A stretch of 53,632 nucleotides of DNA, taken from assembly GCA_027013145.1 (NCBI GenBank), contig JALUXX010000037.1, positions 1 through 53,632 on the forward strand, written 5' to 3'. A program made the translations under genes and the position numbers. Source of the DNA: Gammaproteobacteria bacterium. Its GTDB lineage: Bacteria; Pseudomonadota; Gammaproteobacteria; 21-64-14. The notes under the pieces were generated by a model that searched no databases, was not told the DNA's origin, and saw only the letters and a list, made by a program, of their open reading frames with translations. Shown piece after piece: positions 1 through 53,632 of this stretch; the first letter of the stretch is position 1; every line of letters starts with the position of its first letter.

Positions 1-118
1 CCGCCATCGCCGCTTGGGCCCGTCTTTTCGCCTCACCCATCGGGTGAACGCCTCCTCAGCAGATTGTGTCGTCAGGACAACAGATTACATAGAAACGGCA
101 GCGTGAATCTACGCTTCT

Positions 119-166
119 AGGATGAAACCGGTCCGTCGGTTCGGTGGATTCCGTGGATTCCGTGCC
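119..166. repeat. Fragment of a dispersed purine/pyrimidine repeat (family C)
   Basis: The stretch reads as short GGTTCGGTGGATTCCGTGG-like blocks. Its reverse complement matches positions 22555-22625 (ATCCACGGAACCCACGGACC, then a GGTTTCAT block). Only these two copies are seen in the window. The rest of 1-197 holds nothing I can identify. Confidence 0.5.
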
Positions 167-197
167 CCCTTCGACCGACGGCGCCCCCGCCCCGCGC

Positions 198-1361
198 TCA
201 GGCGCGCGTGTACAGCGCCAGGTAGGCCTTGCGCTCGAGCGGGGGCACGCGGGCCACGGCGAGGGCGTCGTCGAGGTGGGCGGGATCGCTCATGCCCACG
301 AGGGTCGTACCCAACCCCGGGGTCGACCGGTTGAACTGGATGGCGCGCTGCGCGGCATTGGGCAGATCGGCGAGGGCGCGCGCCACGGCGTCCGGCGATT
401 GGCGCGCGAGGTGGCCCTTCATCAGCGTGTGGCTCGCCATCACATAGACGTTGAGCTGGTGGCACGCCTGCAGCGTGGAGGCGACGTTGCCCTTTCCGGT
501 CGCGCAGTTGAAGCGCGTGAAGCCCTCGGCCATGACCTGATTGAACGGCAACTCCACGATGCGCAGGTGATGGCGCGCCCGCTCATCGCCGCTTGCCTCG
601 CGGGCCGCGCGCTCGGCGAGTCCGAGCAGCGAGGGAATCGACTGGAACATACTGTGGTCGGTCTCCACCCGGAATCCCTCGAAGGTGGAGATCCCGTAGC
701 AGCCGATGCGCCCGGCGTGCACCGCCCGCTCCAGCGAGACGAAGACGCGGGCGAGCTTGCGGTTGAGGTGCTCCTTGCCGATCACCGGGATATGGACCTC
801 GGGCTGATCGACGAGGAAGGCGTCGATCGTCTCCACGCCGAGGCGCTCGCGCGAGTACTCGATCTGATGATCGATGTACTCGGGGCTCAACAGGTGCACG
901 CCGCGCGCGAGGTCCTCGCGCGCGCCGAGACCGGCGCGCGCGATGTTCGCCTCGAACCACGCCTCGGGATCGGCGGGCGGCCCGTCCTCGAAAGTCAGGA
1001 ATCCCCCCTTGGAGACCAGAAAGACCGCCTCCCGGTCGATTCCACGGGCGAGCGCACGGTGCAGCCCGGCCCCGACGGCCGCGAGCGAGCGCCCGTAGCG
1101 GTAGTGCGCAGCGGTATCGATGACGTTGATGCCGCCGGCGAGCGCGCGTTCGACGATCGCCGCGATGCGCGTGTCGACCTCCGGGGTCGCGGCGCCCGGG
1201 AAGGTCCCCACACCGATCGAACTGAGGAGGATGCGCCGGCGCGTGAACTCGCTGAAGTGCCCGGGCGCGGTGAGCGCGGCCATGGACTCGGCGTATGCGC
1301 GCGTGCCCGCGGGGGTCGCGGCCCCGCTCACCGGAGAAAGTACAGCCGCGTGCATCCTCAT
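198..1361 (-). CDS. Aldo/keto reductase family protein
   Basis: A 387-residue protein with an aldo/keto reductase TIM-barrel pattern. Near the N-terminus are a GVGTFPG strand, the repeated VERALAGGINVIDTAAHYRYG block carrying the expected Asp and Tyr, and a lysine strand VFLVSKGGF. The fourth tetrad position, usually His in a D-x-L-x-H-x-P context, reads DAFLVDQPEVH, so the catalytic His is not obvious. Family members reduce carbonyls with NADPH; no substrate can be assigned. ATG 1361 is preferred; GTG 1388 and ATG 1355 or 1283 are alternatives. It is the last gene of a minus-strand run after the deacetylase-like gene, 39 bp downstream of it. Confidence 0.8.
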   Translation of the reverse strand: MRMHAAVLSPVSGAATPAGTRAYAESMAALTAPGHFSEFTRRRILLSSIGVGTFPGAATPEVDTRIAAIVERALAGGINVIDTAAHYRYGRSLAAVGAGLHRALARGIDREAVFLVSKGGFLTFEDGPPADPEAWFEANIARAGLGAREDLARGVHLLSPEYIDHQIEYSRERLGVETIDAFLVDQPEVHIPVIGKEHLNRKLARVFVSLERAVHAGRIGCYGISTFEGFRVETDHSMFQSIPSLLGLAERAAREASGDERARHHLRIVELPFNQVMAEGFTRFNCATGKGNVASTLQACHQLNVYVMASHTLMKGHLARQSPDAVARALADLPNAAQRAIQFNRSTPGLGTTLVGMSDPAHLDDALAVARVPPLERKAYLALYTRA

Positions 1362-1400
1362 CCCCGCCCCCGGGGCCGCACCGCACACCCGGCGCGCGCC

Positions 1401-2624
1401 CTACGCGCGCAACAGCGGGTGCGCCGCCAACAGCCGTTCGAGCGCGGCGGGGATCTCCTCCCGCACCGGCCCGGGCTGCGGGGCGTCGGTGCGGTGGGTG
1501 AACAGTTTCCCGAAATAGTCCGCATCCTCGTCCAGGTCCCAGTCCACGGCGCGCAACAACTGCGCGCCGGCGGGCGGCAGGGCACGGGGCAGGGTGCGCC
1601 CGGACAGCAGCGCCCACACCCCGGTCCAGCAGCGCGCCAGGGCCAGGGGATGGTAGCCGCCCCCGCCCAGGACCAGCAACCGCGCCGCCCCTCCCGGACC
1701 CGTGGGCGCCCCGGCGAGCACCGCCGCGACGACCTCGAGGAAGACGTCGGTCGAGATGCGCAGTTTGCCGAGCGGGTCCGGCAGCAGGATGTCGGTACCG
1801 GCCTGCAACACAACCGCGTCCGGGCGGAAGTGTGCGCGAACCGCCGGCCACAGGGTGCCGAACGCCAGCCGGTACTCGCTGTCGTTGGCGGCCCGCGGGA
1901 GCGGGAAGTTGACCGCGTTGCCGCCGCCGTAGTCGTCGATCCCGCCGCCGGCGAAGGGGTAGGCGTAGGCGGTGTCCATGTGCAGCGAGAGCGTCGCCGT
2001 CCCGGGATCCGCCGCGCAGGCCTCCTGCACGCCGTCGCCGTGGTGGGCGTCGATATCGACGTAGAGCACGCGCAGGCCGGCGCGCCGCAGGCGCCGGATC
2101 GCGAGGACCGGGTCGTTGAAGAAACAGAAGCCGCGCGCCTGATCGGCACGCGCGTGGTGCATCCCGCCGGCGGGACTGAAAGCCGCGCGTCCGGTCAGCA
2201 CCGCCTCCGCGCCCTGGACGCTGCCGCCCGCGGCGGTGGCCGGGGTGCGGAAGAATCCGGGGAAGTAGGGGTTCTCGTAGTTGCCGATGTTGTGCCGGCG
2301 CCGGTAGCGGTCGGGGACCTTGCCGAGCGCCTCGCACCGGCGCATGGCGGTGACGTATTCGGGCGTGTGAAAGCCGAGAAGCTCCGCGTCCGTCGCGCAA
2401 CGCGACTCGAGGTACTCCTCCGCGCGCAGGGCCCCGTAGCTGCGGATCAGGTCCACCGTAAGCGATACCCGCGGAATGGCGAGGGGATGGTGATCGCCGT
2501 AGCTCGCACGCCGGTAGCGATCGGCGGCGATCAGCACCGCCGGGCGGGTCGGTGCCGGACCGTCGTCGGCCGCCGCACGGGTTTGTCTCCCGCCGGCCGG
2601 CAGCGCCCGGGAGTGCACGCTCAC
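1401..2624 (-). CDS. Histone deacetylase / AcuC-type zinc amidohydrolase
   Basis: A 407-residue arginase/deacetylase-fold protein. Visible active-site elements are the His pair in PAGGMHHARAD, the metal ligands in VDIDAHHGDGVQ, the second Asp site in QAGTDILLPDPLG, and the glycine-tyrosine loop LGGGGYHP. The family hydrolyses N-acetyl groups from protein lysines, polyamines or small amides; acetoin-utilisation AcuC is one branch and the true substrate here is unknown. Its ATG overlaps the cbbO stop by 4 bp, so the two are probably translationally coupled. That places a deacetylase in the same operon as a Rubisco-activase-type pair. Confidence 0.88.
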   Translation of the reverse strand: MSVHSRALPAGGRQTRAAADDGPAPTRPAVLIAADRYRRASYGDHHPLAIPRVSLTVDLIRSYGALRAEEYLESRCATDAELLGFHTPEYVTAMRRCEALGKVPDRYRRRHNIGNYENPYFPGFFRTPATAAGGSVQGAEAVLTGRAAFSPAGGMHHARADQARGFCFFNDPVLAIRRLRRAGLRVLYVDIDAHHGDGVQEACAADPGTATLSLHMDTAYAYPFAGGGIDDYGGGNAVNFPLPRAANDSEYRLAFGTLWPAVRAHFRPDAVVLQAGTDILLPDPLGKLRISTDVFLEVVAAVLAGAPTGPGGAARLLVLGGGGYHPLALARCWTGVWALLSGRTLPRALPPAGAQLLRAVDWDLDEDADYFGKLFTHRTDAPQPGPVREEIPAALERLLAAHPLLRA

Positions 2625-5167
2625 GCCGCGCCTCCACGCCGCAGCCGCAGGTAGATCTCCGGCAGCCGCTGCGGCAGCCGGTCGACGTCCTCGAGGACGA
2701 GATAGTGTCCGACGCCGAAGATCGCCGGCAGGTACGTCCCGGCGCGCGGATCGAGCGTCACGCAGAAGGCGTGGATCCCGGCGTCGCGCGCCTCCTTCAT
2801 GGCCAGGCGCGTGTCCTCGTGCAGATAGCGCAGGTCGCCGCCGTCGTCGTAGTCGGCCGGGCGCCCGTCGGAGAGGATCAGTAGCAGCCGCCGCTGCGCC
2901 GGCGCCGCGCGCAGCTCATCCACCGCGCGGCGGATCGCCGCCCCCATGCGGCTGGCGAGACGCCCGGTGAGCCCGGCGATGCGCGCGCGCCGGTCGGCGT
3001 CGAGGGGTTCGTCGAATGCCTTGATGCGGTAGTACTCGACGCCGTCGTGGTATTTCGAGGCGAACCCGCGAACGGCGCAGGGATCGCCGACCTCCTCAAG
3101 GGCGTCGGCGAATACCAGCAGCGCGGCGCGCAGGCGGTCGACGACGCGCCCGCCCCCGTCGGGCGTCGTGGCCATGATCGAGGTCGAGAGGTCGGCCAGC
3201 AGCAGCACCGCGGTGTCGCGCCCGCGCGCCGCGCGACGGACGTAGACGTCCGGGCGCGGGGCGAGGCCGGCGCGGCGCGCCACGACGTAGTCCACGGCGG
3301 CGTCGAGATCGAGATCCTCGCCGTCGGGGCGGCGGCGCAACGGCGCGCGGCGCACCGGGCGCTGGCGCTGGAGCGCGCGCCGGAGCCGGCGCCGCAGGTG
3401 CGCCGTCGCCTCCCACATCCGCGCGGCGCCCGCCGCATCGTGCTCGCGCAGCTCGCAGTCGTGCACGCGCGCCCAGCCCTCCCGGTAGGCCTGCGCGCGG
3501 TAGTCCCACTCCGGATAGGCACGCCCGCCCCGGCGCGGGGCCCGGGGCGCGGGCGACGGGGGGACGCGGGCGACGGAGCCCACACCGGCGCCCCGGGCCC
3601 CGCTGCCGCCCATGGCCCCGCGCGATTCCACGCGCGGATTCCGCCCTGCCCGCGCACCTGCGGGCACGGCGGCGGGGCGCCGGGTGTGCGCCTCCCCGGC
3701 GCCCTCGTCCCCCGCCCCCGCTGCGGCGGCGTGCGCGGCGGCGACGGCCCCGGCCGGGCGCGGCGCGTTGGGGCCGCGACCCGGCAGATGGAAGGCCGCG
3801 GCCGGAGCCGGCCCGGCGCCGTCCGCGTCCGTTTCCGCCCCTTCGGGCCCGCCCGTCTCCCGAAACCACGCCCGCGCGCACGCGAACGCCGTCGCGACCG
3901 TCGCCTCCGGCGCCGCCAGCGGGGCCAGGCGCGGACCCAGGGCATCGGCCGGGTGGTCGGCATCCAGCGCCCCGAGGCCCGCGCACAGGGCGTCACGCAG
4001 CCGCCCGGCGTACCCCGACGGGCGCGGGGCGGCGCGGGCGAGGCGTTGCAAGCGCTTGGCGTAGCCCGGAATCCGCCGCGCGAGACGGAGGTCCACGCGC
4101 AGGTCCTCGCACAGGTCGAACACGGCGCGGAAACGCCCGTCCGCCTCCCCCGTGACGGACGCGCACCGCCGCGTCCACGCCTCCGCAGGCCCCTCTCCGG
4201 GCCCGCCGGAACCCGCCTCGGCGGCGAGCGCGTGCGGCTCGTAGGTGCCGTAGACGAGGTGCCCCGCCGCGTGCAGCACCCCGAGCACCGCGGCCTCGCG
4301 ATCGGGGAAGACCGCGGGCAGCCACAGGCGGCGCCCGTCGGTCTCGACCGCCGCCGCACCGCCCCCCGGGCGCCAGTCGCTCTCGCGCCAGGCGCGCGCC
4401 GCCTCGGGCAGCGCCGCGCCGAACCACGCCTCGAGCAGCAGGCGCAGGAGACGCCCGCGGCGCCGCACGGAAAAGCCCGGCATCAGCTCGAACAGCGAAT
4501 CGAGCCCCTCGCCCTCGAGCCGGAAGTAGCGCTCGCCGCGGGTGCGCGCCGCGCGCAGCACGTCCGCCCCGCGCGCGGCCCAGCGCGCGAAGGTCCCGGC
4601 GTCGACGGTGCCGCGCAGCCGCAGGGCCGCATCCAGGTATGCGCCGAGCGCCGTGCCCCCCTCGCCGAGGGACTCCGCAGGCGCCAGCAGGGCCTCGAGG
4701 GCCTCCACGCCCGCGCCTGCCCCGGCCAGCGCCTCGAAGGGGGTCTCGAAGTAGCGCCCCCCGGCCCCGGCGTCGCGCACGGTCCAGCGCCGCCCGAGGT
4801 CGAACCAGCGCCGCTCCCCCGCCCCGCCCCAACGCGCGCGCACCGCCCCGGCCTGGGCCATGAAACCCTCGACCGCCCGCCACGCCCCGCGCACGCGCCC
4901 CAGCGACAGCGCCTGCTCGAGCCACGGATCCAGCCCCGCAAAGGCGCCGGCCAGGGCCGGCGTGCCGCGCCAGAAGGCCCGGCCGGCATCGCGGTCGCGC
5001 AGGAACAGCTCGCGCCCGGCCTCCAGCCAGCGCGCCGCGCCGGCCGCCTCGACCGCGCGCACCGCCGGCAACGCCGCGCAGGCGTCCCGGTGCGCGACGT
5101 AGCTCACCGCCTCGAGCTGCGCGAGGATCTCCTCCTCGGGAGTGTCCGGCTGCGCGCGATCGGTCAC
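2621..5167 (-). CDS. cbbO: CbbO/NorD-type von Willebrand factor A protein
   Basis: About 848 residues from GTG 5167. The C-terminal ~220 residues form a VWA domain with the MIDAS motif DLSTS and the later segments RLLLILSDGRPADYDDG and AFCVTLDP. The middle (roughly residues 400-530) is low-complexity Pro/Ala/Gly. CbbO partners the AAA+ protein CbbQ, and in autotrophs the pair removes inhibitory sugar phosphates from Rubisco; the NorD branch acts on nitric oxide reductase. No Rubisco or nor gene lies in the window, so the client is inferred. An ATG at 5230 would overlap cbbQ by 47 bp; GTG 5167, 16 bp past the cbbQ stop, fits better. Confidence 0.85.
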   Translation of the reverse strand: MTDRAQPDTPEEEILAQLEAVSYVAHRDACAALPAVRAVEAAGAARWLEAGRELFLRDRDAGRAFWRGTPALAGAFAGLDPWLEQALSLGRVRGAWRAVEGFMAQAGAVRARWGGAGERRWFDLGRRWTVRDAGAGGRYFETPFEALAGAGAGVEALEALLAPAESLGEGGTALGAYLDAALRLRGTVDAGTFARWAARGADVLRAARTRGERYFRLEGEGLDSLFELMPGFSVRRRGRLLRLLLEAWFGAALPEAARAWRESDWRPGGGAAAVETDGRRLWLPAVFPDREAAVLGVLHAAGHLVYGTYEPHALAAEAGSGGPGEGPAEAWTRRCASVTGEADGRFRAVFDLCEDLRVDLRLARRIPGYAKRLQRLARAAPRPSGYAGRLRDALCAGLGALDADHPADALGPRLAPLAAPEATVATAFACARAWFRETGGPEGAETDADGAGPAPAAAFHLPGRGPNAPRPAGAVAAAHAAAAGAGDEGAGEAHTRRPAAVPAGARAGRNPRVESRGAMGGSGARGAGVGSVARVPPSPAPRAPRRGGRAYPEWDYRAQAYREGWARVHDCELREHDAAGAARMWEATAHLRRRLRRALQRQRPVRRAPLRRRPDGEDLDLDAAVDYVVARRAGLAPRPDVYVRRAARGRDTAVLLLADLSTSIMATTPDGGGRVVDRLRAALLVFADALEEVGDPCAVRGFASKYHDGVEYYRIKAFDEPLDADRRARIAGLTGRLASRMGAAIRRAVDELRAAPAQRRLLLILSDGRPADYDDGGDLRYLHEDTRLAMKEARDAGIHAFCVTLDPRAGTYLPAIFGVGHYLVLEDVDRLPQRLPEIYLRLRRGGAA

Positions 5168-5183
5168 CGGTGCGCGCCGCGGC

Positions 5184-6074
5184 TCAGGCCGGGGGATCGT
5201 CCGCCGGGCGCGGGGCGGCGGGGGCCGCATCCGGGCCGAAATGGGCGTCGACGATCTCCTCCAGGGCCGCGACCAGTTCCGGGTCGTCGGTGAGCGGATG
5301 GACCATCGCCGCGCGGCACGCCGCGGCCGGGGCGAGTCCGGCCTGCATGAGCTGGGCGGCGTAGACCATGGCGCGGGTCGACGTCGCCTCCTCGAGCCCG
5401 TGGTCCTTGAGCCGGCGCGCCCGGCGCCCGGCCGCGACCAGGGAATCGATCACCCCGGCGGGCAGACCGCCGGCCTCCTGCGCGACGATCGCGCGCTCGG
5501 CCGCCGCATCGGGATAGTCGAAGGCGATCGCGACGAAGCGCTGCTTGGTGGAGGGCTTGAGGTCCTTGAGCACCGTCTGGTAGCCCGGGTTGTAGGAGAT
5601 GACCAGTTGAAAGTCCTCGTGGGCCTCGACCACGCGGCTCTTGCGGTCCAGGGGCAGCCGGCGGCGGTGATCGGTCAACGGGTGGATCACCACCGTGGTA
5701 TCGGTGCGCGCCTCGACGATCTCGTCGAGGTAGCAGATCGCCCCCTCCCGCACCGCCCGCGTGAGCGGACCGTCCTGCCAGACCGTGGCATCGCCTTCGA
5801 GCAGGAACCGCCCGACCAGGTCCGCGGCGGTCAGGTCCTCGTGGCAGGCGACCGTGACCAGGGGGCGTCCGAGCCGGTGCGCCATGTGCTCCAGAAACCG
5901 GGTCTTGCCGCAGCCGGTCGGGCCCTTGAGCATGACCGGGAGCCGACGCCGGCTGGCCGCCTCGAAGACGGCGATCTCGTTGCCCTGGGGAAGATAGAAC
6001 GGCGCCGCGCCCGGTTCGGGCGCGGCGACCGCGTCGCGTTCCCCGCCGCGCACCCGGTCGAGCAGCTTCTTCAT
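5184..6074 (-). CDS. cbbQ: CbbQ/NirQ/NorQ AAA+ ATPase (MoxR class)
   Basis: A 296-residue MoxR-type AAA+ ATPase. Walker A is GPTGCGKT at residues 51-58, Walker B is ICYLDEI, and an arginine-rich sensor region follows in [14 protein letters not shown]. The motif [20 protein letters not shown] is typical of CbbQ/NorQ. It works with the VWA partner encoded immediately downstream as a motor that remodels a metabolic enzyme. ATG 6074 is chosen because GAGGT lies 8 nt upstream; the in-frame ATG at 6080 would leave only 2 nt. It heads the minus-strand operon and diverges from the gene at 6232. Confidence 0.9.
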
Positions 6075-6160
6075 GCGCATCTACCTCGAAGCGGGGGGCC
6101 GAAACGGAACGGGAGGACCGGGCCCTCCCGGCGGGGCGTGTGCGGCCCGCCGCGGAGCGG

Positions 6161-6189
6161 GTGACTATATCACAGCCGCCTAATATAAT
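6161..6189 (+). promoter_or_regulatory. Sigma70-like promoter for the 103-residue gene
   Basis: GTGACT (6161-6166), a 17-bp spacer and TATAAT (6184-6189). The -10 is a perfect consensus and the -35 matches four of six positions. It lies in the 157-bp gap between divergent cbbQ and the gene at 6232 and reads toward the latter, predicting a leader of roughly 35 nt. Confidence 0.6.
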
Positions 6190-6231
6190 GGGCGCGCGAA
6201 ACGGCGCGGGACCTGAATGAGGGCAGGGGCA

Positions 6232-6543
6232 GTGATCAAACGGATTCTACTGAACAACGTCCAATACAACCCCAACCGCGACCCCCAGTTCTACCGTCGC
6301 ACCGTGGGAGAGGAGTTCCGCCTCCAGGTGTTCCTGGACGGGAGCGGACGCGCGCAGGCCCGCCTGGAGGCGGAAGGCACGGCGCTGTGCGAGGCCGAAG
6401 TCGCGCTGCCCGGGACCTTCGACTGCCGCTTTCGTTTCGACCGGCCGGGCACGCGCGTGGGCACGGTCACCGTCGTGCGCGACGGCGAGACCATCCGACA
6501 GGACATCCGCCTGGACGTCGAGGCCCACGCCTGGGTCGGTTGA
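6232..6543 (+). CDS. Small uncharacterised protein (103 aa)
   Basis: I do not recognise this family. From GTG 6232 the product begins VIKRILLNNVQYNPNRDPQ. It is largely beta-strand-like, without a signal peptide or membrane segment, and ends in paired strands around GTVTVVRDGE and IRLDVEAH. GTG 6232 has GAGGG 8 nt upstream; ATG 6217 would add five residues and lacks a good ribosome site. It is the only plus-strand gene between the cbbQO operon and the unknown-gene operon at 6578-9470, and it has its own near-consensus promoter. It converges with the gene ending at 6578. Confidence 0.6.
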   Translation: MIKRILLNNVQYNPNRDPQFYRRTVGEEFRLQVFLDGSGRAQARLEAEGTALCEAEVALPGTFDCRFRFDRPGTRVGTVTVVRDGETIRQDIRLDVEAHAWVG

Positions 6544-6577
6544 CCCAGGCGCCGCACCGCCCCCGGCGGCGGGGCCG

Positions 6578-7063
6578 TCAGTGCAGCAGTTCCCGCCCGC
6601 GCCGGTACAGTTCCTCGGCCTTGGCCTCGTCGATGGTGAGCTTCACCACCTTGCGGCAGGATTCCAGGCAGGTCGCGAGACCTTCCTCGGAATCCGGGGC
6701 CTCGCGCAGCTTGCGCACGACCTTGCCGGCGTCGGGCCCGAGGATCTCCCCGGCGAGCCCGATCAGCCGCTCCCGCACCCCCGCCGCGGCGTTACCGTTG
6801 CGCGGCGCCGGGGCGTCGTCGACCGATGCGCCCGGGGCGGGGACCCCGTCGCCGGCCGCATGCACCAGACCCTGGCGCTGCAGTTCCTCCAGGATCTCCT
6901 CCAGATCCGGGATACCGGCGCTGCGTGCCTTGAGCTGGGCCACGGACGAGCGCCCGTCCACGAGAATCAGCACGCGCCGCTGATTGAACGGCAGCCCGCA
7001 ACTGCGGTGCTCGATCTCGTCCTTGCCCTTCTCCGTCTTGAAGAAGATCGTCTCGATGTCCAT
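6578..7063 (-). CDS. Uncharacterised protein, possible winged-helix N-terminus (161 aa)
   Basis: No family recognised with confidence. The N-terminal ~70 residues (IFFKTEKGKDEIEHRSCGLP, then NQRRVLILVDGRSSVAQLKA) look like an alpha/beta winged-helix fold seen in some cytoplasmic regulatory proteins. A Pro/Ala-rich linker follows, then a helical C-terminal half with two cysteines (CLESCRKVVKL). No membrane segment is present. It ends the minus-strand gene run that begins at 9470, 29 bp after the membrane protein gene. A regulatory or accessory role is inference only. Confidence 0.65.
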   Translation of the reverse strand: MDIETIFFKTEKGKDEIEHRSCGLPFNQRRVLILVDGRSSVAQLKARSAGIPDLEEILEELQRQGLVHAAGDGVPAPGASVDDAPAPRNGNAAAGVRERLIGLAGEILGPDAGKVVRKLREAPDSEEGLATCLESCRKVVKLTIDEAKAEELYRRGRELLH

Positions 7064-7092
7064 GAGTCAGGGGTCCCGGCGGATCGCGGCGG

Positions 7093-7392
7093 CTACTCGG
7101 TCAGCTCCTGGATGATGGTGTAGATGAGCTTCACCGTGATGATCACGTAGATCGCGCCGCCCAGGAACACGAACGAGACGATCATCCGCAGGATCTCGTC
7201 CGGGATGCGGTTGAAGAACGGCAGCGCCATGTACCCCGCGGTGAACATCGCCACCAGCAGGATCACGATGTTCCACTTGCTCCCGACCACCCCTCCGGGG
7301 ATCTGACTCTTCAAGGAGACCACCATCCACATGCAGTACAGCATGGCGGCAATCGCGATCGTAATCACGACTGTAACGGGATCGAACTCCAT
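7093..7392 (-). CDS. Small inner-membrane protein, about three TM helices (99 aa)
   Basis: The 99-residue product has three hydrophobic segments: around VTVVITIAIAAMLYCMWMVV, IVILLVAMFTAGYMALPFF, and MIVSFVFLGGAIYVIITVKL. It is almost certainly an integral membrane protein. Start ATG 7392 has AGGAGA close upstream. No family is recognised. The 196-bp gap before the next upstream gene (7393-7588) holds no clear ORF, so the gene may have its own promoter. Confidence 0.7.
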   Translation of the reverse strand: MEFDPVTVVITIAIAAMLYCMWMVVSLKSQIPGGVVGSKWNIVILLVAMFTAGYMALPFFNRIPDEILRMIVSFVFLGGAIYVIITVKLIYTIIQELTE

Positions 7393-7588
7393 CGCCCTTC
7401 TCCTCTGAAAATCCAACGCGCTTGCAGACCAAGCCTTCAGTACATCGGCCGCTGCGGCCGGACCTTTAATAGGGGGGTCTCCCCAAGTATCGGATCCCCG
7501 GCCGCGGGCATCGATGCGCCACCCATCAGCCCCTGGGACAGCGGCAGGCAGGCGGGCGAGTGAAGTCCCGGAAGGGTACGGATCGGCG

Positions 7589-7984
7589 TCAGGCGGGGCC
7601 GCCCCAGCCGTAGCGCTCGAAGAGCGCCGGCAGCAGCTCCAGGAGGGCGTCCCGGTCGAGGAGGCGGTCGGCCCGCGCCAGGCGCATCTCGTCCCGCAGG
7701 GCCGCGTCGCCCCCGAAACAGAATACGGGGAGGTTGATCTGGTGGACCACCCGCAGCTCGCGGATGACATCCAGGGGATCGAAGGCGTCGATCTCGTCGA
7801 GATCGAGGATCAGGAACCGGTACAGCAGGATCTCGTGCCAGTCCCCGAGCGCCTCGAGCTCGGTGACCCGGCGCAGCTCCCACCCCGCCGGCATGCGCTC
7901 GCGGACCGCCGCCTCCATGGCCTCGTCCCGGCTCATCAGGACGAGGCGCCGGCGCAGGCGCTGCTCAATCGTCGGCCGGTTCAT
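7589..7984 (-). CDS. Receiver-like (response-regulator fold) protein, 131 aa
   Basis: From ATG 7984 the product is 131 residues with an alternating beta/alpha pattern like a CheY receiver. RLVLMSRDEAME resembles strand 1, and FLILDLDEIDAFDPLDVIREL resembles the phospho-acceptor strand, with an Asp-Leu-Asp. LPVFCFGGDA occupies the strand-4 position. The last residues (LLDRDALLELLPALFERYG) resemble the final helix. No DNA-binding domain is attached. The start overlaps the end of the lipoate-ligase-like gene by 20 bp, which suggests coupled translation. A signalling role is inferred from fold only. Confidence 0.55.
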   Translation of the reverse strand: MNRPTIEQRLRRRLVLMSRDEAMEAAVRERMPAGWELRRVTELEALGDWHEILLYRFLILDLDEIDAFDPLDVIRELRVVHQINLPVFCFGGDAALRDEMRLARADRLLDRDALLELLPALFERYGWGGPA

Positions 7985-9014
7985 CCCCCGCCTCCTCCAG
8001 CGTCTGCCGTGCCAACGCCACGGCGGCCTCCGCGACCCGGGCGGCACACGCACGCGCGGGGGAGCGGGCGAGCGCACCCTGCACCGCGTCGCTCCGCAGG
8101 GCCCAGGCCCCGAGGATCTCGACCTCACCTTCGCCGCCGCTCTCCCCGGGCCACCAGCCGAGGCGCACGATGCGCCCGTCCCGCAGGACCAGACGAACCG
8201 TGCCGGGACACCCGCCGCGCTCGACGAGGAAGACCCGCTCCCGGATCTTCACTCCGCCGGAAATCCGTCGCCGGCCGGCGGCAGTCTCGCGCTGGTCCAG
8301 TTCCGCGCGGGCGGCGGGCAACGCCGCCGTCTCCGCCGACGTCAGACCCGATGCGGCGAACGACCAGCCCATCTCCGCGGCCACCACATCGCGAAAGCGC
8401 GCCTCGAGCGCAACCGCGTCGGGTCGTACCCCTTCCCGCGCCCAGTCGGTCATCCCGTCTTCGAGTTCCCGGCGCAGCCAGTCGCGGAAACCGGGGCTCG
8501 GGGCCCGCACCGCGGTCGCGAACGCCGCGACATCGAAGCGCAACAGGAAACTCGCCCCCCACAGGTACACCGCACCGAGGCTCGCCGCCCCGCTGCCCAG
8601 GATCTTGCGCCCGTTCACCCACAGGTCGGTACCGCCCCCCGGCGCCGCGGCGATCCCGAAGCCCGCGCAGGTCACCGCCGCCGTCGTCAGGCAGCGCTCC
8701 AGGAATCGCGCGCGCGCGGCGGGCGCCGCGCGCCGCGGCACGACGAAGATGAAGCACCACTGCCATGGATCCACCCACACCGCCCCGCCGCCGAGCGGGC
8801 GCCGGTGTACCGGCAGGCCGGCCGCCCGGCACGCCGCCAGGTCGAGTTCGGCCGCCGCGTCCTGGGCCGCGCCGATGCACAGGTGCGCCCGGTCGCAGCA
8901 CCCCCACAGCACGGCCGGGGCGTCGTCCGGTCCCATGCACTCGCCCACGGCCTGCGCCGAGGCGTAGAAGGTCCCGGGGGCGACCCGGCCGAGGTGAACC
9001 CAGCGCGCCCGCAC
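7965..9014 (-). CDS. Lipoate-protein ligase A-like protein, second copy
   Basis: A 349-residue member of the biotin/lipoate ligase (BPL/LplA) family. The lipoyl-AMP loop HRRPLGGGAVWVD is at residues 70-82, and the conserved lysine lies in TDLWVNGRKILGSG (Lys137). The last ~130 residues (GGVKIRERVFLVE, VRLVLRDGRIVRLGWWPG) resemble the accessory LplB-like domain of sulfur-oxidiser ligases. It is clearly different from the ligase at 19115-20218, and the start is GTG 9014. It sits among unknown genes rather than beside a lipoyl-domain protein, so its acceptor and even its acyl substrate are open. Confidence 0.75.
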   Translation of the reverse strand: MRARWVHLGRVAPGTFYASAQAVGECMGPDDAPAVLWGCCDRAHLCIGAAQDAAAELDLAACRAAGLPVHRRPLGGGAVWVDPWQWCFIFVVPRRAAPAARARFLERCLTTAAVTCAGFGIAAAPGGGTDLWVNGRKILGSGAASLGAVYLWGASFLLRFDVAAFATAVRAPSPGFRDWLRRELEDGMTDWAREGVRPDAVALEARFRDVVAAEMGWSFAASGLTSAETAALPAARAELDQRETAAGRRRISGGVKIRERVFLVERGGCPGTVRLVLRDGRIVRLGWWPGESGGEGEVEILGAWALRSDAVQGALARSPARACAARVAEAAVALARQTLEEAGDEPADD

Positions 9015-9026
9015 GGGCGGCCCGCA

Positions 9027-9470
9027 TCAGCCGCCTTCGTGCCCGGCCGGGTCACCGCCGGTCGGATCGGGCGCCGCGTCCCCGTGCGCCCCGTCCTCGG
9101 CCTCGAAGAAATGCTCGAAGTAGAAGTCCCGCCGGCGCAGCTCCTGGTAGAGCGCGGCGCGGTCGCGCACGCCCTGCTCCAGGATCTTCGCCAGGGCCGC
9201 ACCCTGGGCGTGGTCGACGATGTGCATGTGCCCGACGAGGTCCTGGTCGGGGTCGAGGAAGTGGGCCGCGAACTCATCGGGGTCGGCGACGTGGAGCAGG
9301 AACGATTCGCATTCGGGATCCTCGGGCGCGAGCGGCTGCAGCGTCACCTTCCCCAACCAGGCGATACGCGCCACCTGGTTGAACTGCCAGATGTCGAACT
9401 TCTTCCCCTTTTTGTAGCGGTTGAGTTCGTTGCGGATCGCGTTGAGGTTGGTGACGTTGAGGGATTTCAT
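9027..9470 (-). CDS. Uncharacterised soluble protein (147 aa)
   Basis: I do not recognise this family. The N-terminus MKSLNVTNLNAIRNELNRY is lysine/arginine-rich and helical. The middle has DPDEFAAHFLDPDQDLVGHM with acidic residues and two histidines, and the tail after FEAEDG is low-complexity Gly/Asp. No signal peptide or TM segment is visible. ATG 9470 has AGGAGA about 12 nt upstream. The gene lies 12 bp upstream of the lipoate-ligase-like start, so co-transcription is likely. It diverges from the FadL-type gene at 9726. Confidence 0.65.
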   Translation of the reverse strand: MKSLNVTNLNAIRNELNRYKKGKKFDIWQFNQVARIAWLGKVTLQPLAPEDPECESFLLHVADPDEFAAHFLDPDQDLVGHMHIVDHAQGAALAKILEQGVRDRAALYQELRRRDFYFEHFFEAEDGAHGDAAPDPTGGDPAGHEGG

Positions 9471-9725
9471 GGGCCGTTACCCGTCTCCTGGTCGCCGGAT
9501 CCCGCCATTCTCCCCCACTGCGGCCGCGAATTAAACCGCGGGGCGGCGCGGTTTCCCTCCCGGTCACGAACCGCCCCGGACCGCCGGGATCGCGCACAGC
9601 GGACGGTCCCAAAACCCGCTACAATAATGCCACATAACCCGTTGAAGCCGGTCGCGTTGCCGCCGATGACGGGCGCGCGGGCGAGGACAACGTCAACAAC
9701 AACGGCAGGGGAAGGAGGGACGGAG

Positions 9726-11078
9726 ATGAGCAGACTGACCACCCGGGCGCTGTGCGCGTTGTCGATCACCGGCGCCCTGTGCGCGGCGACCACCGCCTAC
9801 GGCGCCGGCTTCGCGATCACCGAGCAGAGCGGCAGCGGCATGGGCAACGCCTTCGCCGGGGCCGCGGCGAGCGCGCAGGACGCGAGCACGATCTACTTCA
9901 ACCCCGCCGGCATGACCCTGCTGCCGGACCGTCAGGTCGTCGGCGCGCTAAACTTCATCGATCCCTCGACGAAGTTCACCGGGACCTCCAAGCTGATCCC
10001 GGCCTTCGGCGGGGGGACGATCAGCGGCGGCGACGGCGGGCAGCCGGCGCTCCTCGGGATCGTCCCCAACTTCTACGCGCAGATGCAGGCGCTGCCGCGC
10101 TGGCGCGTGGGCCTGGGACTGAACGCCCCGTTCGGCCTGCGCACGGACTACCCGGAGAGCTGGATGGGCCGCTACCAGGCGGTCAAGTCCGACCTGAAGA
10201 CGATCAACATCAACCCCGCCGTGGCGTTCGCGGCGACCGATCAACTCTCGATCGGCGTCGGCCTCGACATCCAGTACGCGGACGCCACCCTGACCAACGC
10301 GGTGGACAACTCGGCGGTGTGTCTCGGAACCCCGGCCCTGGCCGCGGGCTGCGGCCTGTTCGGGCTCACCACCCCCGGCAATCCCTCGACCGACGGCTTC
10401 GCCCGGGTCTCGGGCGACGACTGGGCGCTCGGCTACAACCTGGGGATTCTCTACGCGCCGGTGCCGGGTACGCGTTTCGGGTTGAGCTACCGCTCGAAGG
10501 TCCACCACACCCTGACGGGGACCGCGCGCTTCTCCAACATGCCGACGCTGTTCACGAGCAACGGGTTATTCGTCAATACCGGGGCTCAGGCCGAAATCAC
10601 CTTGCCGGAGACGGTCTCCGGCGGCGTCTACCACGAGGTCGACTCACACCTGGCGGTCATGGGTGGGTTCACCTGGACGCACTGGTCGCGCTTTGAAAAC
10701 CTGGTCATCCAATACGACCAGGGCCTGCAGGGACCGACGGTGCAGCGCGAGTCGTGGCAGAACACCTGGCGCTTCTCAGTGGGCGCGAACTACCGCTACA
10801 ACGACCGCCTCACCCTGCGCGGCGGGCTGGCCTACGACCCGACGCCCATCCCCGACCCCTCGCACCGTACCCCGCGCATCCCAGGGGCGACGCGACGCTG
10901 GCTCGCGGTCGGGGCGAGCTACGCCTTCAACCCGGCGCTGCGCTTCGATCTGAGTTACGCCCACCTGTTCGTCAGCAACAGTTCGACCAACGATCTCGGC
11001 AGCCCGGGGCACGTCCTCGCCGGCACCAACGAATCGGACGTCAATCTGTTCAGTGCGCAGGCGGTGTGGTCCTTCTGA
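9726..11078 (+). CDS. FadL/OmpP1-type outer-membrane transport protein
   Basis: A 450-residue protein with a signal peptide (cleavage likely after TAYGA, about residue 26), followed by the FadL N-terminal hatch signature: FAITEQSGSGMGNAFAG, then DASTIYFNPAGM. Alternating beta strands of a 14-stranded barrel follow, ending in the aromatic terminus VWSF. Family members let hydrophobic compounds cross the outer membrane. The start has GGAGG upstream. It is single-gene and plus-strand, in the same orientation as the exported-protein gene at 11335. Two more family members lie at 39074 and 42621. Confidence 0.9.
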   Translation: MSRLTTRALCALSITGALCAATTAYGAGFAITEQSGSGMGNAFAGAAASAQDASTIYFNPAGMTLLPDRQVVGALNFIDPSTKFTGTSKLIPAFGGGTISGGDGGQPALLGIVPNFYAQMQALPRWRVGLGLNAPFGLRTDYPESWMGRYQAVKSDLKTININPAVAFAATDQLSIGVGLDIQYADATLTNAVDNSAVCLGTPALAAGCGLFGLTTPGNPSTDGFARVSGDDWALGYNLGILYAPVPGTRFGLSYRSKVHHTLTGTARFSNMPTLFTSNGLFVNTGAQAEITLPETVSGGVYHEVDSHLAVMGGFTWTHWSRFENLVIQYDQGLQGPTVQRESWQNTWRFSVGANYRYNDRLTLRGGLAYDPTPIPDPSHRTPRIPGATRRWLAVGASYAFNPALRFDLSYAHLFVSNSSTNDLGSPGHVLAGTNESDVNLFSAQAVWSF

Positions 11079-11091
11079 ACACCCGAAGCGG

Positions 11092-11134
11092 GCGGGCGGC
11101 GGAGCGGGCGCGGAATGCCCGCCCCGCCGCCCGC
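11092..11134 (+). other. Long GC hairpin after the FadL-type gene
   Basis: Arms 11092-11102 and 11124-11134 pair over 11 bp, and after one mismatch 11104-11109 pairs with 11117-11122. The loop is 7 nt. No T-run follows, so this is either a Rho-type or 3'-end-stabilising structure. No gene is seen in the rest of 11079-11334. Confidence 0.5.
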
Positions 11135-11334
11135 ATCGGGATCCGCAAACGGCCACTCAGAGGGTTCAAGGCGCCGCTTTGCGCGCCCCGGGTTCTGTGA
11201 TACTTTTCGGCGCAGGGTCCGGGCTCCGGACCCCGTGCCCGGAGCCCGCTTTCGCGGGTAGAGCGGTGATCGTTCACGGCGATTCGATACAACACAGGAC
11301 GACGCGCAGGAACGTGCTATTGGAGGAGAAAACA

Positions 11335-12291
11335 ATGAAAACGGCAGCATCTCTGTTCAGGACTCTCGTATTCGCGGCCGGCCTGCTGACGCTTGGGCTC
11401 GGCCAGGCCTCGGCGGCCAAGCTCAAACCGTTCATCCTCGCCTACACCACACCCTCCGGGGACGTGGCCGCGGTGGCGGCGAAGGTCAAGGATCAACTCA
11501 CCAAGGCCGGCTTCCAGGTCGTCGGCAGCTACGCCCCGTATACCAACGCCAAGTTCTCCAACGGCGAGGTGGTGTCCGCCGAGGTCATCGGTGTCACCGA
11601 CAAGGCGATCCAGGACGCGGCGGCGCAGACCAAGTTCGGCGGCTTCGCCGTCGTCCAGCGCGTGACCGTGACCAAGGTGGACAAGAACGGCAAGGTGGAG
11701 ACCCAGGTCGCCTACACCAACCCCGTCTACATGGCCAACGCCTACCGTCTCAAGAGCGACATGTCCGACGTGCTCGCACAACTCTCCAAGGCGCTCGGCG
11801 ACCAGGAGCAGTACGGCCCGGCCGAGGGCCTCAGCCCTTCGGCCCTGCGGGACTACCATTACAAGTGGCTGATGCCCTACTTCGACGACCGCTGGGACCT
11901 CGGCAGCTACGGCAGCTACCAGGACGCCCTCAAGGCGATCAATGCGGGGCTCGCCGCGCACAAGGGCGGCGCCAGCAAGGTCTACGAGGTGGCGGTGCCC
12001 GGCAAGGACGAGACCCTGTTCGGCGTCGCGCTCTCCGGGCCGAAGAACAACGAGTGCAGCGGCGACGAGTACATCATGAGCCGGATCGACTTCAAGAACA
12101 TCAAGTCCACCGGTCACCTGCCCTACGGCATCCTGGTCCTGGGGAACAAGGCCTACGCGCTGCGCGCCAAATTCCGCATCGCGATCAACTTCCCGGACCT
12201 GAGCATGATGGGCTCCAACAGCTTCATGAGCATCATGTGCGCCCCGGGCTCGATCGAGACGGCGCTCAAGGCAGTCGCCGGCAGCTCCTGA
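11335..12291 (+). CDS. Exported protein of unknown function, DUF302-like N-terminal half
   Basis: A 318-residue protein with a clear signal peptide (hydrophobic TLVFAAGLLTLGLG, cleavage near QASAA). The mature N-terminal ~110 residues alternate strands and helices (FILAYTTPSGDVAAVAAKV, then ITQ-less helix and KAGFQVVGSYAPY) in a manner resembling DUF302-like domains. The C-terminal half contains a Cys pair far apart (NNECSGDEYIM and SIMCAPGSIE) that could form a periplasmic disulfide. No enzyme motif is seen. TGGAGGAGAAAACA precedes ATG 11335, and a strong terminator follows the stop. The gene probably forms a single-gene unit. Confidence 0.75.
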   Translation: MKTAASLFRTLVFAAGLLTLGLGQASAAKLKPFILAYTTPSGDVAAVAAKVKDQLTKAGFQVVGSYAPYTNAKFSNGEVVSAEVIGVTDKAIQDAAAQTKFGGFAVVQRVTVTKVDKNGKVETQVAYTNPVYMANAYRLKSDMSDVLAQLSKALGDQEQYGPAEGLSPSALRDYHYKWLMPYFDDRWDLGSYGSYQDALKAINAGLAAHKGGASKVYEVAVPGKDETLFGVALSGPKNNECSGDEYIMSRIDFKNIKSTGHLPYGILVLGNKAYALRAKFRIAINFPDLSMMGSNSFMSIMCAPGSIETALKAVAGSS

Positions 12292-12322
12292 CCGGTCGAT
12301 TCGACGGTTCGAGCCGCACCCG

Positions 12323-12351
12323 GACCCCGGCTTCGGCCGGGGTCTTTTTTT
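12323..12351 (+). terminator. Rho-independent terminator
   Basis: Arms GACCCCGG (12323-12330) and CCGGGGTC (12337-12344) enclose a 6-nt loop and are followed by seven T residues. It sits 31 bp after the stop of the exported-protein gene. Confidence 0.9.
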
Positions 12352-12366
12352 ACGTCGCGCAGCAAC

Positions 12367-12590
12367 GCCGCCCGGATACAGGCCGCAGGCCGGAATCCGG
12401 CAATCACGGCGCCGGGAGATACTTCGTTCCCGGATTGCGCTGCGCTCCATCCGGGCTGCATCTTCATCGACACCCGGTCCGGCATCAATCTACGTAGCCC
12501 GGATGCAGGCCGCAGGCCGGAATCCGGGGAATCACCGTGCCGGGACATCCGTCGCCCTGGATCGCGCTGCGCGCCATCCGGACTACGGGC
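12367..12590. repeat. Two family-B palindromic intergenic repeats
   Basis: Two imperfect copies, about 12367-12461 and 12491-12590. Each pairs a left arm like GCCCGGATGCAGGCCGCAGG with a right arm like GGATTGCGCTGCGCTCCATC and the closing CCGGGCTAC-type end. The same unit recurs in opposite orientation at 16516-16733. No gene is seen in the 365-bp gap 12292-12656. Confidence 0.8.
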
Positions 12591-12656
12591 GTCGGGGATT
12601 TACGAAAGCCTCGCCACTCATGCCGCGGGCATACGCGACACCTCCGCGCCGGAGCC

Positions 12657-13925
12657 TCAGAAGGTCCCGCGCCACCACAGCGACGCGGCCGGCACGTAGG
12701 TGACGATCGCCAGCCAGATCAGCATGAGCGCGAGGAACGGCAGCGCCGCCCGGAACAGGACGAAGACCGGTTTGTCGAACCGCTGGCTGGCGATGAACAG
12801 GTTGAGCCCCACCGGCGGGGTGCTGTACCCGATCTCGAGGTTGGCCAGGAAGATGATCCCCAGGTGCACGGGGTCGATGCCGAAGCGCAGAGCGAGCGGC
12901 AGGATCAACGGGACCACCACCACGATCGCCGAGAAGACATCCATCATGCACCCGACGACCAGCAGCAGCGCGTTGAGCAGCAGCAGAAACTGCACGGGGG
13001 TGTGCACCACGTGCTCGACGTAGGCGAGCACCCGCGTCGGGATCTGGGCGTTGACCAGCAGGTTGGTCAGACCCATGGCGACGCCGAGGATGATGAGGAT
13101 GCTGCCCACGAGCACCGCGGCGTCGCGAAACACGGCGAACAGGTTGCGGTCGAGCTTGAGCGTGCGGTGTACGGCCACCTCCATCAGCAGGACATAGGCC
13201 GCCGCACAGGAGGCCGCCTCGGTGACGGTGACGTAGCCGCCGAAGATGCCGAGCACGATTCCGGCCGGGAGCAGCAGGTCCCAGAAGCCCTCGCGCGCCG
13301 CCGCTCGCAGTTCCCCCCACTCGAACGGCCGGCGCGGCACCTCGAAGCGGGCCCCCGAAAATGCACTGTAGGCGCTCATGAGCACCAGCAGGATGAGGCC
13401 CGGGACCACCCCGGCCTTGAACAACTGGTCGATGCCGACCTTGGCGACGACGCCGTAGAGCAGCAGCGGGAGGCTGGGCATGAACAGGATCCCGAGCGAT
13501 CCGGACGAGGTCACCAGACCGAGGGAGAAGCGCTCCGGATAGCGGCCGCTTCGCAGTATCGGGTACAGCAGCCCGCCCAGCGCCAGGATGGTCACCCCCG
13601 ATGCGCCCGAAAACGCCGTGAAGAACGCGCACGAGGTCAGGGCCACCACCGCGAGCCCCCCGGGCATCCAGCCGAGCAGCGCGTTGAACACCCGCACCAG
13701 GCGCTGCGGCGCCCCGCCCGCGGCGAGCACCGAACCGGCGAGGGTGAACAGCGGGATCGCCACCAGGCTGGCCGAAGCGGTCAGGCTGTGCATCTCCAGG
13801 ATCAGTACCGCGGGATCCACGCCCGACAGGCGGCTCGCGATCAGCCCCAGGGCCCCGAGCACGACGAACAGCGGCAGCCCCAGCAGTGCGGCGGCCACCA
13901 GCCCCAGGGCGATGGCGGCCGTCAC
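12657..13925 (-). CDS. dctM: TRAP transporter large permease (DctM)
   Basis: A 422-residue, strongly hydrophobic protein with about a dozen membrane segments. DctM-type signatures include SASLVAIPLFTLAGSVLAAG near the N-terminus and FSGASGVTILALGGLLYPIL. The C-terminal part has LEIGYSTPPVGLNLFIAS, which is the family's second conserved loop. Substrate uptake is driven by an ion gradient across the inner membrane. GTG 13925 overlaps the dctQ stop in a GTGA junction. It is the last gene of the tatT-dctP-dctQ-dctM operon. Confidence 0.92.
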   Translation of the reverse strand: MTAAIALGLVAAALLGLPLFVVLGALGLIASRLSGVDPAVLILEMHSLTASASLVAIPLFTLAGSVLAAGGAPQRLVRVFNALLGWMPGGLAVVALTSCAFFTAFSGASGVTILALGGLLYPILRSGRYPERFSLGLVTSSGSLGILFMPSLPLLLYGVVAKVGIDQLFKAGVVPGLILLVLMSAYSAFSGARFEVPRRPFEWGELRAAAREGFWDLLLPAGIVLGIFGGYVTVTEAASCAAAYVLLMEVAVHRTLKLDRNLFAVFRDAAVLVGSILIILGVAMGLTNLLVNAQIPTRVLAYVEHVVHTPVQFLLLLNALLLVVGCMMDVFSAIVVVVPLILPLALRFGIDPVHLGIIFLANLEIGYSTPPVGLNLFIASQRFDKPVFVLFRAALPFLALMLIWLAIVTYVPAASLWWRGTF

Positions 13926-14395
13926 GTGCCGGGTTCCGGGTGACGGGCGGTGATCGCGGCGCGCAGCAGGAAGTGCAGGGCGAGCAGCGCGAGACTCACC
14001 GGAAGGATCAGGGACAGCGCCGTGAGCCACTGGCGCCCGGCCGCGGCGTAGCGCCACGCCTCCATCCAGTAGCGGACCGCCGCCCAGGCCAGCAGAGCGC
14101 AGACCAGCGCCGAGAGACCGTCGAACAGGATGCCCAGGGGCCGTCTCCAGCCCGCGGGGATCAGGCCGGCGGCGGCATCGAGGCGGATGTGACGGCGCTC
14201 GCGCACGGCCAGCACCGCCCCCAGGAAGGTCACCACCAGGACGAGGTAGCGCAGCAGCAGGTCGACCCCGGGGAGGCCGGTGTCGAAGAGGTTGCGCGCG
14301 AGCACCTGCAGTACGGACAGCAGGACCATCGTGGCGAACGCAAGCACGGCGATCCCCGCCTCGATCCGCGCCAGGATGCGCTCCAGCCGGATCAC
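13922..14395 (-). CDS. dctQ: TRAP transporter small permease (DctQ)
   Basis: About 157 residues with four membrane helices: IAVLAFATMVLLSVLQVLAR, LVLVVTFLGAVLA, ILFDGLSALVCALLAWAAV, and LILPVSLALLALHFLLRA. RHIRLD between the second and third helices is a DctQ hallmark. The start is ambiguous: GTG 14395 gives VIRLERIL, and GTG 14425 would add 10 residues. The gene lies between the binding-protein gene and the large permease, as usual for TRAP systems. Confidence 0.85.
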   Translation of the reverse strand: MIRLERILARIEAGIAVLAFATMVLLSVLQVLARNLFDTGLPGVDLLLRYLVLVVTFLGAVLAVRERRHIRLDAAAGLIPAGWRRPLGILFDGLSALVCALLAWAAVRYWMEAWRYAAAGRQWLTALSLILPVSLALLALHFLLRAAITARHPEPGT

Positions 14396-14455
14396 GGCCC
14401 GATCACGACCCGGTCCCGCACACACGGGCCGCCCGCATACACCGACCGCAACGGT

Positions 14456-15517
14456 TCATCGGGCGGAAGGCGGGACACCCGCGGGAAAGTAGGTGGCGGG
14501 CCCGCGGTCGTGCGGATGGGCGGCACGGTACTCCGCCAGGAGCCTTTGCACCTTCGCGACCAGCGCCGCCGGCATCAGGCCCCCGCCCTCCAGGTCCTTG
14601 AGGACCCGATCCCGGATGCGGAAGAACTGGCGGTGATCGACCTGCCCCCAACCCGGGCCGAACTTCAGGCCGTAGCGGCGCAGCGTCTGCAGGCTCTTGA
14701 CGTCGTCGGCGCGGCTGACCTCGATCAGGCCGCGGCCGGCTGCGCCACCGGTGCGGTCGAGGACCCGCTGCAGATCGACCGGGAGGCGGTCGTAGAAGCG
14801 GCGCGTGACCACGAGGGCGGCGACCGCGTCGGCCATCGGAAAACCGGAGACGTACCGCGTCTGGGTGAACCACTGCATGGCGATCGCCCCGAGGGCGGGC
14901 GCGTACACCGTATTGATCAACCCGGTCGACAGGCTCGTGTACACGTCCGTGATCGACAGCGGGATGGGCGAAAGCCCCGCCGCGCGGAAGAAGGCGCGCG
15001 CGAGCGGATCGCCCTGCCACAACCAGATCCGCAGCTGTTTCATATCGGCGATGTCGCGCACCGGGTGGCTCGAGAACAGCCGCACCGGGCCGACCTCGCC
15101 CCAGCCCACGAGCTCGAATCCGTTCTTCCGGAACCCCGCCCGCAACTGCGGCAGGATCCGTCGGCGCACGGAGTCGATCTCGCCGTAGTTGCGAAACAGG
15201 AACGGGATCTCGAGTATCCGCGCCGGGAAGTAGATCTCGCTGATGCCGCGCCCGGTGATGGCGGCGCCCTGGATCTGCCCGAACCGCATCTTGGTGATGA
15301 CGTCGGGCTCGTCCCCGGCGACCCCTCCGGGATAGAGCTTGATCTCCAGCCGCCCGCCGCTCTGCGTGCGCACCGCCTGCGCCCAGCGCGAAAGCACGGT
15401 CATCCAGCTCGTCCCCCGGGGGGCGAGCGTGGCGAACTTCAGCACATAGCGTTCGCCGGCGTGCACCGGCGCGCACATCGTCAGGCCCAGAATGACCACC
15501 GCCCACCAACGGCGCAT
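14456..15517 (-). CDS. dctP: TRAP transporter substrate-binding protein (DctP family)
   Basis: A 353-residue periplasmic protein with a signal peptide (VVILGLTMCAPVHA, then GERYVLKFATLAP). Family blocks include FATLAPRGTSWMTVLSRWAQ, GGRLEIKLYPGGVAGDE and the ligand-region segment LRIWLWQGDPLARAFFRAAG. The DctP Arg position after the VRLFSSHPVRDIADMK segment cannot be checked without alignment. The ligand is unknown; the pairing with a TatT lipoprotein differs from the classical C4-dicarboxylate system. Its ATG shares one base with the tatT stop, a TGATG junction. Confidence 0.9.
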   Translation of the reverse strand: MRRWWAVVILGLTMCAPVHAGERYVLKFATLAPRGTSWMTVLSRWAQAVRTQSGGRLEIKLYPGGVAGDEPDVITKMRFGQIQGAAITGRGISEIYFPARILEIPFLFRNYGEIDSVRRRILPQLRAGFRKNGFELVGWGEVGPVRLFSSHPVRDIADMKQLRIWLWQGDPLARAFFRAAGLSPIPLSITDVYTSLSTGLINTVYAPALGAIAMQWFTQTRYVSGFPMADAVAALVVTRRFYDRLPVDLQRVLDRTGGAAGRGLIEVSRADDVKSLQTLRRYGLKFGPGWGQVDHRQFFRIRDRVLKDLEGGGLMPAALVAKVQRLLAEYRAAHPHDRGPATYFPAGVPPSAR

Positions 15518-16401
15518 CAGAAGTAGTCCCCTTCCTTCGCCAGGAGGCGACGCGCCTTGGCCTGGGCGATGTGGTTGAACAAGGCCAGATCCGGCACGGT
15601 GTCGGGATCCGCCGCCAGGACGGCATGCAGCTTGCGCGCGAACAGCGCCCGATTCTGGGTCTGGACCGCGAGGTACTTCGCGTACAGGACGTCGACCAGC
15701 AGCAGCCGTCCGTGGGTGAGCCGCTGCGCGCGGCGGAAATATTCGCGCGACTTCGCGTAGTTTCCGCCGAGCATCGGCGGCCGGCTCCCGTAGTAGACGC
15801 CGAAGAAGAGGTCGGCGCCGGCGTGGAAGTAGCCCTCGTCCAGTTTCAGGACGCGGTGCATCAACACCGCCGTGCGGCCCAGCTCCGAGGCGCGGACCGG
15901 GTCGTCGCGATTCATGTCGATCCACTTGGCCCAGCAGGAGGCCGTCCAGAACAGGGCCGGGACCGAGGCGCGCCCGAGCCGGTCCACCGCCGCCTGTACC
16001 TGCTGCTGGCGCGCGTCGAGCGGGTCGAGCCCGAGCCCCTCCGCGCGCAGGGCGCGCAGCCCGTAGCGGAAACAGCGCTCGTAGAGGCGCGAGGCGCGCC
16101 GCGGGTCCCGGTCCTCGACGAAACCGAAGGCATAGCCGTAGAAGCCGCGCGCGGCGTAGAGCAGCAGTCGGGTATTGTGCGGGTCGTCCTGCAGGAGTCC
16201 GCGGATCAGGCTCAACTGCGCCGGCATCGCATCACGGGCGAGCTGGAGGTCGGTCTCGCGGTACATCGCCGCCTGGCCGCCGGCGAGGATGGGCTCGGCC
16301 CCGATCACCGCCAGCCGATTCATGGAGCAGCCCGCGAGCGACAGCAGGAGGGCGGCGGCGACCGCCGGGAGCCATCCGCTGCGGATCCGGTCGGGGTTCA
16401 T
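15517..16401 (-). CDS. tatT: TatT-family TRAP-associated lipoprotein
   Basis: A 294-residue lipoprotein with signal peptide and lipobox LAGC at residues 22-25, then an all-helical, TPR-like body (YETDLQLARDAMPAQLSLI with R for the second residue, LLLYAARGFYGYAFGFVEDRD, and LHAVLAADPDTVPDLALFN). TatT proteins form ring-like assemblies that bind the TRAP receptor and are thought to hand over hydrophobic ligands. That suggests the system imports a non-polar organic compound, though the ligand is not shown by sequence. It is the first gene of the TRAP operon, and its upstream gap holds repeats. Confidence 0.85.
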   Translation of the reverse strand: MNPDRIRSGWLPAVAAALLLSLAGCSMNRLAVIGAEPILAGGQAAMYRETDLQLARDAMPAQLSLIRGLLQDDPHNTRLLLYAARGFYGYAFGFVEDRDPRRASRLYERCFRYGLRALRAEGLGLDPLDARQQQVQAAVDRLGRASVPALFWTASCWAKWIDMNRDDPVRASELGRTAVLMHRVLKLDEGYFHAGADLFFGVYYGSRPPMLGGNYAKSREYFRRAQRLTHGRLLLVDVLYAKYLAVQTQNRALFARKLHAVLAADPDTVPDLALFNHIAQAKARRLLAKEGDYF

Positions 16402-16515
16402 CGTGGCCGCTTCATTGTTGTTGTGAGCTCCCGCGCAACGCCCCGGCGAGCGGACTCGAAAAGCCGGCTGCTGCCGCGGCCCGGTGTCCGTCCCGTCTCC
16501 GTCCGGCGGAACCCA

Positions 16516-16733
16516 TCATGCAGCCCGGATGGAGCGCAGCGCAATCCGGGGGACCGCGCATCTCCCGACGCCGCAATTCCCCGGATTCCGGCCTGCGGCC
16601 TGCATCCGGGCTACGAACCTCCGATGGAACCCATGATGTAGCCCGGATGGAGCGCAGCGCAATCCGGGGAGGAAATTCCTCCCGAACCGCGATTTCCCGA
16701 TTCCGGCCTGCGGCCTGCATCCGGGCTACGAGG
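16516..16733. repeat. Two family-B palindromic intergenic repeats
   Basis: Copies at about 16516-16613 and 16637-16733, each starting GTAGCCCGGATGGAGCGCAG (the first begins with GCAGCCC) and ending in GGCCTGCATCCGGGCTACGA. They occupy the gap between the TRAP operon and the end of the sHdr/lip cluster. The rest of 16402-16802 shows no gene. Confidence 0.85.
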
Positions 16734-16802
16734 TGCGGTCCGGGCGGCGCGCAACGCGATCCGGCGGCCGCGGGCGTCCCTCGGAGGCGATCCGGTTCGC
16801 CC

Positions 16803-17954
16803 TCAGTCCTCCACGGACTCGTGGAGGGTGCCGACGTCCTCCCCGGCGAGCTGGCGGCGCACCACGCCGACGTCCTTCGGGCCCAACGCGAACGGGAACG
16901 AGCGGATGTCGCTCGGGCTCGAGTCCCCGTAGGGGCGGTTGCAGGCCGAGACCTCCTCGTCCGTCTTGCCCGGGCAGCCGGAGGTCTGGAAGGGCTTGCC
17001 CGAGGCGATGACGGCCTCGAGTTCCGCGCGCTCGAGACCGAATCCGGTCACCCGCCCGTCCGCGTCGAAGGCCATGTCCTCCAGGCGCACGCCCGCGTAG
17101 TCGATCAGGAAACGCGCGAGCTGGACCCGACGCCACTGATCCCGCGGCACCGGCTCCCAGTCCTCCATCATCGATCCCTGTTCCGGGAAGAAGGCGAACA
17201 TGTGGTTGTGCCCGCCGAGGTCGCGGATGCGCTGCACCACCTCCAGGATCTCGCGTTCGGTCTCGCCCATCCCGGCGATGAGATGGATGCCGAACTTCTC
17301 CGGCCCGAAGATCTCCGCCGCCCATTCGATCGCCTGCCAGTACTTCGCCCAGGTGTGCGGGCTGTCCACCGTCTTGCCGCGGGTGCGCTCGAAGATCTCC
17401 GGGGTCGCCGCGTCCAGGGCCACGGTGAAGATGTCGGCCCCCTCGGCGTGCAGCGTCTCCAGGTCGGCGCGCTTCATCGTCGTCGGGTTCGAGAGGATCG
17501 ATACCGGGATGCGCGGCACCTCGGCCATCCAGCGGCGCAGGAGCGTGAGGGTGTCGTGATCGGAGTTGGGGTGAGTGATCATCGAGATGCACATGCGCTC
17601 GAACTGCCCGCGATCGTCGTCGCGGCGGACGCGCTCGATGATCTCCTCGTAGCGCACCGCCGGCCAGTCCACGCGGATGAAGTTGCGGTCCGCATAGTCG
17701 CGCGCCTCCTCCCGGTGGCGCGCCAGTCCGCAGTAGCTGCAGTTGGCGCGGCACCCTTCTGGATAGGTCACCAGGAGATTGAGGCAGTGGGTGCAGGCCG
17801 TGCGGTGCATCGTCCCCGGGACCAGCCCGAGGGTGATCGCGGCCGCGGTGGAGAGCTGCACGTACTCCGGGGAGCGCATCTCCGGCGTCTTGACGTGATA
17901 GTTCGGCCGGTAGAAGTTCAAGGGTGCAACGACGCTCTCCCGATTGGCACTCAT
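16803..17954 (-). CDS. lipS2: Radical SAM protein LipS2 (sulfur insertion for lipoate)
   Basis: A 383-residue radical SAM enzyme. The SAM-cluster triad CRANCSYC lies at residues 68-75, preceded by another Cys pair (TACTHC, residues 54-57). It also has a glycine-rich GIHLIAGMGETE strand and two late cysteines (TSGCPGKTDEEVSACNRPYG) that may hold an auxiliary cluster. In sulfur oxidisers with the sHdr pathway, LipS1 and LipS2 together insert the two sulfurs into the octanoyl chain on the lipoyl protein. It is the last gene of the cluster, 49 bp after lipT. The subfunction split between LipS1 and LipS2 is family knowledge, not visible here. Confidence 0.88.
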   Translation of the reverse strand: MSANRESVVAPLNFYRPNYHVKTPEMRSPEYVQLSTAAAITLGLVPGTMHRTACTHCLNLLVTYPEGCRANCSYCGLARHREEARDYADRNFIRVDWPAVRYEEIIERVRRDDDRGQFERMCISMITHPNSDHDTLTLLRRWMAEVPRIPVSILSNPTTMKRADLETLHAEGADIFTVALDAATPEIFERTRGKTVDSPHTWAKYWQAIEWAAEIFGPEKFGIHLIAGMGETEREILEVVQRIRDLGGHNHMFAFFPEQGSMMEDWEPVPRDQWRRVQLARFLIDYAGVRLEDMAFDADGRVTGFGLERAELEAVIASGKPFQTSGCPGKTDEEVSACNRPYGDSSPSDIRSFPFALGPKDVGVVRRQLAGEDVGTLHESVED

Positions 17955-18003
17955 CTCGCTGTCCTCCCGGCCCCGCCTGCGGACACCCGCGCCCGCCCGG
18001 ACC

Positions 18004-19071
18004 TCAGGCCGTCTGTGCAAAGTACTCTTCGAACGCGATCCAGCCGCGGCGCAACGTACGATCCTCGCGCGCCCGCGGCGTGTCCCAGCACCGGTCCAGG
18101 AAGGCCCGCCGCTCCACGGCCCGGCCGATGCTCTCCTCGTACTGGTCCCTGACGTCCTCCTCGAACTCCGCGAGCGCGTCGGAACCCTGCGCCGCGAAGT
18201 CCGCGGCCGCCGCGCCGGCACGCTCGCCCGACACCACCGCGGCGGCGATGCCGGCGCCGGTGATCGGGTGGGTGAGACCGGCGGCGTCGCCGACGAACAT
18301 CACCCTACCCGCGACCAATGCGGGGCGCAAGCCGCCCACGGGGATCGGCCCGCCGGTGCGCGCGAGGATCCGGGTGCCGACCGTCCCGGTGTCCACGAGC
18401 CGGCGATGGAGCCGATCCAGCGGCGTCTTGAGATCCGCATCGACCCGGTCGCGGTAGGCCCCGAGCCCGACGTTGGCGACCTCCCCCTTCGGGAACAGCC
18501 AGCCGTACCCGCCGGGGTATTCGTCCGAGAGCCAGATGTCCGTATCCGCATAGGGAATTTGCAGCGGCACCGTATACTGGCGCGTGTGCACGATCGGCAA
18601 CGGCGCGAGCCCGAGCAGTCGCGCGACGGTCGATCGCGGCCCGTCCGCAGCGATCAGCACCTCGTAGCCGACCTCGAACGCCCCTCCAGGCCCGGCCAGG
18701 GAGGCCGTACGGCGCTGCGGATCGAGTGCGCACAGGCGCACCGCCTCCCGCAGTCGCGCGCCGGCGGCGCGCGCCCGCTCCGCGATGGCGCGATCGAAGC
18801 GTGCACGATCGATCATGATGCCCGGAAACGGCGTCGCCTCGCGGGCGCCCGATGGCAGGACGCTGTGCATGCCGGTGATGCGCTGGACCGCGACGCCGTC
18901 GGCGGCGTACGCGGCGAGCGGCGCGGGAATGAACTCCGCGCATTGGACCGGCTCGCCGATGCGGCGGTTGCGCTCCACGCCCAGGACCCGGCACCCGCCT
19001 GCGGCCGCGGTCCGCGCGGCGCTCGCGCCCGCGGGCCCGAGCCCGATCACCAGCACGTCGACGCGTTCCAC
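18004..19071 (-). CDS. lipT: LipT-like FAD-dependent oxidoreductase (geranylgeranyl-reductase family)
   Basis: About 355 residues with an N-terminal Rossmann FAD motif VLVIGLGPAGASAA. The mid-protein fingerprint is LIAADGPRSTVARLLGL, and the second FAD-site motif is VMFVGDAAGLTHPITGAGI. This architecture is that of the geranylgeranyl reductase/FixC group. LipT homologues sit in lipoate-assembly gene sets of sHdr organisms and are thought to supply electrons. No ATG is available; GTG 19071 starts just before the Rossmann strand. GTG 19122 would overlap the lplA stop and add 17 residues. Neighbours are lplA and lipS2. Confidence 0.8.
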   Translation of the reverse strand: MERVDVLVIGLGPAGASAARTAAAGGCRVLGVERNRRIGEPVQCAEFIPAPLAAYAADGVAVQRITGMHSVLPSGAREATPFPGIMIDRARFDRAIAERARAAGARLREAVRLCALDPQRRTASLAGPGGAFEVGYEVLIAADGPRSTVARLLGLAPLPIVHTRQYTVPLQIPYADTDIWLSDEYPGGYGWLFPKGEVANVGLGAYRDRVDADLKTPLDRLHRRLVDTGTVGTRILARTGGPIPVGGLRPALVAGRVMFVGDAAGLTHPITGAGIAAAVVSGERAGAAAADFAAQGSDALAEFEEDVRDQYEESIGRAVERRAFLDRCWDTPRAREDRTLRRGWIAFEEYFAQTA

Positions 19072-19114
19072 CGCCGCCCCCCGCCCCGTCTCCGGCGCGA
19101 CCCCGCCGCCGGCG

Positions 19115-20218
19115 TCACCCACGGCCGGTGCCGGCGACGGCCGCCGCGGGCGCGGCGAGGGCGCGTTCGACCACGGTGGCGAAATCCGCCGGGGCGAGGT
19201 GGAGCATCTGCACCGGATAGGCGGCGAAAAACTCTTCGATGCGTGCCCGTACGTCCGCGCACGGCGCGTCCTTGAGGGCCGCCTCGAGGTCCGGGACCAT
19301 CCGCGCCGGAGTGACGAAGAAGTCGCCGGTGATCCACAACTGGGTGATCCGCCGCGCATCCGGATCCAGGCACACATGGGCGCGCAACAGCCCGCCCCGG
19401 GTTCGATGGACGCCTGCGCGCACGCCCGACCCCGTCGGCGCATGGTCGCGCTGATAGACCCATTCGGGCGCGGCGATCTGCGCGTGTGCCGCGCGCAGGC
19501 GGCGCTCCTCCTCGGGACTCAGACCGGCCGGCTCGAAGGCGACGCCGAAGGCCGTGCCGAAGGCCGCGGCCAGGGCCTCCTGCACCGCCGCGAGCGGCGG
19601 CGCCCGCCCCCCGAGCAGTTCGCGCAGGCTGGTGACACGCTCGCGCGCGGAGCGCAGCGCCTTGTCGGATAGCTTCTCCGCCGGGACCCGCAGCACGCGC
19701 AGCATGCGCTCGAGGTCGAAGTCGACGAGCACGGTGCCCTGATAGAGGAGCGAGTCGCCGTCGAAGGCCCCGCCGGTCCCCGAGATCTTGCGCCCGTCGA
19801 CCTCGATGTCGTTGCGCGGGCGAAACCGGGCGTCGACTCCGAGGCGCCGCAGACCCTCCGCGGCCGCCTCGCAGATACGCGCCGCCACGGCCCCCATGTC
19901 GGCGCTGCCGGCGGCCGCCTTGTCCAGGTACAGCTCCCAGCCGATCTGACTCGGATCGAAGTAGATCGCGCCCCCGCCGGTGATACGCCGCTGGATCTCG
20001 ATCCCCTCGCGCCCGCAGTAGTCCGTGCGCAGCTCCTGGCGCACGCTCTGGTGGAACCCCACCAGGGCCGACGGCGTGAAGCGCAGGAAGCGCAGGGTAT
20101 GGGGCGAGAAGCCTTCCTGATGCGCCTCGAGCAGCGTGCGGTTGAGGGCGATATTCTCCGCCGCCCCGCGCAGCCCGGTATCGAGGAGCCGCCAGCGATC
20201 GCGGCGGCCGGCGCTCAT
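19115..20218 (-). CDS. lplA: Lipoate-protein ligase of sLpl(AB) type
   Basis: A 367-residue BPL/LplA-family enzyme. The nucleotide/lipoate loop RRITGGGAIYFD is at residues 77-88, and the conserved lysine is in NDIEVDGRKISGTGG (Lys144). The catalytic domain is followed from about residue 245 by an accessory domain (GVHRTRGGLLRAHVCLDPD and LWITGDFFV), matching the fused LplA-LplB form found with sHdr. It is expected to attach octanoate or lipoate to LbpA. Its ATG overlaps the lipS1 stop by 4 bp. The lbpA genes lie just upstream in the same operon. Confidence 0.88.
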   Translation of the reverse strand: MSAGRRDRWRLLDTGLRGAAENIALNRTLLEAHQEGFSPHTLRFLRFTPSALVGFHQSVRQELRTDYCGREGIEIQRRITGGGAIYFDPSQIGWELYLDKAAAGSADMGAVAARICEAAAEGLRRLGVDARFRPRNDIEVDGRKISGTGGAFDGDSLLYQGTVLVDFDLERMLRVLRVPAEKLSDKALRSARERVTSLRELLGGRAPPLAAVQEALAAAFGTAFGVAFEPAGLSPEEERRLRAAHAQIAAPEWVYQRDHAPTGSGVRAGVHRTRGGLLRAHVCLDPDARRITQLWITGDFFVTPARMVPDLEAALKDAPCADVRARIEEFFAAYPVQMLHLAPADFATVVERALAAPAAAVAGTGRG

Positions 20219-21372
20219 CGCCCGCCGCCGGCCGCGGTGGCGGGTTCGCTCACCACCGGGATACGGCCGAGTCCGGTCCCGCCACGGCGGGCGCGCTCGT
20301 CGGCGAGAATCGTTTCCAGGTCCACCTCGACGCCGCCCGCCCCGTCGAGCGCCATGACCTCGTCGCCGACGACGATCGAACAGCAGGCCGGCGTGACCCG
20401 CACCCGGCGCCCCAGCCGCGCGGCCAGCTCCACGGTACCGTCCGAGGGGTGGGCGATGCCGTTGAGACCCGCCAGCACCGCATAGGCGTCGATCTGCACC
20501 TTGGTCGTCCCCGGCGGGCGGGCGCAACCCAACAGCAGGGGCAGGCCCGGCAGGGCGGTGCGCGCGTCGAAGAAGAAGCGACCCACCGCGCCCGCGTCGG
20601 GGGTCGCGAAGGGGCGTTTGGCGGGCGCGTAGAACGGCATCACCACCACCAGCACCAGCGCCGCGGGACGGTGGCGGCGGACCATCGCCAGGGCCTCCCA
20701 CTCGCCGAGCAGCCGTCCGTAATGCAGGCCGACGACGATATGCGGCACGACCTTCATGCGGGTGGCCACCAGGGCCTCGAGAGAGCGTTCGAAGTCCTCC
20801 ACCCGGCGGCGCAGGTGATAGACCTGGGTCACGGTCTCCTGCGCCCCGATCACGTCCATCATCGCGGCGTCGATCCCCGACTGTTCCATACACCGGGCGA
20901 TGTCGTCGTCGACCAGCGCGGTGTGCAGCGCGATGCGGAAATCCGGGAACTCGTCCTTGATGCGGCGGATCGTGGAGTAATACGGGCCGTACTCCACCTC
21001 GTTGCGGTGGTTGGAGCCCCCCGTCAGGAGCATGCCGCGCGCACCCTCGGCGATCACCTCGTTGGCGACCCGCCACAGATCCTCCGGCGTACGCGCCGGA
21101 ATCATCGGCTCGAGGATCTTCGCCTTGCAGTGATCGCACTGGAGCTTGCAGTCGCCCGCGGTGATCGATACCGCCGGCCAGGCGTTCTTCCCGCAGCCGG
21201 AGATCTCCGAGGTCTGGAAGCTCTTGAAGGTCGGGGTGTAGAAGTGGATCGCACCCGCGCCGGGACCCGTCTGCGCCGCGTGTGCCGCCTGCAGGTCGGC
21301 GATCAGGCCGCGCTCCAGGGGCACGTCCTCGAGAGACTCGACGCGGCGTGCGATCTCGTACCAGTCGCTCAT
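20215..21372 (-). CDS. lipS1: Radical SAM protein LipS1 (sulfur insertion for lipoate)
   Basis: A 385-residue radical SAM protein with the triad CKLQCDHC (Cys75, Cys79, Cys82). Further features are a GARGMLLTGGSNH glycine-rich segment, an isolated Cys in EISGCGKNAW, and late cysteines (LLLGCARPPG and VTPACCSI) that could ligate an auxiliary cluster. It is paired with LipS2 in the same operon. Together they are expected to convert octanoyl-LbpA to lipoyl-LbpA. ATG 21372 is used; ATG 21378 is equally possible. It lies 46 bp after lbpA2 and overlaps lplA by 4 bp. Confidence 0.87.
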   Translation of the reverse strand: MSDWYEIARRVESLEDVPLERGLIADLQAAHAAQTGPGAGAIHFYTPTFKSFQTSEISGCGKNAWPAVSITAGDCKLQCDHCKAKILEPMIPARTPEDLWRVANEVIAEGARGMLLTGGSNHRNEVEYGPYYSTIRRIKDEFPDFRIALHTALVDDDIARCMEQSGIDAAMMDVIGAQETVTQVYHLRRRVEDFERSLEALVATRMKVVPHIVVGLHYGRLLGEWEALAMVRRHRPAALVLVVVMPFYAPAKRPFATPDAGAVGRFFFDARTALPGLPLLLGCARPPGTTKVQIDAYAVLAGLNGIAHPSDGTVELAARLGRRVRVTPACCSIVVGDEVMALDGAGGVEVDLETILADERARRGGTGLGRIPVVSEPATAAGGGR

Positions 21373-21418
21373 GCTCATGCCCCGGGCCCGGCGGCGGCGC
21401 ATCCGCCGCCGGCGCCGC

Positions 21419-21856
21419 TCAGCAGCCGCCGAAGCCCTCGGCCTCCATCTTGGCCTCGAAGGCCGCGAGCGCGTCGGCGCCGGTCTTGAGGTCGGCGGAA
21501 TCGGCGTCCCAGTCCGCGGGCTTGATCTTGACCAGCCAGCCGCCGCCGTAGGGATCTTCGTTGATCAGCGAAGGCTTGGCGGCCACCGCGTCGTTGATCG
21601 CCGTGATCTCCCCCGCCACCGGCGCCTTGGCCGGACCCACCCACTTGCCCGATTCGACGGTGGTGCAGGACTTGTCCTTCTTGACGTCCTTGCCGACCTT
21701 CTTCGGCGTATAGGAGACGATCTGCCCGGCCAGCGAGGCCGCATATGCGGTCAGGCCGACGGTCACCGTGCCGTCGCTCTCCCGCCGCGCCCAGACGTTG
21801 TTCTCGACGTTGTAGAAGAGATCCTCCGGGAAGTTGCAACCACGTACGGCGCCCAT
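21419..21856 (-). CDS. lbpA2: Lipoate-binding protein LbpA2 (GcvH-like)
   Basis: A 145-residue GcvH-like lipoyl protein. The lipoylated lysine is Lys71 in the motif TTVESGKWVGP. It has an N-terminal Cys in VRGCNFPEDLFY, a lysine-rich loop (PKKVGKDVKKDK), and a C-terminal tail ending in FGGC. In the sHdr pathway the lipoyl group is thought to carry sulfur intermediates, unlike glycine-cleavage GcvH. GAGGAGGCAGAG precedes ATG 21856. The dsrE-like gene is directly upstream and lipS1 downstream, so substrate and loading enzymes are co-encoded. Confidence 0.9.
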   Translation of the reverse strand: MGAVRGCNFPEDLFYNVENNVWARRESDGTVTVGLTAYAASLAGQIVSYTPKKVGKDVKKDKSCTTVESGKWVGPAKAPVAGEITAINDAVAAKPSLINEDPYGGGWLVKIKPADWDADSADLKTGADALAAFEAKMEAEGFGGC

Positions 21857-21936
21857 CTCTGCCTCCTCAGTCGGATTGTCGTCATACCCAGTCGGCCCCG
21901 CCGCGAAACGGCGCGGCGCCCCGTCGCTGCGGGCCG

Positions 21937-22338
21937 TCAGAAGGAAAATACTTTGTTACAGGACAGGATCAGTTCGGCGAGTGTCCCTGCCCTGGAAACG
22001 TGGTCAACCTCGCCGATCAGGGCGGAATCTGCGTCGATTCTATACCCCGGCAAAGCGGGTTGGCAAACGTGCAGGATGACCCCGGCGCGCTTGGCGTCGC
22101 GGATGAAATCGATGATACGCTTACCCCCCTCCATGGCCGTCAGATTCTCCGCCACGCCCTTCTCCATCAGGCGCACACCCTCCATGGTGAAGAAGATGTG
22201 CACCTGCGCATCCATCGCCGCCAACAGCGAACCGAGATAGAACGGCGTCGCACAGCGCTCCCGCGCGCTCGGCCCGCTCGTCATGATGATGACGACGATC
22301 TGGTCGCCGTCGACGTCGAGCTGCGGATCGTCCGGCAT
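21937..22338 (-). CDS. dsrE3: DsrE-family sulfur carrier (DsrE3-like)
   Basis: A 133-residue DsrE/DsrF-fold protein. The start DQIVVIIMTSGPSARERCAT forms the first strand and helix, and the conserved cysteine is Cys92 in VILHVCQPALPG, at the end of a strand where DsrE3-type sulfur carriers hold it. A further Cys lies near the C-terminus (LILSCNKVFSF). Sulfurtransferases of this type pass sulfane sulfur along with TusA to the sHdr complex. ATG 22338 has GGAGGG 5 nt upstream; ATG 22356 is weaker. Exact DsrE subtype is not certain from sequence alone. Confidence 0.8.
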   Translation of the reverse strand: MPDDPQLDVDGDQIVVIIMTSGPSARERCATPFYLGSLLAAMDAQVHIFFTMEGVRLMEKGVAENLTAMEGGKRIIDFIRDAKRAGVILHVCQPALPGYRIDADSALIGEVDHVSRAGTLAELILSCNKVFSF

Positions 22339-22384
22339 GGCACCCTCCAGCGGCATCGCAGGTCCGGCCCCGCCCGGTTCGGCG

Positions 22385-22885
22385 GGCACCCGTAAGGCGG
22401 GCCTTGGCCCGCCGGCGTCGTCCGACCCGAACGATTTACACCGATCCACGGCGTCGGCCCGCAGGCCGGGCAAGCCCGGCCCTACAACCGCCAGCGACGT
22501 CCGGCATCGGGATATCCGTCCGCGGGCGGCGCCCTTCGAAAAACAGAGGAAGGCGCCATGGAATCCACGGAACCCACGGACCGGTTTCATTCTTTCCGTG
22601 CGTTCCGTGGGGTCCGTGGCCTCTCCCTGCGACCTCGGCCGGGCAACCCCGGCCCTACCCCGTGTCCCACGCCGACCCGGACACCCGTGGGACGGGCCTT
22701 GGCCCGCCGGCGACGTTTAACCCAAACCACATCGGTCCGATCACCGGCGTCGGCCGGGCAACCCCGGCCCTACCCCGTGTCCCACGCCGACCCGGGCACC
22801 CGTGGGACGGGCCTTGGCCCGCCGGCGTGACCCAAACGATTTCACACCGATCCACGGCGTCGGCCGGGCAAGCCCGGCCCTACGT
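22385..22885. repeat. Family-A repeat island inside the sHdr/lip cluster
   Basis: Several copies of GGGCCTTGGCCCGCCGGCG and CGTCGGCCGGGCAAGCCCGG-type hairpins fill most of the 541-bp gap between the dsrE-like gene and lbpA1. Two GTGGGACGGGCCTTGGCCCG starts are 115 bp apart (22687 and 22802). A family-C fragment lies at 22555-22625. The outer end supplies the stop codon of lbpA1 (22880-22882). Confidence 0.85.
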
Positions 22886-23326
22886 CGGTTCGCGCCGGCA
22901 GTGGATATCCTCGCTGCGCGCCCGCGCGCAATACCCCTCGCGTGCCGCATCGCCGGTGAGAAATTCCGCCAGCGCCGCTTCGGCGCCGGCGCTCGCGCGC
23001 ACGCGCGCCACCCAGGCGCCGTAGGGGTCGGAGTTCAGGAGCCCGGGGCGCTCCAGCACCTCGGCGTTGCCCTCCACGATTTCACAGTCGAAGAAGTTCG
23101 GGATCGGGCCCGCCCACTTACCGCTTTCGATCGTCGCCACCGGCTTCCCGGGCGGGCGCCGCGTGCCGGGTCGGCGCACGCGCACATGCAGGATCCTGCC
23201 GGCGATCGTCTGCGAGAGGTCTGTCATGCCCACCGTCAGGGTACCGTCGGATTCCCTGCGCACCCAGATCTGGAATTCCGCGTCGTAGTAGAGTTCGGGG
23301 CGGAACTCGCAGCCGTTGCAATCCAT
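22880..23326 (-). CDS. lbpA1: Lipoate-binding protein LbpA1 (GcvH-like)
   Basis: A 148-residue GcvH-like protein with the lipoyl lysine Lys70 in ATIESGKWAGP. It differs from LbpA2 in an N-terminal CxxC (MDCNGCEF) and an Arg/Pro-rich loop where LbpA2 is Lys-rich. Its C-terminus carries extra Cys residues (EGYCARARSEDIHC). The last codon is followed by TAG contributed by the end of a palindromic repeat, so the C-terminus may have been reset by the insertion. It follows hdrB2 by 33 bp, and two LbpA paralogues in one locus suggest different partners. Confidence 0.88.
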   Translation of the reverse strand: MDCNGCEFRPELYYDAEFQIWVRRESDGTLTVGMTDLSQTIAGRILHVRVRRPGTRRPPGKPVATIESGKWAGPIPNFFDCEIVEGNAEVLERPGLLNSDPYGAWVARVRASAGAEAALAEFLTGDAAREGYCARARSEDIHCRREPT

Positions 23327-23359
23327 GAGGATGGCGTCCCCTGCCCGCGTGCGGCGGGC

Positions 23360-24271
23360 TCAGATCACGCCTTTGTCCTTCAGGAAGTCGATCGAGTCGC
23401 TGACGTTCTCGTGGATCCCGAGCTTGCGCGCGGACAGCCCCATCGCCAGTCCCAGGAGCTGCGTGAAGTAGATGACCTTGACCTGCGTCTTGATGCCGAA
23501 CTCCTTCTCGGCCCGGACCTGGTGCATCTCCAGCCCCGAATGGCAGGTGGGACACTCGGTGGCGATGACTTCGGCGCCCGAGTCCTCCGCCGACTGCAGC
23601 AGGTTCAGCACGAGCTGCGTCGAGGTGTCCGCGTCGGAGAGCGTATGGGCCCCGCCGCAGCACGCCGTCTTGAGCGGATAGTCGACGTTCACCGCGCCGG
23701 CCGCTGCCAGCAGATCGTCCATGAAATGCGGCTGATAGCTCGACTCCGAGCCCGGCCCCTGGTCCTTTTCGGGGAAGATCTGGCGCGGGCGGGTATACAT
23801 GCAACCGTAGTAGTTGGCGATCTTGATGCCGTTGAGACTCTTGGTGAGCCGCTGCTTGATACCCTCCGGCCCGAGTTCCTCCATGAGCCACTCGAGCAGG
23901 TGCAGCGTGCGCACGTCGCCCTTGTAGACGGGGTCGTCGGCCTTGCGCGCGAGATCCTGGACGGTCTCCATCGCCTGCTCGGAGGTCGCCAGCTCGAACT
24001 CGGCCTTCTTGAGATTGTGATAGCAGCCGTTGCAGGGCGCCATGACGGCGTCGAGACCCATCTGCTCGCTGGCGATCGCGAGATTGCGCGCGGAGAGGTA
24101 GGTCTGGAGCATCGGATGGACGTTCTTGACCTCCATCGCCCCGCAGCAGTTGTAGTCGCGCAGGTTGACCATGTCGAGGTCGAGCGCCTTGACCAGGGCG
24201 CGGGTCGAACGATCGTACGGCCCGCCCGAACCCTCGAGTGCACATCCCGGATAGTAGGCCACCTTGGTCAT
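23360..24271 (-). CDS. shdrB2: sHdrB2, CCG-domain subunit
   Basis: A 303-residue HdrB-like protein with two CCG domains. The Cys motifs are YYPGCALEG, YNCCGAMEV, APCNGC, then YYGCMYTRP, TACCGGAHT and TECPTCHSGLEM. In methanogen HdrB these bind noncubane [4Fe-4S] clusters. In the sHdr complex they are thought to act on sulfane-sulfur or disulfide substrates in the cytoplasm. Its ATG shares one base with the hdrC2 stop (TAATG), so the two are translationally coupled. It is the last core sHdr subunit of the operon. Confidence 0.9.
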   Translation of the reverse strand: MTKVAYYPGCALEGSGGPYDRSTRALVKALDLDMVNLRDYNCCGAMEVKNVHPMLQTYLSARNLAIASEQMGLDAVMAPCNGCYHNLKKAEFELATSEQAMETVQDLARKADDPVYKGDVRTLHLLEWLMEELGPEGIKQRLTKSLNGIKIANYYGCMYTRPRQIFPEKDQGPGSESSYQPHFMDDLLAAAGAVNVDYPLKTACCGGAHTLSDADTSTQLVLNLLQSAEDSGAEVIATECPTCHSGLEMHQVRAEKEFGIKTQVKVIYFTQLLGLAMGLSARKLGIHENVSDSIDFLKDKGVI

Positions 24272-25023
24272 TACGCCGCCTCCTTCGCCTGCCGGGCCTG
24301 CTGCCGGCGCTCGCGCGCCTCGGCCTCCTGCTGTTCCACGAACTCGCGCAACACCTTCCCCGTGCGACCCCAGGAGCGCGTCCGCGGTGTGAACACGAAG
24401 TTCATACCCATGCGGAACAGGTGCGCGAACGGGAGGTGTTTGATCATCCGGGTCGTGAAGGCCGTGAGCCATTCCTGGATCAGGGGCTGCTTGGTCTTCT
24501 TGAAAAAGCCCATGATGACGTGCGCATCCTCGATCCGCCCGGTCCGCTCGACCTGTTCCCAGAACTCTTCGTCGAACAGATGCGAGGGCTTGACTTCAGT
24601 GTGCCCCTCGTCCTCGAGCCAGTGGGCCAGCGCCTTCATCACTCCTTCCGGGCGCACATCCTTGGGGCAGATGTTGGTGCACTTGTTGCATGAGACGCAT
24701 TGCCAGATGATGTCCTTGTCTTTGATGATCTCGTCCTTGAGGCCGAGCCGCGTCAGGTAGATCCAGTAGCGCGGATTGAAATCGGTGTTCACCGCGTACA
24801 TCGTGCAGGAGTTGGTGCACGAGCCGCACTGCCAGCAACGGTGCACGTTCTCGCCGCCGCCGTAGCTCTGAATGATCTTCTCGAAATCGTCGTCGTAGTC
24901 CGCGATGTAGCGCGGCTTGATCATGGTGTTCCAGTGACCGGACACGTCGACGCCGTCGACCACCAACGAGTCGTGCTCCATGATCCGGTCGGCGTCGATC
25001 AGCGACTTCTCGTGAATTGCCAT
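24271..25023 (-). CDS. shdrC2: sHdrC2, iron-sulfur electron-transfer subunit
   Basis: A 250-residue HdrC-like protein. Two ferredoxin-type cluster motifs are visible: CWQCGSCTNSC (residues 63-73) and CVSCNKCTNICP (109-120). The C-terminal part is helical and ends in a charged coiled segment (FVEQQEAEARERRQQARQ). It transfers electrons between the HdrA flavin and the CCG subunits. GGAGAG precedes ATG 25023. It lies between shdrH and shdrB2 in the conserved order. Confidence 0.9.
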   Translation of the reverse strand: MAIHEKSLIDADRIMEHDSLVVDGVDVSGHWNTMIKPRYIADYDDDFEKIIQSYGGGENVHRCWQCGSCTNSCTMYAVNTDFNPRYWIYLTRLGLKDEIIKDKDIIWQCVSCNKCTNICPKDVRPEGVMKALAHWLEDEGHTEVKPSHLFDEEFWEQVERTGRIEDAHVIMGFFKKTKQPLIQEWLTAFTTRMIKHLPFAHLFRMGMNFVFTPRTRSWGRTGKVLREFVEQQEAEARERRQQARQAKEAA

Positions 25024-25070
25024 CGTGCTCTCCGTAACTCCAGGCCGCGCCCCGGTCCCGGGGTCCGCCG

Positions 25071-25952
25071 CTAGTGCACCGTAGCCCTTTTCGCCCGCGA
25101 TCGCCCCCCGCGCCGGTGCGGGTCGATCCCCAGCATCTTGGCGACGAACTCGAGCGGGTCGTTACGCGCCCCCAGCTCGGCCGCGAACACCCCGACGCCT
25201 TTCGCCATGTCCTGCACGTAGTCCGCGTACGCCTTGGCCAGCAAGAGATCGATCAGGAACGGGACGTCGCGGTAGTAGCCCTCCTCGGACAGAAAACCGG
25301 CGATGTCCCGCCGCGCGCCTTCGAACATCTCCGGCCGGCCGTCGAGCGGGATGTTGCGCATCGTATCGTTACCGCGTACCAGCTCGCGCAACGCGCCCGA
25401 CATCGTGTTCACGTCCCACACCCACCGGCTCATGAGCGGATACTGCACCGGCTCGCGATAGTGCAGCAGCTCCGCCCCGAAATCCCAGGCCGCGCGGGCC
25501 TCTTTCGCACCCTTGACCCCCAGCGCCCCCGCGAAGCCCTCCAGGCGTTCCGCCAGCGGCGCCTCTCCGTACAGCAGCTCGCGTATCGCCGCGGCGATGC
25601 GGTCGAGGTCCAGCCCCTGGAACGCCCCCGGAAGACGCCGCCGCGCGGTGAAAACGGTCTCCAGCAGCGCGTCGAGTCCCTCCTGATCGATCGTCCCGAG
25701 CGCCTCCGGCGCCAGCAGGCGCGCAAACAGCTCATGCTTGCGGGTCAGCGCCTCCAGAAACGGCGCCAATCCCGCCGTACCGGCGTCGTCATCGCCCGTA
25801 CCGGCATCCGCCGCCTGGGCGGACTCTTCCTGCAACGCTGCGAGCTTGCGCGCACAGATCGCGCGGTCCAGCGCGAGCGGCAGCGGCGCCGGATCGATCG
25901 CGTCGCGTGCCGCCGGGGCGGCCTCAGCCGGCTTTTTTCCGAGCCAGAGCAT
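25071..25952 (-). CDS. shdrH: Conserved sHdr-cluster protein of unknown role (hyp / sHdrH position)
   Basis: A 293-residue, mostly helical protein with no recognised catalytic motif and no membrane segment. In type-I sHdr loci a conserved hypothetical sits exactly between hdrA and hdrC2, and this one does too. The start MLWLGKKPAEAAPA at 25952 overlaps the end of shdrA by 29 bp. The middle segment LLHYREPVQYPLMSRWVWDVN is a tryptophan-rich conserved-looking block. Function is unknown; a structural or assembly role in the complex is inference. Confidence 0.75.
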   Translation of the reverse strand: MLWLGKKPAEAAPAARDAIDPAPLPLALDRAICARKLAALQEESAQAADAGTGDDDAGTAGLAPFLEALTRKHELFARLLAPEALGTIDQEGLDALLETVFTARRRLPGAFQGLDLDRIAAAIRELLYGEAPLAERLEGFAGALGVKGAKEARAAWDFGAELLHYREPVQYPLMSRWVWDVNTMSGALRELVRGNDTMRNIPLDGRPEMFEGARRDIAGFLSEEGYYRDVPFLIDLLLAKAYADYVQDMAKGVGVFAAELGARNDPLEFVAKMLGIDPHRRGGRSRAKRATVH

Positions 25953-26988
25953 GCAGTTCCGCGATCGCCCGGGCCGCTGCGGCGTGGCCCTGCGAGATCG
26001 AATCGTCGATCGTCTCCGGTGCGTAGCACGAACCGGCGGCGAAGACACCGCGTCGCGTCGTCCCGCACGTGCTCGTGTAGAACTCGGCCCGATCGATGAA
26101 CCCGTGCTTCTCCAAGCCCACGCCGAAGACCTTGGAGATCTCGGGATTGTCCTCGTTGGGATCCATGCCGATGGCGTGCACGACGATGTCGAACGGGATG
26201 ACGATCGGGCGCTTGACCAGCGTATCCTCGCCCTTCACCAGCAGACGGCCGTCGCCGGACGTCGTGACCTCGGCGATCCGTGCCTTGACGAACTTGGTCT
26301 TGAACTCTTCCTGCGACTTCCAGTAGAACTTGTCCTCGTAGAGGCCGAAGGTACGGATGTCCATGTAGTAGATGAAGACGTCCGTCGTCGGGGACAGCTC
26401 CTTGATCTCCATCGCGAGATTCGTGGAGACGGTGCAACAGATCTTGGAGCACCACTCGCGTCCGATCTGACGGTCGCGCGAACCGACGCACAACAGGATC
26501 GCCACGCGCTCGGGGACGCGCCCGTCCGAGGGACAGAAGATCTTACCCCCCGCCACCATCTGCTCCATCTGGGTGGTCGTGAGCACGTCCTCGTAGGTCC
26601 CGAAACCCCACTCCGGCTTGTTGATCGAGTCGAAATGCGTGAAGCCGGTCGCAAGGATGGCCGCGCCCGCTTTCACGTGTTCGCCGTTGCTCAGCGTGGC
26701 CGTGAAATCGCCCGGCTCGCCTTCGAACCCGGTCACCTTGGTGCCCTTGAACACGGTCGTGGAGGCGTCCTGCTCCACCCGCGCGACCATGCGGCCGATG
26801 GCGTCCTTGGCCCACTCGCCGGAGGGGACCAGTTTGGCGTAGCCGGAGAGAATCGGCGCCCCGCCGAGGACGTCCTCTTTCTCGACGACGACCGGGCGGA
26901 AACCGGCCGCGGCAATGCTCGCGGCTGCAGACAGGCCGGCCGGACCGGCGCCGACCACGAGGACGGTATCGGAAGCGTCTCCTTGCAT
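25924..26988 (-). CDS. shdrA: sHdrA, FAD-dependent electron-bifurcation-type subunit
   Basis: A 354-residue short HdrA. The FAD Rossmann motif VLVVGAGPAGLSAA is at residues 9-22. Conserved cysteines are in LLCVGSRDRQIGREWCSKICC, which fits a cluster site. The late FAD-contact segment is GVFAAGSCYAPETIDDSISQG. The N-terminal ferredoxin and extra domains of methanogen HdrA are absent, as expected for the sulfur-oxidiser type. ATG 26988 shares one base with the shdrB1 stop (TAATG). It is the flavin centre of the sHdr complex. Confidence 0.92.
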   Translation of the reverse strand: MQGDASDTVLVVGAGPAGLSAAASIAAAGFRPVVVEKEDVLGGAPILSGYAKLVPSGEWAKDAIGRMVARVEQDASTTVFKGTKVTGFEGEPGDFTATLSNGEHVKAGAAILATGFTHFDSINKPEWGFGTYEDVLTTTQMEQMVAGGKIFCPSDGRVPERVAILLCVGSRDRQIGREWCSKICCTVSTNLAMEIKELSPTTDVFIYYMDIRTFGLYEDKFYWKSQEEFKTKFVKARIAEVTTSGDGRLLVKGEDTLVKRPIVIPFDIVVHAIGMDPNEDNPEISKVFGVGLEKHGFIDRAEFYTSTCGTTRRGVFAAGSCYAPETIDDSISQGHAAAARAIAELHALARKKAG

Positions 26989-28388
26989 TACTGCGCACCC
27001 CCGTAGGCGAGTTCTGGATTATAGAGGTATTCGATGTTGCCCTGCTCCACTTCCTTCAGGTATTCCTGGAACCGCTTCTTGGTCTCACTCCAGCTGATAC
27101 CCATCTTCTCGACCAGATCCTCGCACGGCGAGGCGTGCCACTGGAGCTGGACAATCTTGAACGGGTCGGCGCCGCAGGCGAGCGCCGCGAACTGGATGTC
27201 GGCCATGATCGGGACCTGGAAGTTCTGCTCGTGCGTCTTACCGATCCACTGGTTCTTATCCATGGTCGTCACACAGCCGGTGTCGTTGGCCAGCATGACG
27301 TCGGCATTGGCCTCCTCACGGGCGACACGGATCTTGCGGTCCATCGTGAACGAGCGCGTGAACTCCCGCTCCGAGATGATGTGCCGGAAACCGAAGCCGC
27401 AACAGTCGTACCAAGTGGAGTAGTCGATCACCTGGGCGCCCAGCGCCTGAGCCACCGAGGTGATGATCGCCGTACGGTTGCCGCCGAGCACGTCGGCGTC
27501 GTAGACCGCGTCTTCATGGACCATCTTGTAGTAGTGGCAGGCGACGTGCGCCGTGACGCGGATGTTGGAGACGTCGATCTTCTGCAGCTCCGAGGCGATG
27601 CGGTTGCGCATCACGTGCACCCACTCGGAATAGTGCACGATCTCCTCGGGGATCACCAGCTTGCCGTCCACCAGGCGACCGAGTTTGCCGAGGATCTTCT
27701 TGACCTTCTCGCGCAGCTCCGCCGACTCGATCAGGTACTTGCGGATCTCCTTGTAGTTGCCGAAGGAGGTCCCGCAGTGCACCAGCGGGAAGAAGTGGCC
27801 GGCGTCGAAGCCGTGCTGCTTGCCGGAGATGTAGGCCTGGTGGAAATTGCGCAGGAACACGGCCGCCAGCGACTCGACGTTGCCGATGCCCGAGCCGTGG
27901 TAGTTCCATGCGGTACAGGAAGTCTGGTCGGTCTCGTCGAGATAGTCGCGACCCGGCTGCATCCCGAGCTGGTTCATGGTCCACAGGAGCGAGGTCGGGT
28001 AACCCGGGATGTTGCCGCACTGGCCGCAGGACTTGTGGTGCCAGAGCTGGTTGGTGGGAATCTTCTTTTCCCAGCCGAAGAGCGTGCGCACGGTCATCGG
28101 CTTGTGGGCGTCGGTGATGCGGTGGACGATGATCTCGCCCTCGCGCTCCAACTCCCACATGTGCTCGCGGATGTCGTCCATGCGGTCGCCGAGGTCGACC
28201 GTACGGCGGTCGACGTGCTTGCGCACCCAGTCCGTCGCCTTGACCGCCTCCTCGCGGGAGAGGTTCGTCTCCTGGAAGAAGGAGCCGTGGCCCGCGATGC
28301 CCTGACCGTCGGTGTTGTGGAAACCAGGCTTCGTCGCACCATCGCCGTTCGCGTTGTGATTGCCGGGGGTGTTGTCGGTCGGATTCAT
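26988..28388 (-). CDS. shdrB1: sHdrB1, CCG-domain subunit
   Basis: A 466-residue HdrB-like protein. The N-terminal ~110 residues are a charged extension absent from sHdrB2, followed by CCG-type motifs (HHKSCGQCGNIPG, SCTAWNYH, VACHYYK, YDCCGFGFRH). It also has late Cys sites (NDTGCVTTMD and ALACGAD). It is larger than B2 and both belong to the sHdrB family with noncubane clusters. GATTCAGGAGGCAGATC precedes ATG 28388. It shares one base with shdrA and follows shdrC1 by 48 bp. Confidence 0.9.
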   Translation of the reverse strand: MNPTDNTPGNHNANGDGATKPGFHNTDGQGIAGHGSFFQETNLSREEAVKATDWVRKHVDRRTVDLGDRMDDIREHMWELEREGEIIVHRITDAHKPMTVRTLFGWEKKIPTNQLWHHKSCGQCGNIPGYPTSLLWTMNQLGMQPGRDYLDETDQTSCTAWNYHGSGIGNVESLAAVFLRNFHQAYISGKQHGFDAGHFFPLVHCGTSFGNYKEIRKYLIESAELREKVKKILGKLGRLVDGKLVIPEEIVHYSEWVHVMRNRIASELQKIDVSNIRVTAHVACHYYKMVHEDAVYDADVLGGNRTAIITSVAQALGAQVIDYSTWYDCCGFGFRHIISEREFTRSFTMDRKIRVAREEANADVMLANDTGCVTTMDKNQWIGKTHEQNFQVPIMADIQFAALACGADPFKIVQLQWHASPCEDLVEKMGISWSETKKRFQEYLKEVEQGNIEYLYNPELAYGGAQ

Positions 28389-28436
28389 GATCTGCCTCCT
28401 GAATCGATTCGGCGGCGCACCGGGGATGTCCGGTCG

Positions 28437-29120
28437 TCAGTCCTCGTCCTGCTCCTCGAGCCAGTCCTCGTAGTCCTCCTTCTTCTCGTCGATGAAATCC
28501 TCGATTACATCGAAGAGATTCTCGTCCATCATTTCCAGGGACTTGAGGACACCGGTCATCTCCCAGATGGTGTACATCTCCACGGAGGTCTTGAGCGAGA
28601 CCTCCCAGGCGGTATCGACAGTCTGCAGCGTCTTGACCGGGATCGCCTTGCGCAACACCTTCAGGTCGCCCTCCACCTTCTGGATGTTCGGACCCCAGTC
28701 CGGAAAGTGATCCGGCTGGATCATGTCCGGGGAGAGCTGGTTGCCGGTCGTGATCAGCTTGAGCATCACACGCCCGAACGGGCGCAACACGTCCTTGGCC
28801 GATTGCAACCCGCGGGCGATGGCGACCTCGCGCATGATCGCGACCAGCCCGCCCGGCGAATTCTTGAAGGGACAGCGGGCCGCGCAGGTCATGCACTGGG
28901 CGCAGGCCCAGATCTTTTCCTGCATCGCATCGTAGATCTGCTCGACGTTCTCGGTCCACAGCAACTGCACGATCTCGCGCGGGCTGTAGTCGTAGAAGTG
29001 GGCCGAGGGGCAGGTCGCCGTGCACACCCCGCAGTTCAGGCAGCCGTTCAACTCGTGATCGTAGCGGAAGTCGCTGCGGATATCGTCGAAGATCTGCTGC
29101 ATCTCTGCGTAGTTCGCCAT
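28437..29120 (-). CDS. shdrC1: sHdrC1, iron-sulfur electron-transfer subunit
   Basis: A 227-residue HdrC-like protein with two ferredoxin-type motifs: CLNCGVCTATCP (residues 27-38) and CAQCMTCAARCP (73-84). The C-terminal end is very acidic (DFIDEKKEDYEDWLEEQDED). It passes electrons within the sHdr complex. ATG 29120 has GAGGTGA upstream. It is the first of the six core sHdr genes and follows tusA by 156 bp, a gap large enough for a second promoter, though I see no clear one. Confidence 0.9.
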   Translation of the reverse strand: MANYAEMQQIFDDIRSDFRYDHELNGCLNCGVCTATCPSAHFYDYSPREIVQLLWTENVEQIYDAMQEKIWACAQCMTCAARCPFKNSPGGLVAIMREVAIARGLQSAKDVLRPFGRVMLKLITTGNQLSPDMIQPDHFPDWGPNIQKVEGDLKVLRKAIPVKTLQTVDTAWEVSLKTSVEMYTIWEMTGVLKSLEMMDENLFDVIEDFIDEKKEDYEDWLEEQDED

Positions 29121-29276
29121 CCGCTTCACCTCGTCCTGGTGGGGTCGGTGCGCACCCGGATCCGGTCGCGGATCCAACGGCGCCCGAGACCCTCGGGCCA
29201 ATACCCAAGCAAATCCGTCAACTATTGTCGCGGAAGGCGGCGGCGAACGCAAGCGCCGCCGCCCCGCGCGTCCGGC

Positions 29277-29507
29277 TCAGACCTTCTTCAGGAGGAAGAG
29301 GTACTTCCCACCTTCCTCGCGCGCCTCCAACAACTCGTTGCCGGTCTGCTTGGCGAAGGCGTCGAAGTCCTTCATCGCCCCCGGATCCGTGGCGATGATG
29401 TGCAACACCTGCCCGCTCTTCATCCCGGTCAGCGCCTTCTTCGCCCGCAGAATCGGCAACGGACAGTTCAGTCCGCTCGCATCCAGCTCCTGGTCGTATT
29501 CGGCCAT
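29277..29507 (-). CDS. tusA: TusA sulfur carrier
   Basis: A 76-residue TusA/SirA-family protein. The sulfur-accepting cysteine is Cys15 in LDASGLNCPLPILRAKKAL. GAMKDFDAFAKQTGNELLEA follows in the expected helix. It passes persulfide sulfur, in sulfur oxidisers from rhodanese/DsrE carriers toward the sHdr complex. AAGGAGGAGACGGGT precedes ATG 29507. It is the first gene of the cluster, and its placement with dsrE3, lbpA and shdr supports a sulfur-delivery role rather than tRNA thiolation. Confidence 0.93.
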   Translation of the reverse strand: MAEYDQELDASGLNCPLPILRAKKALTGMKSGQVLHIIATDPGAMKDFDAFAKQTGNELLEAREEGGKYLFLLKKV

Positions 29508-29621
29508 ACCCGTCTCCTCCTTTTTTTGTCCGGGTCGCCACCCGCGGGCACGGGCGCCTGCGGGCACTCGATCGAACGCGCCGCAACCACCAGAGGTCGG
29601 GAGCGGCGCCGTTCGACGGCG

Positions 29622-29650
29622 GTTATAGGACATGCACCGCACCGGTGCAA
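29622..29650 (-). promoter_or_regulatory. Candidate promoter for tusA and the sHdr cluster
   Basis: Read on the minus strand: TTGCAC (29650-29645), a 17-bp spacer, then TATAAC (29627-29622). This gives a leader of about 108 nt before the tusA start. Only three of six -35 positions match, so other factors or a regulator may help. A weaker plus-strand pair, TTGGCC (29671-29676) and TATGCT (29695-29700) with 18 bp spacing, could serve the divergent gene at 29823. Confidence 0.45.
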
Positions 29651-29822
29651 CCGGACCCCGGACGAGGGGGTTGGCCTGACCCAGTATATTAGCGTATGCT
29701 TAAGAATCATTCAACGGGCGCAGGCCCCGGCAGCGGCCTTGTCGCGGCCCCCGCCCATGTGGTATTCAGCGAGTCCGCCGCCGCACCGGCGGCGTCACCG
29801 GGCGTACGACAGGAGAGACGGG

Positions 29823-30131
29823 GTGGAGAAAAAAGACTTCGCGGTGGATACCCGCTACGTGCTGACCCTCAGCGACCCGGAAGGGGGCCGTCTGCGGCCG
29901 GCCAACGTCTACGTCTACCGGCTCTATGACGACTACATGATCGCGCGCATGACCGACCGCGAAGGCTCCCTGCGCAAGATTCCCTACGATCAGGTGGTGC
30001 GGATCGTGCGTACGATCCCGGTCCCGCCGGAGCGCCGGTTCATGGTCCCTGCCGCCCTGCTCGACGAGCGCATCTGGAAGGAGCGCTCGTCGCTGACGAT
30101 GTATTCGTCCTCTCCCGCACTCGGCAAGTAG
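29823..30131 (+). CDS. Uncharacterised small protein divergent from tusA (102 aa)
   Basis: From GTG 29823 the product begins VEKKDFAVDTRYVLTLSDPE and continues as a basic, mostly beta protein of 102 residues. Segments are ANVYVYRLYDDYMIARMTD, IPYDQVVRIVRTIPVPP and a serine-rich tail (SSLTMYSSSPALGK). No signal peptide or TM segment is visible. ACAGGAGAGACGGG precedes the start. No family is recognised. Its position back-to-back with the tusA-sHdr operon, sharing a 315-bp regulatory gap, makes a link to sulfur metabolism possible but unproven. Confidence 0.6.
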   Translation: MEKKDFAVDTRYVLTLSDPEGGRLRPANVYVYRLYDDYMIARMTDREGSLRKIPYDQVVRIVRTIPVPPERRFMVPAALLDERIWKERSSLTMYSSSPALGK

Positions 30132-30341
30132 CCGCGCGCACCGTTTCGGACGGCGGGGGCGTGGCCGGCCCCGCGGGCGCGCCATTCGCGGCGCCGGTCT
30201 GATATCCTGAGGGACGTGAAAGCGTCCCCGGATCCCCGAGTTGCGGCCCCCGACCGACCCGCGCGCGCGTCCCGGCGCCGCCGCGGCCGGGCCTGCGTTG
30301 CGCCCCGCCCACGCTGGACGACCGTCCGCCCGGGGTGAGGT

Positions 30342-31772
30342 GTGTACGCCCCAAGATTGTTCGCCGCCGCCCTGTTGCTGGCCTGGATGCTGCCCGCACC
30401 GGCCGACCCTAGTCTGCCCGACCTCGGCGACGCCTCCGCCACCGCCATCTCCCCGCATCAGGAGGAGGTGCTCGGGCGCGAGTTCATGCGCGAGGCGCGC
30501 CGTCATCTCCACATCCTCGACGACCCGCTGCTCAATGAGTATCTGAGTTCTCTCGGCGCACGGCTGGTCTCCAACAGCGACGAGGCGGGCCGCACTTTCA
30601 CCTTCTTCCTGGTCGACGACCCGACCATCAACGCCTTCGCCGTACCCGGAGGGTTCATCGGCGTTGACAGCGGGCTGGTTCTGCTCACCCGCTCCGAGAG
30701 CGAACTCGCGGCGGTGCTGGCGCACGAGATCTCGCACATCACCCAGCACCACATGGCGCGCGCCATCGCCGACGCCAAGCGCCTCACGATTCCCACCGCC
30801 GCCGCGCTGCTCGCGGCGATCCTGCTCGCCACGCAGAATCCCGAGGCCGGGAGTGCGGCGATCGCCGCCTCCCAGGCGGGCATCGTGCAGCACCGCATCA
30901 ACTTCACGCGCGGCGATGAAGAGGAGGCCGACCGGGTCGGGATCGGGGTGCTCGCGCGTTCCGGCTACAATCCGTACGCGATGGCGGACTTCTTCGAGCG
31001 CATGGCGCAGGCGACCCGCTACCAGGGACTCAATCTCCCGCCGTTCCTGCTCGACCACCCGGTGACCACGGCGCGGATCGCGGACGCGCGCGCGCGTGCC
31101 GCGCGTCTGCCCGTCGCGCACCCGCGCGACCGTCTCGTCTACTATCTCGCGCGCGCCCGACTCGACGTGCTCGTCTCCCAGGACCCTGCGGCCACCGCAC
31201 GCCACTTCCGCAAACGCATCGCCGCCGGCGACTACCAGCGCGCGGAGGCCGCCCACTACGGTTACGCCCTGGCGCTGATCCGGGCGGGGGACTACGCGCA
31301 GGCGCTCGACCAGATCGCACGGCTCCTGCGCAAGGACCCGGACCGAGTGGAATACCTGATGGCGCGCGCGCAGGCACAACTCGACGCCGGCCGCACGGCG
31401 GCCGCGCTCGCCACCTGCGCCTACGCCGCGCGCCTCTACCCCGACTTCTACCCGCTCACGATCGAGTACGGCCACGCGCTGCTCAACGCCGGCGAGCCGG
31501 ACCGGGCACGGCGACTGTTGCTCGCCTACCTGCGCACCGGCCGGCCCGACCCGATGCTCTACAGCCTCATTGCGCGCGCCGCCAGTCGCGCGGGCTTCGT
31601 CAGCGAGTCGCACGAGTTCCAGGCGGAGTTCTACTACCTCAACGGCGCGCTGCACCCCGCCATCGGCCAGTTGGAACAAGCCCTCAAGGCCGCGACCACG
31701 ACCATCCAGCGCGAGCGCATCCAGGCGCGCCTGGCGCAGTTCAAGCGCGAGGCGAAGGACAAACAGCGGTAG
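30342..31772 (+). CDS. bepA: M48 metalloprotease with TPR repeats (BepA/YfgC-like)
   Basis: A 476-residue exported protease. It has a signal peptide (LFAAALLLAWMLPAPA), the zinc motif HEISH at residues 128-132, and the third metal ligand in DEEEADRVG. TPR-like helices from about residue 260 (PVAHPRDRLVYYLARARLDV, RAEAAHYGYALALIRAGDY and so on) finish the chain. BepA-type proteins act in the periplasm as protease and chaperone in outer-membrane protein assembly. The GTG start at 30342 is accepted because it lies just before the signal peptide; no clear Shine-Dalgarno is seen. Confidence 0.88.
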   Translation: MYAPRLFAAALLLAWMLPAPADPSLPDLGDASATAISPHQEEVLGREFMREARRHLHILDDPLLNEYLSSLGARLVSNSDEAGRTFTFFLVDDPTINAFAVPGGFIGVDSGLVLLTRSESELAAVLAHEISHITQHHMARAIADAKRLTIPTAAALLAAILLATQNPEAGSAAIAASQAGIVQHRINFTRGDEEEADRVGIGVLARSGYNPYAMADFFERMAQATRYQGLNLPPFLLDHPVTTARIADARARAARLPVAHPRDRLVYYLARARLDVLVSQDPAATARHFRKRIAAGDYQRAEAAHYGYALALIRAGDYAQALDQIARLLRKDPDRVEYLMARAQAQLDAGRTAAALATCAYAARLYPDFYPLTIEYGHALLNAGEPDRARRLLLAYLRTGRPDPMLYSLIARAASRAGFVSESHEFQAEFYYLNGALHPAIGQLEQALKAATTTIQRERIQARLAQFKREAKDKQR

Positions 31773-31791
31773 CGGGGCGCACCGGACCGGG

Positions 31792-32190
31792 GTAGGGCCG
31801 GGCTTGCCCGGCCGACACCGCCGATCGAACCGGCGTCGCCGGGGTGATGCGTCGCCGGCGGACCGAGGCCCGCCCTACCCGTGCCCGGGTCGGCATGGGA
31901 GGTGGGGTAGGGCCGGGCTTGCCCGGCCGACGGCGTCGTTCGAACCGCCGTCGCCGGCGTGATGCGTCGCCGGCGGACCAAGGCCCGCCCTACCCGTGCC
32001 CGGGTCGGCATGGGAGGTGGGGTAGGGCCGGGCCTGCCCGACCGACGGCGTCGTTCGAACCGGCGTCGCCGGGGTGATGCGTCGCCGGCGGGCCAAGGCC
32101 CGCCCTACCCGTGCCCGGGTCGGCATGGGAGGTGGGGTAGGGCCGGGCTTGCCCGGCCGACGGCGTCGTTCGAACCGATGCCGTTCGGAT
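31792..32190. repeat. 115-bp tandem array of family-A composite repeats
   Basis: GTAGGGCCGGGC starts recur at 31792, 31907, 32022 and 32137, exactly 115 bp apart. Each unit has a GGGCTTGCCCGGCCGAC hairpin, a variable centre with CGTCGTTCGAACCG or similar, a CGCCGGCGGACCAAGGCCCG-type hairpin and a CCCGGGTCGGCATGGGAGGT joint. Three complete units plus a partial one fill the gap between bepA and the receiver-like ORF. No gene lies in the gap. Confidence 0.9.
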
Positions 32191-32531
32191 CAGGATCCGT
32201 CGCGGGACGACCCCCCGGATCCGTCGGTCATCAGCTTCAGGCCGATGCGCTGGGCGAGGTCCGCACTGCCGACCGCACTTCGGGGCAGCTCGGCGGTGGC
32301 GTCGTTGAACAGCACGGGGATCCCCAACGCCTCCACCGCCTCGAGCAGCGGTTCGAGTGTCGGTCCGCAGTCCTCGTCGAGGTCGAGCAGGAGGAGGTCC
32401 GCATCGGTCGACCGGCAACCCGCCAGGGCGGCGGCTTCCAACTCGACGACCGCGGCGACCTGCAATCCGCTCGCGGCGATGAGCCCCCGGAGCCGTTCGC
32501 GCCGCTCGTCGGAGCCCGCGGCGATCACCAC
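32190..32531 (-). CDS. Receiver-like ORF following an A9 tract (possible extension of the upstream ATPase)
   Basis: The open frame gives 113 residues from GTG 32531. It has a receiver-fold pattern: VIAAGSDERRERLRGLIAAS as strand and helix 1, ADLLLLDLDEDCGPTLEPLL with the acidic phospho-acceptor strand, and IPVLFNDATAELP as strand 4. No Shine-Dalgarno is visible, since the start lies inside the 3' end of the ATPase gene, one frame away (-1). A -1 slip at the A9 run 32538-32546 would fuse it to the ATPase. It may be a separate coupled gene, a frameshift product, or a broken 3' end. Confidence 0.55.
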   Translation of the reverse strand: MVIAAGSDERRERLRGLIAASGLQVAAVVELEAAALAGCRSTDADLLLLDLDEDCGPTLEPLLEAVEALGIPVLFNDATAELPRSAVGSADLAQRIGLKLMTDGSGGSSRDGS

Positions 32532-33499
32532 GGATAATTTTTTTTTCCGCCCGCCGCGAAATCGGTGTCGGGAGCGCGATCGCCGCAGGCCCCGGTTGCC
32601 GGCTCCGCGGCGACGGAACGCGGCCCGGCACCGGCCGACGCGTCACTCGACGGCGCGGTTCCCGCCGGCGCCTCGGGTTCGCCCCCCGGAAACAGCCCGC
32701 CCTTGCGCTTGTCGCGCGCCACGTCGCGCACCAGCGCCGCCGTGATACGTTCGGCCTGCTCGGCGTAGCCGTAGACCAGGGCGGTGTCGCACACCAGATT
32801 GACCAGCCGCGGCACGCCGCGGCTGGCTTCGTGCACGGCGGCACAGGCCTCGTCGTCGAACAGCCCCGGGTCCCCTCCCGCCACCTCGACGCGGTGGCGG
32901 ACATAGTCGCGGGTCTCCTCGACGTTGAGGGGTTCGAGATCGTAGTCCACGGCGATGCGCTGGGCGAACTGTTCGAGGTCGGGACGGCGCAGCGTGTCGC
33001 GCAGGCCCGGCTGGCCCACGAGGATCACCTGCAGCACCTGGTCCTTGTCGGCGTTGACGTTGGAGAGCATGCGCAGCTCCTCCAGCGTCTCCGGCGCCAT
33101 GTTCTGCGCCTCGTCCACGATCAGCACGGTACGCCGGTTGTGCGCGTACTCGCGGATCATGAAATCGACGAAGGCGCGATAGCGCCCGACCTTGTCGAGT
33201 CCCTGGTCGTCGAGGTTGAAGGCGAGCATGATCCATTGCAGCAGATCGCCGAAGGAGCGATGGGTGTTGGAGATCAGCCCGACCGTGGTGTCCCGGTCGA
33301 GGTTGTTGAGCAGGTGGCGGATGAGCGTGGTTTTGCCGGTGCCGATGCCGCCGCTGATGACCGTGAACCCGGCCTGGTTCATCAGGCCGTACTCCAGCAG
33401 GACCAGCGCCATGCGGTGCTTCGGGCTCAGGAACAGAAAGCCCGGATCGGGGAGCAGCGAGAAGGGTTTCTCGCGGAAGCCGTAGAAGGCCTCGTACAT
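32525..33499 (-). CDS. ExeA-like / XrtA-locus AAA+ ATPase
   Basis: A 324-residue ATPase of the type found in exosortase A (PEP-CTERM) exopolysaccharide loci, related to ExeA. The start MYEAFYGFREKPFSLLPDP is diagnostic. Walker A is GGIGTGKT at residues 50-57 and Walker B is TVLIVDEAQNM. A VGQPGLRDTLRRPDLEQFAQRI segment follows, as in the family. After the ATPase core (about residue 270) comes a low-complexity Ala/Pro/Glu linker that ends abruptly in GGKKNYPW at an A9 run. Its start is 3 bp after the kinase-like gene's stop. Confidence 0.88.
   Translation of the reverse strand: MYEAFYGFREKPFSLLPDPGFLFLSPKHRMALVLLEYGLMNQAGFTVISGGIGTGKTTLIRHLLNNLDRDTTVGLISNTHRSFGDLLQWIMLAFNLDDQGLDKVGRYRAFVDFMIREYAHNRRTVLIVDEAQNMAPETLEELRMLSNVNADKDQVLQVILVGQPGLRDTLRRPDLEQFAQRIAVDYDLEPLNVEETRDYVRHRVEVAGGDPGLFDDEACAAVHEASRGVPRLVNLVCDTALVYGYAEQAERITAALVRDVARDKRKGGLFPGGEPEAPAGTAPSSDASAGAGPRSVAAEPATGACGDRAPDTDFAAGGKKNYPW
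32538..32546 (-). promoter_or_regulatory. A9 slippery run at the ATPase / receiver-like boundary
   Basis: Nine consecutive T on the plus strand read as GGA AAA AAA AAT in the ATPase frame, which includes the A AAA AAA heptamer. Slipping back one base leads directly into AAA TTA TCC GTG of the receiver-like frame, with no stop between. This fits -1 frameshifting, transcriptional slippage, phase variation, or a homopolymer base-call error. Confidence 0.5.
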
Positions 33500-33502
33500 C
33501 GG

Positions 33503-34363
33503 TCAGGTGCCGCCGGCGAACAGCCGCCGCAGCCAGCCGCGGCCGACCGGACGCTCGTCCTCGTCCGGACCCTGTTGCGCCTTGTTGAGAACGGTGCCGA
33601 TCAACTGCGTGTCCTTGAGCAAGCCGGCCGCGCGCTCCAGCTCGTCGGTGCCGGTCGCGCCTTCCTCGACGACCAGCAAGGCGGCGTCGACGTAGGGCGC
33701 GAAGGCGAGCGCGTCGGCGGCGCTCAGCAACGGGGCAAGATCGAAGAGCACGATGCGCGTGGGGTAGCGGCGCTTGAGTTCCTCGACCAGGCGCGCCATC
33801 TTCGGCGAATTGAGCATCTCCGCCGAGTCGAGGATCGGTTTTCCGCCCGGCAGCAGCACGAAGCGACCGATGCCGTCGGGGTGCACCAGGATCTCCTCGA
33901 GCGGCGTGTCGCCGGTGAGGTAGTCCGAAAGGCCCGGGGATCCCGGCAGGCCGAAGAGTTCGTGCACGCGCGGGGCGCGCAGGTTCGCGTCGACGAGGAG
34001 CACCGTCCGGTTCACCTCGAGGGCGAGGCTGATGGCGAGGTTCACCGCGGTGAGGGTCTTGCCCTCGTGGGCCCCCGGGCTGGTCACCGCGAGCGCGTTC
34101 CAGCCGTTTTTCTGCAGGCGCTTGAGGACCTGCGTGCGCAGGATCCGGTAGGCGTCGGTGAACGGCCCCGGGTCGAAGCCCGCGATCACGCGGTTGGCGC
34201 GCAGGGTGCCGCGCAGCACCGGGGCGGTACGCGTGCGGCTGTAGACGATCTCGGCGGGGTCGGCGGGTGCGCCGCCCGCACGTCCCACCGCTCCGCCCCC
34301 CGCGCCGCCGCCCACCGCGCGCTCCTGGCGGGCCTTCTCGAGGGCTTCCTTGATGCGTTCCAT
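33503..34363 (-). CDS. CpsD/CapB-type tyrosine-kinase-like ATPase of the exopolysaccharide locus
   Basis: A 286-residue bacterial tyrosine-kinase-fold protein. Its P-loop region is ALAVTSPGAHEGKTLTAVNLA, Walker A' is VLLVDANLRAP, and a Walker B-like strand is RIVLFDLAPLL. The start MERIKEALEKARQER is the usual N-terminus of the XrtA-associated autokinase group. The C-terminal end (DERPVGRGWLRRLFAGGT) has no tyrosine cluster, which classical members autophosphorylate. It partners the Wzz-like membrane protein encoded upstream. Activity as a kinase versus a regulatory ATPase is open. Confidence 0.82.
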   Translation of the reverse strand: MERIKEALEKARQERAVGGGAGGGAVGRAGGAPADPAEIVYSRTRTAPVLRGTLRANRVIAGFDPGPFTDAYRILRTQVLKRLQKNGWNALAVTSPGAHEGKTLTAVNLAISLALEVNRTVLLVDANLRAPRVHELFGLPGSPGLSDYLTGDTPLEEILVHPDGIGRFVLLPGGKPILDSAEMLNSPKMARLVEELKRRYPTRIVLFDLAPLLSAADALAFAPYVDAALLVVEEGATGTDELERAAGLLKDTQLIGTVLNKAQQGPDEDERPVGRGWLRRLFAGGT

Positions 34364-34499
34364 AGGTCAATGACCGGCTTGCGCCGTCTCCGTCGGTCGA
34401 ATCCTCGGGCCGGAGGCCCGTGCGGGCACCGCCCCCCGTCGATCTATCGGGTTCCGCGGCCGGGCCCTTGAGGCGGGCCGACCCGTCACCGTTGTCGGC

Positions 34500-34670
34500 A
34501 TTGTAGGGCCGGGCTTGCCCGGCCGACGGCCTCACCGTGCCCAACGGCGTCGGAACGTCGCGCGTCGTCGGCGGGCCAAGGCCCGCCCTACCCCGGCCGG
34601 CGGCCTTTCAACCCCGACGGGGTCGGGACACCGTGCGTCGTCGGCGGGGCAAGCCCCGCCCTACCGCATT
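34500..34670. repeat. Family-A repeats
   Basis: GTAGGGCCGGGCTTGCCCGG at about 34503 is followed by GTCGGCGGGCCAAGGCCCGC ending near 34592. A second, diverged GTCGGCGGGGCAAGCCCCGC hairpin lies at about 34638-34663. They fill the 336-bp gap 34364-34699; the remainder holds no gene I can identify. Confidence 0.8.
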
Positions 34671-34699
34671 CGCGTGCGCCGTGCCGCCGGCCGGCGCCG

Positions 34700-36520
34700 T
34701 CAACCGAACGTGCCGTGGAACTTGTCGAGCACCCGATACCAGAGCACGTCGAGCGGCATCCAGAAGATCTGCACCAGCAGCAGCACCACCGCGATCCCGA
34801 CGATCCACGCGATCCACAGCGACCACCTGCGGTTTCGACGCCGGGCCCGGTCGGCGTCGTTCTCGAGATACGGGATCGCCGCCAGCGGCGGGACCTCGAG
34901 CACGGCCGCGATCCCCTTCACGCCGCGCACGGAGCGATCCATCGACTCGAGCACCGCGGCGGTGCCGACGCCGCCGCCGAGCGAGAGCACGAAGCCGAGC
35001 AGCAGGATCGCGAGCCGGTTGGGTTTCACCGGACGCTCCGGGAGCTGCGGCGGGTCGATGAGCACGAAGCGCTCGCCCTTCTGGTCCTGCTCGAGCTGGC
35101 GCGCGATCGACGCATCGGTCTGCTTCGCGAGCAGGAGCTGATACTGCTTGGCGGTGGCGTTGCGGTCCAGGCGCAAGGCCTCGTAACGGCGTGCGACCTC
35201 CGGGGTCTCCATCAACCGCTTGTCGATGCGCGCGATCTTGGCGCGCAGCGCCTTCGCCTGCGCGCGGTAGGCCTTGAGCTGGCTGTCGACCCGGTCGAGC
35301 TGCGCTTTCAGGGTGATGTAGGCCGGATTGGTCGGCTTTCCGCCGGCGTCCGTGTCCGCCGGCGGGTGGTCCTTGGCCGCCTTCTCCGATTTGGCGACGT
35401 CCGCCTCCAGGGCCGCCACCTTCTTCTTCAGGCGCACGACGTCGGGATAGCGGTCGGAGTACTTGGCCTTCAACTGCGACAGCTCCAGGCGCACGCGGCG
35501 CAGCTCCGCCTTCAGCTCGTCCACGTCCGGCGGGATCCCGGTCTTCTTCTCCAGTGCCTTGATCTGGCGGCGCAGGCGCACCACGTCCGGGTACTCGGGC
35601 CCGTAGGCCGCGCTGGCGCTGAGGTACTGGCTGCGCAGCGCCCGCAACTGCTCGGCCGGATCCAGCACGGGCCGGCCGTCGGCGCCGGCTATCGACGAAT
35701 AGGGATTCAGGCCCGCGATCTGCCCCATCAGATACACCCGCTGCCCTTCGAGCGCCTGGATCTGCGTCTGCGTGTCGGTCAGGTCGCGGTCGGCGCGCGC
35801 CACCATCTGCAGGTTGACGTCCTGAAGCTGGGGCAGGCGGTTGATGTTCTTCTGCTCGAGGGCCGCGATCTCGCGGTCGAGTTCGTCGAGGTGATCCTTG
35901 AGCCGCTTGGCCTCGCCGGTGAGGAACGAATAGGCGTCGGTCGCCTTCTCGGTCCGCGTCTTGATGTTCTCCGACAGATAGAGCGAGGTCAGCTCGTTGG
36001 CGACGCGCTGCACCTTGCCCGGGTTCGAGCCCTCGAACGACAAGGTGAAGGCGATGGTCGCCTTGGTCGGCTGCCCCGTGCGCGGGTTGATCACGTCGGC
36101 GCTGATCGGCTCGACGTCGATGTCCTTGCGCATGCGATCGACCAACTGCTCGTCGGTGTCGGACTCGCGCAGCTTCGTGTAGAGGTTGTACTTGTCGATC
36201 AGCCGCATCAGGTTCGCGCGCGTGAGCACGCGCTGCGTGATGACCTGCACCCGTTGCATGGCGTAGCTGGTCACCGTCGACTGGACCAGATCGGGCGGGA
36301 CCTCCTGCTCCTGGATGAGAATCGTCGCCGTCGATTGGTAAGTCGGCGGCCACAGGAGCGCGGCCGCGCCCGCGGCCGCGAACAGCACCGCGACGACGAC
36401 CAGCATCGGGCGCCTGCGCCGGCGCAGGACGTCCAGGTAATCCCTCAGGTCCCGGGCGGGTTCGAGCGGCTCTTCGAGCATGGGGGGTTCCGTTGCGGCT
36501 CCTCCGGCGGACCGTACCAC
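34700..36520 (-). CDS. Wzz/GumC-type chain-length determinant protein
   Basis: A 606-residue polysaccharide co-polymerase. A first TM helix is PMLVVVAVLFAAAGAAALLW, then a Wzz-type region (YQSTATILIQEQEVPPDLV). The long periplasmic coiled-coil middle (roughly residues 160-470) precedes the second TM helix near the C-terminus (NRRWSLWIAWIVGIAVVLLL). The Pro-rich motif before it is IDPPQLPERPVKPNRLAILL. It sets polymer length in exopolysaccharide export. The start is GTG 36520 or ATG 36481 (MLEEPLEPARDL); neither has a strong ribosome site. The N-terminal DYLDVLRRRRRP is cytoplasmic. Confidence 0.88.
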   Translation of the reverse strand: MVRSAGGAATEPPMLEEPLEPARDLRDYLDVLRRRRRPMLVVVAVLFAAAGAAALLWPPTYQSTATILIQEQEVPPDLVQSTVTSYAMQRVQVITQRVLTRANLMRLIDKYNLYTKLRESDTDEQLVDRMRKDIDVEPISADVINPRTGQPTKATIAFTLSFEGSNPGKVQRVANELTSLYLSENIKTRTEKATDAYSFLTGEAKRLKDHLDELDREIAALEQKNINRLPQLQDVNLQMVARADRDLTDTQTQIQALEGQRVYLMGQIAGLNPYSSIAGADGRPVLDPAEQLRALRSQYLSASAAYGPEYPDVVRLRRQIKALEKKTGIPPDVDELKAELRRVRLELSQLKAKYSDRYPDVVRLKKKVAALEADVAKSEKAAKDHPPADTDAGGKPTNPAYITLKAQLDRVDSQLKAYRAQAKALRAKIARIDKRLMETPEVARRYEALRLDRNATAKQYQLLLAKQTDASIARQLEQDQKGERFVLIDPPQLPERPVKPNRLAILLLGFVLSLGGGVGTAAVLESMDRSVRGVKGIAAVLEVPPLAAIPYLENDADRARRRNRRWSLWIAWIVGIAVVLLLVQIFWMPLDVLWYRVLDKFHGTFG

Positions 36521-36529
36521 GGTCTCTTT

Positions 36530-37801
36530 TTACCGGGAAAGGGTTATCCTAGGCCAACGGTAGGATAGCGTCAAATAGATGACATTATCTCGCGCGATCC
36601 GGCTGTCGGGCTGGACACGCGTCCACGTATAGGCGTAGGACAGATCGACCGTTGCGCGCGGGGTCCACCGCCAGCTCAGGCTGGGACTCAGGCGCGCCCA
36701 ATCCCGGTCCGCCGAGGTGGGAACCGATACCCCGATGGTCCGGGCGCGCAACAGGTTCAGCGACAGGCTTCCGCTCAGGCGCCGGCTGATCCGATGGTCC
36801 AACGCCAGGGTCAATACGTTGGTGTCCACCTCCGTTCCGAGGCCGTTGGGGCTGAGGCTGCGGGTGAACGACCCGCGGAGCCTTCCGCGCTCCAACTGCT
36901 TGGTGAAACTCGCGTCGACGGTCACCCCCGTATTGAGGGCAGAGACGGGGACACTCCGAGTCCCGACCTGAACCAGAACCAGCTGCCCCTTGATCAGCCG
37001 GATGCCGAACTGCGGAACCGATTGGGTCCCGCTCAGTTGCGTGCGCCGTCCACCGATCGAGACGGTGGCCGAAAGGGTCGGCGAGAAGACCCGCATCACC
37101 CCAACGCGTAGGCTCGCAGTGCGCGACTGGAAGCCGTTCGCCGGGACGTCGAACACCGAGTAGGACGGGACGGCGAAGACCTGCAGGCGCGAGCCGAAGT
37201 CGTGCTGGTAGGTGACGCTCCCCTGCTGATAACGGAAGCTCGACAGGCCGAGCAGGGCCTCGTCCTGATATTCGGTATCCTGAAATAGATACGACCACTT
37301 CACCAGATCGGTCGGAGTGATCTGCCAGGTCAGCGACGGGTTCGCCGTGCCGGTGGACGCCTGCGACTGGAACTGCACCAGGGGCGCCTGGGGCCCGGAC
37401 CCCTGCGTGGTGCCCAGTAATGAACTTCGGACAAAGGAGCCGTCCAGACTCCAGCGCAGCCGTTGGGCATCATAATACGAGGAAACGTCCACATTATTGT
37501 CGTTCCGGTTCAAATCCGATTCGCGCGGATAGCGGCGCAGGTGCGCGCCCCCAACCACCGTCGCGCCCCATCGAGGTGCCCGCGCGCCCAATTCCAGTGT
37601 CGGCGCCAGATCGAAAACCTCGGTCGCCCGCCCCCCCGAGATGGCGAACCGCGGATTGTCGTCGTACCCCGCCTGCAGCCGCACTGCCGGCGCGGCGTAC
37701 CATTCGGCCCCGACCGCGGTACGCACGCCGCCTGCGGCGCACAGGCCCAGGGCCGCGAGCGCATACGCGACGGGACCAGCCGGGTGGCGCCTGCCCCGCA
37801 T
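36530..37801 (-). CDS. Outer-membrane beta-barrel protein of the exopolysaccharide locus
   Basis: A 423-residue protein with a signal peptide (PVAYALAALGLCAAGG) and a body of repeating amphipathic strands, such as LQAGYDDNPRFAISGG, RWSLDGSFVRSS and ATVDLSYAYTW. The mature start AEWYAAPAVRLQAGYDDNPRF resembles PEP-CTERM-system-associated outer-membrane proteins (TIGR03016-like). It ends on IYLTLSYRWPRITLSR. It probably takes part in exopolysaccharide export or anchoring. The gene stop lies 10 bp upstream of the Wzz-like start, so the two are probably in one operon. Confidence 0.8.
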   Translation of the reverse strand: MRGRRHPAGPVAYALAALGLCAAGGVRTAVGAEWYAAPAVRLQAGYDDNPRFAISGGRATEVFDLAPTLELGARAPRWGATVVGGAHLRRYPRESDLNRNDNNVDVSSYYDAQRLRWSLDGSFVRSSLLGTTQGSGPQAPLVQFQSQASTGTANPSLTWQITPTDLVKWSYLFQDTEYQDEALLGLSSFRYQQGSVTYQHDFGSRLQVFAVPSYSVFDVPANGFQSRTASLRVGVMRVFSPTLSATVSIGGRRTQLSGTQSVPQFGIRLIKGQLVLVQVGTRSVPVSALNTGVTVDASFTKQLERGRLRGSFTRSLSPNGLGTEVDTNVLTLALDHRISRRLSGSLSLNLLRARTIGVSVPTSADRDWARLSPSLSWRWTPRATVDLSYAYTWTRVQPDSRIARDNVIYLTLSYRWPRITLSR

Positions 37802-37875
37802 CCAGAGTGCGCCGGCCTACCCGCGGGCGCCGGACGCGCCCGCCCGCGACCGCCGATCCCCGCCGCCCGGGAGAC

Positions 37876-38030
37876 CCCGTAGGGCGGCCCTCGGCCCGCC
37901 GACGCCATCGAGCGCCGACACCCCGGCATCCCCGCCCCCGAACGTTGTCGGCCGGGCAAAGCCCGGCCCTACAGGAGGTTCGGAAACACCACCGTGTAGG
38001 GCGGGCCTCGGCCCGCCGGCGCCGTCAAAC
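37876..38030. repeat. Family-A repeats
   Basis: GTAGGGCGGCCCTCGGCCCG (about 37880) faces GTCGGCCGGGCAAAGCCCGG (ending CCCTAC near 37973), then GTAGGGCGGGCCTCGGCCCG follows at 37997. They fill most of 37802-38076, between the polysaccharide-export lipoprotein gene and the barrel gene. No gene is seen in the gap. Confidence 0.8.
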
Positions 38031-38076
38031 GCTTTCCCCCCGCGCGCGGTTCCGCCGCACGACCCGCACGCCCCCG

Positions 38077-38679
38077 TCACGGCACCACCACCACGTCGCC
38101 CGCGTGGAGCAGGATGTTCTGCCGCAGGTCCTTGCCCTTGGAGACCTCGCCGTACTCGAACGGCAGCGCCACTTGGCGCCCACCCTCGCGGCGCAGGATA
38201 TGGATGTCGTTACGCGAGGCGAACGGCGTCATCCCGCCCGCGAGCGACAGGGCCTGCATAACGTCGATGGGACCGGAAGCCATAAAGGCCCCGGGTTTGT
38301 TGACTTGGCCGATGACGTAGACGAGGTTACCCGCAGTCTGCTTCAACGCCACCGTAACTGAAGGATCCGGAATGAATTTTTGGAGTTTCGCACTCAGCTC
38401 GTGCTGGAGTTCCAGGACCGTCTTGCCGGCCGCCTGCAGGTGCCCCACCAGCGGAAAACTGATCCCGCCCCCGGGCCCGACCAGCACGTCACGCTGCAGA
38501 TCCTTCTCCTTCCACACTGTGACTTCCAGCTTGTCGCCCGGATGCAGCGTATAGTTTGACAAAGCCGACGAAGCATTCTTGCCCTTCGCGGAATCCGCCC
38601 CGGGCCCGCCCACCGCGGCGCAGGCCTGCACCAGCAGCGCCGTCGCCAGCACCAGAAAAATCGTGCGCAAGACCTTCAT
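38077..38679 (-). CDS. Wza-like polysaccharide export lipoprotein
   Basis: A 200-residue lipoprotein with signal peptide and lipobox LVQAC (Cys near residue 20). The Poly_export domain (YTLHPGDKLEVTVWKEKDLQ, ISFPLVGHLQAAGKT) is followed by a SLBB-like domain (VYVIGQVNKPGAF and MQALSLAGG). It forms the outer-membrane export pore. It is short relative to Wza, as in exosortase-associated export systems. It starts at ATG 38679 with TAAGGAGGACGGGG upstream and opens the export gene group. Confidence 0.9.
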   Translation of the reverse strand: MKVLRTIFLVLATALLVQACAAVGGPGADSAKGKNASSALSNYTLHPGDKLEVTVWKEKDLQRDVLVGPGGGISFPLVGHLQAAGKTVLELQHELSAKLQKFIPDPSVTVALKQTAGNLVYVIGQVNKPGAFMASGPIDVMQALSLAGGMTPFASRNDIHILRREGGRQVALPFEYGEVSKGKDLRQNILLHAGDVVVVP

Positions 38680-38835
38680 CCCCGTCCTCCTTATAGATGC
38701 CGCGAATACCCGGCGAAACCGGCGCCCCGCAACGCCCGCCGACGCGAAGCGCTGCCATTGCAGCAGAGCGGCGACAGGGCGTCAACCGCGCAACCGGCGC
38801 CCGACACAAACCCGGCAACACCGCAACATCTCGCG

Positions 38836-38912
38836 TCGTCGGCGGGGCGAGCCCCGCCCTACGGGTACCCCGCCGAACCGGCGTAGGGCCGGGCTTGCCC
38901 GGCCGACGCCAT
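38836..38912. repeat. Family-A repeats
   Basis: GTCGGCGGGGCGAGCCCCGC (38838 on) and GTAGGGCCGGGCTTGCCCGG (38884 on) lie between the export lipoprotein gene and the FadL-type gene. The rest of the gap 38680-39073 contains a terminator but no gene. Confidence 0.75.
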
Positions 38913-39010
38913 TGGACGACGCACCTCCATCCGCGAAACGAACCCGCGACGCATCTCGGGGGCGGAAGCCCCCACACACAGGCAGCTACACGGAGCCCCC
39001 GGGGGCCCCA

Positions 39011-39050
39011 AGAAAGAACGGCGGACCGCGCCTCCCTGCGCCGGTCCGCC
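39011..39050 (-). terminator. Terminator-like hairpin after the FadL-type gene at 39074
   Basis: Arms 39020-39028 (GGCGGACCG) and 39042-39050 (CGGTCCGCC) form a stem of nine pairs. Read on the minus strand it is followed by GTTCTTTCTT, a T-rich run. Confidence 0.65.
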
Positions 39051-39073
39051 GCCGGTCTTCGATGAACCTTCCG

Positions 39074-40435
39074 TTAAAATTTCCAGGAATAGCCCATTTC
39101 GAACGCGTTCTGATACATGCCGATCTCGGTGCGCCCGAACAGCGGCGATACCACGCTCTGATTGTGCCGCACTGCGTGCATATAGGCGACGTTGATCTCC
39201 TGAGTGGCCGTCGGCTTGTAGCTCAACCCCAGGGTCCCGGTGTACTTGATCACGCCCGGCGCCAGGATATTGAACAGGAGCTGGTTGTTCGGGATCGGGC
39301 TGTCGGTGTAGTCGAAACCGGCGCGCACGGTGAGCCGGTCGTTGACGTCATAGGCAAGACCGACTTTGTAGACGGTGATGTCCTGCCACCCGAAACCCGC
39401 ACCGCCGGCGGACCCGAGGAGCCGCGGCAACGCCTGAGGCGGCGGAGGGGTCATACCGTTGCCCGTCAACCAATTCTGGAAGCCGCCGAGAAACGCCCCC
39501 AACTGGGCATCGCTGAATCCGGCGTTACCGATCGATGAGACCTGGTTGTAGAGAATGCGCTGGGCGTCGAACGCGACCACCAGCCCCGGCGTCGGTTTGA
39601 GCGCCAGACCGACCGCAAAGTTCGACGGGATGTCGAACGAGCCCCCGTCGGCGAACAGCCCCCGATACTTGTCCAGGTTGGACATATAGACCTTCGACGC
39701 CCAGGTCGCACCGACCGACAACCAGTTCGTCAGGTTGCTCTGGATCCCGACGCGCACGCCGCCACCGTAAGAGTAGTCGTTGCCCTGGTTCGTGACGTGG
39801 CTCGGATCCGAGGAGAAGAACGGATTGGCGAAATCGCCCAGCCCGTAGGCCCGGAAGGCCTGGATCCCGATCAGCGGCGAGACCCCGATGGACGTGTTCG
39901 GAAGCACCTTGTAGGCCACCGTCGGGGCGATGATGACCTGCGCCAGATTGACGCCCAAGGTGCCGGTATTCGCCGGGAGCGGCACCCCGAACTTCGCGTT
40001 GGCGGCCTGGTTCAAAGGACCGAACGCATTGTCGTACAGGTTCGAAGCGTAACGCGTGTTCATCCCGCCGTTGGCATAGATCGAAACCCCATACGCCAAC
40101 GGCCCCTGATCGATCACCGCGCCCATGTTGGGGATGGCGAACAGCGTCGCCCCGCTGTCGACGTCGGTCGTCCCGCCGAGCGAGGCGTCGCGCTTCGGGC
40201 TGAAGAGCTGCACCCCGATATCGAACCGATTACCCACGAAGGCCATCCCCGCCGGGTTCGTGGCCGCCGCGATCGCATCCTGCGGATACGCGACCCCGGC
40301 GCCGCCCATGCCGAACTGCTTGGTGCCGTAGCCGAGCTTGAAATAGCCGTTCGTGGCGAACGCGGCCGTCGGGGCCGCCAGCCCCGCCGCCACCGCCAGA
40401 GCCAGTACCGTTTTCACCGGTGATTTCATCTCCAT
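39074..40435 (-). CDS. FadL/OmpP1-like outer-membrane protein (copy 2)
   Basis: A 453-residue protein with signal peptide (TVLALAVAAGLAAPTAAFA). The mature start ATNGYFKLGYGTKQFGMGGA is followed by AIAAATNPAGMAFVGNRFD. Alternating strands run to a C-terminal aromatic end (FEMGYSWKF). It belongs to the FadL superfamily subgroup with ATNG N-termini, and is clearly homologous to the protein at 42621. The ATG is at 40435; ATG 40429 is also in frame. It lies beside the CTERM-tailed gene at 40975 and may carry its ligand or a hydrophobic electron donor across the outer membrane. Confidence 0.85.
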   Translation of the reverse strand: MEMKSPVKTVLALAVAAGLAAPTAAFATNGYFKLGYGTKQFGMGGAGVAYPQDAIAAATNPAGMAFVGNRFDIGVQLFSPKRDASLGGTTDVDSGATLFAIPNMGAVIDQGPLAYGVSIYANGGMNTRYASNLYDNAFGPLNQAANAKFGVPLPANTGTLGVNLAQVIIAPTVAYKVLPNTSIGVSPLIGIQAFRAYGLGDFANPFFSSDPSHVTNQGNDYSYGGGVRVGIQSNLTNWLSVGATWASKVYMSNLDKYRGLFADGGSFDIPSNFAVGLALKPTPGLVVAFDAQRILYNQVSSIGNAGFSDAQLGAFLGGFQNWLTGNGMTPPPPQALPRLLGSAGGAGFGWQDITVYKVGLAYDVNDRLTVRAGFDYTDSPIPNNQLLFNILAPGVIKYTGTLGLSYKPTATQEINVAYMHAVRHNQSVVSPLFGRTEIGMYQNAFEMGYSWKF

Positions 40436-40631
40436 CGCTCCCTCTGCCGTGGAAACAACCCAGGATTGTTCAGCCCGTTACTATCGGCTTCCGGATCCGA
40501 AACTTTAACACCGCCCCGGAACCCATTGGGCCGGCCCGAATTCTAGTCGATGATACGGATACGCGCCATGCCGGAAATTTGACGATACGGCCCCGGCATA
40601 CGCCGTCGATCGGACCGTCATCGCTCGGAGA

Positions 40632-40856
40632 ATGCGCCGTCGGCGGGCCAAGGCCCGCCCTACCGGCGCCCGGATCGGCGTGGGAGGTGGGGTGGGGCCG
40701 GGCTTGCCCGGCCGACACCGTCGATCGACCAGGGGTCGTTTGGATGAAACGCTCAGGGGTCGCTTGGATGAAACGCCGCCGGCGGGCCGAGGCCCGCCCT
40801 ACCGGCGCCCGGATCGGCGTGGGAGGTGGGGTAGGGCCGGGCTTGCCCGGCCGACG
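40632..40856. repeat. Family-A composite repeats
   Basis: Two copies of CGGCGGGCCAAGGCCCGCCC followed by CGGATCGGCGTGGGAGGTGG and a GGGCCGGGCTTGCCCGGCCG arm, about 150 bp apart. The insert between them carries a duplicated GGGGTCGTTTGGATGAAACG. They fill most of the gap 40436-40974, which holds no gene. Confidence 0.85.
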
Positions 40857-40906
40857 TCGCCGAACACGCACCGCCGCCGTTCGATGCCGGCAACGCGTTT
40901 CCACCA

Positions 40907-40944
40907 GAAAAAACGCCCGGCCCCGTACGATGACGGGGCCGGGC
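40907..40944 (-). terminator. Rho-independent terminator of the CTERM-tailed gene
   Basis: Arms 40915-40926 and 40933-40944 (GCCCGGCCCCGT with ACGGGGCCGGGC) form a 12-bp stem. Read on the minus strand it is followed by a T-rich run (AAAAAA at 40908-40913 on the plus strand). It lies 30 bp downstream of the gene's stop at 40975. Confidence 0.9.
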
Positions 40945-40974
40945 GCGTGTTGCTCGCGCCGAATCGCGATCCGG

Positions 40975-42534
40975 CTAGGATCGCCGCGACGCGCGCCGCC
41001 GCCGGCCGAAGCCGAGCCAGCCGATCACCGCGCCGAATAGCCACCAAGCGCCGCCGTTCCACGCACTGCGCGGCGTAGGATCCATGCTGCAACCCAGCCC
41101 CCCCGTTGAAAGGCTCGCAGCGCCGCCCGTTGAGGCGGCTGACGCTGGCTGGGTGCCACTCCCTACGCCGCCTGGATCCACGACCTGGCTGTTTGCGATG
41201 CCGTCCGAGTCGTTTACACCACCGTCGGTAATGAGCATCTCCACGCAGAAATCGCCCGGCGTCAGGCCCGGCTTGTAGGATGCACTGTTCGCGGCAGGAC
41301 AACTTCCCAGCGGGCCCGGAGCCGACAGCAGTTCATCCGCCTTCCCCGACGTTGCATTCACGGTGGTCGTATCGAAATCCTTCCACTGATTGGTTCGAGG
41401 ATCAAACTTCCGGTAGCGCGGCTGCGACGGAATTGGCGCCGAGAGCGGCAGCACCACCGCGATCTGCGCGCCGGTGGCAATCCCGGTGACCTGATAGTCG
41501 AAGCAACCGCCCACACAGGATTGCAACACGCCTTGACCCGGCGCGTCATCCTTGGGAAACACACTGAACAGATTTGCGCCTGTCACGCGCCCACCGGAGT
41601 TCCCGGGGATCGCCGGCTCTCCAGCGCTCGCCGGCCGCGCGCCGATGACACCCGACGATGCACTAAGCGGCTGCACCGTGACAACGGGGGTAGGCATGCT
41701 CCCAACCCCCTTGAACTCCCACTGGACGAGGTTGTTCTTAAACCCCGCAACGGTCACCTCGTCGGCCGTCATGCTATACGAGCCGTGCATGTCAAAATCG
41801 AACGTCGTGGTACCGCCGGAAGAAACCACATTCGTGATCGGGCCGGACATCGTGACTCCGGGCCCGGCGCCCTTGACAAAAACGTCCCCGTTGGTTGAAG
41901 GATTCGGGTCGGCACCGATGATGTAGTTTCCACCCGCCCACTGTGCCTGAAGGACCGGAAAGTGGATCGTGATATTCTTGTTAACCAGATCCACGTTCGC
42001 CGTCGCCGGACCATATGTATTGCCCGGGATGCTTCCGGACACCGGCGCAAGAAAATTGAACGGGAGGAAGCTCTGCAAAAAGGAGGCGTTCTGCTCCAGC
42101 GTCGGGCAGCCCGTTTGGCCGGCTGTCGCACAGATCGGATATCCGCTGAGGCTGGCGGTGATCGGCGCCCGGTTGGTAGTACCTGTTCCCGACCCGACGT
42201 TTGGGGGAGTGCCGCCGACCGCGGTCAACACCCCGCCGCTACCGCTGCTGAACGTCCAGGTCTCACCGCCACTGATGACGTCCTTGAATCCATTGTTCGT
42301 TTTCGTCCCAGTGGGGGTCATGACCCGAAACTCGGTGTTGGGCGCGAACGCGATACCGGATCCCTTCGTGCTCCCTGTCTGGTCCGTGAACTGCGGATTG
42401 GTGTCGGGGGTAGCGTTGTTTTGGAACGTCAGGGTAAGGGCCGAATGCGCAGCCGGGGCTGCGGCGACGCCGAGCGACAGCATAACCGCGCTCGCGAGGG
42501 CTCGCCTCTTGATGATTTTGTCGAGTACCCGCAT
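40975..42534 (-). CDS. Secreted protein with choice-of-anchor U domain and Cys-type C-terminal sorting tail
   Basis: A 519-residue protein with signal peptide (SAVMLSLGVAAAPAAHSA). The first ~270 mature residues are nearly the same as the protein at 49323. Then comes a choice-of-anchor U-like region (YRKFDPRTNQWKDFDTTTVN and DSDGIANSQVVDPGG). The tail is a glycine/serine linker, GLGCSMDP, a hydrophobic helix and RRRRASRRS. This tail resembles the JDVT-CTERM or GlyGly-CTERM type, which a membrane protease processes and which may lead to lipid attachment. CCAGGAGAACAAGCC precedes ATG 42534. Function of the passenger is unknown. Confidence 0.85.
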   Translation of the reverse strand: MRVLDKIIKRRALASAVMLSLGVAAAPAAHSALTLTFQNNATPDTNPQFTDQTGSTKGSGIAFAPNTEFRVMTPTGTKTNNGFKDVISGGETWTFSSGSGGVLTAVGGTPPNVGSGTGTTNRAPITASLSGYPICATAGQTGCPTLEQNASFLQSFLPFNFLAPVSGSIPGNTYGPATANVDLVNKNITIHFPVLQAQWAGGNYIIGADPNPSTNGDVFVKGAGPGVTMSGPITNVVSSGGTTTFDFDMHGSYSMTADEVTVAGFKNNLVQWEFKGVGSMPTPVVTVQPLSASSGVIGARPASAGEPAIPGNSGGRVTGANLFSVFPKDDAPGQGVLQSCVGGCFDYQVTGIATGAQIAVVLPLSAPIPSQPRYRKFDPRTNQWKDFDTTTVNATSGKADELLSAPGPLGSCPAANSASYKPGLTPGDFCVEMLITDGGVNDSDGIANSQVVDPGGVGSGTQPASAASTGGAASLSTGGLGCSMDPTPRSAWNGGAWWLFGAVIGWLGFGRRRRASRRS

Positions 42535-42620
42535 GGCTTGTTCTCCTGGAATAAGTGTGAGCGGTTTCGTCGGGCACACTGCGAGCGCTTCGAGCGCCGA
42601 CCCGATCGAAACGAGATGGG

Positions 42621-43907
42621 CTAGAATTTCATGCCGATCCCAAGATCAACCGAATTTTGAACCATCTCGATTTTCGCGCCGCCACCGGGCGAAATCGGGA
42701 AATTGGCGATGCCGATGGTGGACTGGCTGTGCGCGAACGCGTGCATATACGCGAACGACAACTCCAACACCGGGTTCGGCCGGTACGTGAAGCCGACCGT
42801 CGCATGCCATTGCGTGGTCGCAGGCGCGAGAGTGGCCACAAGCAGGTTGTCGTCATTGGGGATCGGGCTCTTCCCATAATTCAGCCCGGCGCGCAGCGTC
42901 AACGCCGGGCTCCAGTTGTACGCCGCCCCCAGTTTGTAGACGGTCTGATCGGACCACCCAAAACCGCCGCCCCCATCCTGTCCAAGCCGCGGGCTGATGT
43001 TGTTGGGCTTGTTGTTGATCGTGATATTGATCGAATTCCCCAACGCGGGAACGTCGCTGTAGAGAATCCGCTCGACGTCGAACGCGACGGTCAAGCGCTC
43101 CACGGGCTTCACGGCAAATCCGATCGCATAATTGGCGGGAATATTCAATCGGCCGTTGGGCGAGAACAAGCCGCTGTATTTGGTAAAGTCCGACATATAG
43201 ATCTTCGACGTATACACCGCACCAACGGACACGCGGTCGTTCAGAAACCGCGCCAGGAAGCCGATACGCCCGCCATAGCCGTAAGCCCAATCCGTACCCT
43301 GATTGGTCAATCGGCCGGGATTTGCCGTCACCGCGGGCGTAATAAATGTCCCTAGTCCATAGGCCCTGAAGGTCTGAATGCCGAAAATCGGCGAAAACCC
43401 GACGCTGTAGTCTCCGATCCCCCTGGGGTCGGAAAAACGATAGGCAACGGTTGGGGCAAGTTCCATTTGCTTGAGATCGACCCCTTGGGTCTTCGACGGA
43501 CCGCCCGAGACGAAGATATCCCGCCCGTATCGGGTGCTTCCGCCGCCCACGCCCCCGGCGACGAAACCGACCGCAAGGTGCCCCATACTGGCCGCGAATC
43601 CCATACTCGGAAGCGCAAACAGCGTGGCGCCGCTTGTGGCGCATTCGGGAACCGCCTGGGTACACGCGAGCCGCTTGGGGCTGAAGAGGGTGACATCGAA
43701 GTCGCCACGCATCCCGAGATAGCTCGCGAGCGCCGGATTACTTCCGAGCGCGGTGGCATCCAACGGCAGCGCGACGCCGACCCCGCCCATCGCGCGCTGC
43801 ATGGCCCCCGAACCGATGAGAAATGATCCGTTGGTAGCAAAAGCCGCCGGTGGGCAGACCGCGGCAAGAAACACGGACGCGTAGACCACCCTTGACAGGA
43901 AGCGCAT
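42621..43907 (-). CDS. FadL/OmpP1-like outer-membrane protein (copy 3)
   Basis: A 428-residue protein. The signal peptide spans VVYASVFLAAVCPPAAFA, then ATNGSFLIGSGAMQRAMGGV and TALGSNPALASYLGMR follow. A barrel-type alternation ends in VDLGIGMKF. It is homologous to the protein at 39074 but diverged. ATG 43907 has CGGAGGAGTCCTGATT directly upstream; ATG 43931 is less likely. The gene is 86 bp upstream of the CTERM-tailed gene, suggesting one transcript. The ligand is unknown. Confidence 0.85.
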   Translation of the reverse strand: MRFLSRVVYASVFLAAVCPPAAFATNGSFLIGSGAMQRAMGGVGVALPLDATALGSNPALASYLGMRGDFDVTLFSPKRLACTQAVPECATSGATLFALPSMGFAASMGHLAVGFVAGGVGGGSTRYGRDIFVSGGPSKTQGVDLKQMELAPTVAYRFSDPRGIGDYSVGFSPIFGIQTFRAYGLGTFITPAVTANPGRLTNQGTDWAYGYGGRIGFLARFLNDRVSVGAVYTSKIYMSDFTKYSGLFSPNGRLNIPANYAIGFAVKPVERLTVAFDVERILYSDVPALGNSINITINNKPNNISPRLGQDGGGGFGWSDQTVYKLGAAYNWSPALTLRAGLNYGKSPIPNDDNLLVATLAPATTQWHATVGFTYRPNPVLELSFAYMHAFAHSQSTIGIANFPISPGGGAKIEMVQNSVDLGIGMKF

Positions 43908-44539
43908 AATCAGGACTCCTCCGATTGGCAAGCGGAATTAACGATCCGCTATTATTGTGTCCGGTCGGCTCTTTGCCGTGTTCTGGGTAGCGGCCGGCCA
44001 GATACCGCGGCCACGCTCCTGGGCCTTTGGCATGAAATCGAGCGCGCCTTCCGACTCAGGACGGGAGAGCGGCCGTCACCCGGCACCCTGCCGCCCGACC
44101 GCCGGCACCCCGGTCGCCGGCGTCGCGGGATCGCGGCCCGCAACTCACACGGCGACCCCGTGATTCGATTCTTTGTACGAGCGGGAAATATGGACGAAAG
44201 ACAATCGCATTGTCAAGCCGACCCCACGAAGGGCCGGCGGTCGCGCCGAAATGTCGGCGACCCACCATCCCTTTCTGCAGGGAGAGTGGAACGTATCAGC
44301 GTCATGCGGTCCACCCGGGCCGTCCGGCCGGGGCAGCGGCGGTGCCACGGCCGATCCAGAATCCGGCACACGGGGCCTGCGGCCCGAGCGGGCGGCTACG
44401 GCCGGTCGGGCGCGCACCGGACCGGCACCGCTACAACCGCACGACCGACCCCGGTCGACCGTGCGCCTTCGACCCTTCCACGGAAGCGCAACACCCGCGG
44501 GGGCGGCGTGGGGGCTGTAAACGGACGTGGGCCTTACGC
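43908..44539. other. Divergent intergenic region, 632 bp
   Basis: This gap lies between the minus-strand FadL-type gene and the plus-strand TPR-sulfotransferase gene. It has no ORF with a convincing start or coding pattern. The extreme left end (43940-43970) is AT-rich and may hold the promoter for the FadL-type gene. No family-A or family-B repeat is seen. Confidence 0.5.
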
Positions 44540-46441
44540 ATGAAAGGACCGCCGGCGAATCCGAGCAGCAAACGTCGCAAAGCCGTCTCGCTGCTTGAGC
44601 AAAACCGAGTCCGGGAGGCGCGCAGTTTGTTGCGGAAGATCTGCGGGAGTCCCGCAAGCGACTCTGAAAGCTGGATCTGGCTCGGCATCGCCGACGCGCG
44701 CCTCGGCGAATACGCATCGGCTGTAGCTTCGTTCAAACAAGCCCTTGAACTGAATCCGACCTCCGCCGATGCACACTACTATCTCGGCGCTGCGCTTGAC
44801 TCCCTTGGGAAGACCGATGAAGCGCAAACCCGGTACCAGGAGGCCACCCGCCTCCAACCGGGGTTCGCCCGCGCGCACCTCGCCCTTGGTAATCTTCTGC
44901 TCCGCACGGGATTTCCTGACCGCGCCGAAACGGCGTACCGTGCAACCTTGGGCATCGAGCCCGAGCACCCTGACGCCCTCGCCAACCTCGGCGTCGCCCT
45001 AAAGCAGCAGTCCCGGATGGAAGCGGCGCTGGACTTTTTCTCCCGGGCAATCCGGTTGCGACCGAACGACGCCGGGCTTCACACCAATATCGGGAACACC
45101 TACCTCCAGTTGGAGGAATTCCAATCGGCCATCGCGGCGTTTCGCCGCGCACTGGACCTCGACCCCGACCAGACGGGGGCATATTCGGGATTGGCGGGCG
45201 CCCTGATCAGACTCGGCCAAACCGATGAGGCCGCCGCCCTCCTGCGCACGGCGCGTGGCCGCTATCCCCACGTGCCCGTCCTCGCTGCCAGCGAGGCGGA
45301 CCTGCAGGACACGCTGGGACATCCTGAGCAGGCCGCGGAACTGCTGGAACCGTTTGTTTGTGATGGCACGGCGGACGTAGATGTCGCCGTGACCTTCGCG
45401 AATATCGCACCGCGGCTCGGGATGCGGGAACGCGCAATCGCGCTGCTCGAACGTTCTTCTACAGAAGCCCCACTCGACGCGCACGACCGTTTACGCGCAC
45501 ACTTCGCACTTGGCAGCCTGTACGACCAAGCCGGAGAATACGACCGTGCGTTCTCGCATTTTACGAAGGGCAACCGTCTAAAACCGTACCGATACGACCC
45601 GGAGGCCACCATCTCCGACGTGGATGCCATCATTTCCACGTACGATGACGGTTACTTCGCAAAGGCACCGGTTTCGTCCAATACGTCTCGCGCGCCCGTA
45701 TTCATCGTAGGCATGCCCCGCTCCGGCACCACTCTGCTGGAACAGATCCTGGCCAGCCACCCGGCGGTCCACGGAGCCGGGGAACTTACCCACATACCGC
45801 GCATCGCATTGTCACTGAAGTGGCTGGAGCGTGCCCGAGGACAGGGGCACATTTCGCCGATCAGTTCAGAGGCCCTGAACGAATCGGCGGCGGCACACCT
45901 GCAGCGCCTGGAGCACCTGTCAGGTGGAGCTGCGCGAGTAGTCGACAAGCTTCCGGGAAACTTCAAGTTTCTGGGTCTGATCCAGAGCCTGTTTCCCAAC
46001 GCTCACGTGATTCATTGCAAGCGGGACCCAAGGGACACTTGCCTCTCCTGTTACTTTCACGATTTCGAAGGTTACCACCCGTATTGCTATGACCTCATAA
46101 ACCTCGGCATCTATCATCGCCAATATACGCGGCTCATGCGACACTGGCTGCATACCTTGCGGTTGCCTATCCTGGAAGTTCGCTATGAAGACGTCGTCTC
46201 TGACCTCGATAGTCAGGTTCGGAGAATGATCGCATTCCTGGAACTCGAATGGGACGATCGTTGCCTTTCGTTTTTCCGTACTGGCCGTATCGTGAACACC
46301 GCGAGCTACGAACAGGTACGTCGGCCGATCTACTCCAGCGCGATCGGGCGTTGGAGGAAATATGAGCGGCACCTCCAGCCGCTTCTCGACGTTCTTGCGG
46401 CGGGCTCGACCGGCTGCGTGCGCGGCGACGATTCCAGTTGA
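44540..46441 (+). CDS. TPR-sulfotransferase fusion (first of tandem pair)
   Basis: A 633-residue protein. Residues ~10-370 are TPR helices (RRKAVSLLEQNRVREARSLL, SWIWLGIADARLGEYASAVA, LNPTSADAHYYLGAALDSLG and on). The C-terminal sulfotransferase domain starts near residue 388 with the 5'-phosphosulfate loop FIVGMPRSGTTLLEQILASH. The 3'-phosphate motif is HCKRDPRDTCLSCYFHDF. The domain transfers sulfate from PAPS to a protein or carbohydrate hydroxyl. No signal peptide is visible. ATG 44540 lacks a strong ribosome site. It is 46 bp upstream of a paralogue with the same architecture. Confidence 0.88.
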   Translation: MKGPPANPSSKRRKAVSLLEQNRVREARSLLRKICGSPASDSESWIWLGIADARLGEYASAVASFKQALELNPTSADAHYYLGAALDSLGKTDEAQTRYQEATRLQPGFARAHLALGNLLLRTGFPDRAETAYRATLGIEPEHPDALANLGVALKQQSRMEAALDFFSRAIRLRPNDAGLHTNIGNTYLQLEEFQSAIAAFRRALDLDPDQTGAYSGLAGALIRLGQTDEAAALLRTARGRYPHVPVLAASEADLQDTLGHPEQAAELLEPFVCDGTADVDVAVTFANIAPRLGMRERAIALLERSSTEAPLDAHDRLRAHFALGSLYDQAGEYDRAFSHFTKGNRLKPYRYDPEATISDVDAIISTYDDGYFAKAPVSSNTSRAPVFIVGMPRSGTTLLEQILASHPAVHGAGELTHIPRIALSLKWLERARGQGHISPISSEALNESAAAHLQRLEHLSGGAARVVDKLPGNFKFLGLIQSLFPNAHVIHCKRDPRDTCLSCYFHDFEGYHPYCYDLINLGIYHRQYTRLMRHWLHTLRLPILEVRYEDVVSDLDSQVRRMIAFLELEWDDRCLSFFRTGRIVNTASYEQVRRPIYSSAIGRWRKYERHLQPLLDVLAAGSTGCVRGDDSS

Positions 46442-46487
46442 GAACAATCAGGCGCGTGCGCAAATTCGTTTCCAAGAAGGGGATCCG

Positions 46488-48617
46488 ATGGGAAGCAACT
46501 CGGGCAAGCTGACGCGCTTCAAAGCACAAGCGTGGGCGGCTCTACAGGCGCGCAAATTGGATGAGGCGGTGGCGTGGTTCATGCGCGCCGCGCAGCTAGC
46601 AAAGTCCGATGTCGAATCGACCTATATGGTCGGGCTCATTTCGGGGCAACTGGCGGACTACGAGAAGTCCGTTCAGTGGTTCCGCCGCGCGCTAAGCATG
46701 CAACCAGACATGGCGGAGGGGTATTTCAACCTCGGCCTGGCGCTCCAGAGCAAAGGGGATCTCGTCGATGCCATCGATGCCTATTCCGAAGCGGTGCGCC
46801 TGAACCCCAGACTGGCGGAAGCGCACTATAATCTCGGAAATACTCTCTTCCAGATGGGGCGAAGCGAAGAAGCCGAACGGGCGTATCGCGCGGCCTTGGA
46901 CACTCAACCCACATACGCCGATGCGTGGTCGAATCTCGGCGCTACACTCCGCGCGTTGGGCAGAAACGGCGAAGCGCTCGACGCCTACGAGCGCGTACTC
47001 AAACTCCGGAACGGCTCACCTGATGACTATCACCGGCTCGCGTCTTGCTTTATGGAGGCAGGCGACCTGGATTCGGCGGTCCGGACAATGGAGAACGCCG
47101 TCGGTCGGCATCGCGAGGACGCCGAATCCCGCTATCGACTCGGCACGCTCTACCACGCACAGGGCCGACTTGATCTCGCCGAGCAGAGCCTGCTCGCGGC
47201 TCTTGGACTCGACGCGCACCACGCCGCGGCGGGAACGGTCCTGGGGATGGTGTACAACGAGGCCGGGGATCAACAGCGGGCGCTGGAATGCTTCCGCAGG
47301 GTCACGGAGACGGCCCCGGAACACGCGGATGCGCATGTGGGCTTGGCATCATCGCTCCTTTCGGGTCTCGTCCCGGACGCCACGCCGGAGGATGCCCTCG
47401 CGGCCTGCCGGCGGGCCGCGGAAATCGAGCCAGGGCATGTCGGCGCAGCGATTGCCGAGGCCCACATCTATGAGCGCATGGGGAAACTCGACAAGGCGCT
47501 GGAGAAGATAGCGCCGCTGATCGAGGGAAACTCGGTTACCGCGGACGCGGCGGTCGTATTCGCCGATCTCTGCCATCAACAGGGAAGGTTTTCGGAAGGG
47601 GTTGAGGTCCTCGAGCGGGCCTTCCAACGTCGAGGGCTTCCCGTCGGAGCGCGGCGGCAGATGCATTTCTCTCTTGGCCGGCTCTATGGTGGCCTCGGAG
47701 ACTACCGCCGATCGTTCGAGCATTATCGCTCCGGCAACGATTTGAAGTTTGCGTACTTCGATTCCGATGCCCACAGCCGGTGGGTCAACGATATCATCGA
47801 GACGTTTAACGAGACGTTTTTCTCCCGTATCCCTCATAGCTCGAACCGTTCTCGCAGACCGATATTCATTGTTGGCATGCCACGATCCGGAACCACGCTG
47901 GTAGAACAGGTGCTCGCCAGCCATCCCGATGTATTCGGTGCGGGAGAACTGAACAGGATTCGAGAACTTTCGAATCGAGTCGGAGAACTCCTGCAGACAG
48001 ACCTCTGCTTCCCGGCGTCCGCGAGGGGGCTCACCGGCGCGATCCTTGATGCTCTGGCCGGCGACTATCTCGACCACCTCCGTGAAATTGAACCGGATTC
48101 GGCTTTCGTCACGGACAAGATGCCGAGCAACTTTCTATACCTTGGGCTGATCAACCGGATGTTTCCGGGAGCGAAAATCATTCATTGCGTGCGCGATCCG
48201 CTCGATACCTGCCTGTCCTGCTATTTCCATGACTTTGCCGGCCACAACCCGTACACCTACGACATCGAACATCTGGGCCGTTATTACCTGGACTACGAAC
48301 GGCTGATGGAGCATTGGCGGTCGGTCCTTCCCAGCCCGTTGCACGAACTGCATTACGAAGCGCTGGTTGCTGACCAAGAATCGGAAACGAGACGCCTGCT
48401 GGCGTACTGCGACCTGCCATGGAACGACGCCTGCCTCCGTTTTGACAGGACGCAACGGTTTGTAAGCACTGCGAGTTACGGTCAGGTGCGTAAACCGCTC
48501 TATCGAACGTCGGTCGCGCGCTGGAAACGGTACGAAGCGGACCTGGCCCCTCTCGTGAGACTGTTGGATCCCGTGTATCGTGCCCGCGGCAAAATCGCGG
48601 CCCAACGAGACGCCTAG
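46488..48617 (+). CDS. TPR-sulfotransferase fusion (second of tandem pair)
   Basis: A 709-residue paralogue with a longer TPR region (residues ~15-440), starting MGSNSGKLTRFKAQAWAALQ. The sulfotransferase domain begins near residue 460 with FIVGMPRSGTTLVEQVLASH. It also has the 3'-phosphate motif CVRDPLDTCLSCYFHDFAGH. Shared ends (VSTASYGQVRKPLYRTSVARW against NTASYEQVRRPIYSSAIGRW) show a tandem duplication. AAGAAGGGGATCCG precedes ATG 46488. The acceptor could be surface proteins, exopolysaccharide or a lipid. Confidence 0.9.
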   Translation: MGSNSGKLTRFKAQAWAALQARKLDEAVAWFMRAAQLAKSDVESTYMVGLISGQLADYEKSVQWFRRALSMQPDMAEGYFNLGLALQSKGDLVDAIDAYSEAVRLNPRLAEAHYNLGNTLFQMGRSEEAERAYRAALDTQPTYADAWSNLGATLRALGRNGEALDAYERVLKLRNGSPDDYHRLASCFMEAGDLDSAVRTMENAVGRHREDAESRYRLGTLYHAQGRLDLAEQSLLAALGLDAHHAAAGTVLGMVYNEAGDQQRALECFRRVTETAPEHADAHVGLASSLLSGLVPDATPEDALAACRRAAEIEPGHVGAAIAEAHIYERMGKLDKALEKIAPLIEGNSVTADAAVVFADLCHQQGRFSEGVEVLERAFQRRGLPVGARRQMHFSLGRLYGGLGDYRRSFEHYRSGNDLKFAYFDSDAHSRWVNDIIETFNETFFSRIPHSSNRSRRPIFIVGMPRSGTTLVEQVLASHPDVFGAGELNRIRELSNRVGELLQTDLCFPASARGLTGAILDALAGDYLDHLREIEPDSAFVTDKMPSNFLYLGLINRMFPGAKIIHCVRDPLDTCLSCYFHDFAGHNPYTYDIEHLGRYYLDYERLMEHWRSVLPSPLHELHYEALVADQESETRRLLAYCDLPWNDACLRFDRTQRFVSTASYGQVRKPLYRTSVARWKRYEADLAPLVRLLDPVYRARGKIAAQRDA

Positions 48618-49322
48618 CGCAATTCGAAAACGGCCCGTCGAAGGCGGGTGGCGCGCCCCGCCGGCGACGCCGACACGGGGCGGTCGAACGGGCAGGGGCC
48701 GTGCACGGACCGGGGCCGGCCGAGACAGGTCAGAGAAGGTCCGTCACCGGGCTTTTTACCGCGTGATCAAGGATCTCCTCACGCGTGTCGCGGCGCTTTC
48801 CGGTCAACGCCAGCACACTGGACCGTCCTGGAGCCGACGACGCGTGTCGGTTTTTTTTACAGCCGTTTTCTCCTTAACATGCTGTTGTTTAAGTCGAACT
48901 CTGCCATTCGGCTCCCGAGCGAGGGTCAAAGGCAAGGAATTGCGGGGCGGATGAATCTGGGCCAAGCCTCTCGATCGGGCTCGTTATTTTCCATCCAATC
49001 CACTGAAATTCCAGAAGTATCACGGGCACCGTGCGGTCGCCGGTTTGTGCGGCCGATATGGACGGTCTGTCGGAATTCCTTACAACATGCCTTTCCGGCC
49101 GGGGCGACGACGCGCAGAATTCATGGTAACCAATTTAAATACAAAGAGTTTCTGTAATGTGGCATTGAATTTGCTTTCCTCAAGATGGTGAAAACCGAAA
49201 CCGCCCCCCAGCCTTCGGTGGATCGCGGGATGGCAACCGCCAGCCAGTCGTCGCGCGGAATCCGGGGCGGGACCGGAATCGAGCCTCGATACAACCTCAA
49301 ATCTGTGGAGGAGTACACGATT
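48618..49322. other. Intergenic region, 705 bp, upstream of the VPxPA-tailed gene
   Basis: No credible ORF. The left third is GC-rich, while 48850-49200 is markedly more AT-rich than the window average, including CAATTTAAATACAAAGAGTT at 49129-49148. This likely holds the promoter of the gene at 49323. A weak terminator lies at 48834-48858. Confidence 0.55.
48834..48858 (+). terminator. Possible rho-independent terminator after the sulfotransferases
   Basis: CCGAC (48834-48838) pairs with GTCGG (48846-48850) around a 7-nt loop, followed by eight T residues. The 5-bp stem is short, so this is only plausible. Confidence 0.45.
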
Positions 49323-50222
49323 ATGAAGCTGAGCAAAAAGGCTTTATCGATCGCCGTTACGGCCGCGCTCGGCGTCGCCGGTGGACTGGGCGCAGCCCAG
49401 GCCGCCACGGTGACACTGACGTTCGCCAACAACGCGACCCCGGACACGAACCCGCAGTTCGTCGCCCAGACCGGCAGCACCGCCGGTTCCGGCATCGCCT
49501 TCGCACCGAACACCGAGTTCAGGGTGATGACCCCCAGCGGGACGAAGACGAACAATGGGTTCAAGGACGTCATCAGCGGCGGCGAGACCTGGACCTTCAC
49601 CAACGGGGTCTTGACCGCCGTAGGCGGCACCGCCGGCAATCCCGGCTCGGGTACCGGCACGACCAGCCGCGCGCCGATCACCTCCAGCCTCTCGGGCTTT
49701 CCGAAGTGCACGACGGCCGGCGCCTGTGCCGGAATCCAGCAGAACGCGTCCTTCCTCCAGTCGTTCCTGCCGTTCGGGATGATCGCCCCGGTCGCCGGTT
49801 CGGTCGCCGGCAACACCTACGGCCCGGGCACGGAGACCATGAGCGGCACGAGCATGACCATCAACATGCCGGTCCTCCAAACACAGTGGGCGGGCGGCAA
49901 CTACATCATCGGTGCGGACCCCAATCCGACCACCGGTGGCGATGTCTTCTCCAAGGGCGCGGGGCCGGGAGTGACGTTCCATGCAGTCCTCACGCCCACG
50001 GGCACAAACACGGGGACCTTCGACATCCATGCGTCCTACATGATGACCGCGGACGAGGTGGCCGTCGCCGGGTTCGCCAACAATTTCGTGCAGTGGGAGC
50101 TGAAGGGCACCTACGCGGTGACGGGGGCGGCGCCGGTGCCGATTCCTGCGGCCGCTTGGCTGTTCGGCTCGGGCCTTATCGGCCTGGTGGGCATCGCCCG
50201 CCGCAAGAAGGGTCTCGGCTGA
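49323..50222 (+). CDS. Secreted protein with VPxPA/PEP-CTERM-type sorting tail
   Basis: A 299-residue protein. A signal peptide (LSIAVTAALGVAGGLGAAQA) is followed by a passenger of about 250 residues starting VTLTFANNATPDTNPQF. The C-terminal tail is PVPIPAAAWLFGSGLIGLVG followed by ARRKK, that is, a proline motif, a hydrophobic helix and a basic end. This is the VPxPA/PEP-CTERM type that exosortases process. CTGTGGAGGAGTACACGATT precedes ATG 49323. The passenger is nearly the same as that at 40975-42534, which has a different tail. A perfect terminator follows. Confidence 0.9.
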   Translation: MKLSKKALSIAVTAALGVAGGLGAAQAATVTLTFANNATPDTNPQFVAQTGSTAGSGIAFAPNTEFRVMTPSGTKTNNGFKDVISGGETWTFTNGVLTAVGGTAGNPGSGTGTTSRAPITSSLSGFPKCTTAGACAGIQQNASFLQSFLPFGMIAPVAGSVAGNTYGPGTETMSGTSMTINMPVLQTQWAGGNYIIGADPNPTTGGDVFSKGAGPGVTFHAVLTPTGTNTGTFDIHASYMMTADEVAVAGFANNFVQWELKGTYAVTGAAPVPIPAAAWLFGSGLIGLVGIARRKKGLG

Positions 50223-50265
50223 TCTCGGTAATCTATCGGGTTCAGTTGCACGGACATCCGTGTTC

Positions 50266-50296
50266 AGCGGGGCAGGTATCCTGCCCCGCTTTTTTT
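50266..50296 (+). terminator. Rho-independent terminator
   Basis: Arms GCGGGGCAGG (50267-50276) and CCTGCCCCGC (50280-50289) enclose a 3-nt loop and an A/T pair extends the stem. Seven T residues follow. It lies 44 bp after the stop of the VPxPA-tailed gene. Confidence 0.93.
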
Positions 50297-50352
50297 CGCC
50301 CCCGCTGCCGCAACTCCAATGCCCGTCGTGAAACACGCCGGTTGGGCCGACG

Positions 50353-52128
50353 TCAGCCCGATACGTCCCGGTGTTTCTCGCACCAGCGTTTCCAGATCGC
50401 CCGGTACCCACCCTCCACCTCGCGCGCGACAGTGTGACCGTCGCACAGGGGTGAAGCGGCCACCCGGCCACGCAGCCCTTCCCGAAGACTGGCGAGGCGC
50501 CGTCGATCCCGAGCCAAACCGGCGGCGATTCGACGGTACCCGTCGGCCGACTCGGCGACCAGGTCGCCGAGTCCGACCTGCGACAGTAAACTGGCCCCCT
50601 GGCGACCTGCGTGCGTACGACCGGCGAACGTCACCACCGGGACCCCCATCCAGAGCGCCTCGCAGGTAGTGGTCGTGCCGTTATAGGGAAACGTGTCGAG
50701 CGCGAGATCGACCATGGCGTACATTCCGAGGTGTTCTTCGGTACTTCTGGCAATGCCGAAGAACTGCAAGCGCCCCGGATCGACCCCCGATGCGGCGAAT
50801 CGCGACTTCCACTCCTGCTTCACGGATGGGTCGAGAAACGATTCGTTCTTCAAGACCAATCGGGATTCCGGAACCTCTTCCAGCAATCGCGCCCAGCATT
50901 GCACGCAGCCATCGGAGGTTTTCGATAGATGATTGAACGATCCGAAGGAAACATAATCCCGCTCCAGACAGGACGCCGGAGCCGTCTGCGGGGCGCCCCG
51001 CGGGGGCTGGTAGCACAGATAACCGTGCGGCAGCCGAATAATCGCTTCCGCACTGAGTTCGTCCGCCGCCCCCTCCGGATCCGCCCACTGGTCCGAGATA
51101 CGATAATCGATGCGCTCGATCCCCGTGCTATGGAGATAGCCGATATATTCGACCTGTAGCGGTGCCGGCTTACGCATAAACATCGGGAGTCGGTTCCCGG
51201 TCGTATGCCCGGCCAGATCGACCAGAATGTCGATGCGGTCCTCAAGGATCTGCGCCACGGCCTCCTCGTCCGATCGCCCCCGAAGATCTCTCCAGGCAGT
51301 CGCCATTTCCTTGAGGCGATCCGTCGTCGCGTCCGGTCGATCGACATCGGCATAACAATAGATTTCGAACTCGCCTCGATCATGATGCGAGAGAAGCGGT
51401 TCAAAGAAATACGCAACCGAGTGTTGATAGAAGTTCGGAGATACGTAACCGATCCGCAGCCGCCTGTCCGGATCCTGCGCCACCCGCTGCCACCAGCCGG
51501 GCACGGGCTCTCCCCCACAGTAGGTCTGCCACTCCCCATGGAGATCGGCCAGCCCGCGGCCGTCATCTCTGTACAGTAGCGAGATAAAGAGCAAAAGGGA
51601 TCGGGTCCTCGTATCCTGCGGCTGTAGCGCCAGCGCCCGGAGACAAGCCTCGGCCGCTTCCCGAGGCTCGCCCCGCCCCAGTAGCGCCGACGCGATTGCG
51701 CTGTGCACACGCGCCTCGTTGGGCCGCATCCGGAGCGCGCGCTCAAAGACCGACCGCGCATCCGAAAAGCGCCCCATCCAGCGTAGAACTCCACCGAGAT
51801 TGAAGCAGGCCTCAAAGAAATCCGGGCGCAAACGCAACGCCTGCTCATAGCCCTCCGCCGCGCCGGCGTAGTCTCGCTTCGCCTCCCGCAATCGGGCAAG
51901 ATTATAATGTGCGATCGCGCTGTTCGGCTGGATAGCTACCGAGCGGAGCAAACACTGCTCAGCGAGATCGGGCTCCCCCTCCATGGCGTGTAACATGCCG
52001 AGATAACACCACGATTCAAAGTCCGATTCGTCGATCCGACAGATCTCGTGGAAGACGCGTTTGGCTTCCGCATACCGCTGCTGCTGAAACAACGCCAAGG
52101 CCTGTTGACGGCGGCGCTCAGTCACCAT
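50353..52128 (-). CDS. TPR / O-GlcNAc-transferase-like (SPINDLY-type) glycosyltransferase
   Basis: A 591-residue protein. The N-terminal ~200 residues are TPRs (RQQALALFQQQRYAEAKRVF, SWCYLGMLHAMEGEPDLAEQ and so on). The C-terminal part from about residue 225 matches the OGT/SPINDLY catalytic domain: RIGYVSPNFYQHSVAYFFEP, DILVDLAGHTTGNRLPMFMR, QVEYIGYLHSTGIERIDYRI and LALDTFPYNGTTTTCEALWM with GVPVVTFAG. It transfers a sugar to protein Ser/Thr from a nucleotide donor. ATG 52128 overlaps the epimerase end by 7 bp, so the two are coupled. Confidence 0.92.
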   Translation of the reverse strand: MVTERRRQQALALFQQQRYAEAKRVFHEICRIDESDFESWCYLGMLHAMEGEPDLAEQCLLRSVAIQPNSAIAHYNLARLREAKRDYAGAAEGYEQALRLRPDFFEACFNLGGVLRWMGRFSDARSVFERALRMRPNEARVHSAIASALLGRGEPREAAEACLRALALQPQDTRTRSLLLFISLLYRDDGRGLADLHGEWQTYCGGEPVPGWWQRVAQDPDRRLRIGYVSPNFYQHSVAYFFEPLLSHHDRGEFEIYCYADVDRPDATTDRLKEMATAWRDLRGRSDEEAVAQILEDRIDILVDLAGHTTGNRLPMFMRKPAPLQVEYIGYLHSTGIERIDYRISDQWADPEGAADELSAEAIIRLPHGYLCYQPPRGAPQTAPASCLERDYVSFGSFNHLSKTSDGCVQCWARLLEEVPESRLVLKNESFLDPSVKQEWKSRFAASGVDPGRLQFFGIARSTEEHLGMYAMVDLALDTFPYNGTTTTCEALWMGVPVVTFAGRTHAGRQGASLLSQVGLGDLVAESADGYRRIAAGLARDRRRLASLREGLRGRVAASPLCDGHTVAREVEGGYRAIWKRWCEKHRDVSG

Positions 52129-53156
52129 GCCGCAGACCCCGCATAGGCACCGCCCCCCGGGCGCCCCCGATTGATCTGATTTTCGATCCAACGATACAGG
52201 CTGGAGATCCCCTCGCCCAGACCGATCCTCGGCGACCATCCCAGCAACCGCTCGGCCTTCGAGTAGTCGGCGAATCGCCACTCATCGCCCTCAGGGCGAC
52301 TCGTATCGTATTCAATGCGAATATCCTTTCCAGATACTGCGACCACCATTTCCGCTATTTCGCGAATGGAGGTACAAACCGCAGGGCCGATTTGGATTAC
52401 GCCGTGTCCGTACCCGGAACGTCGTGCCGCAACAAGGGCATCCACCACGTCATCCACGTGTACAAACGCACGGCCCTGTGCCCCACTGCCCCATACCACG
52501 AAATCCTCGGCCGGATAGCGAATCGCCTTCCGGATCAATGAAGGCAGAACCTGCGAACGCGACGCGTCGAAATCACACGGCGAACCGTAGACGTTGTGAA
52601 GACTCAGGACCGCAACCGGAAGCCCGCATTCCTTTTCCAGCAAGAGGCTCTCATATTCGCCCATGAGCTTACTCCACCCGTAGGCCGACTCCGGAGCCGC
52701 CGGATATTGGTCTTCCTCGCGCAACGGAATTCCGTATCCGCGCGTCTGCTTGAATGCCGGAAAGCTGCACGCCGTTCCGACGTAGATAAATCCTCGTAGA
52801 GATTTGGAGAACCTTTTCGCAGAATCGACTACGTTGGAATTGATCAGTACATTGCTTCGGAACAACGATCCCTGATTCTCAAATACGTATCCGATACCCG
52901 CGACCACATCGGCAAGATGGTAAAGGTGTGTTACCCCGTCGAGCACGGAGTCGAGGACTCCAACCTGGGTGAGATCCAACCGATGAAAATCCTTGTCCAA
53001 ATCGATAACGGGATCCCCATCGACGAAAAGGTTGTCGAGTCTCCCACGAGACAGATCGTCGACGACCTGTACCCGGATACCCTGCGACCGCAGCCGTCGC
53101 ACCAAGTTGGAGCCGATCATGCCGGCACCGCCCGTCACCAGAATCTTTTCCCGCAT
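52122..53156 (-). CDS. NAD-dependent sugar-nucleotide epimerase/dehydratase
   Basis: A 344-residue extended SDR. The Rossmann motif is ILVTGGAGMIGSNLVRRL at residues 4-21. The catalytic Ser/Tyr/Lys set lies in FIYVGTACSFPAF and SAYGWSKLMGE (YxxxK). It also has the substrate-region segments LSLHNVYGSPCDFDASRSQV and WGSGAQGRAFVHVDDVVDAL. It resembles the GDP-mannose 3,5-epimerase and NAD-dependent epimerase groups. It may supply a donor for the adjacent glycosyltransferase or for exopolysaccharide; the exact product is unassigned. Confidence 0.85.
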   Translation of the reverse strand: MREKILVTGGAGMIGSNLVRRLRSQGIRVQVVDDLSRGRLDNLFVDGDPVIDLDKDFHRLDLTQVGVLDSVLDGVTHLYHLADVVAGIGYVFENQGSLFRSNVLINSNVVDSAKRFSKSLRGFIYVGTACSFPAFKQTRGYGIPLREEDQYPAAPESAYGWSKLMGEYESLLLEKECGLPVAVLSLHNVYGSPCDFDASRSQVLPSLIRKAIRYPAEDFVVWGSGAQGRAFVHVDDVVDALVAARRSGYGHGVIQIGPAVCTSIREIAEMVVAVSGKDIRIEYDTSRPEGDEWRFADYSKAERLLGWSPRIGLGEGISSLYRWIENQINRGRPGGGAYAGSAAW

Positions 53157-53505
53157 GTTCGTATATGGTCCTCAGGGCCCGTCTCCCGGTCGACCCCAAA
53201 GCGGCCAGGGGGCGCTCTACAAACCGATCCGGGGCATGGCGGAATGGCGGGACGATCCACCGCCCGCGAGTTGCTACCCATTTCAAGAATAGATGGTTGT
53301 CCTTTCAAGCACAAATTCGGTAGTCTCGTCACGTCCCGGAGATACACGATTAGAGGTTTTCAATCGGTTGAGGCCAGTTCGGTTGGCACTGTCTCTCACG
53401 GGCCGCGGGTAAGGACAGGCGGCGGGGCGAAGGCAGGGCGTTCGCATGGCTCGCCAGGACCCCGTTTCCTCGCGACCTCAACGATCCCACAGAAGGGGGT
53501 CGGCA
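53157..53505. other. Intergenic region before the mobile element, 349 bp
   Basis: Between the divergent epimerase gene and the IS-like element. No credible ORF, repeat of family A or B, or clear promoter is seen. Confidence 0.5.
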
Positions 53506-53632
53506 TGAACCTCCCCCAGTTTAACGGACACCCGGAAAGGGGCTAGCATGGTCCCTGAGGAGTGTTCGATGATCCGGAAGAAGTATCGGAGTTATTCGAG
53601 GGAATTCAAGCTGGAGGCGATCCGGTTGGCGG
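53506..53632 (+). mobile_element. Left end of an IS3-family-like insertion sequence (truncated by window edge)
   Basis: A terminal-repeat-like TGAACCTCCCCCAGTTTAAC (53506 on), then CGGACACC, precedes a transposase start by about 63 bp. TG-initial ends with AGTTT and GGACACC are typical of IS3-family members. The right end and any target duplication are outside the window, so the family assignment rests on this end and the partial protein. Confidence 0.7.
53569..53632 (+). CDS. IS3-family transposase OrfA, N-terminal fragment (runs off the window)
   Basis: ATG 53569 gives 21 residues, MIRKKYRSYSREFKLEAIRL then A, continuing beyond the window. The YSxEFKLEA-type start is the helix-turn-helix N-terminus of IS3/IS911 OrfA proteins. 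CCTGAGGAGTGTTCG precedes the start, giving a plausible ribosome site. Confidence 0.75.
   Translation, partial: MIRKKYRSYSREFKLEAIRLA

Follow-up and report, generated by a model that had tools for sequence, protein, structure and literature searches.

The sHdr-LbpA pathway revealed an unexpected role for lipoate in sulfur oxidation, and sLpl(AB) alone has been thought to explain the maturation of its LbpA proteins. In vitro, LbpA1 and LbpA2 are both lipoylated by the sLpl(AB) of Thioalkalivibrio sp. K90mix (PMC6067878), and in Hyphomicrobium LbpA2 does not mature without sLpl(AB) (PMC10332631). Main-text passages of these papers and of a Thioalkalivibrio survey (PMC6382920) mention neither a second ligase nor the gene cassette described below. 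LplA of T. acidophilum (2ars, 2art, 3r07) acts in the canonical pathway and needs a separate LplB subunit.

We analyzed a window of 53,632 nucleotides, which is the whole stretch of DNA under study, from a gammaproteobacterium. Its sHdr cluster includes sLpl(AB) (19115..20218, minus strand), LbpA2, a GcvH-fold lipoate-binding protein (21419..21856, minus strand), and LbpA1 (22880..23326, minus strand). An earlier note, made from the sequence, had proposed that a second, well-diverged ligase-like protein is encoded outside this cluster. We find that this protein, here called LIG, is real and conserved. It belongs to a known kind of enzyme, is encoded in a cassette tied to sHdr and is apparently undescribed.

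The ligase-like protein

LIG (7965..9014, minus strand) begins with a GTG codon and has 349 amino acids, arranged as an N-terminal catalytic domain and an accessory domain. Its identity to the sLpl(AB) of the window is about 23-28%. In a profile search, residues 30-173 match PF21948 (LplA-B_cat) with 80.8 bits, where the cut-off is 27; the score for TIGR00545 is 50 bits, under the equivalog cut-off of 280. An AlphaFold model with 43 relatives as input (pLDDT 89.4, pTM 0.88) has the same two-part layout, including strands and helices in the C-terminal accessory domain. The top solved matches to this model are chains of T. acidophilum LplA (VIA Z 28.6 to 2c8m), which is the closest solved fold at about 20% identity. 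The profile match and the fold together make LIG a member of the LplA/LipB catalytic superfamily. Pairwise dN/dS among close relatives is 0.04-0.35, with the lowest value in Thioalkalivibrio, and this purifying selection shows that LIG is not a chance ORF. In most pairs its dN/dS is higher than that of the neighboring genes for protein A and CbbQ.

The genome encodes four PF21948 proteins, namely sLpl(AB), LipB (contig C62), LIG and an LplA-domain protein joined to DUF116. The last of these (G000 contig C65:103516-104112, locus L004) adjoins a U32-peptidase/UbiV-like gene.

The gene cassette

Orthologues of LIG in two genomes (G020 and G027; 39-40% identity) led to a common cassette with the conserved order A-ligase-C-(D)-(E)-CbbQ-CbbO-histone-deacetylase-like. 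In the window, LIG lies between protein A (9027..9470, minus strand, 147 aa) and protein C (7589..7984, minus strand, 131 aa), whose gene shares 20 bp with the end of LIG. Protein A, whose gene runs 4 bp into the ligase start in loci L015 and L017, always adjoins LIG or C, and at some C loci it abuts C with no ligase between them. It has no Pfam match, and its modelled structure has no fold match in the PDB, the lipoyl-domain fold included. Protein C has a receiver-like pattern that lacks the full receiver set of acidic, Thr and Lys residues. The Response_reg family matches one of 20 members at E 0.15, and the receiver-like neighbor proposed earlier is therefore plausible. Two further neighbors that had been named as LIG's context, a small membrane protein (7093..7395, minus strand) and a 161-aa unknown protein (6578..7063, minus strand), lie outside the conserved cassette and persist in a related genome without the ligase (G001, discussed below).

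Protein D (6217..6543, plus strand) is an unknown protein of 108 aa that is on the opposite strand in other cassettes too, and protein E was not found within the window. The genome has three CbbQ_C genes, and the one in the cassette encodes a CbbQ-type AAA+ ATPase with AAA_5 and CbbQ_C domains (5184..6080, minus strand). It is followed by a CbbO/NorD-like protein whose match to VWA is weak and whose CobT_C score lies just under the cut-off (2621..5230, minus strand), and by a histone-deacetylase-family protein, H (approximately 1407..2555, minus strand), that has 70% identity to the L015 copy, a member of Pfam Hist_deacetyl. The AAA+/VWA pair is homologous to the CbbQ/CbbO rubisco activase (PMC8718961). 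However, the cassette contains no rubisco genes and the pair is found beside a ligase in sulfur oxidizers, so its target may be something other than rubisco. In the window, the pair (2621-6080) lies next to the histone-deacetylase-like gene, not in a rubisco locus. Two ligase-bearing cassettes (L058 and L060) have phosphoenolpyruvate carboxylase where CbbQ/CbbO would stand.

The cassette is often extended upstream by FadL and a secreted-looking protein, either of which adjoins A in many cassettes, and downstream by an aldo/keto reductase. The window has a FadL/TodX outer-membrane transporter (9753..11078, start approximate, plus strand) and a secreted-looking protein of about 320 aa with the motif KLKPFILAY (11332..12291, start approximate, plus strand). 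We found no relevant literature that links FadL, CbbQ or CbbO with sHdr, subscription papers aside.

A specific tie between LIG and the CbbQ/CbbO pair was considered and rejected. The counts (37/0/4/18) suggested one, but each trait changes only three times on the tree, and the association is therefore not significant once relatedness is taken into account.

Association with sHdr

Among 369 gammaproteobacterial genomes, protein C occurs in 20 and sHdrB2 in 21, and 19 genomes have both. Thus, the cassette protein is present in 19 of the 21 sHdr genomes versus one of the 348 others. The exceptions are G167 and G321, which have sHdr without C, and G336 (75% complete), which has C without sHdr. 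A contig scan for C gave 67 loci, mainly in Thioalkalivibrio, Ectothiorhodospira, Acidithiobacillus, Acidiferrobacter-like organisms and Acidihalobacter. A search of plasmid records gave no match, and a search of 398 Pseudomonadota genomes at E<=1e-45 found no relative except the window's own.

The cassette often directly adjoins sHdr genes. In the window, LIG is about 10 kb from sLpl(AB), so its earlier description as outside the sHdr cluster holds locally, but in nine other genomes the cassette lies downstream of the sHdr-linked sLpl and LipS-type genes, no more than a few kb from sLpl. A separation of LIG from the sHdr system is not supported, given this co-occurrence and the following comparison.

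Our set contains one further genome of the genus, G001, which was aligned to the window (locus L020, G001 contig C25). Identity is 77-80%, with one short stretch at 86%, apart from two gaps. The first gap (window 7450-9676) removes A, LIG and C, and the second (window 22339-29276) removes LbpA1 and the sHdr core. G001 retains sLpl(AB), the lipoate-synthase-type radical SAM (LipS-type) genes, LbpA2, FadL and the two genes beside C. Searches of the whole G001 genome did not find sHdrB2, C or A, and the LIG profile matched only sLpl. This is one genome pair, at 96% completeness, and it could reflect loss in G001 or gain in the window genome. The comparison is most simply taken to mean that A-LIG-C serves a purpose only where the sHdr core is present, and is not required by sLpl(AB) or LbpA2. 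Because G001 keeps sLpl(AB), the LipS-type genes and LbpA2, lipoylation of LbpA2 may also have a role without sHdr.

The cassette and the sHdr machinery come and go together, so LIG is probably a dedicated part of the sHdr pathway. The reading that we tentatively prefer, at slightly less than even odds, is that it is an acyl-lysine enzyme of the LplA superfamily dedicated to this sulfur-oxidation system. Some cassettes, however, have no ligase, and LbpA1 and LbpA2 are already modified in vitro by sLpl(AB) (PMC6067878).

Active-site residues

We surveyed residues in 60 copies of LIG. The window copy has both the RRxxGGG lipoate-binding loop and the catalytic lysine, found in HRRPLGGGAVWVD and GRKILGSG, with the lysine at residue 137. 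G48, Q51, R72 and G75-G77 are invariant in all 60 copies, and the catalytic lysine is present in 54. In the other six (L114, L120, L122, L123, L124 and L125), which come from Acidithiobacillus, Igneacidithiobacillus and one further MAG, it is replaced by arginine within the motif GRRIGSTGAA, where a glycine has also become serine. Two pairs of these copies are still under purifying selection (dN/dS 0.34 and 0.25).

Other positions have been lost more generally. The asparagine of the "ND" motif is kept in only three of the 60 copies, and is threonine in the window. The adenylate-loop arginine is mostly Gly, Ser or Ala (Gly in the window), and Trp244, which precedes the accessory domain, is mostly gone. 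The LplB model NF053749 matches none of 16 cassette ligases. It does match sLpl and seven of nine LIG2 proteins, which are standalone proteins (L159-L166 and L019) and the nearest kin of LIG on the tree. A single match within the cassette alignment was assigned to the included LIG2 row, L019, and has an E-value of the LIG2 type. The earlier description of the accessory region as LplB-like is therefore correct for its layout, as modelled, but not for its sequence signature. Judging from the motif losses and the dN/dS pattern, LIG is constrained yet drifting away from the ligase template.

Under the preferred reading of a dedicated sHdr enzyme, LIG would bind a lipoyl or octanoyl group in its retained RRPLGGG loop, and would then put this group on LbpA-type lysines or shift it between them. 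LIPT1 is a model for a transferase or relay of this sort. Such a mode of action is more likely for LIG than that of a self-sufficient ATP-dependent ligase like sLpl(AB), because the ND asparagine, the adenylate-loop arginine and the LplB signature are gone. The AAA+/VWA pair and proteins A and C might help to deliver or remodel the target. The arginine in place of the catalytic lysine in six copies argues against this reading.

These substitutions also bear on the main alternative, which we consider possible but on the unlikely side. LIG could be a pseudo-ligase that transfers no acyl group any more but recognizes holo-LbpA or senses lipoyl groups, and in this way acts as an adaptor that links LbpA with the sHdr complex and the CbbQ/CbbO machine. 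The loss of the conserved residues and of the LplB signature fits this idea, as do the six Acidithiobacillaceae-type copies that have lost the lysine under continued selection. In addition, E265, R274 and R284 of the accessory domain are conserved mainly within the LIG clade. On the other hand, most copies keep both the lysine and the lipoate-binding loop, and the dN/dS as low as that in Thioalkalivibrio also speaks against a pseudo-ligase.

Search for an acceptor

The cassette contains no LbpA gene. We looked for an acceptor within it by comparing how lysines of A, C, D and E are conserved in ligase-bearing and in ligase-less cassettes, and none of these proteins is acceptor-like. None of their lysines is confined to loci that have the ligase, which counts against a dedicated sHdr enzyme. 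It also counts against an ordinary ligase that uses a different acyl group or a non-LbpA acceptor, such as a cassette protein, as does the lack of a lipoyl-domain fold in the model of protein A. We regard such a ligase as doubtful, although Leu74 and His44 near the acyl loop are specific to LIG (sLpl has Thr and Ser/Cys) and the absence of an LbpA gene from the cassette would agree with another specificity.

LbpA3, a third LbpA clade that is sister to LbpA1 (support 99/95), was another candidate acceptor. Its counts against cassette LIG were 14/1/2/4 in the first 21 genomes (Fisher p 0.011). However, the association is gone in 50 further genomes (16/15/15/4), and we therefore dropped this candidate; that LbpA3 does not track LIG is a further point against the preferred reading. 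The half of the 50 genomes without LIG mostly belongs to one clade with its own LbpA3-linked ligase. In G000, LbpA3 (contig C65:111004-111363; locus L205:12978-13415) is located away from sHdr. In several genomes it is near a Crp-family regulator, a WCxxC thioredoxin-like protein and a small membrane protein.

The LbpA3-linked ligase, typified by locus L168, adjoins LbpA3 in ten Acidiferrobacteraceae-type genomes. It is about 1 kb or less from LbpA3 in L168, L242-L246 and L248-L251, where the cassettes have no ligase of their own. Like LIG, it occurs in sHdr genomes and belongs to the same wider clade. Unlike LIG, it forms a separate branch, is physically linked to an LbpA-type acceptor and keeps the ND motif. 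It looks like a dedicated LbpA3 ligase. Its adjacency to LbpA3 lends support to LbpA-type proteins as acceptors for the wider clade in general, but to nothing more specific.

Phylogeny

A tree of 75 rows unites the cassette ligases, 33 after dereplication, in a single clade (support 100/99), and only the LIG2 proteins join it (100/100, stem 1.29). The clade is apart from sLpl(AB), from LplA of E. coli, S. pneumoniae and T. acidophilum, and from 5iby, which is Enterococcus faecalis LplA-2 by its PDB title. The B. subtilis LipM reference groups with LplA and away from LIG. A second tree with six L168-type ligases added agrees with the first. The references in both trees were sLpl(AB), LplA and LipM. 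Thus, as the earlier note had suspected, LIG is well diverged, and it forms its own, apparently undescribed branch of the ligase family.

LIG2 shares a VGSF-type motif with LIG and likewise has the adenylate-loop arginine replaced. By contrast, its ND motif is intact and its LplB signature mostly so, its gene neighbors vary, and it is also present in genomes without sHdr. LIG and LIG2 are not strict complements; the cassettes of Ectothiorhodospira lacustris, E. shaposhnikovii and L089 have no LIG-clade match above threshold.

It is improbable that LIG is another sLpl(AB), or an LbpA ligase with a redundant role. LIG and sLpl(AB) share their superfamily, their genomes, proximity to sHdr-LbpA genes, a full-length profile alignment, the lipoate-binding loop and usually the catalytic lysine. 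However, LIG forms a deep, strongly supported clade on a long stem, which the trees place apart from sLpl(AB), and it has lost the LplB signature and the adenylate-loop residues. It also occurs in only a subset of sHdr bacteria and is bound to the A/C cassette. An octanoyltransferase of the LipB or LipM type or a biotin ligase is highly improbable despite the common fold, as the model matches LipB (VIA Z 22.4) and BirA (13.8) less well than LplA, the BPL family has no match at E<=1, the LIG profile finds LplA structures but no LipB, LipM-like or BirA entry at E<=0.001, and LipB is encoded separately. A B. halodurans protein of the biotin/lipoate ligase family (2p5i) matches in fold only, with Z 21.5.

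Implications

We can imagine a broader scheme, although we think it unlikely to be correct as a whole. A partly degenerate, dedicated ligase might cooperate with the AAA+/VWA machine, with proteins A and C and with a deacylase of the histone-deacetylase type, and together they would control the addition, movement or removal of a lipoyl-type group on the LbpA/sHdr machinery. If true, this would be a previously undescribed step of lipoyl relay or quality control. Regardless, a separate ligase lineage that has been inherited along with sHdr in many Thioalkalivibrio, Acidithiobacillus, Acidihalobacter and similar organisms suggests an unrecognized step in the pathway, and it marks out a group of unknown genes: A, C, D, the CbbQ/CbbO pair and the deacetylase-like protein.
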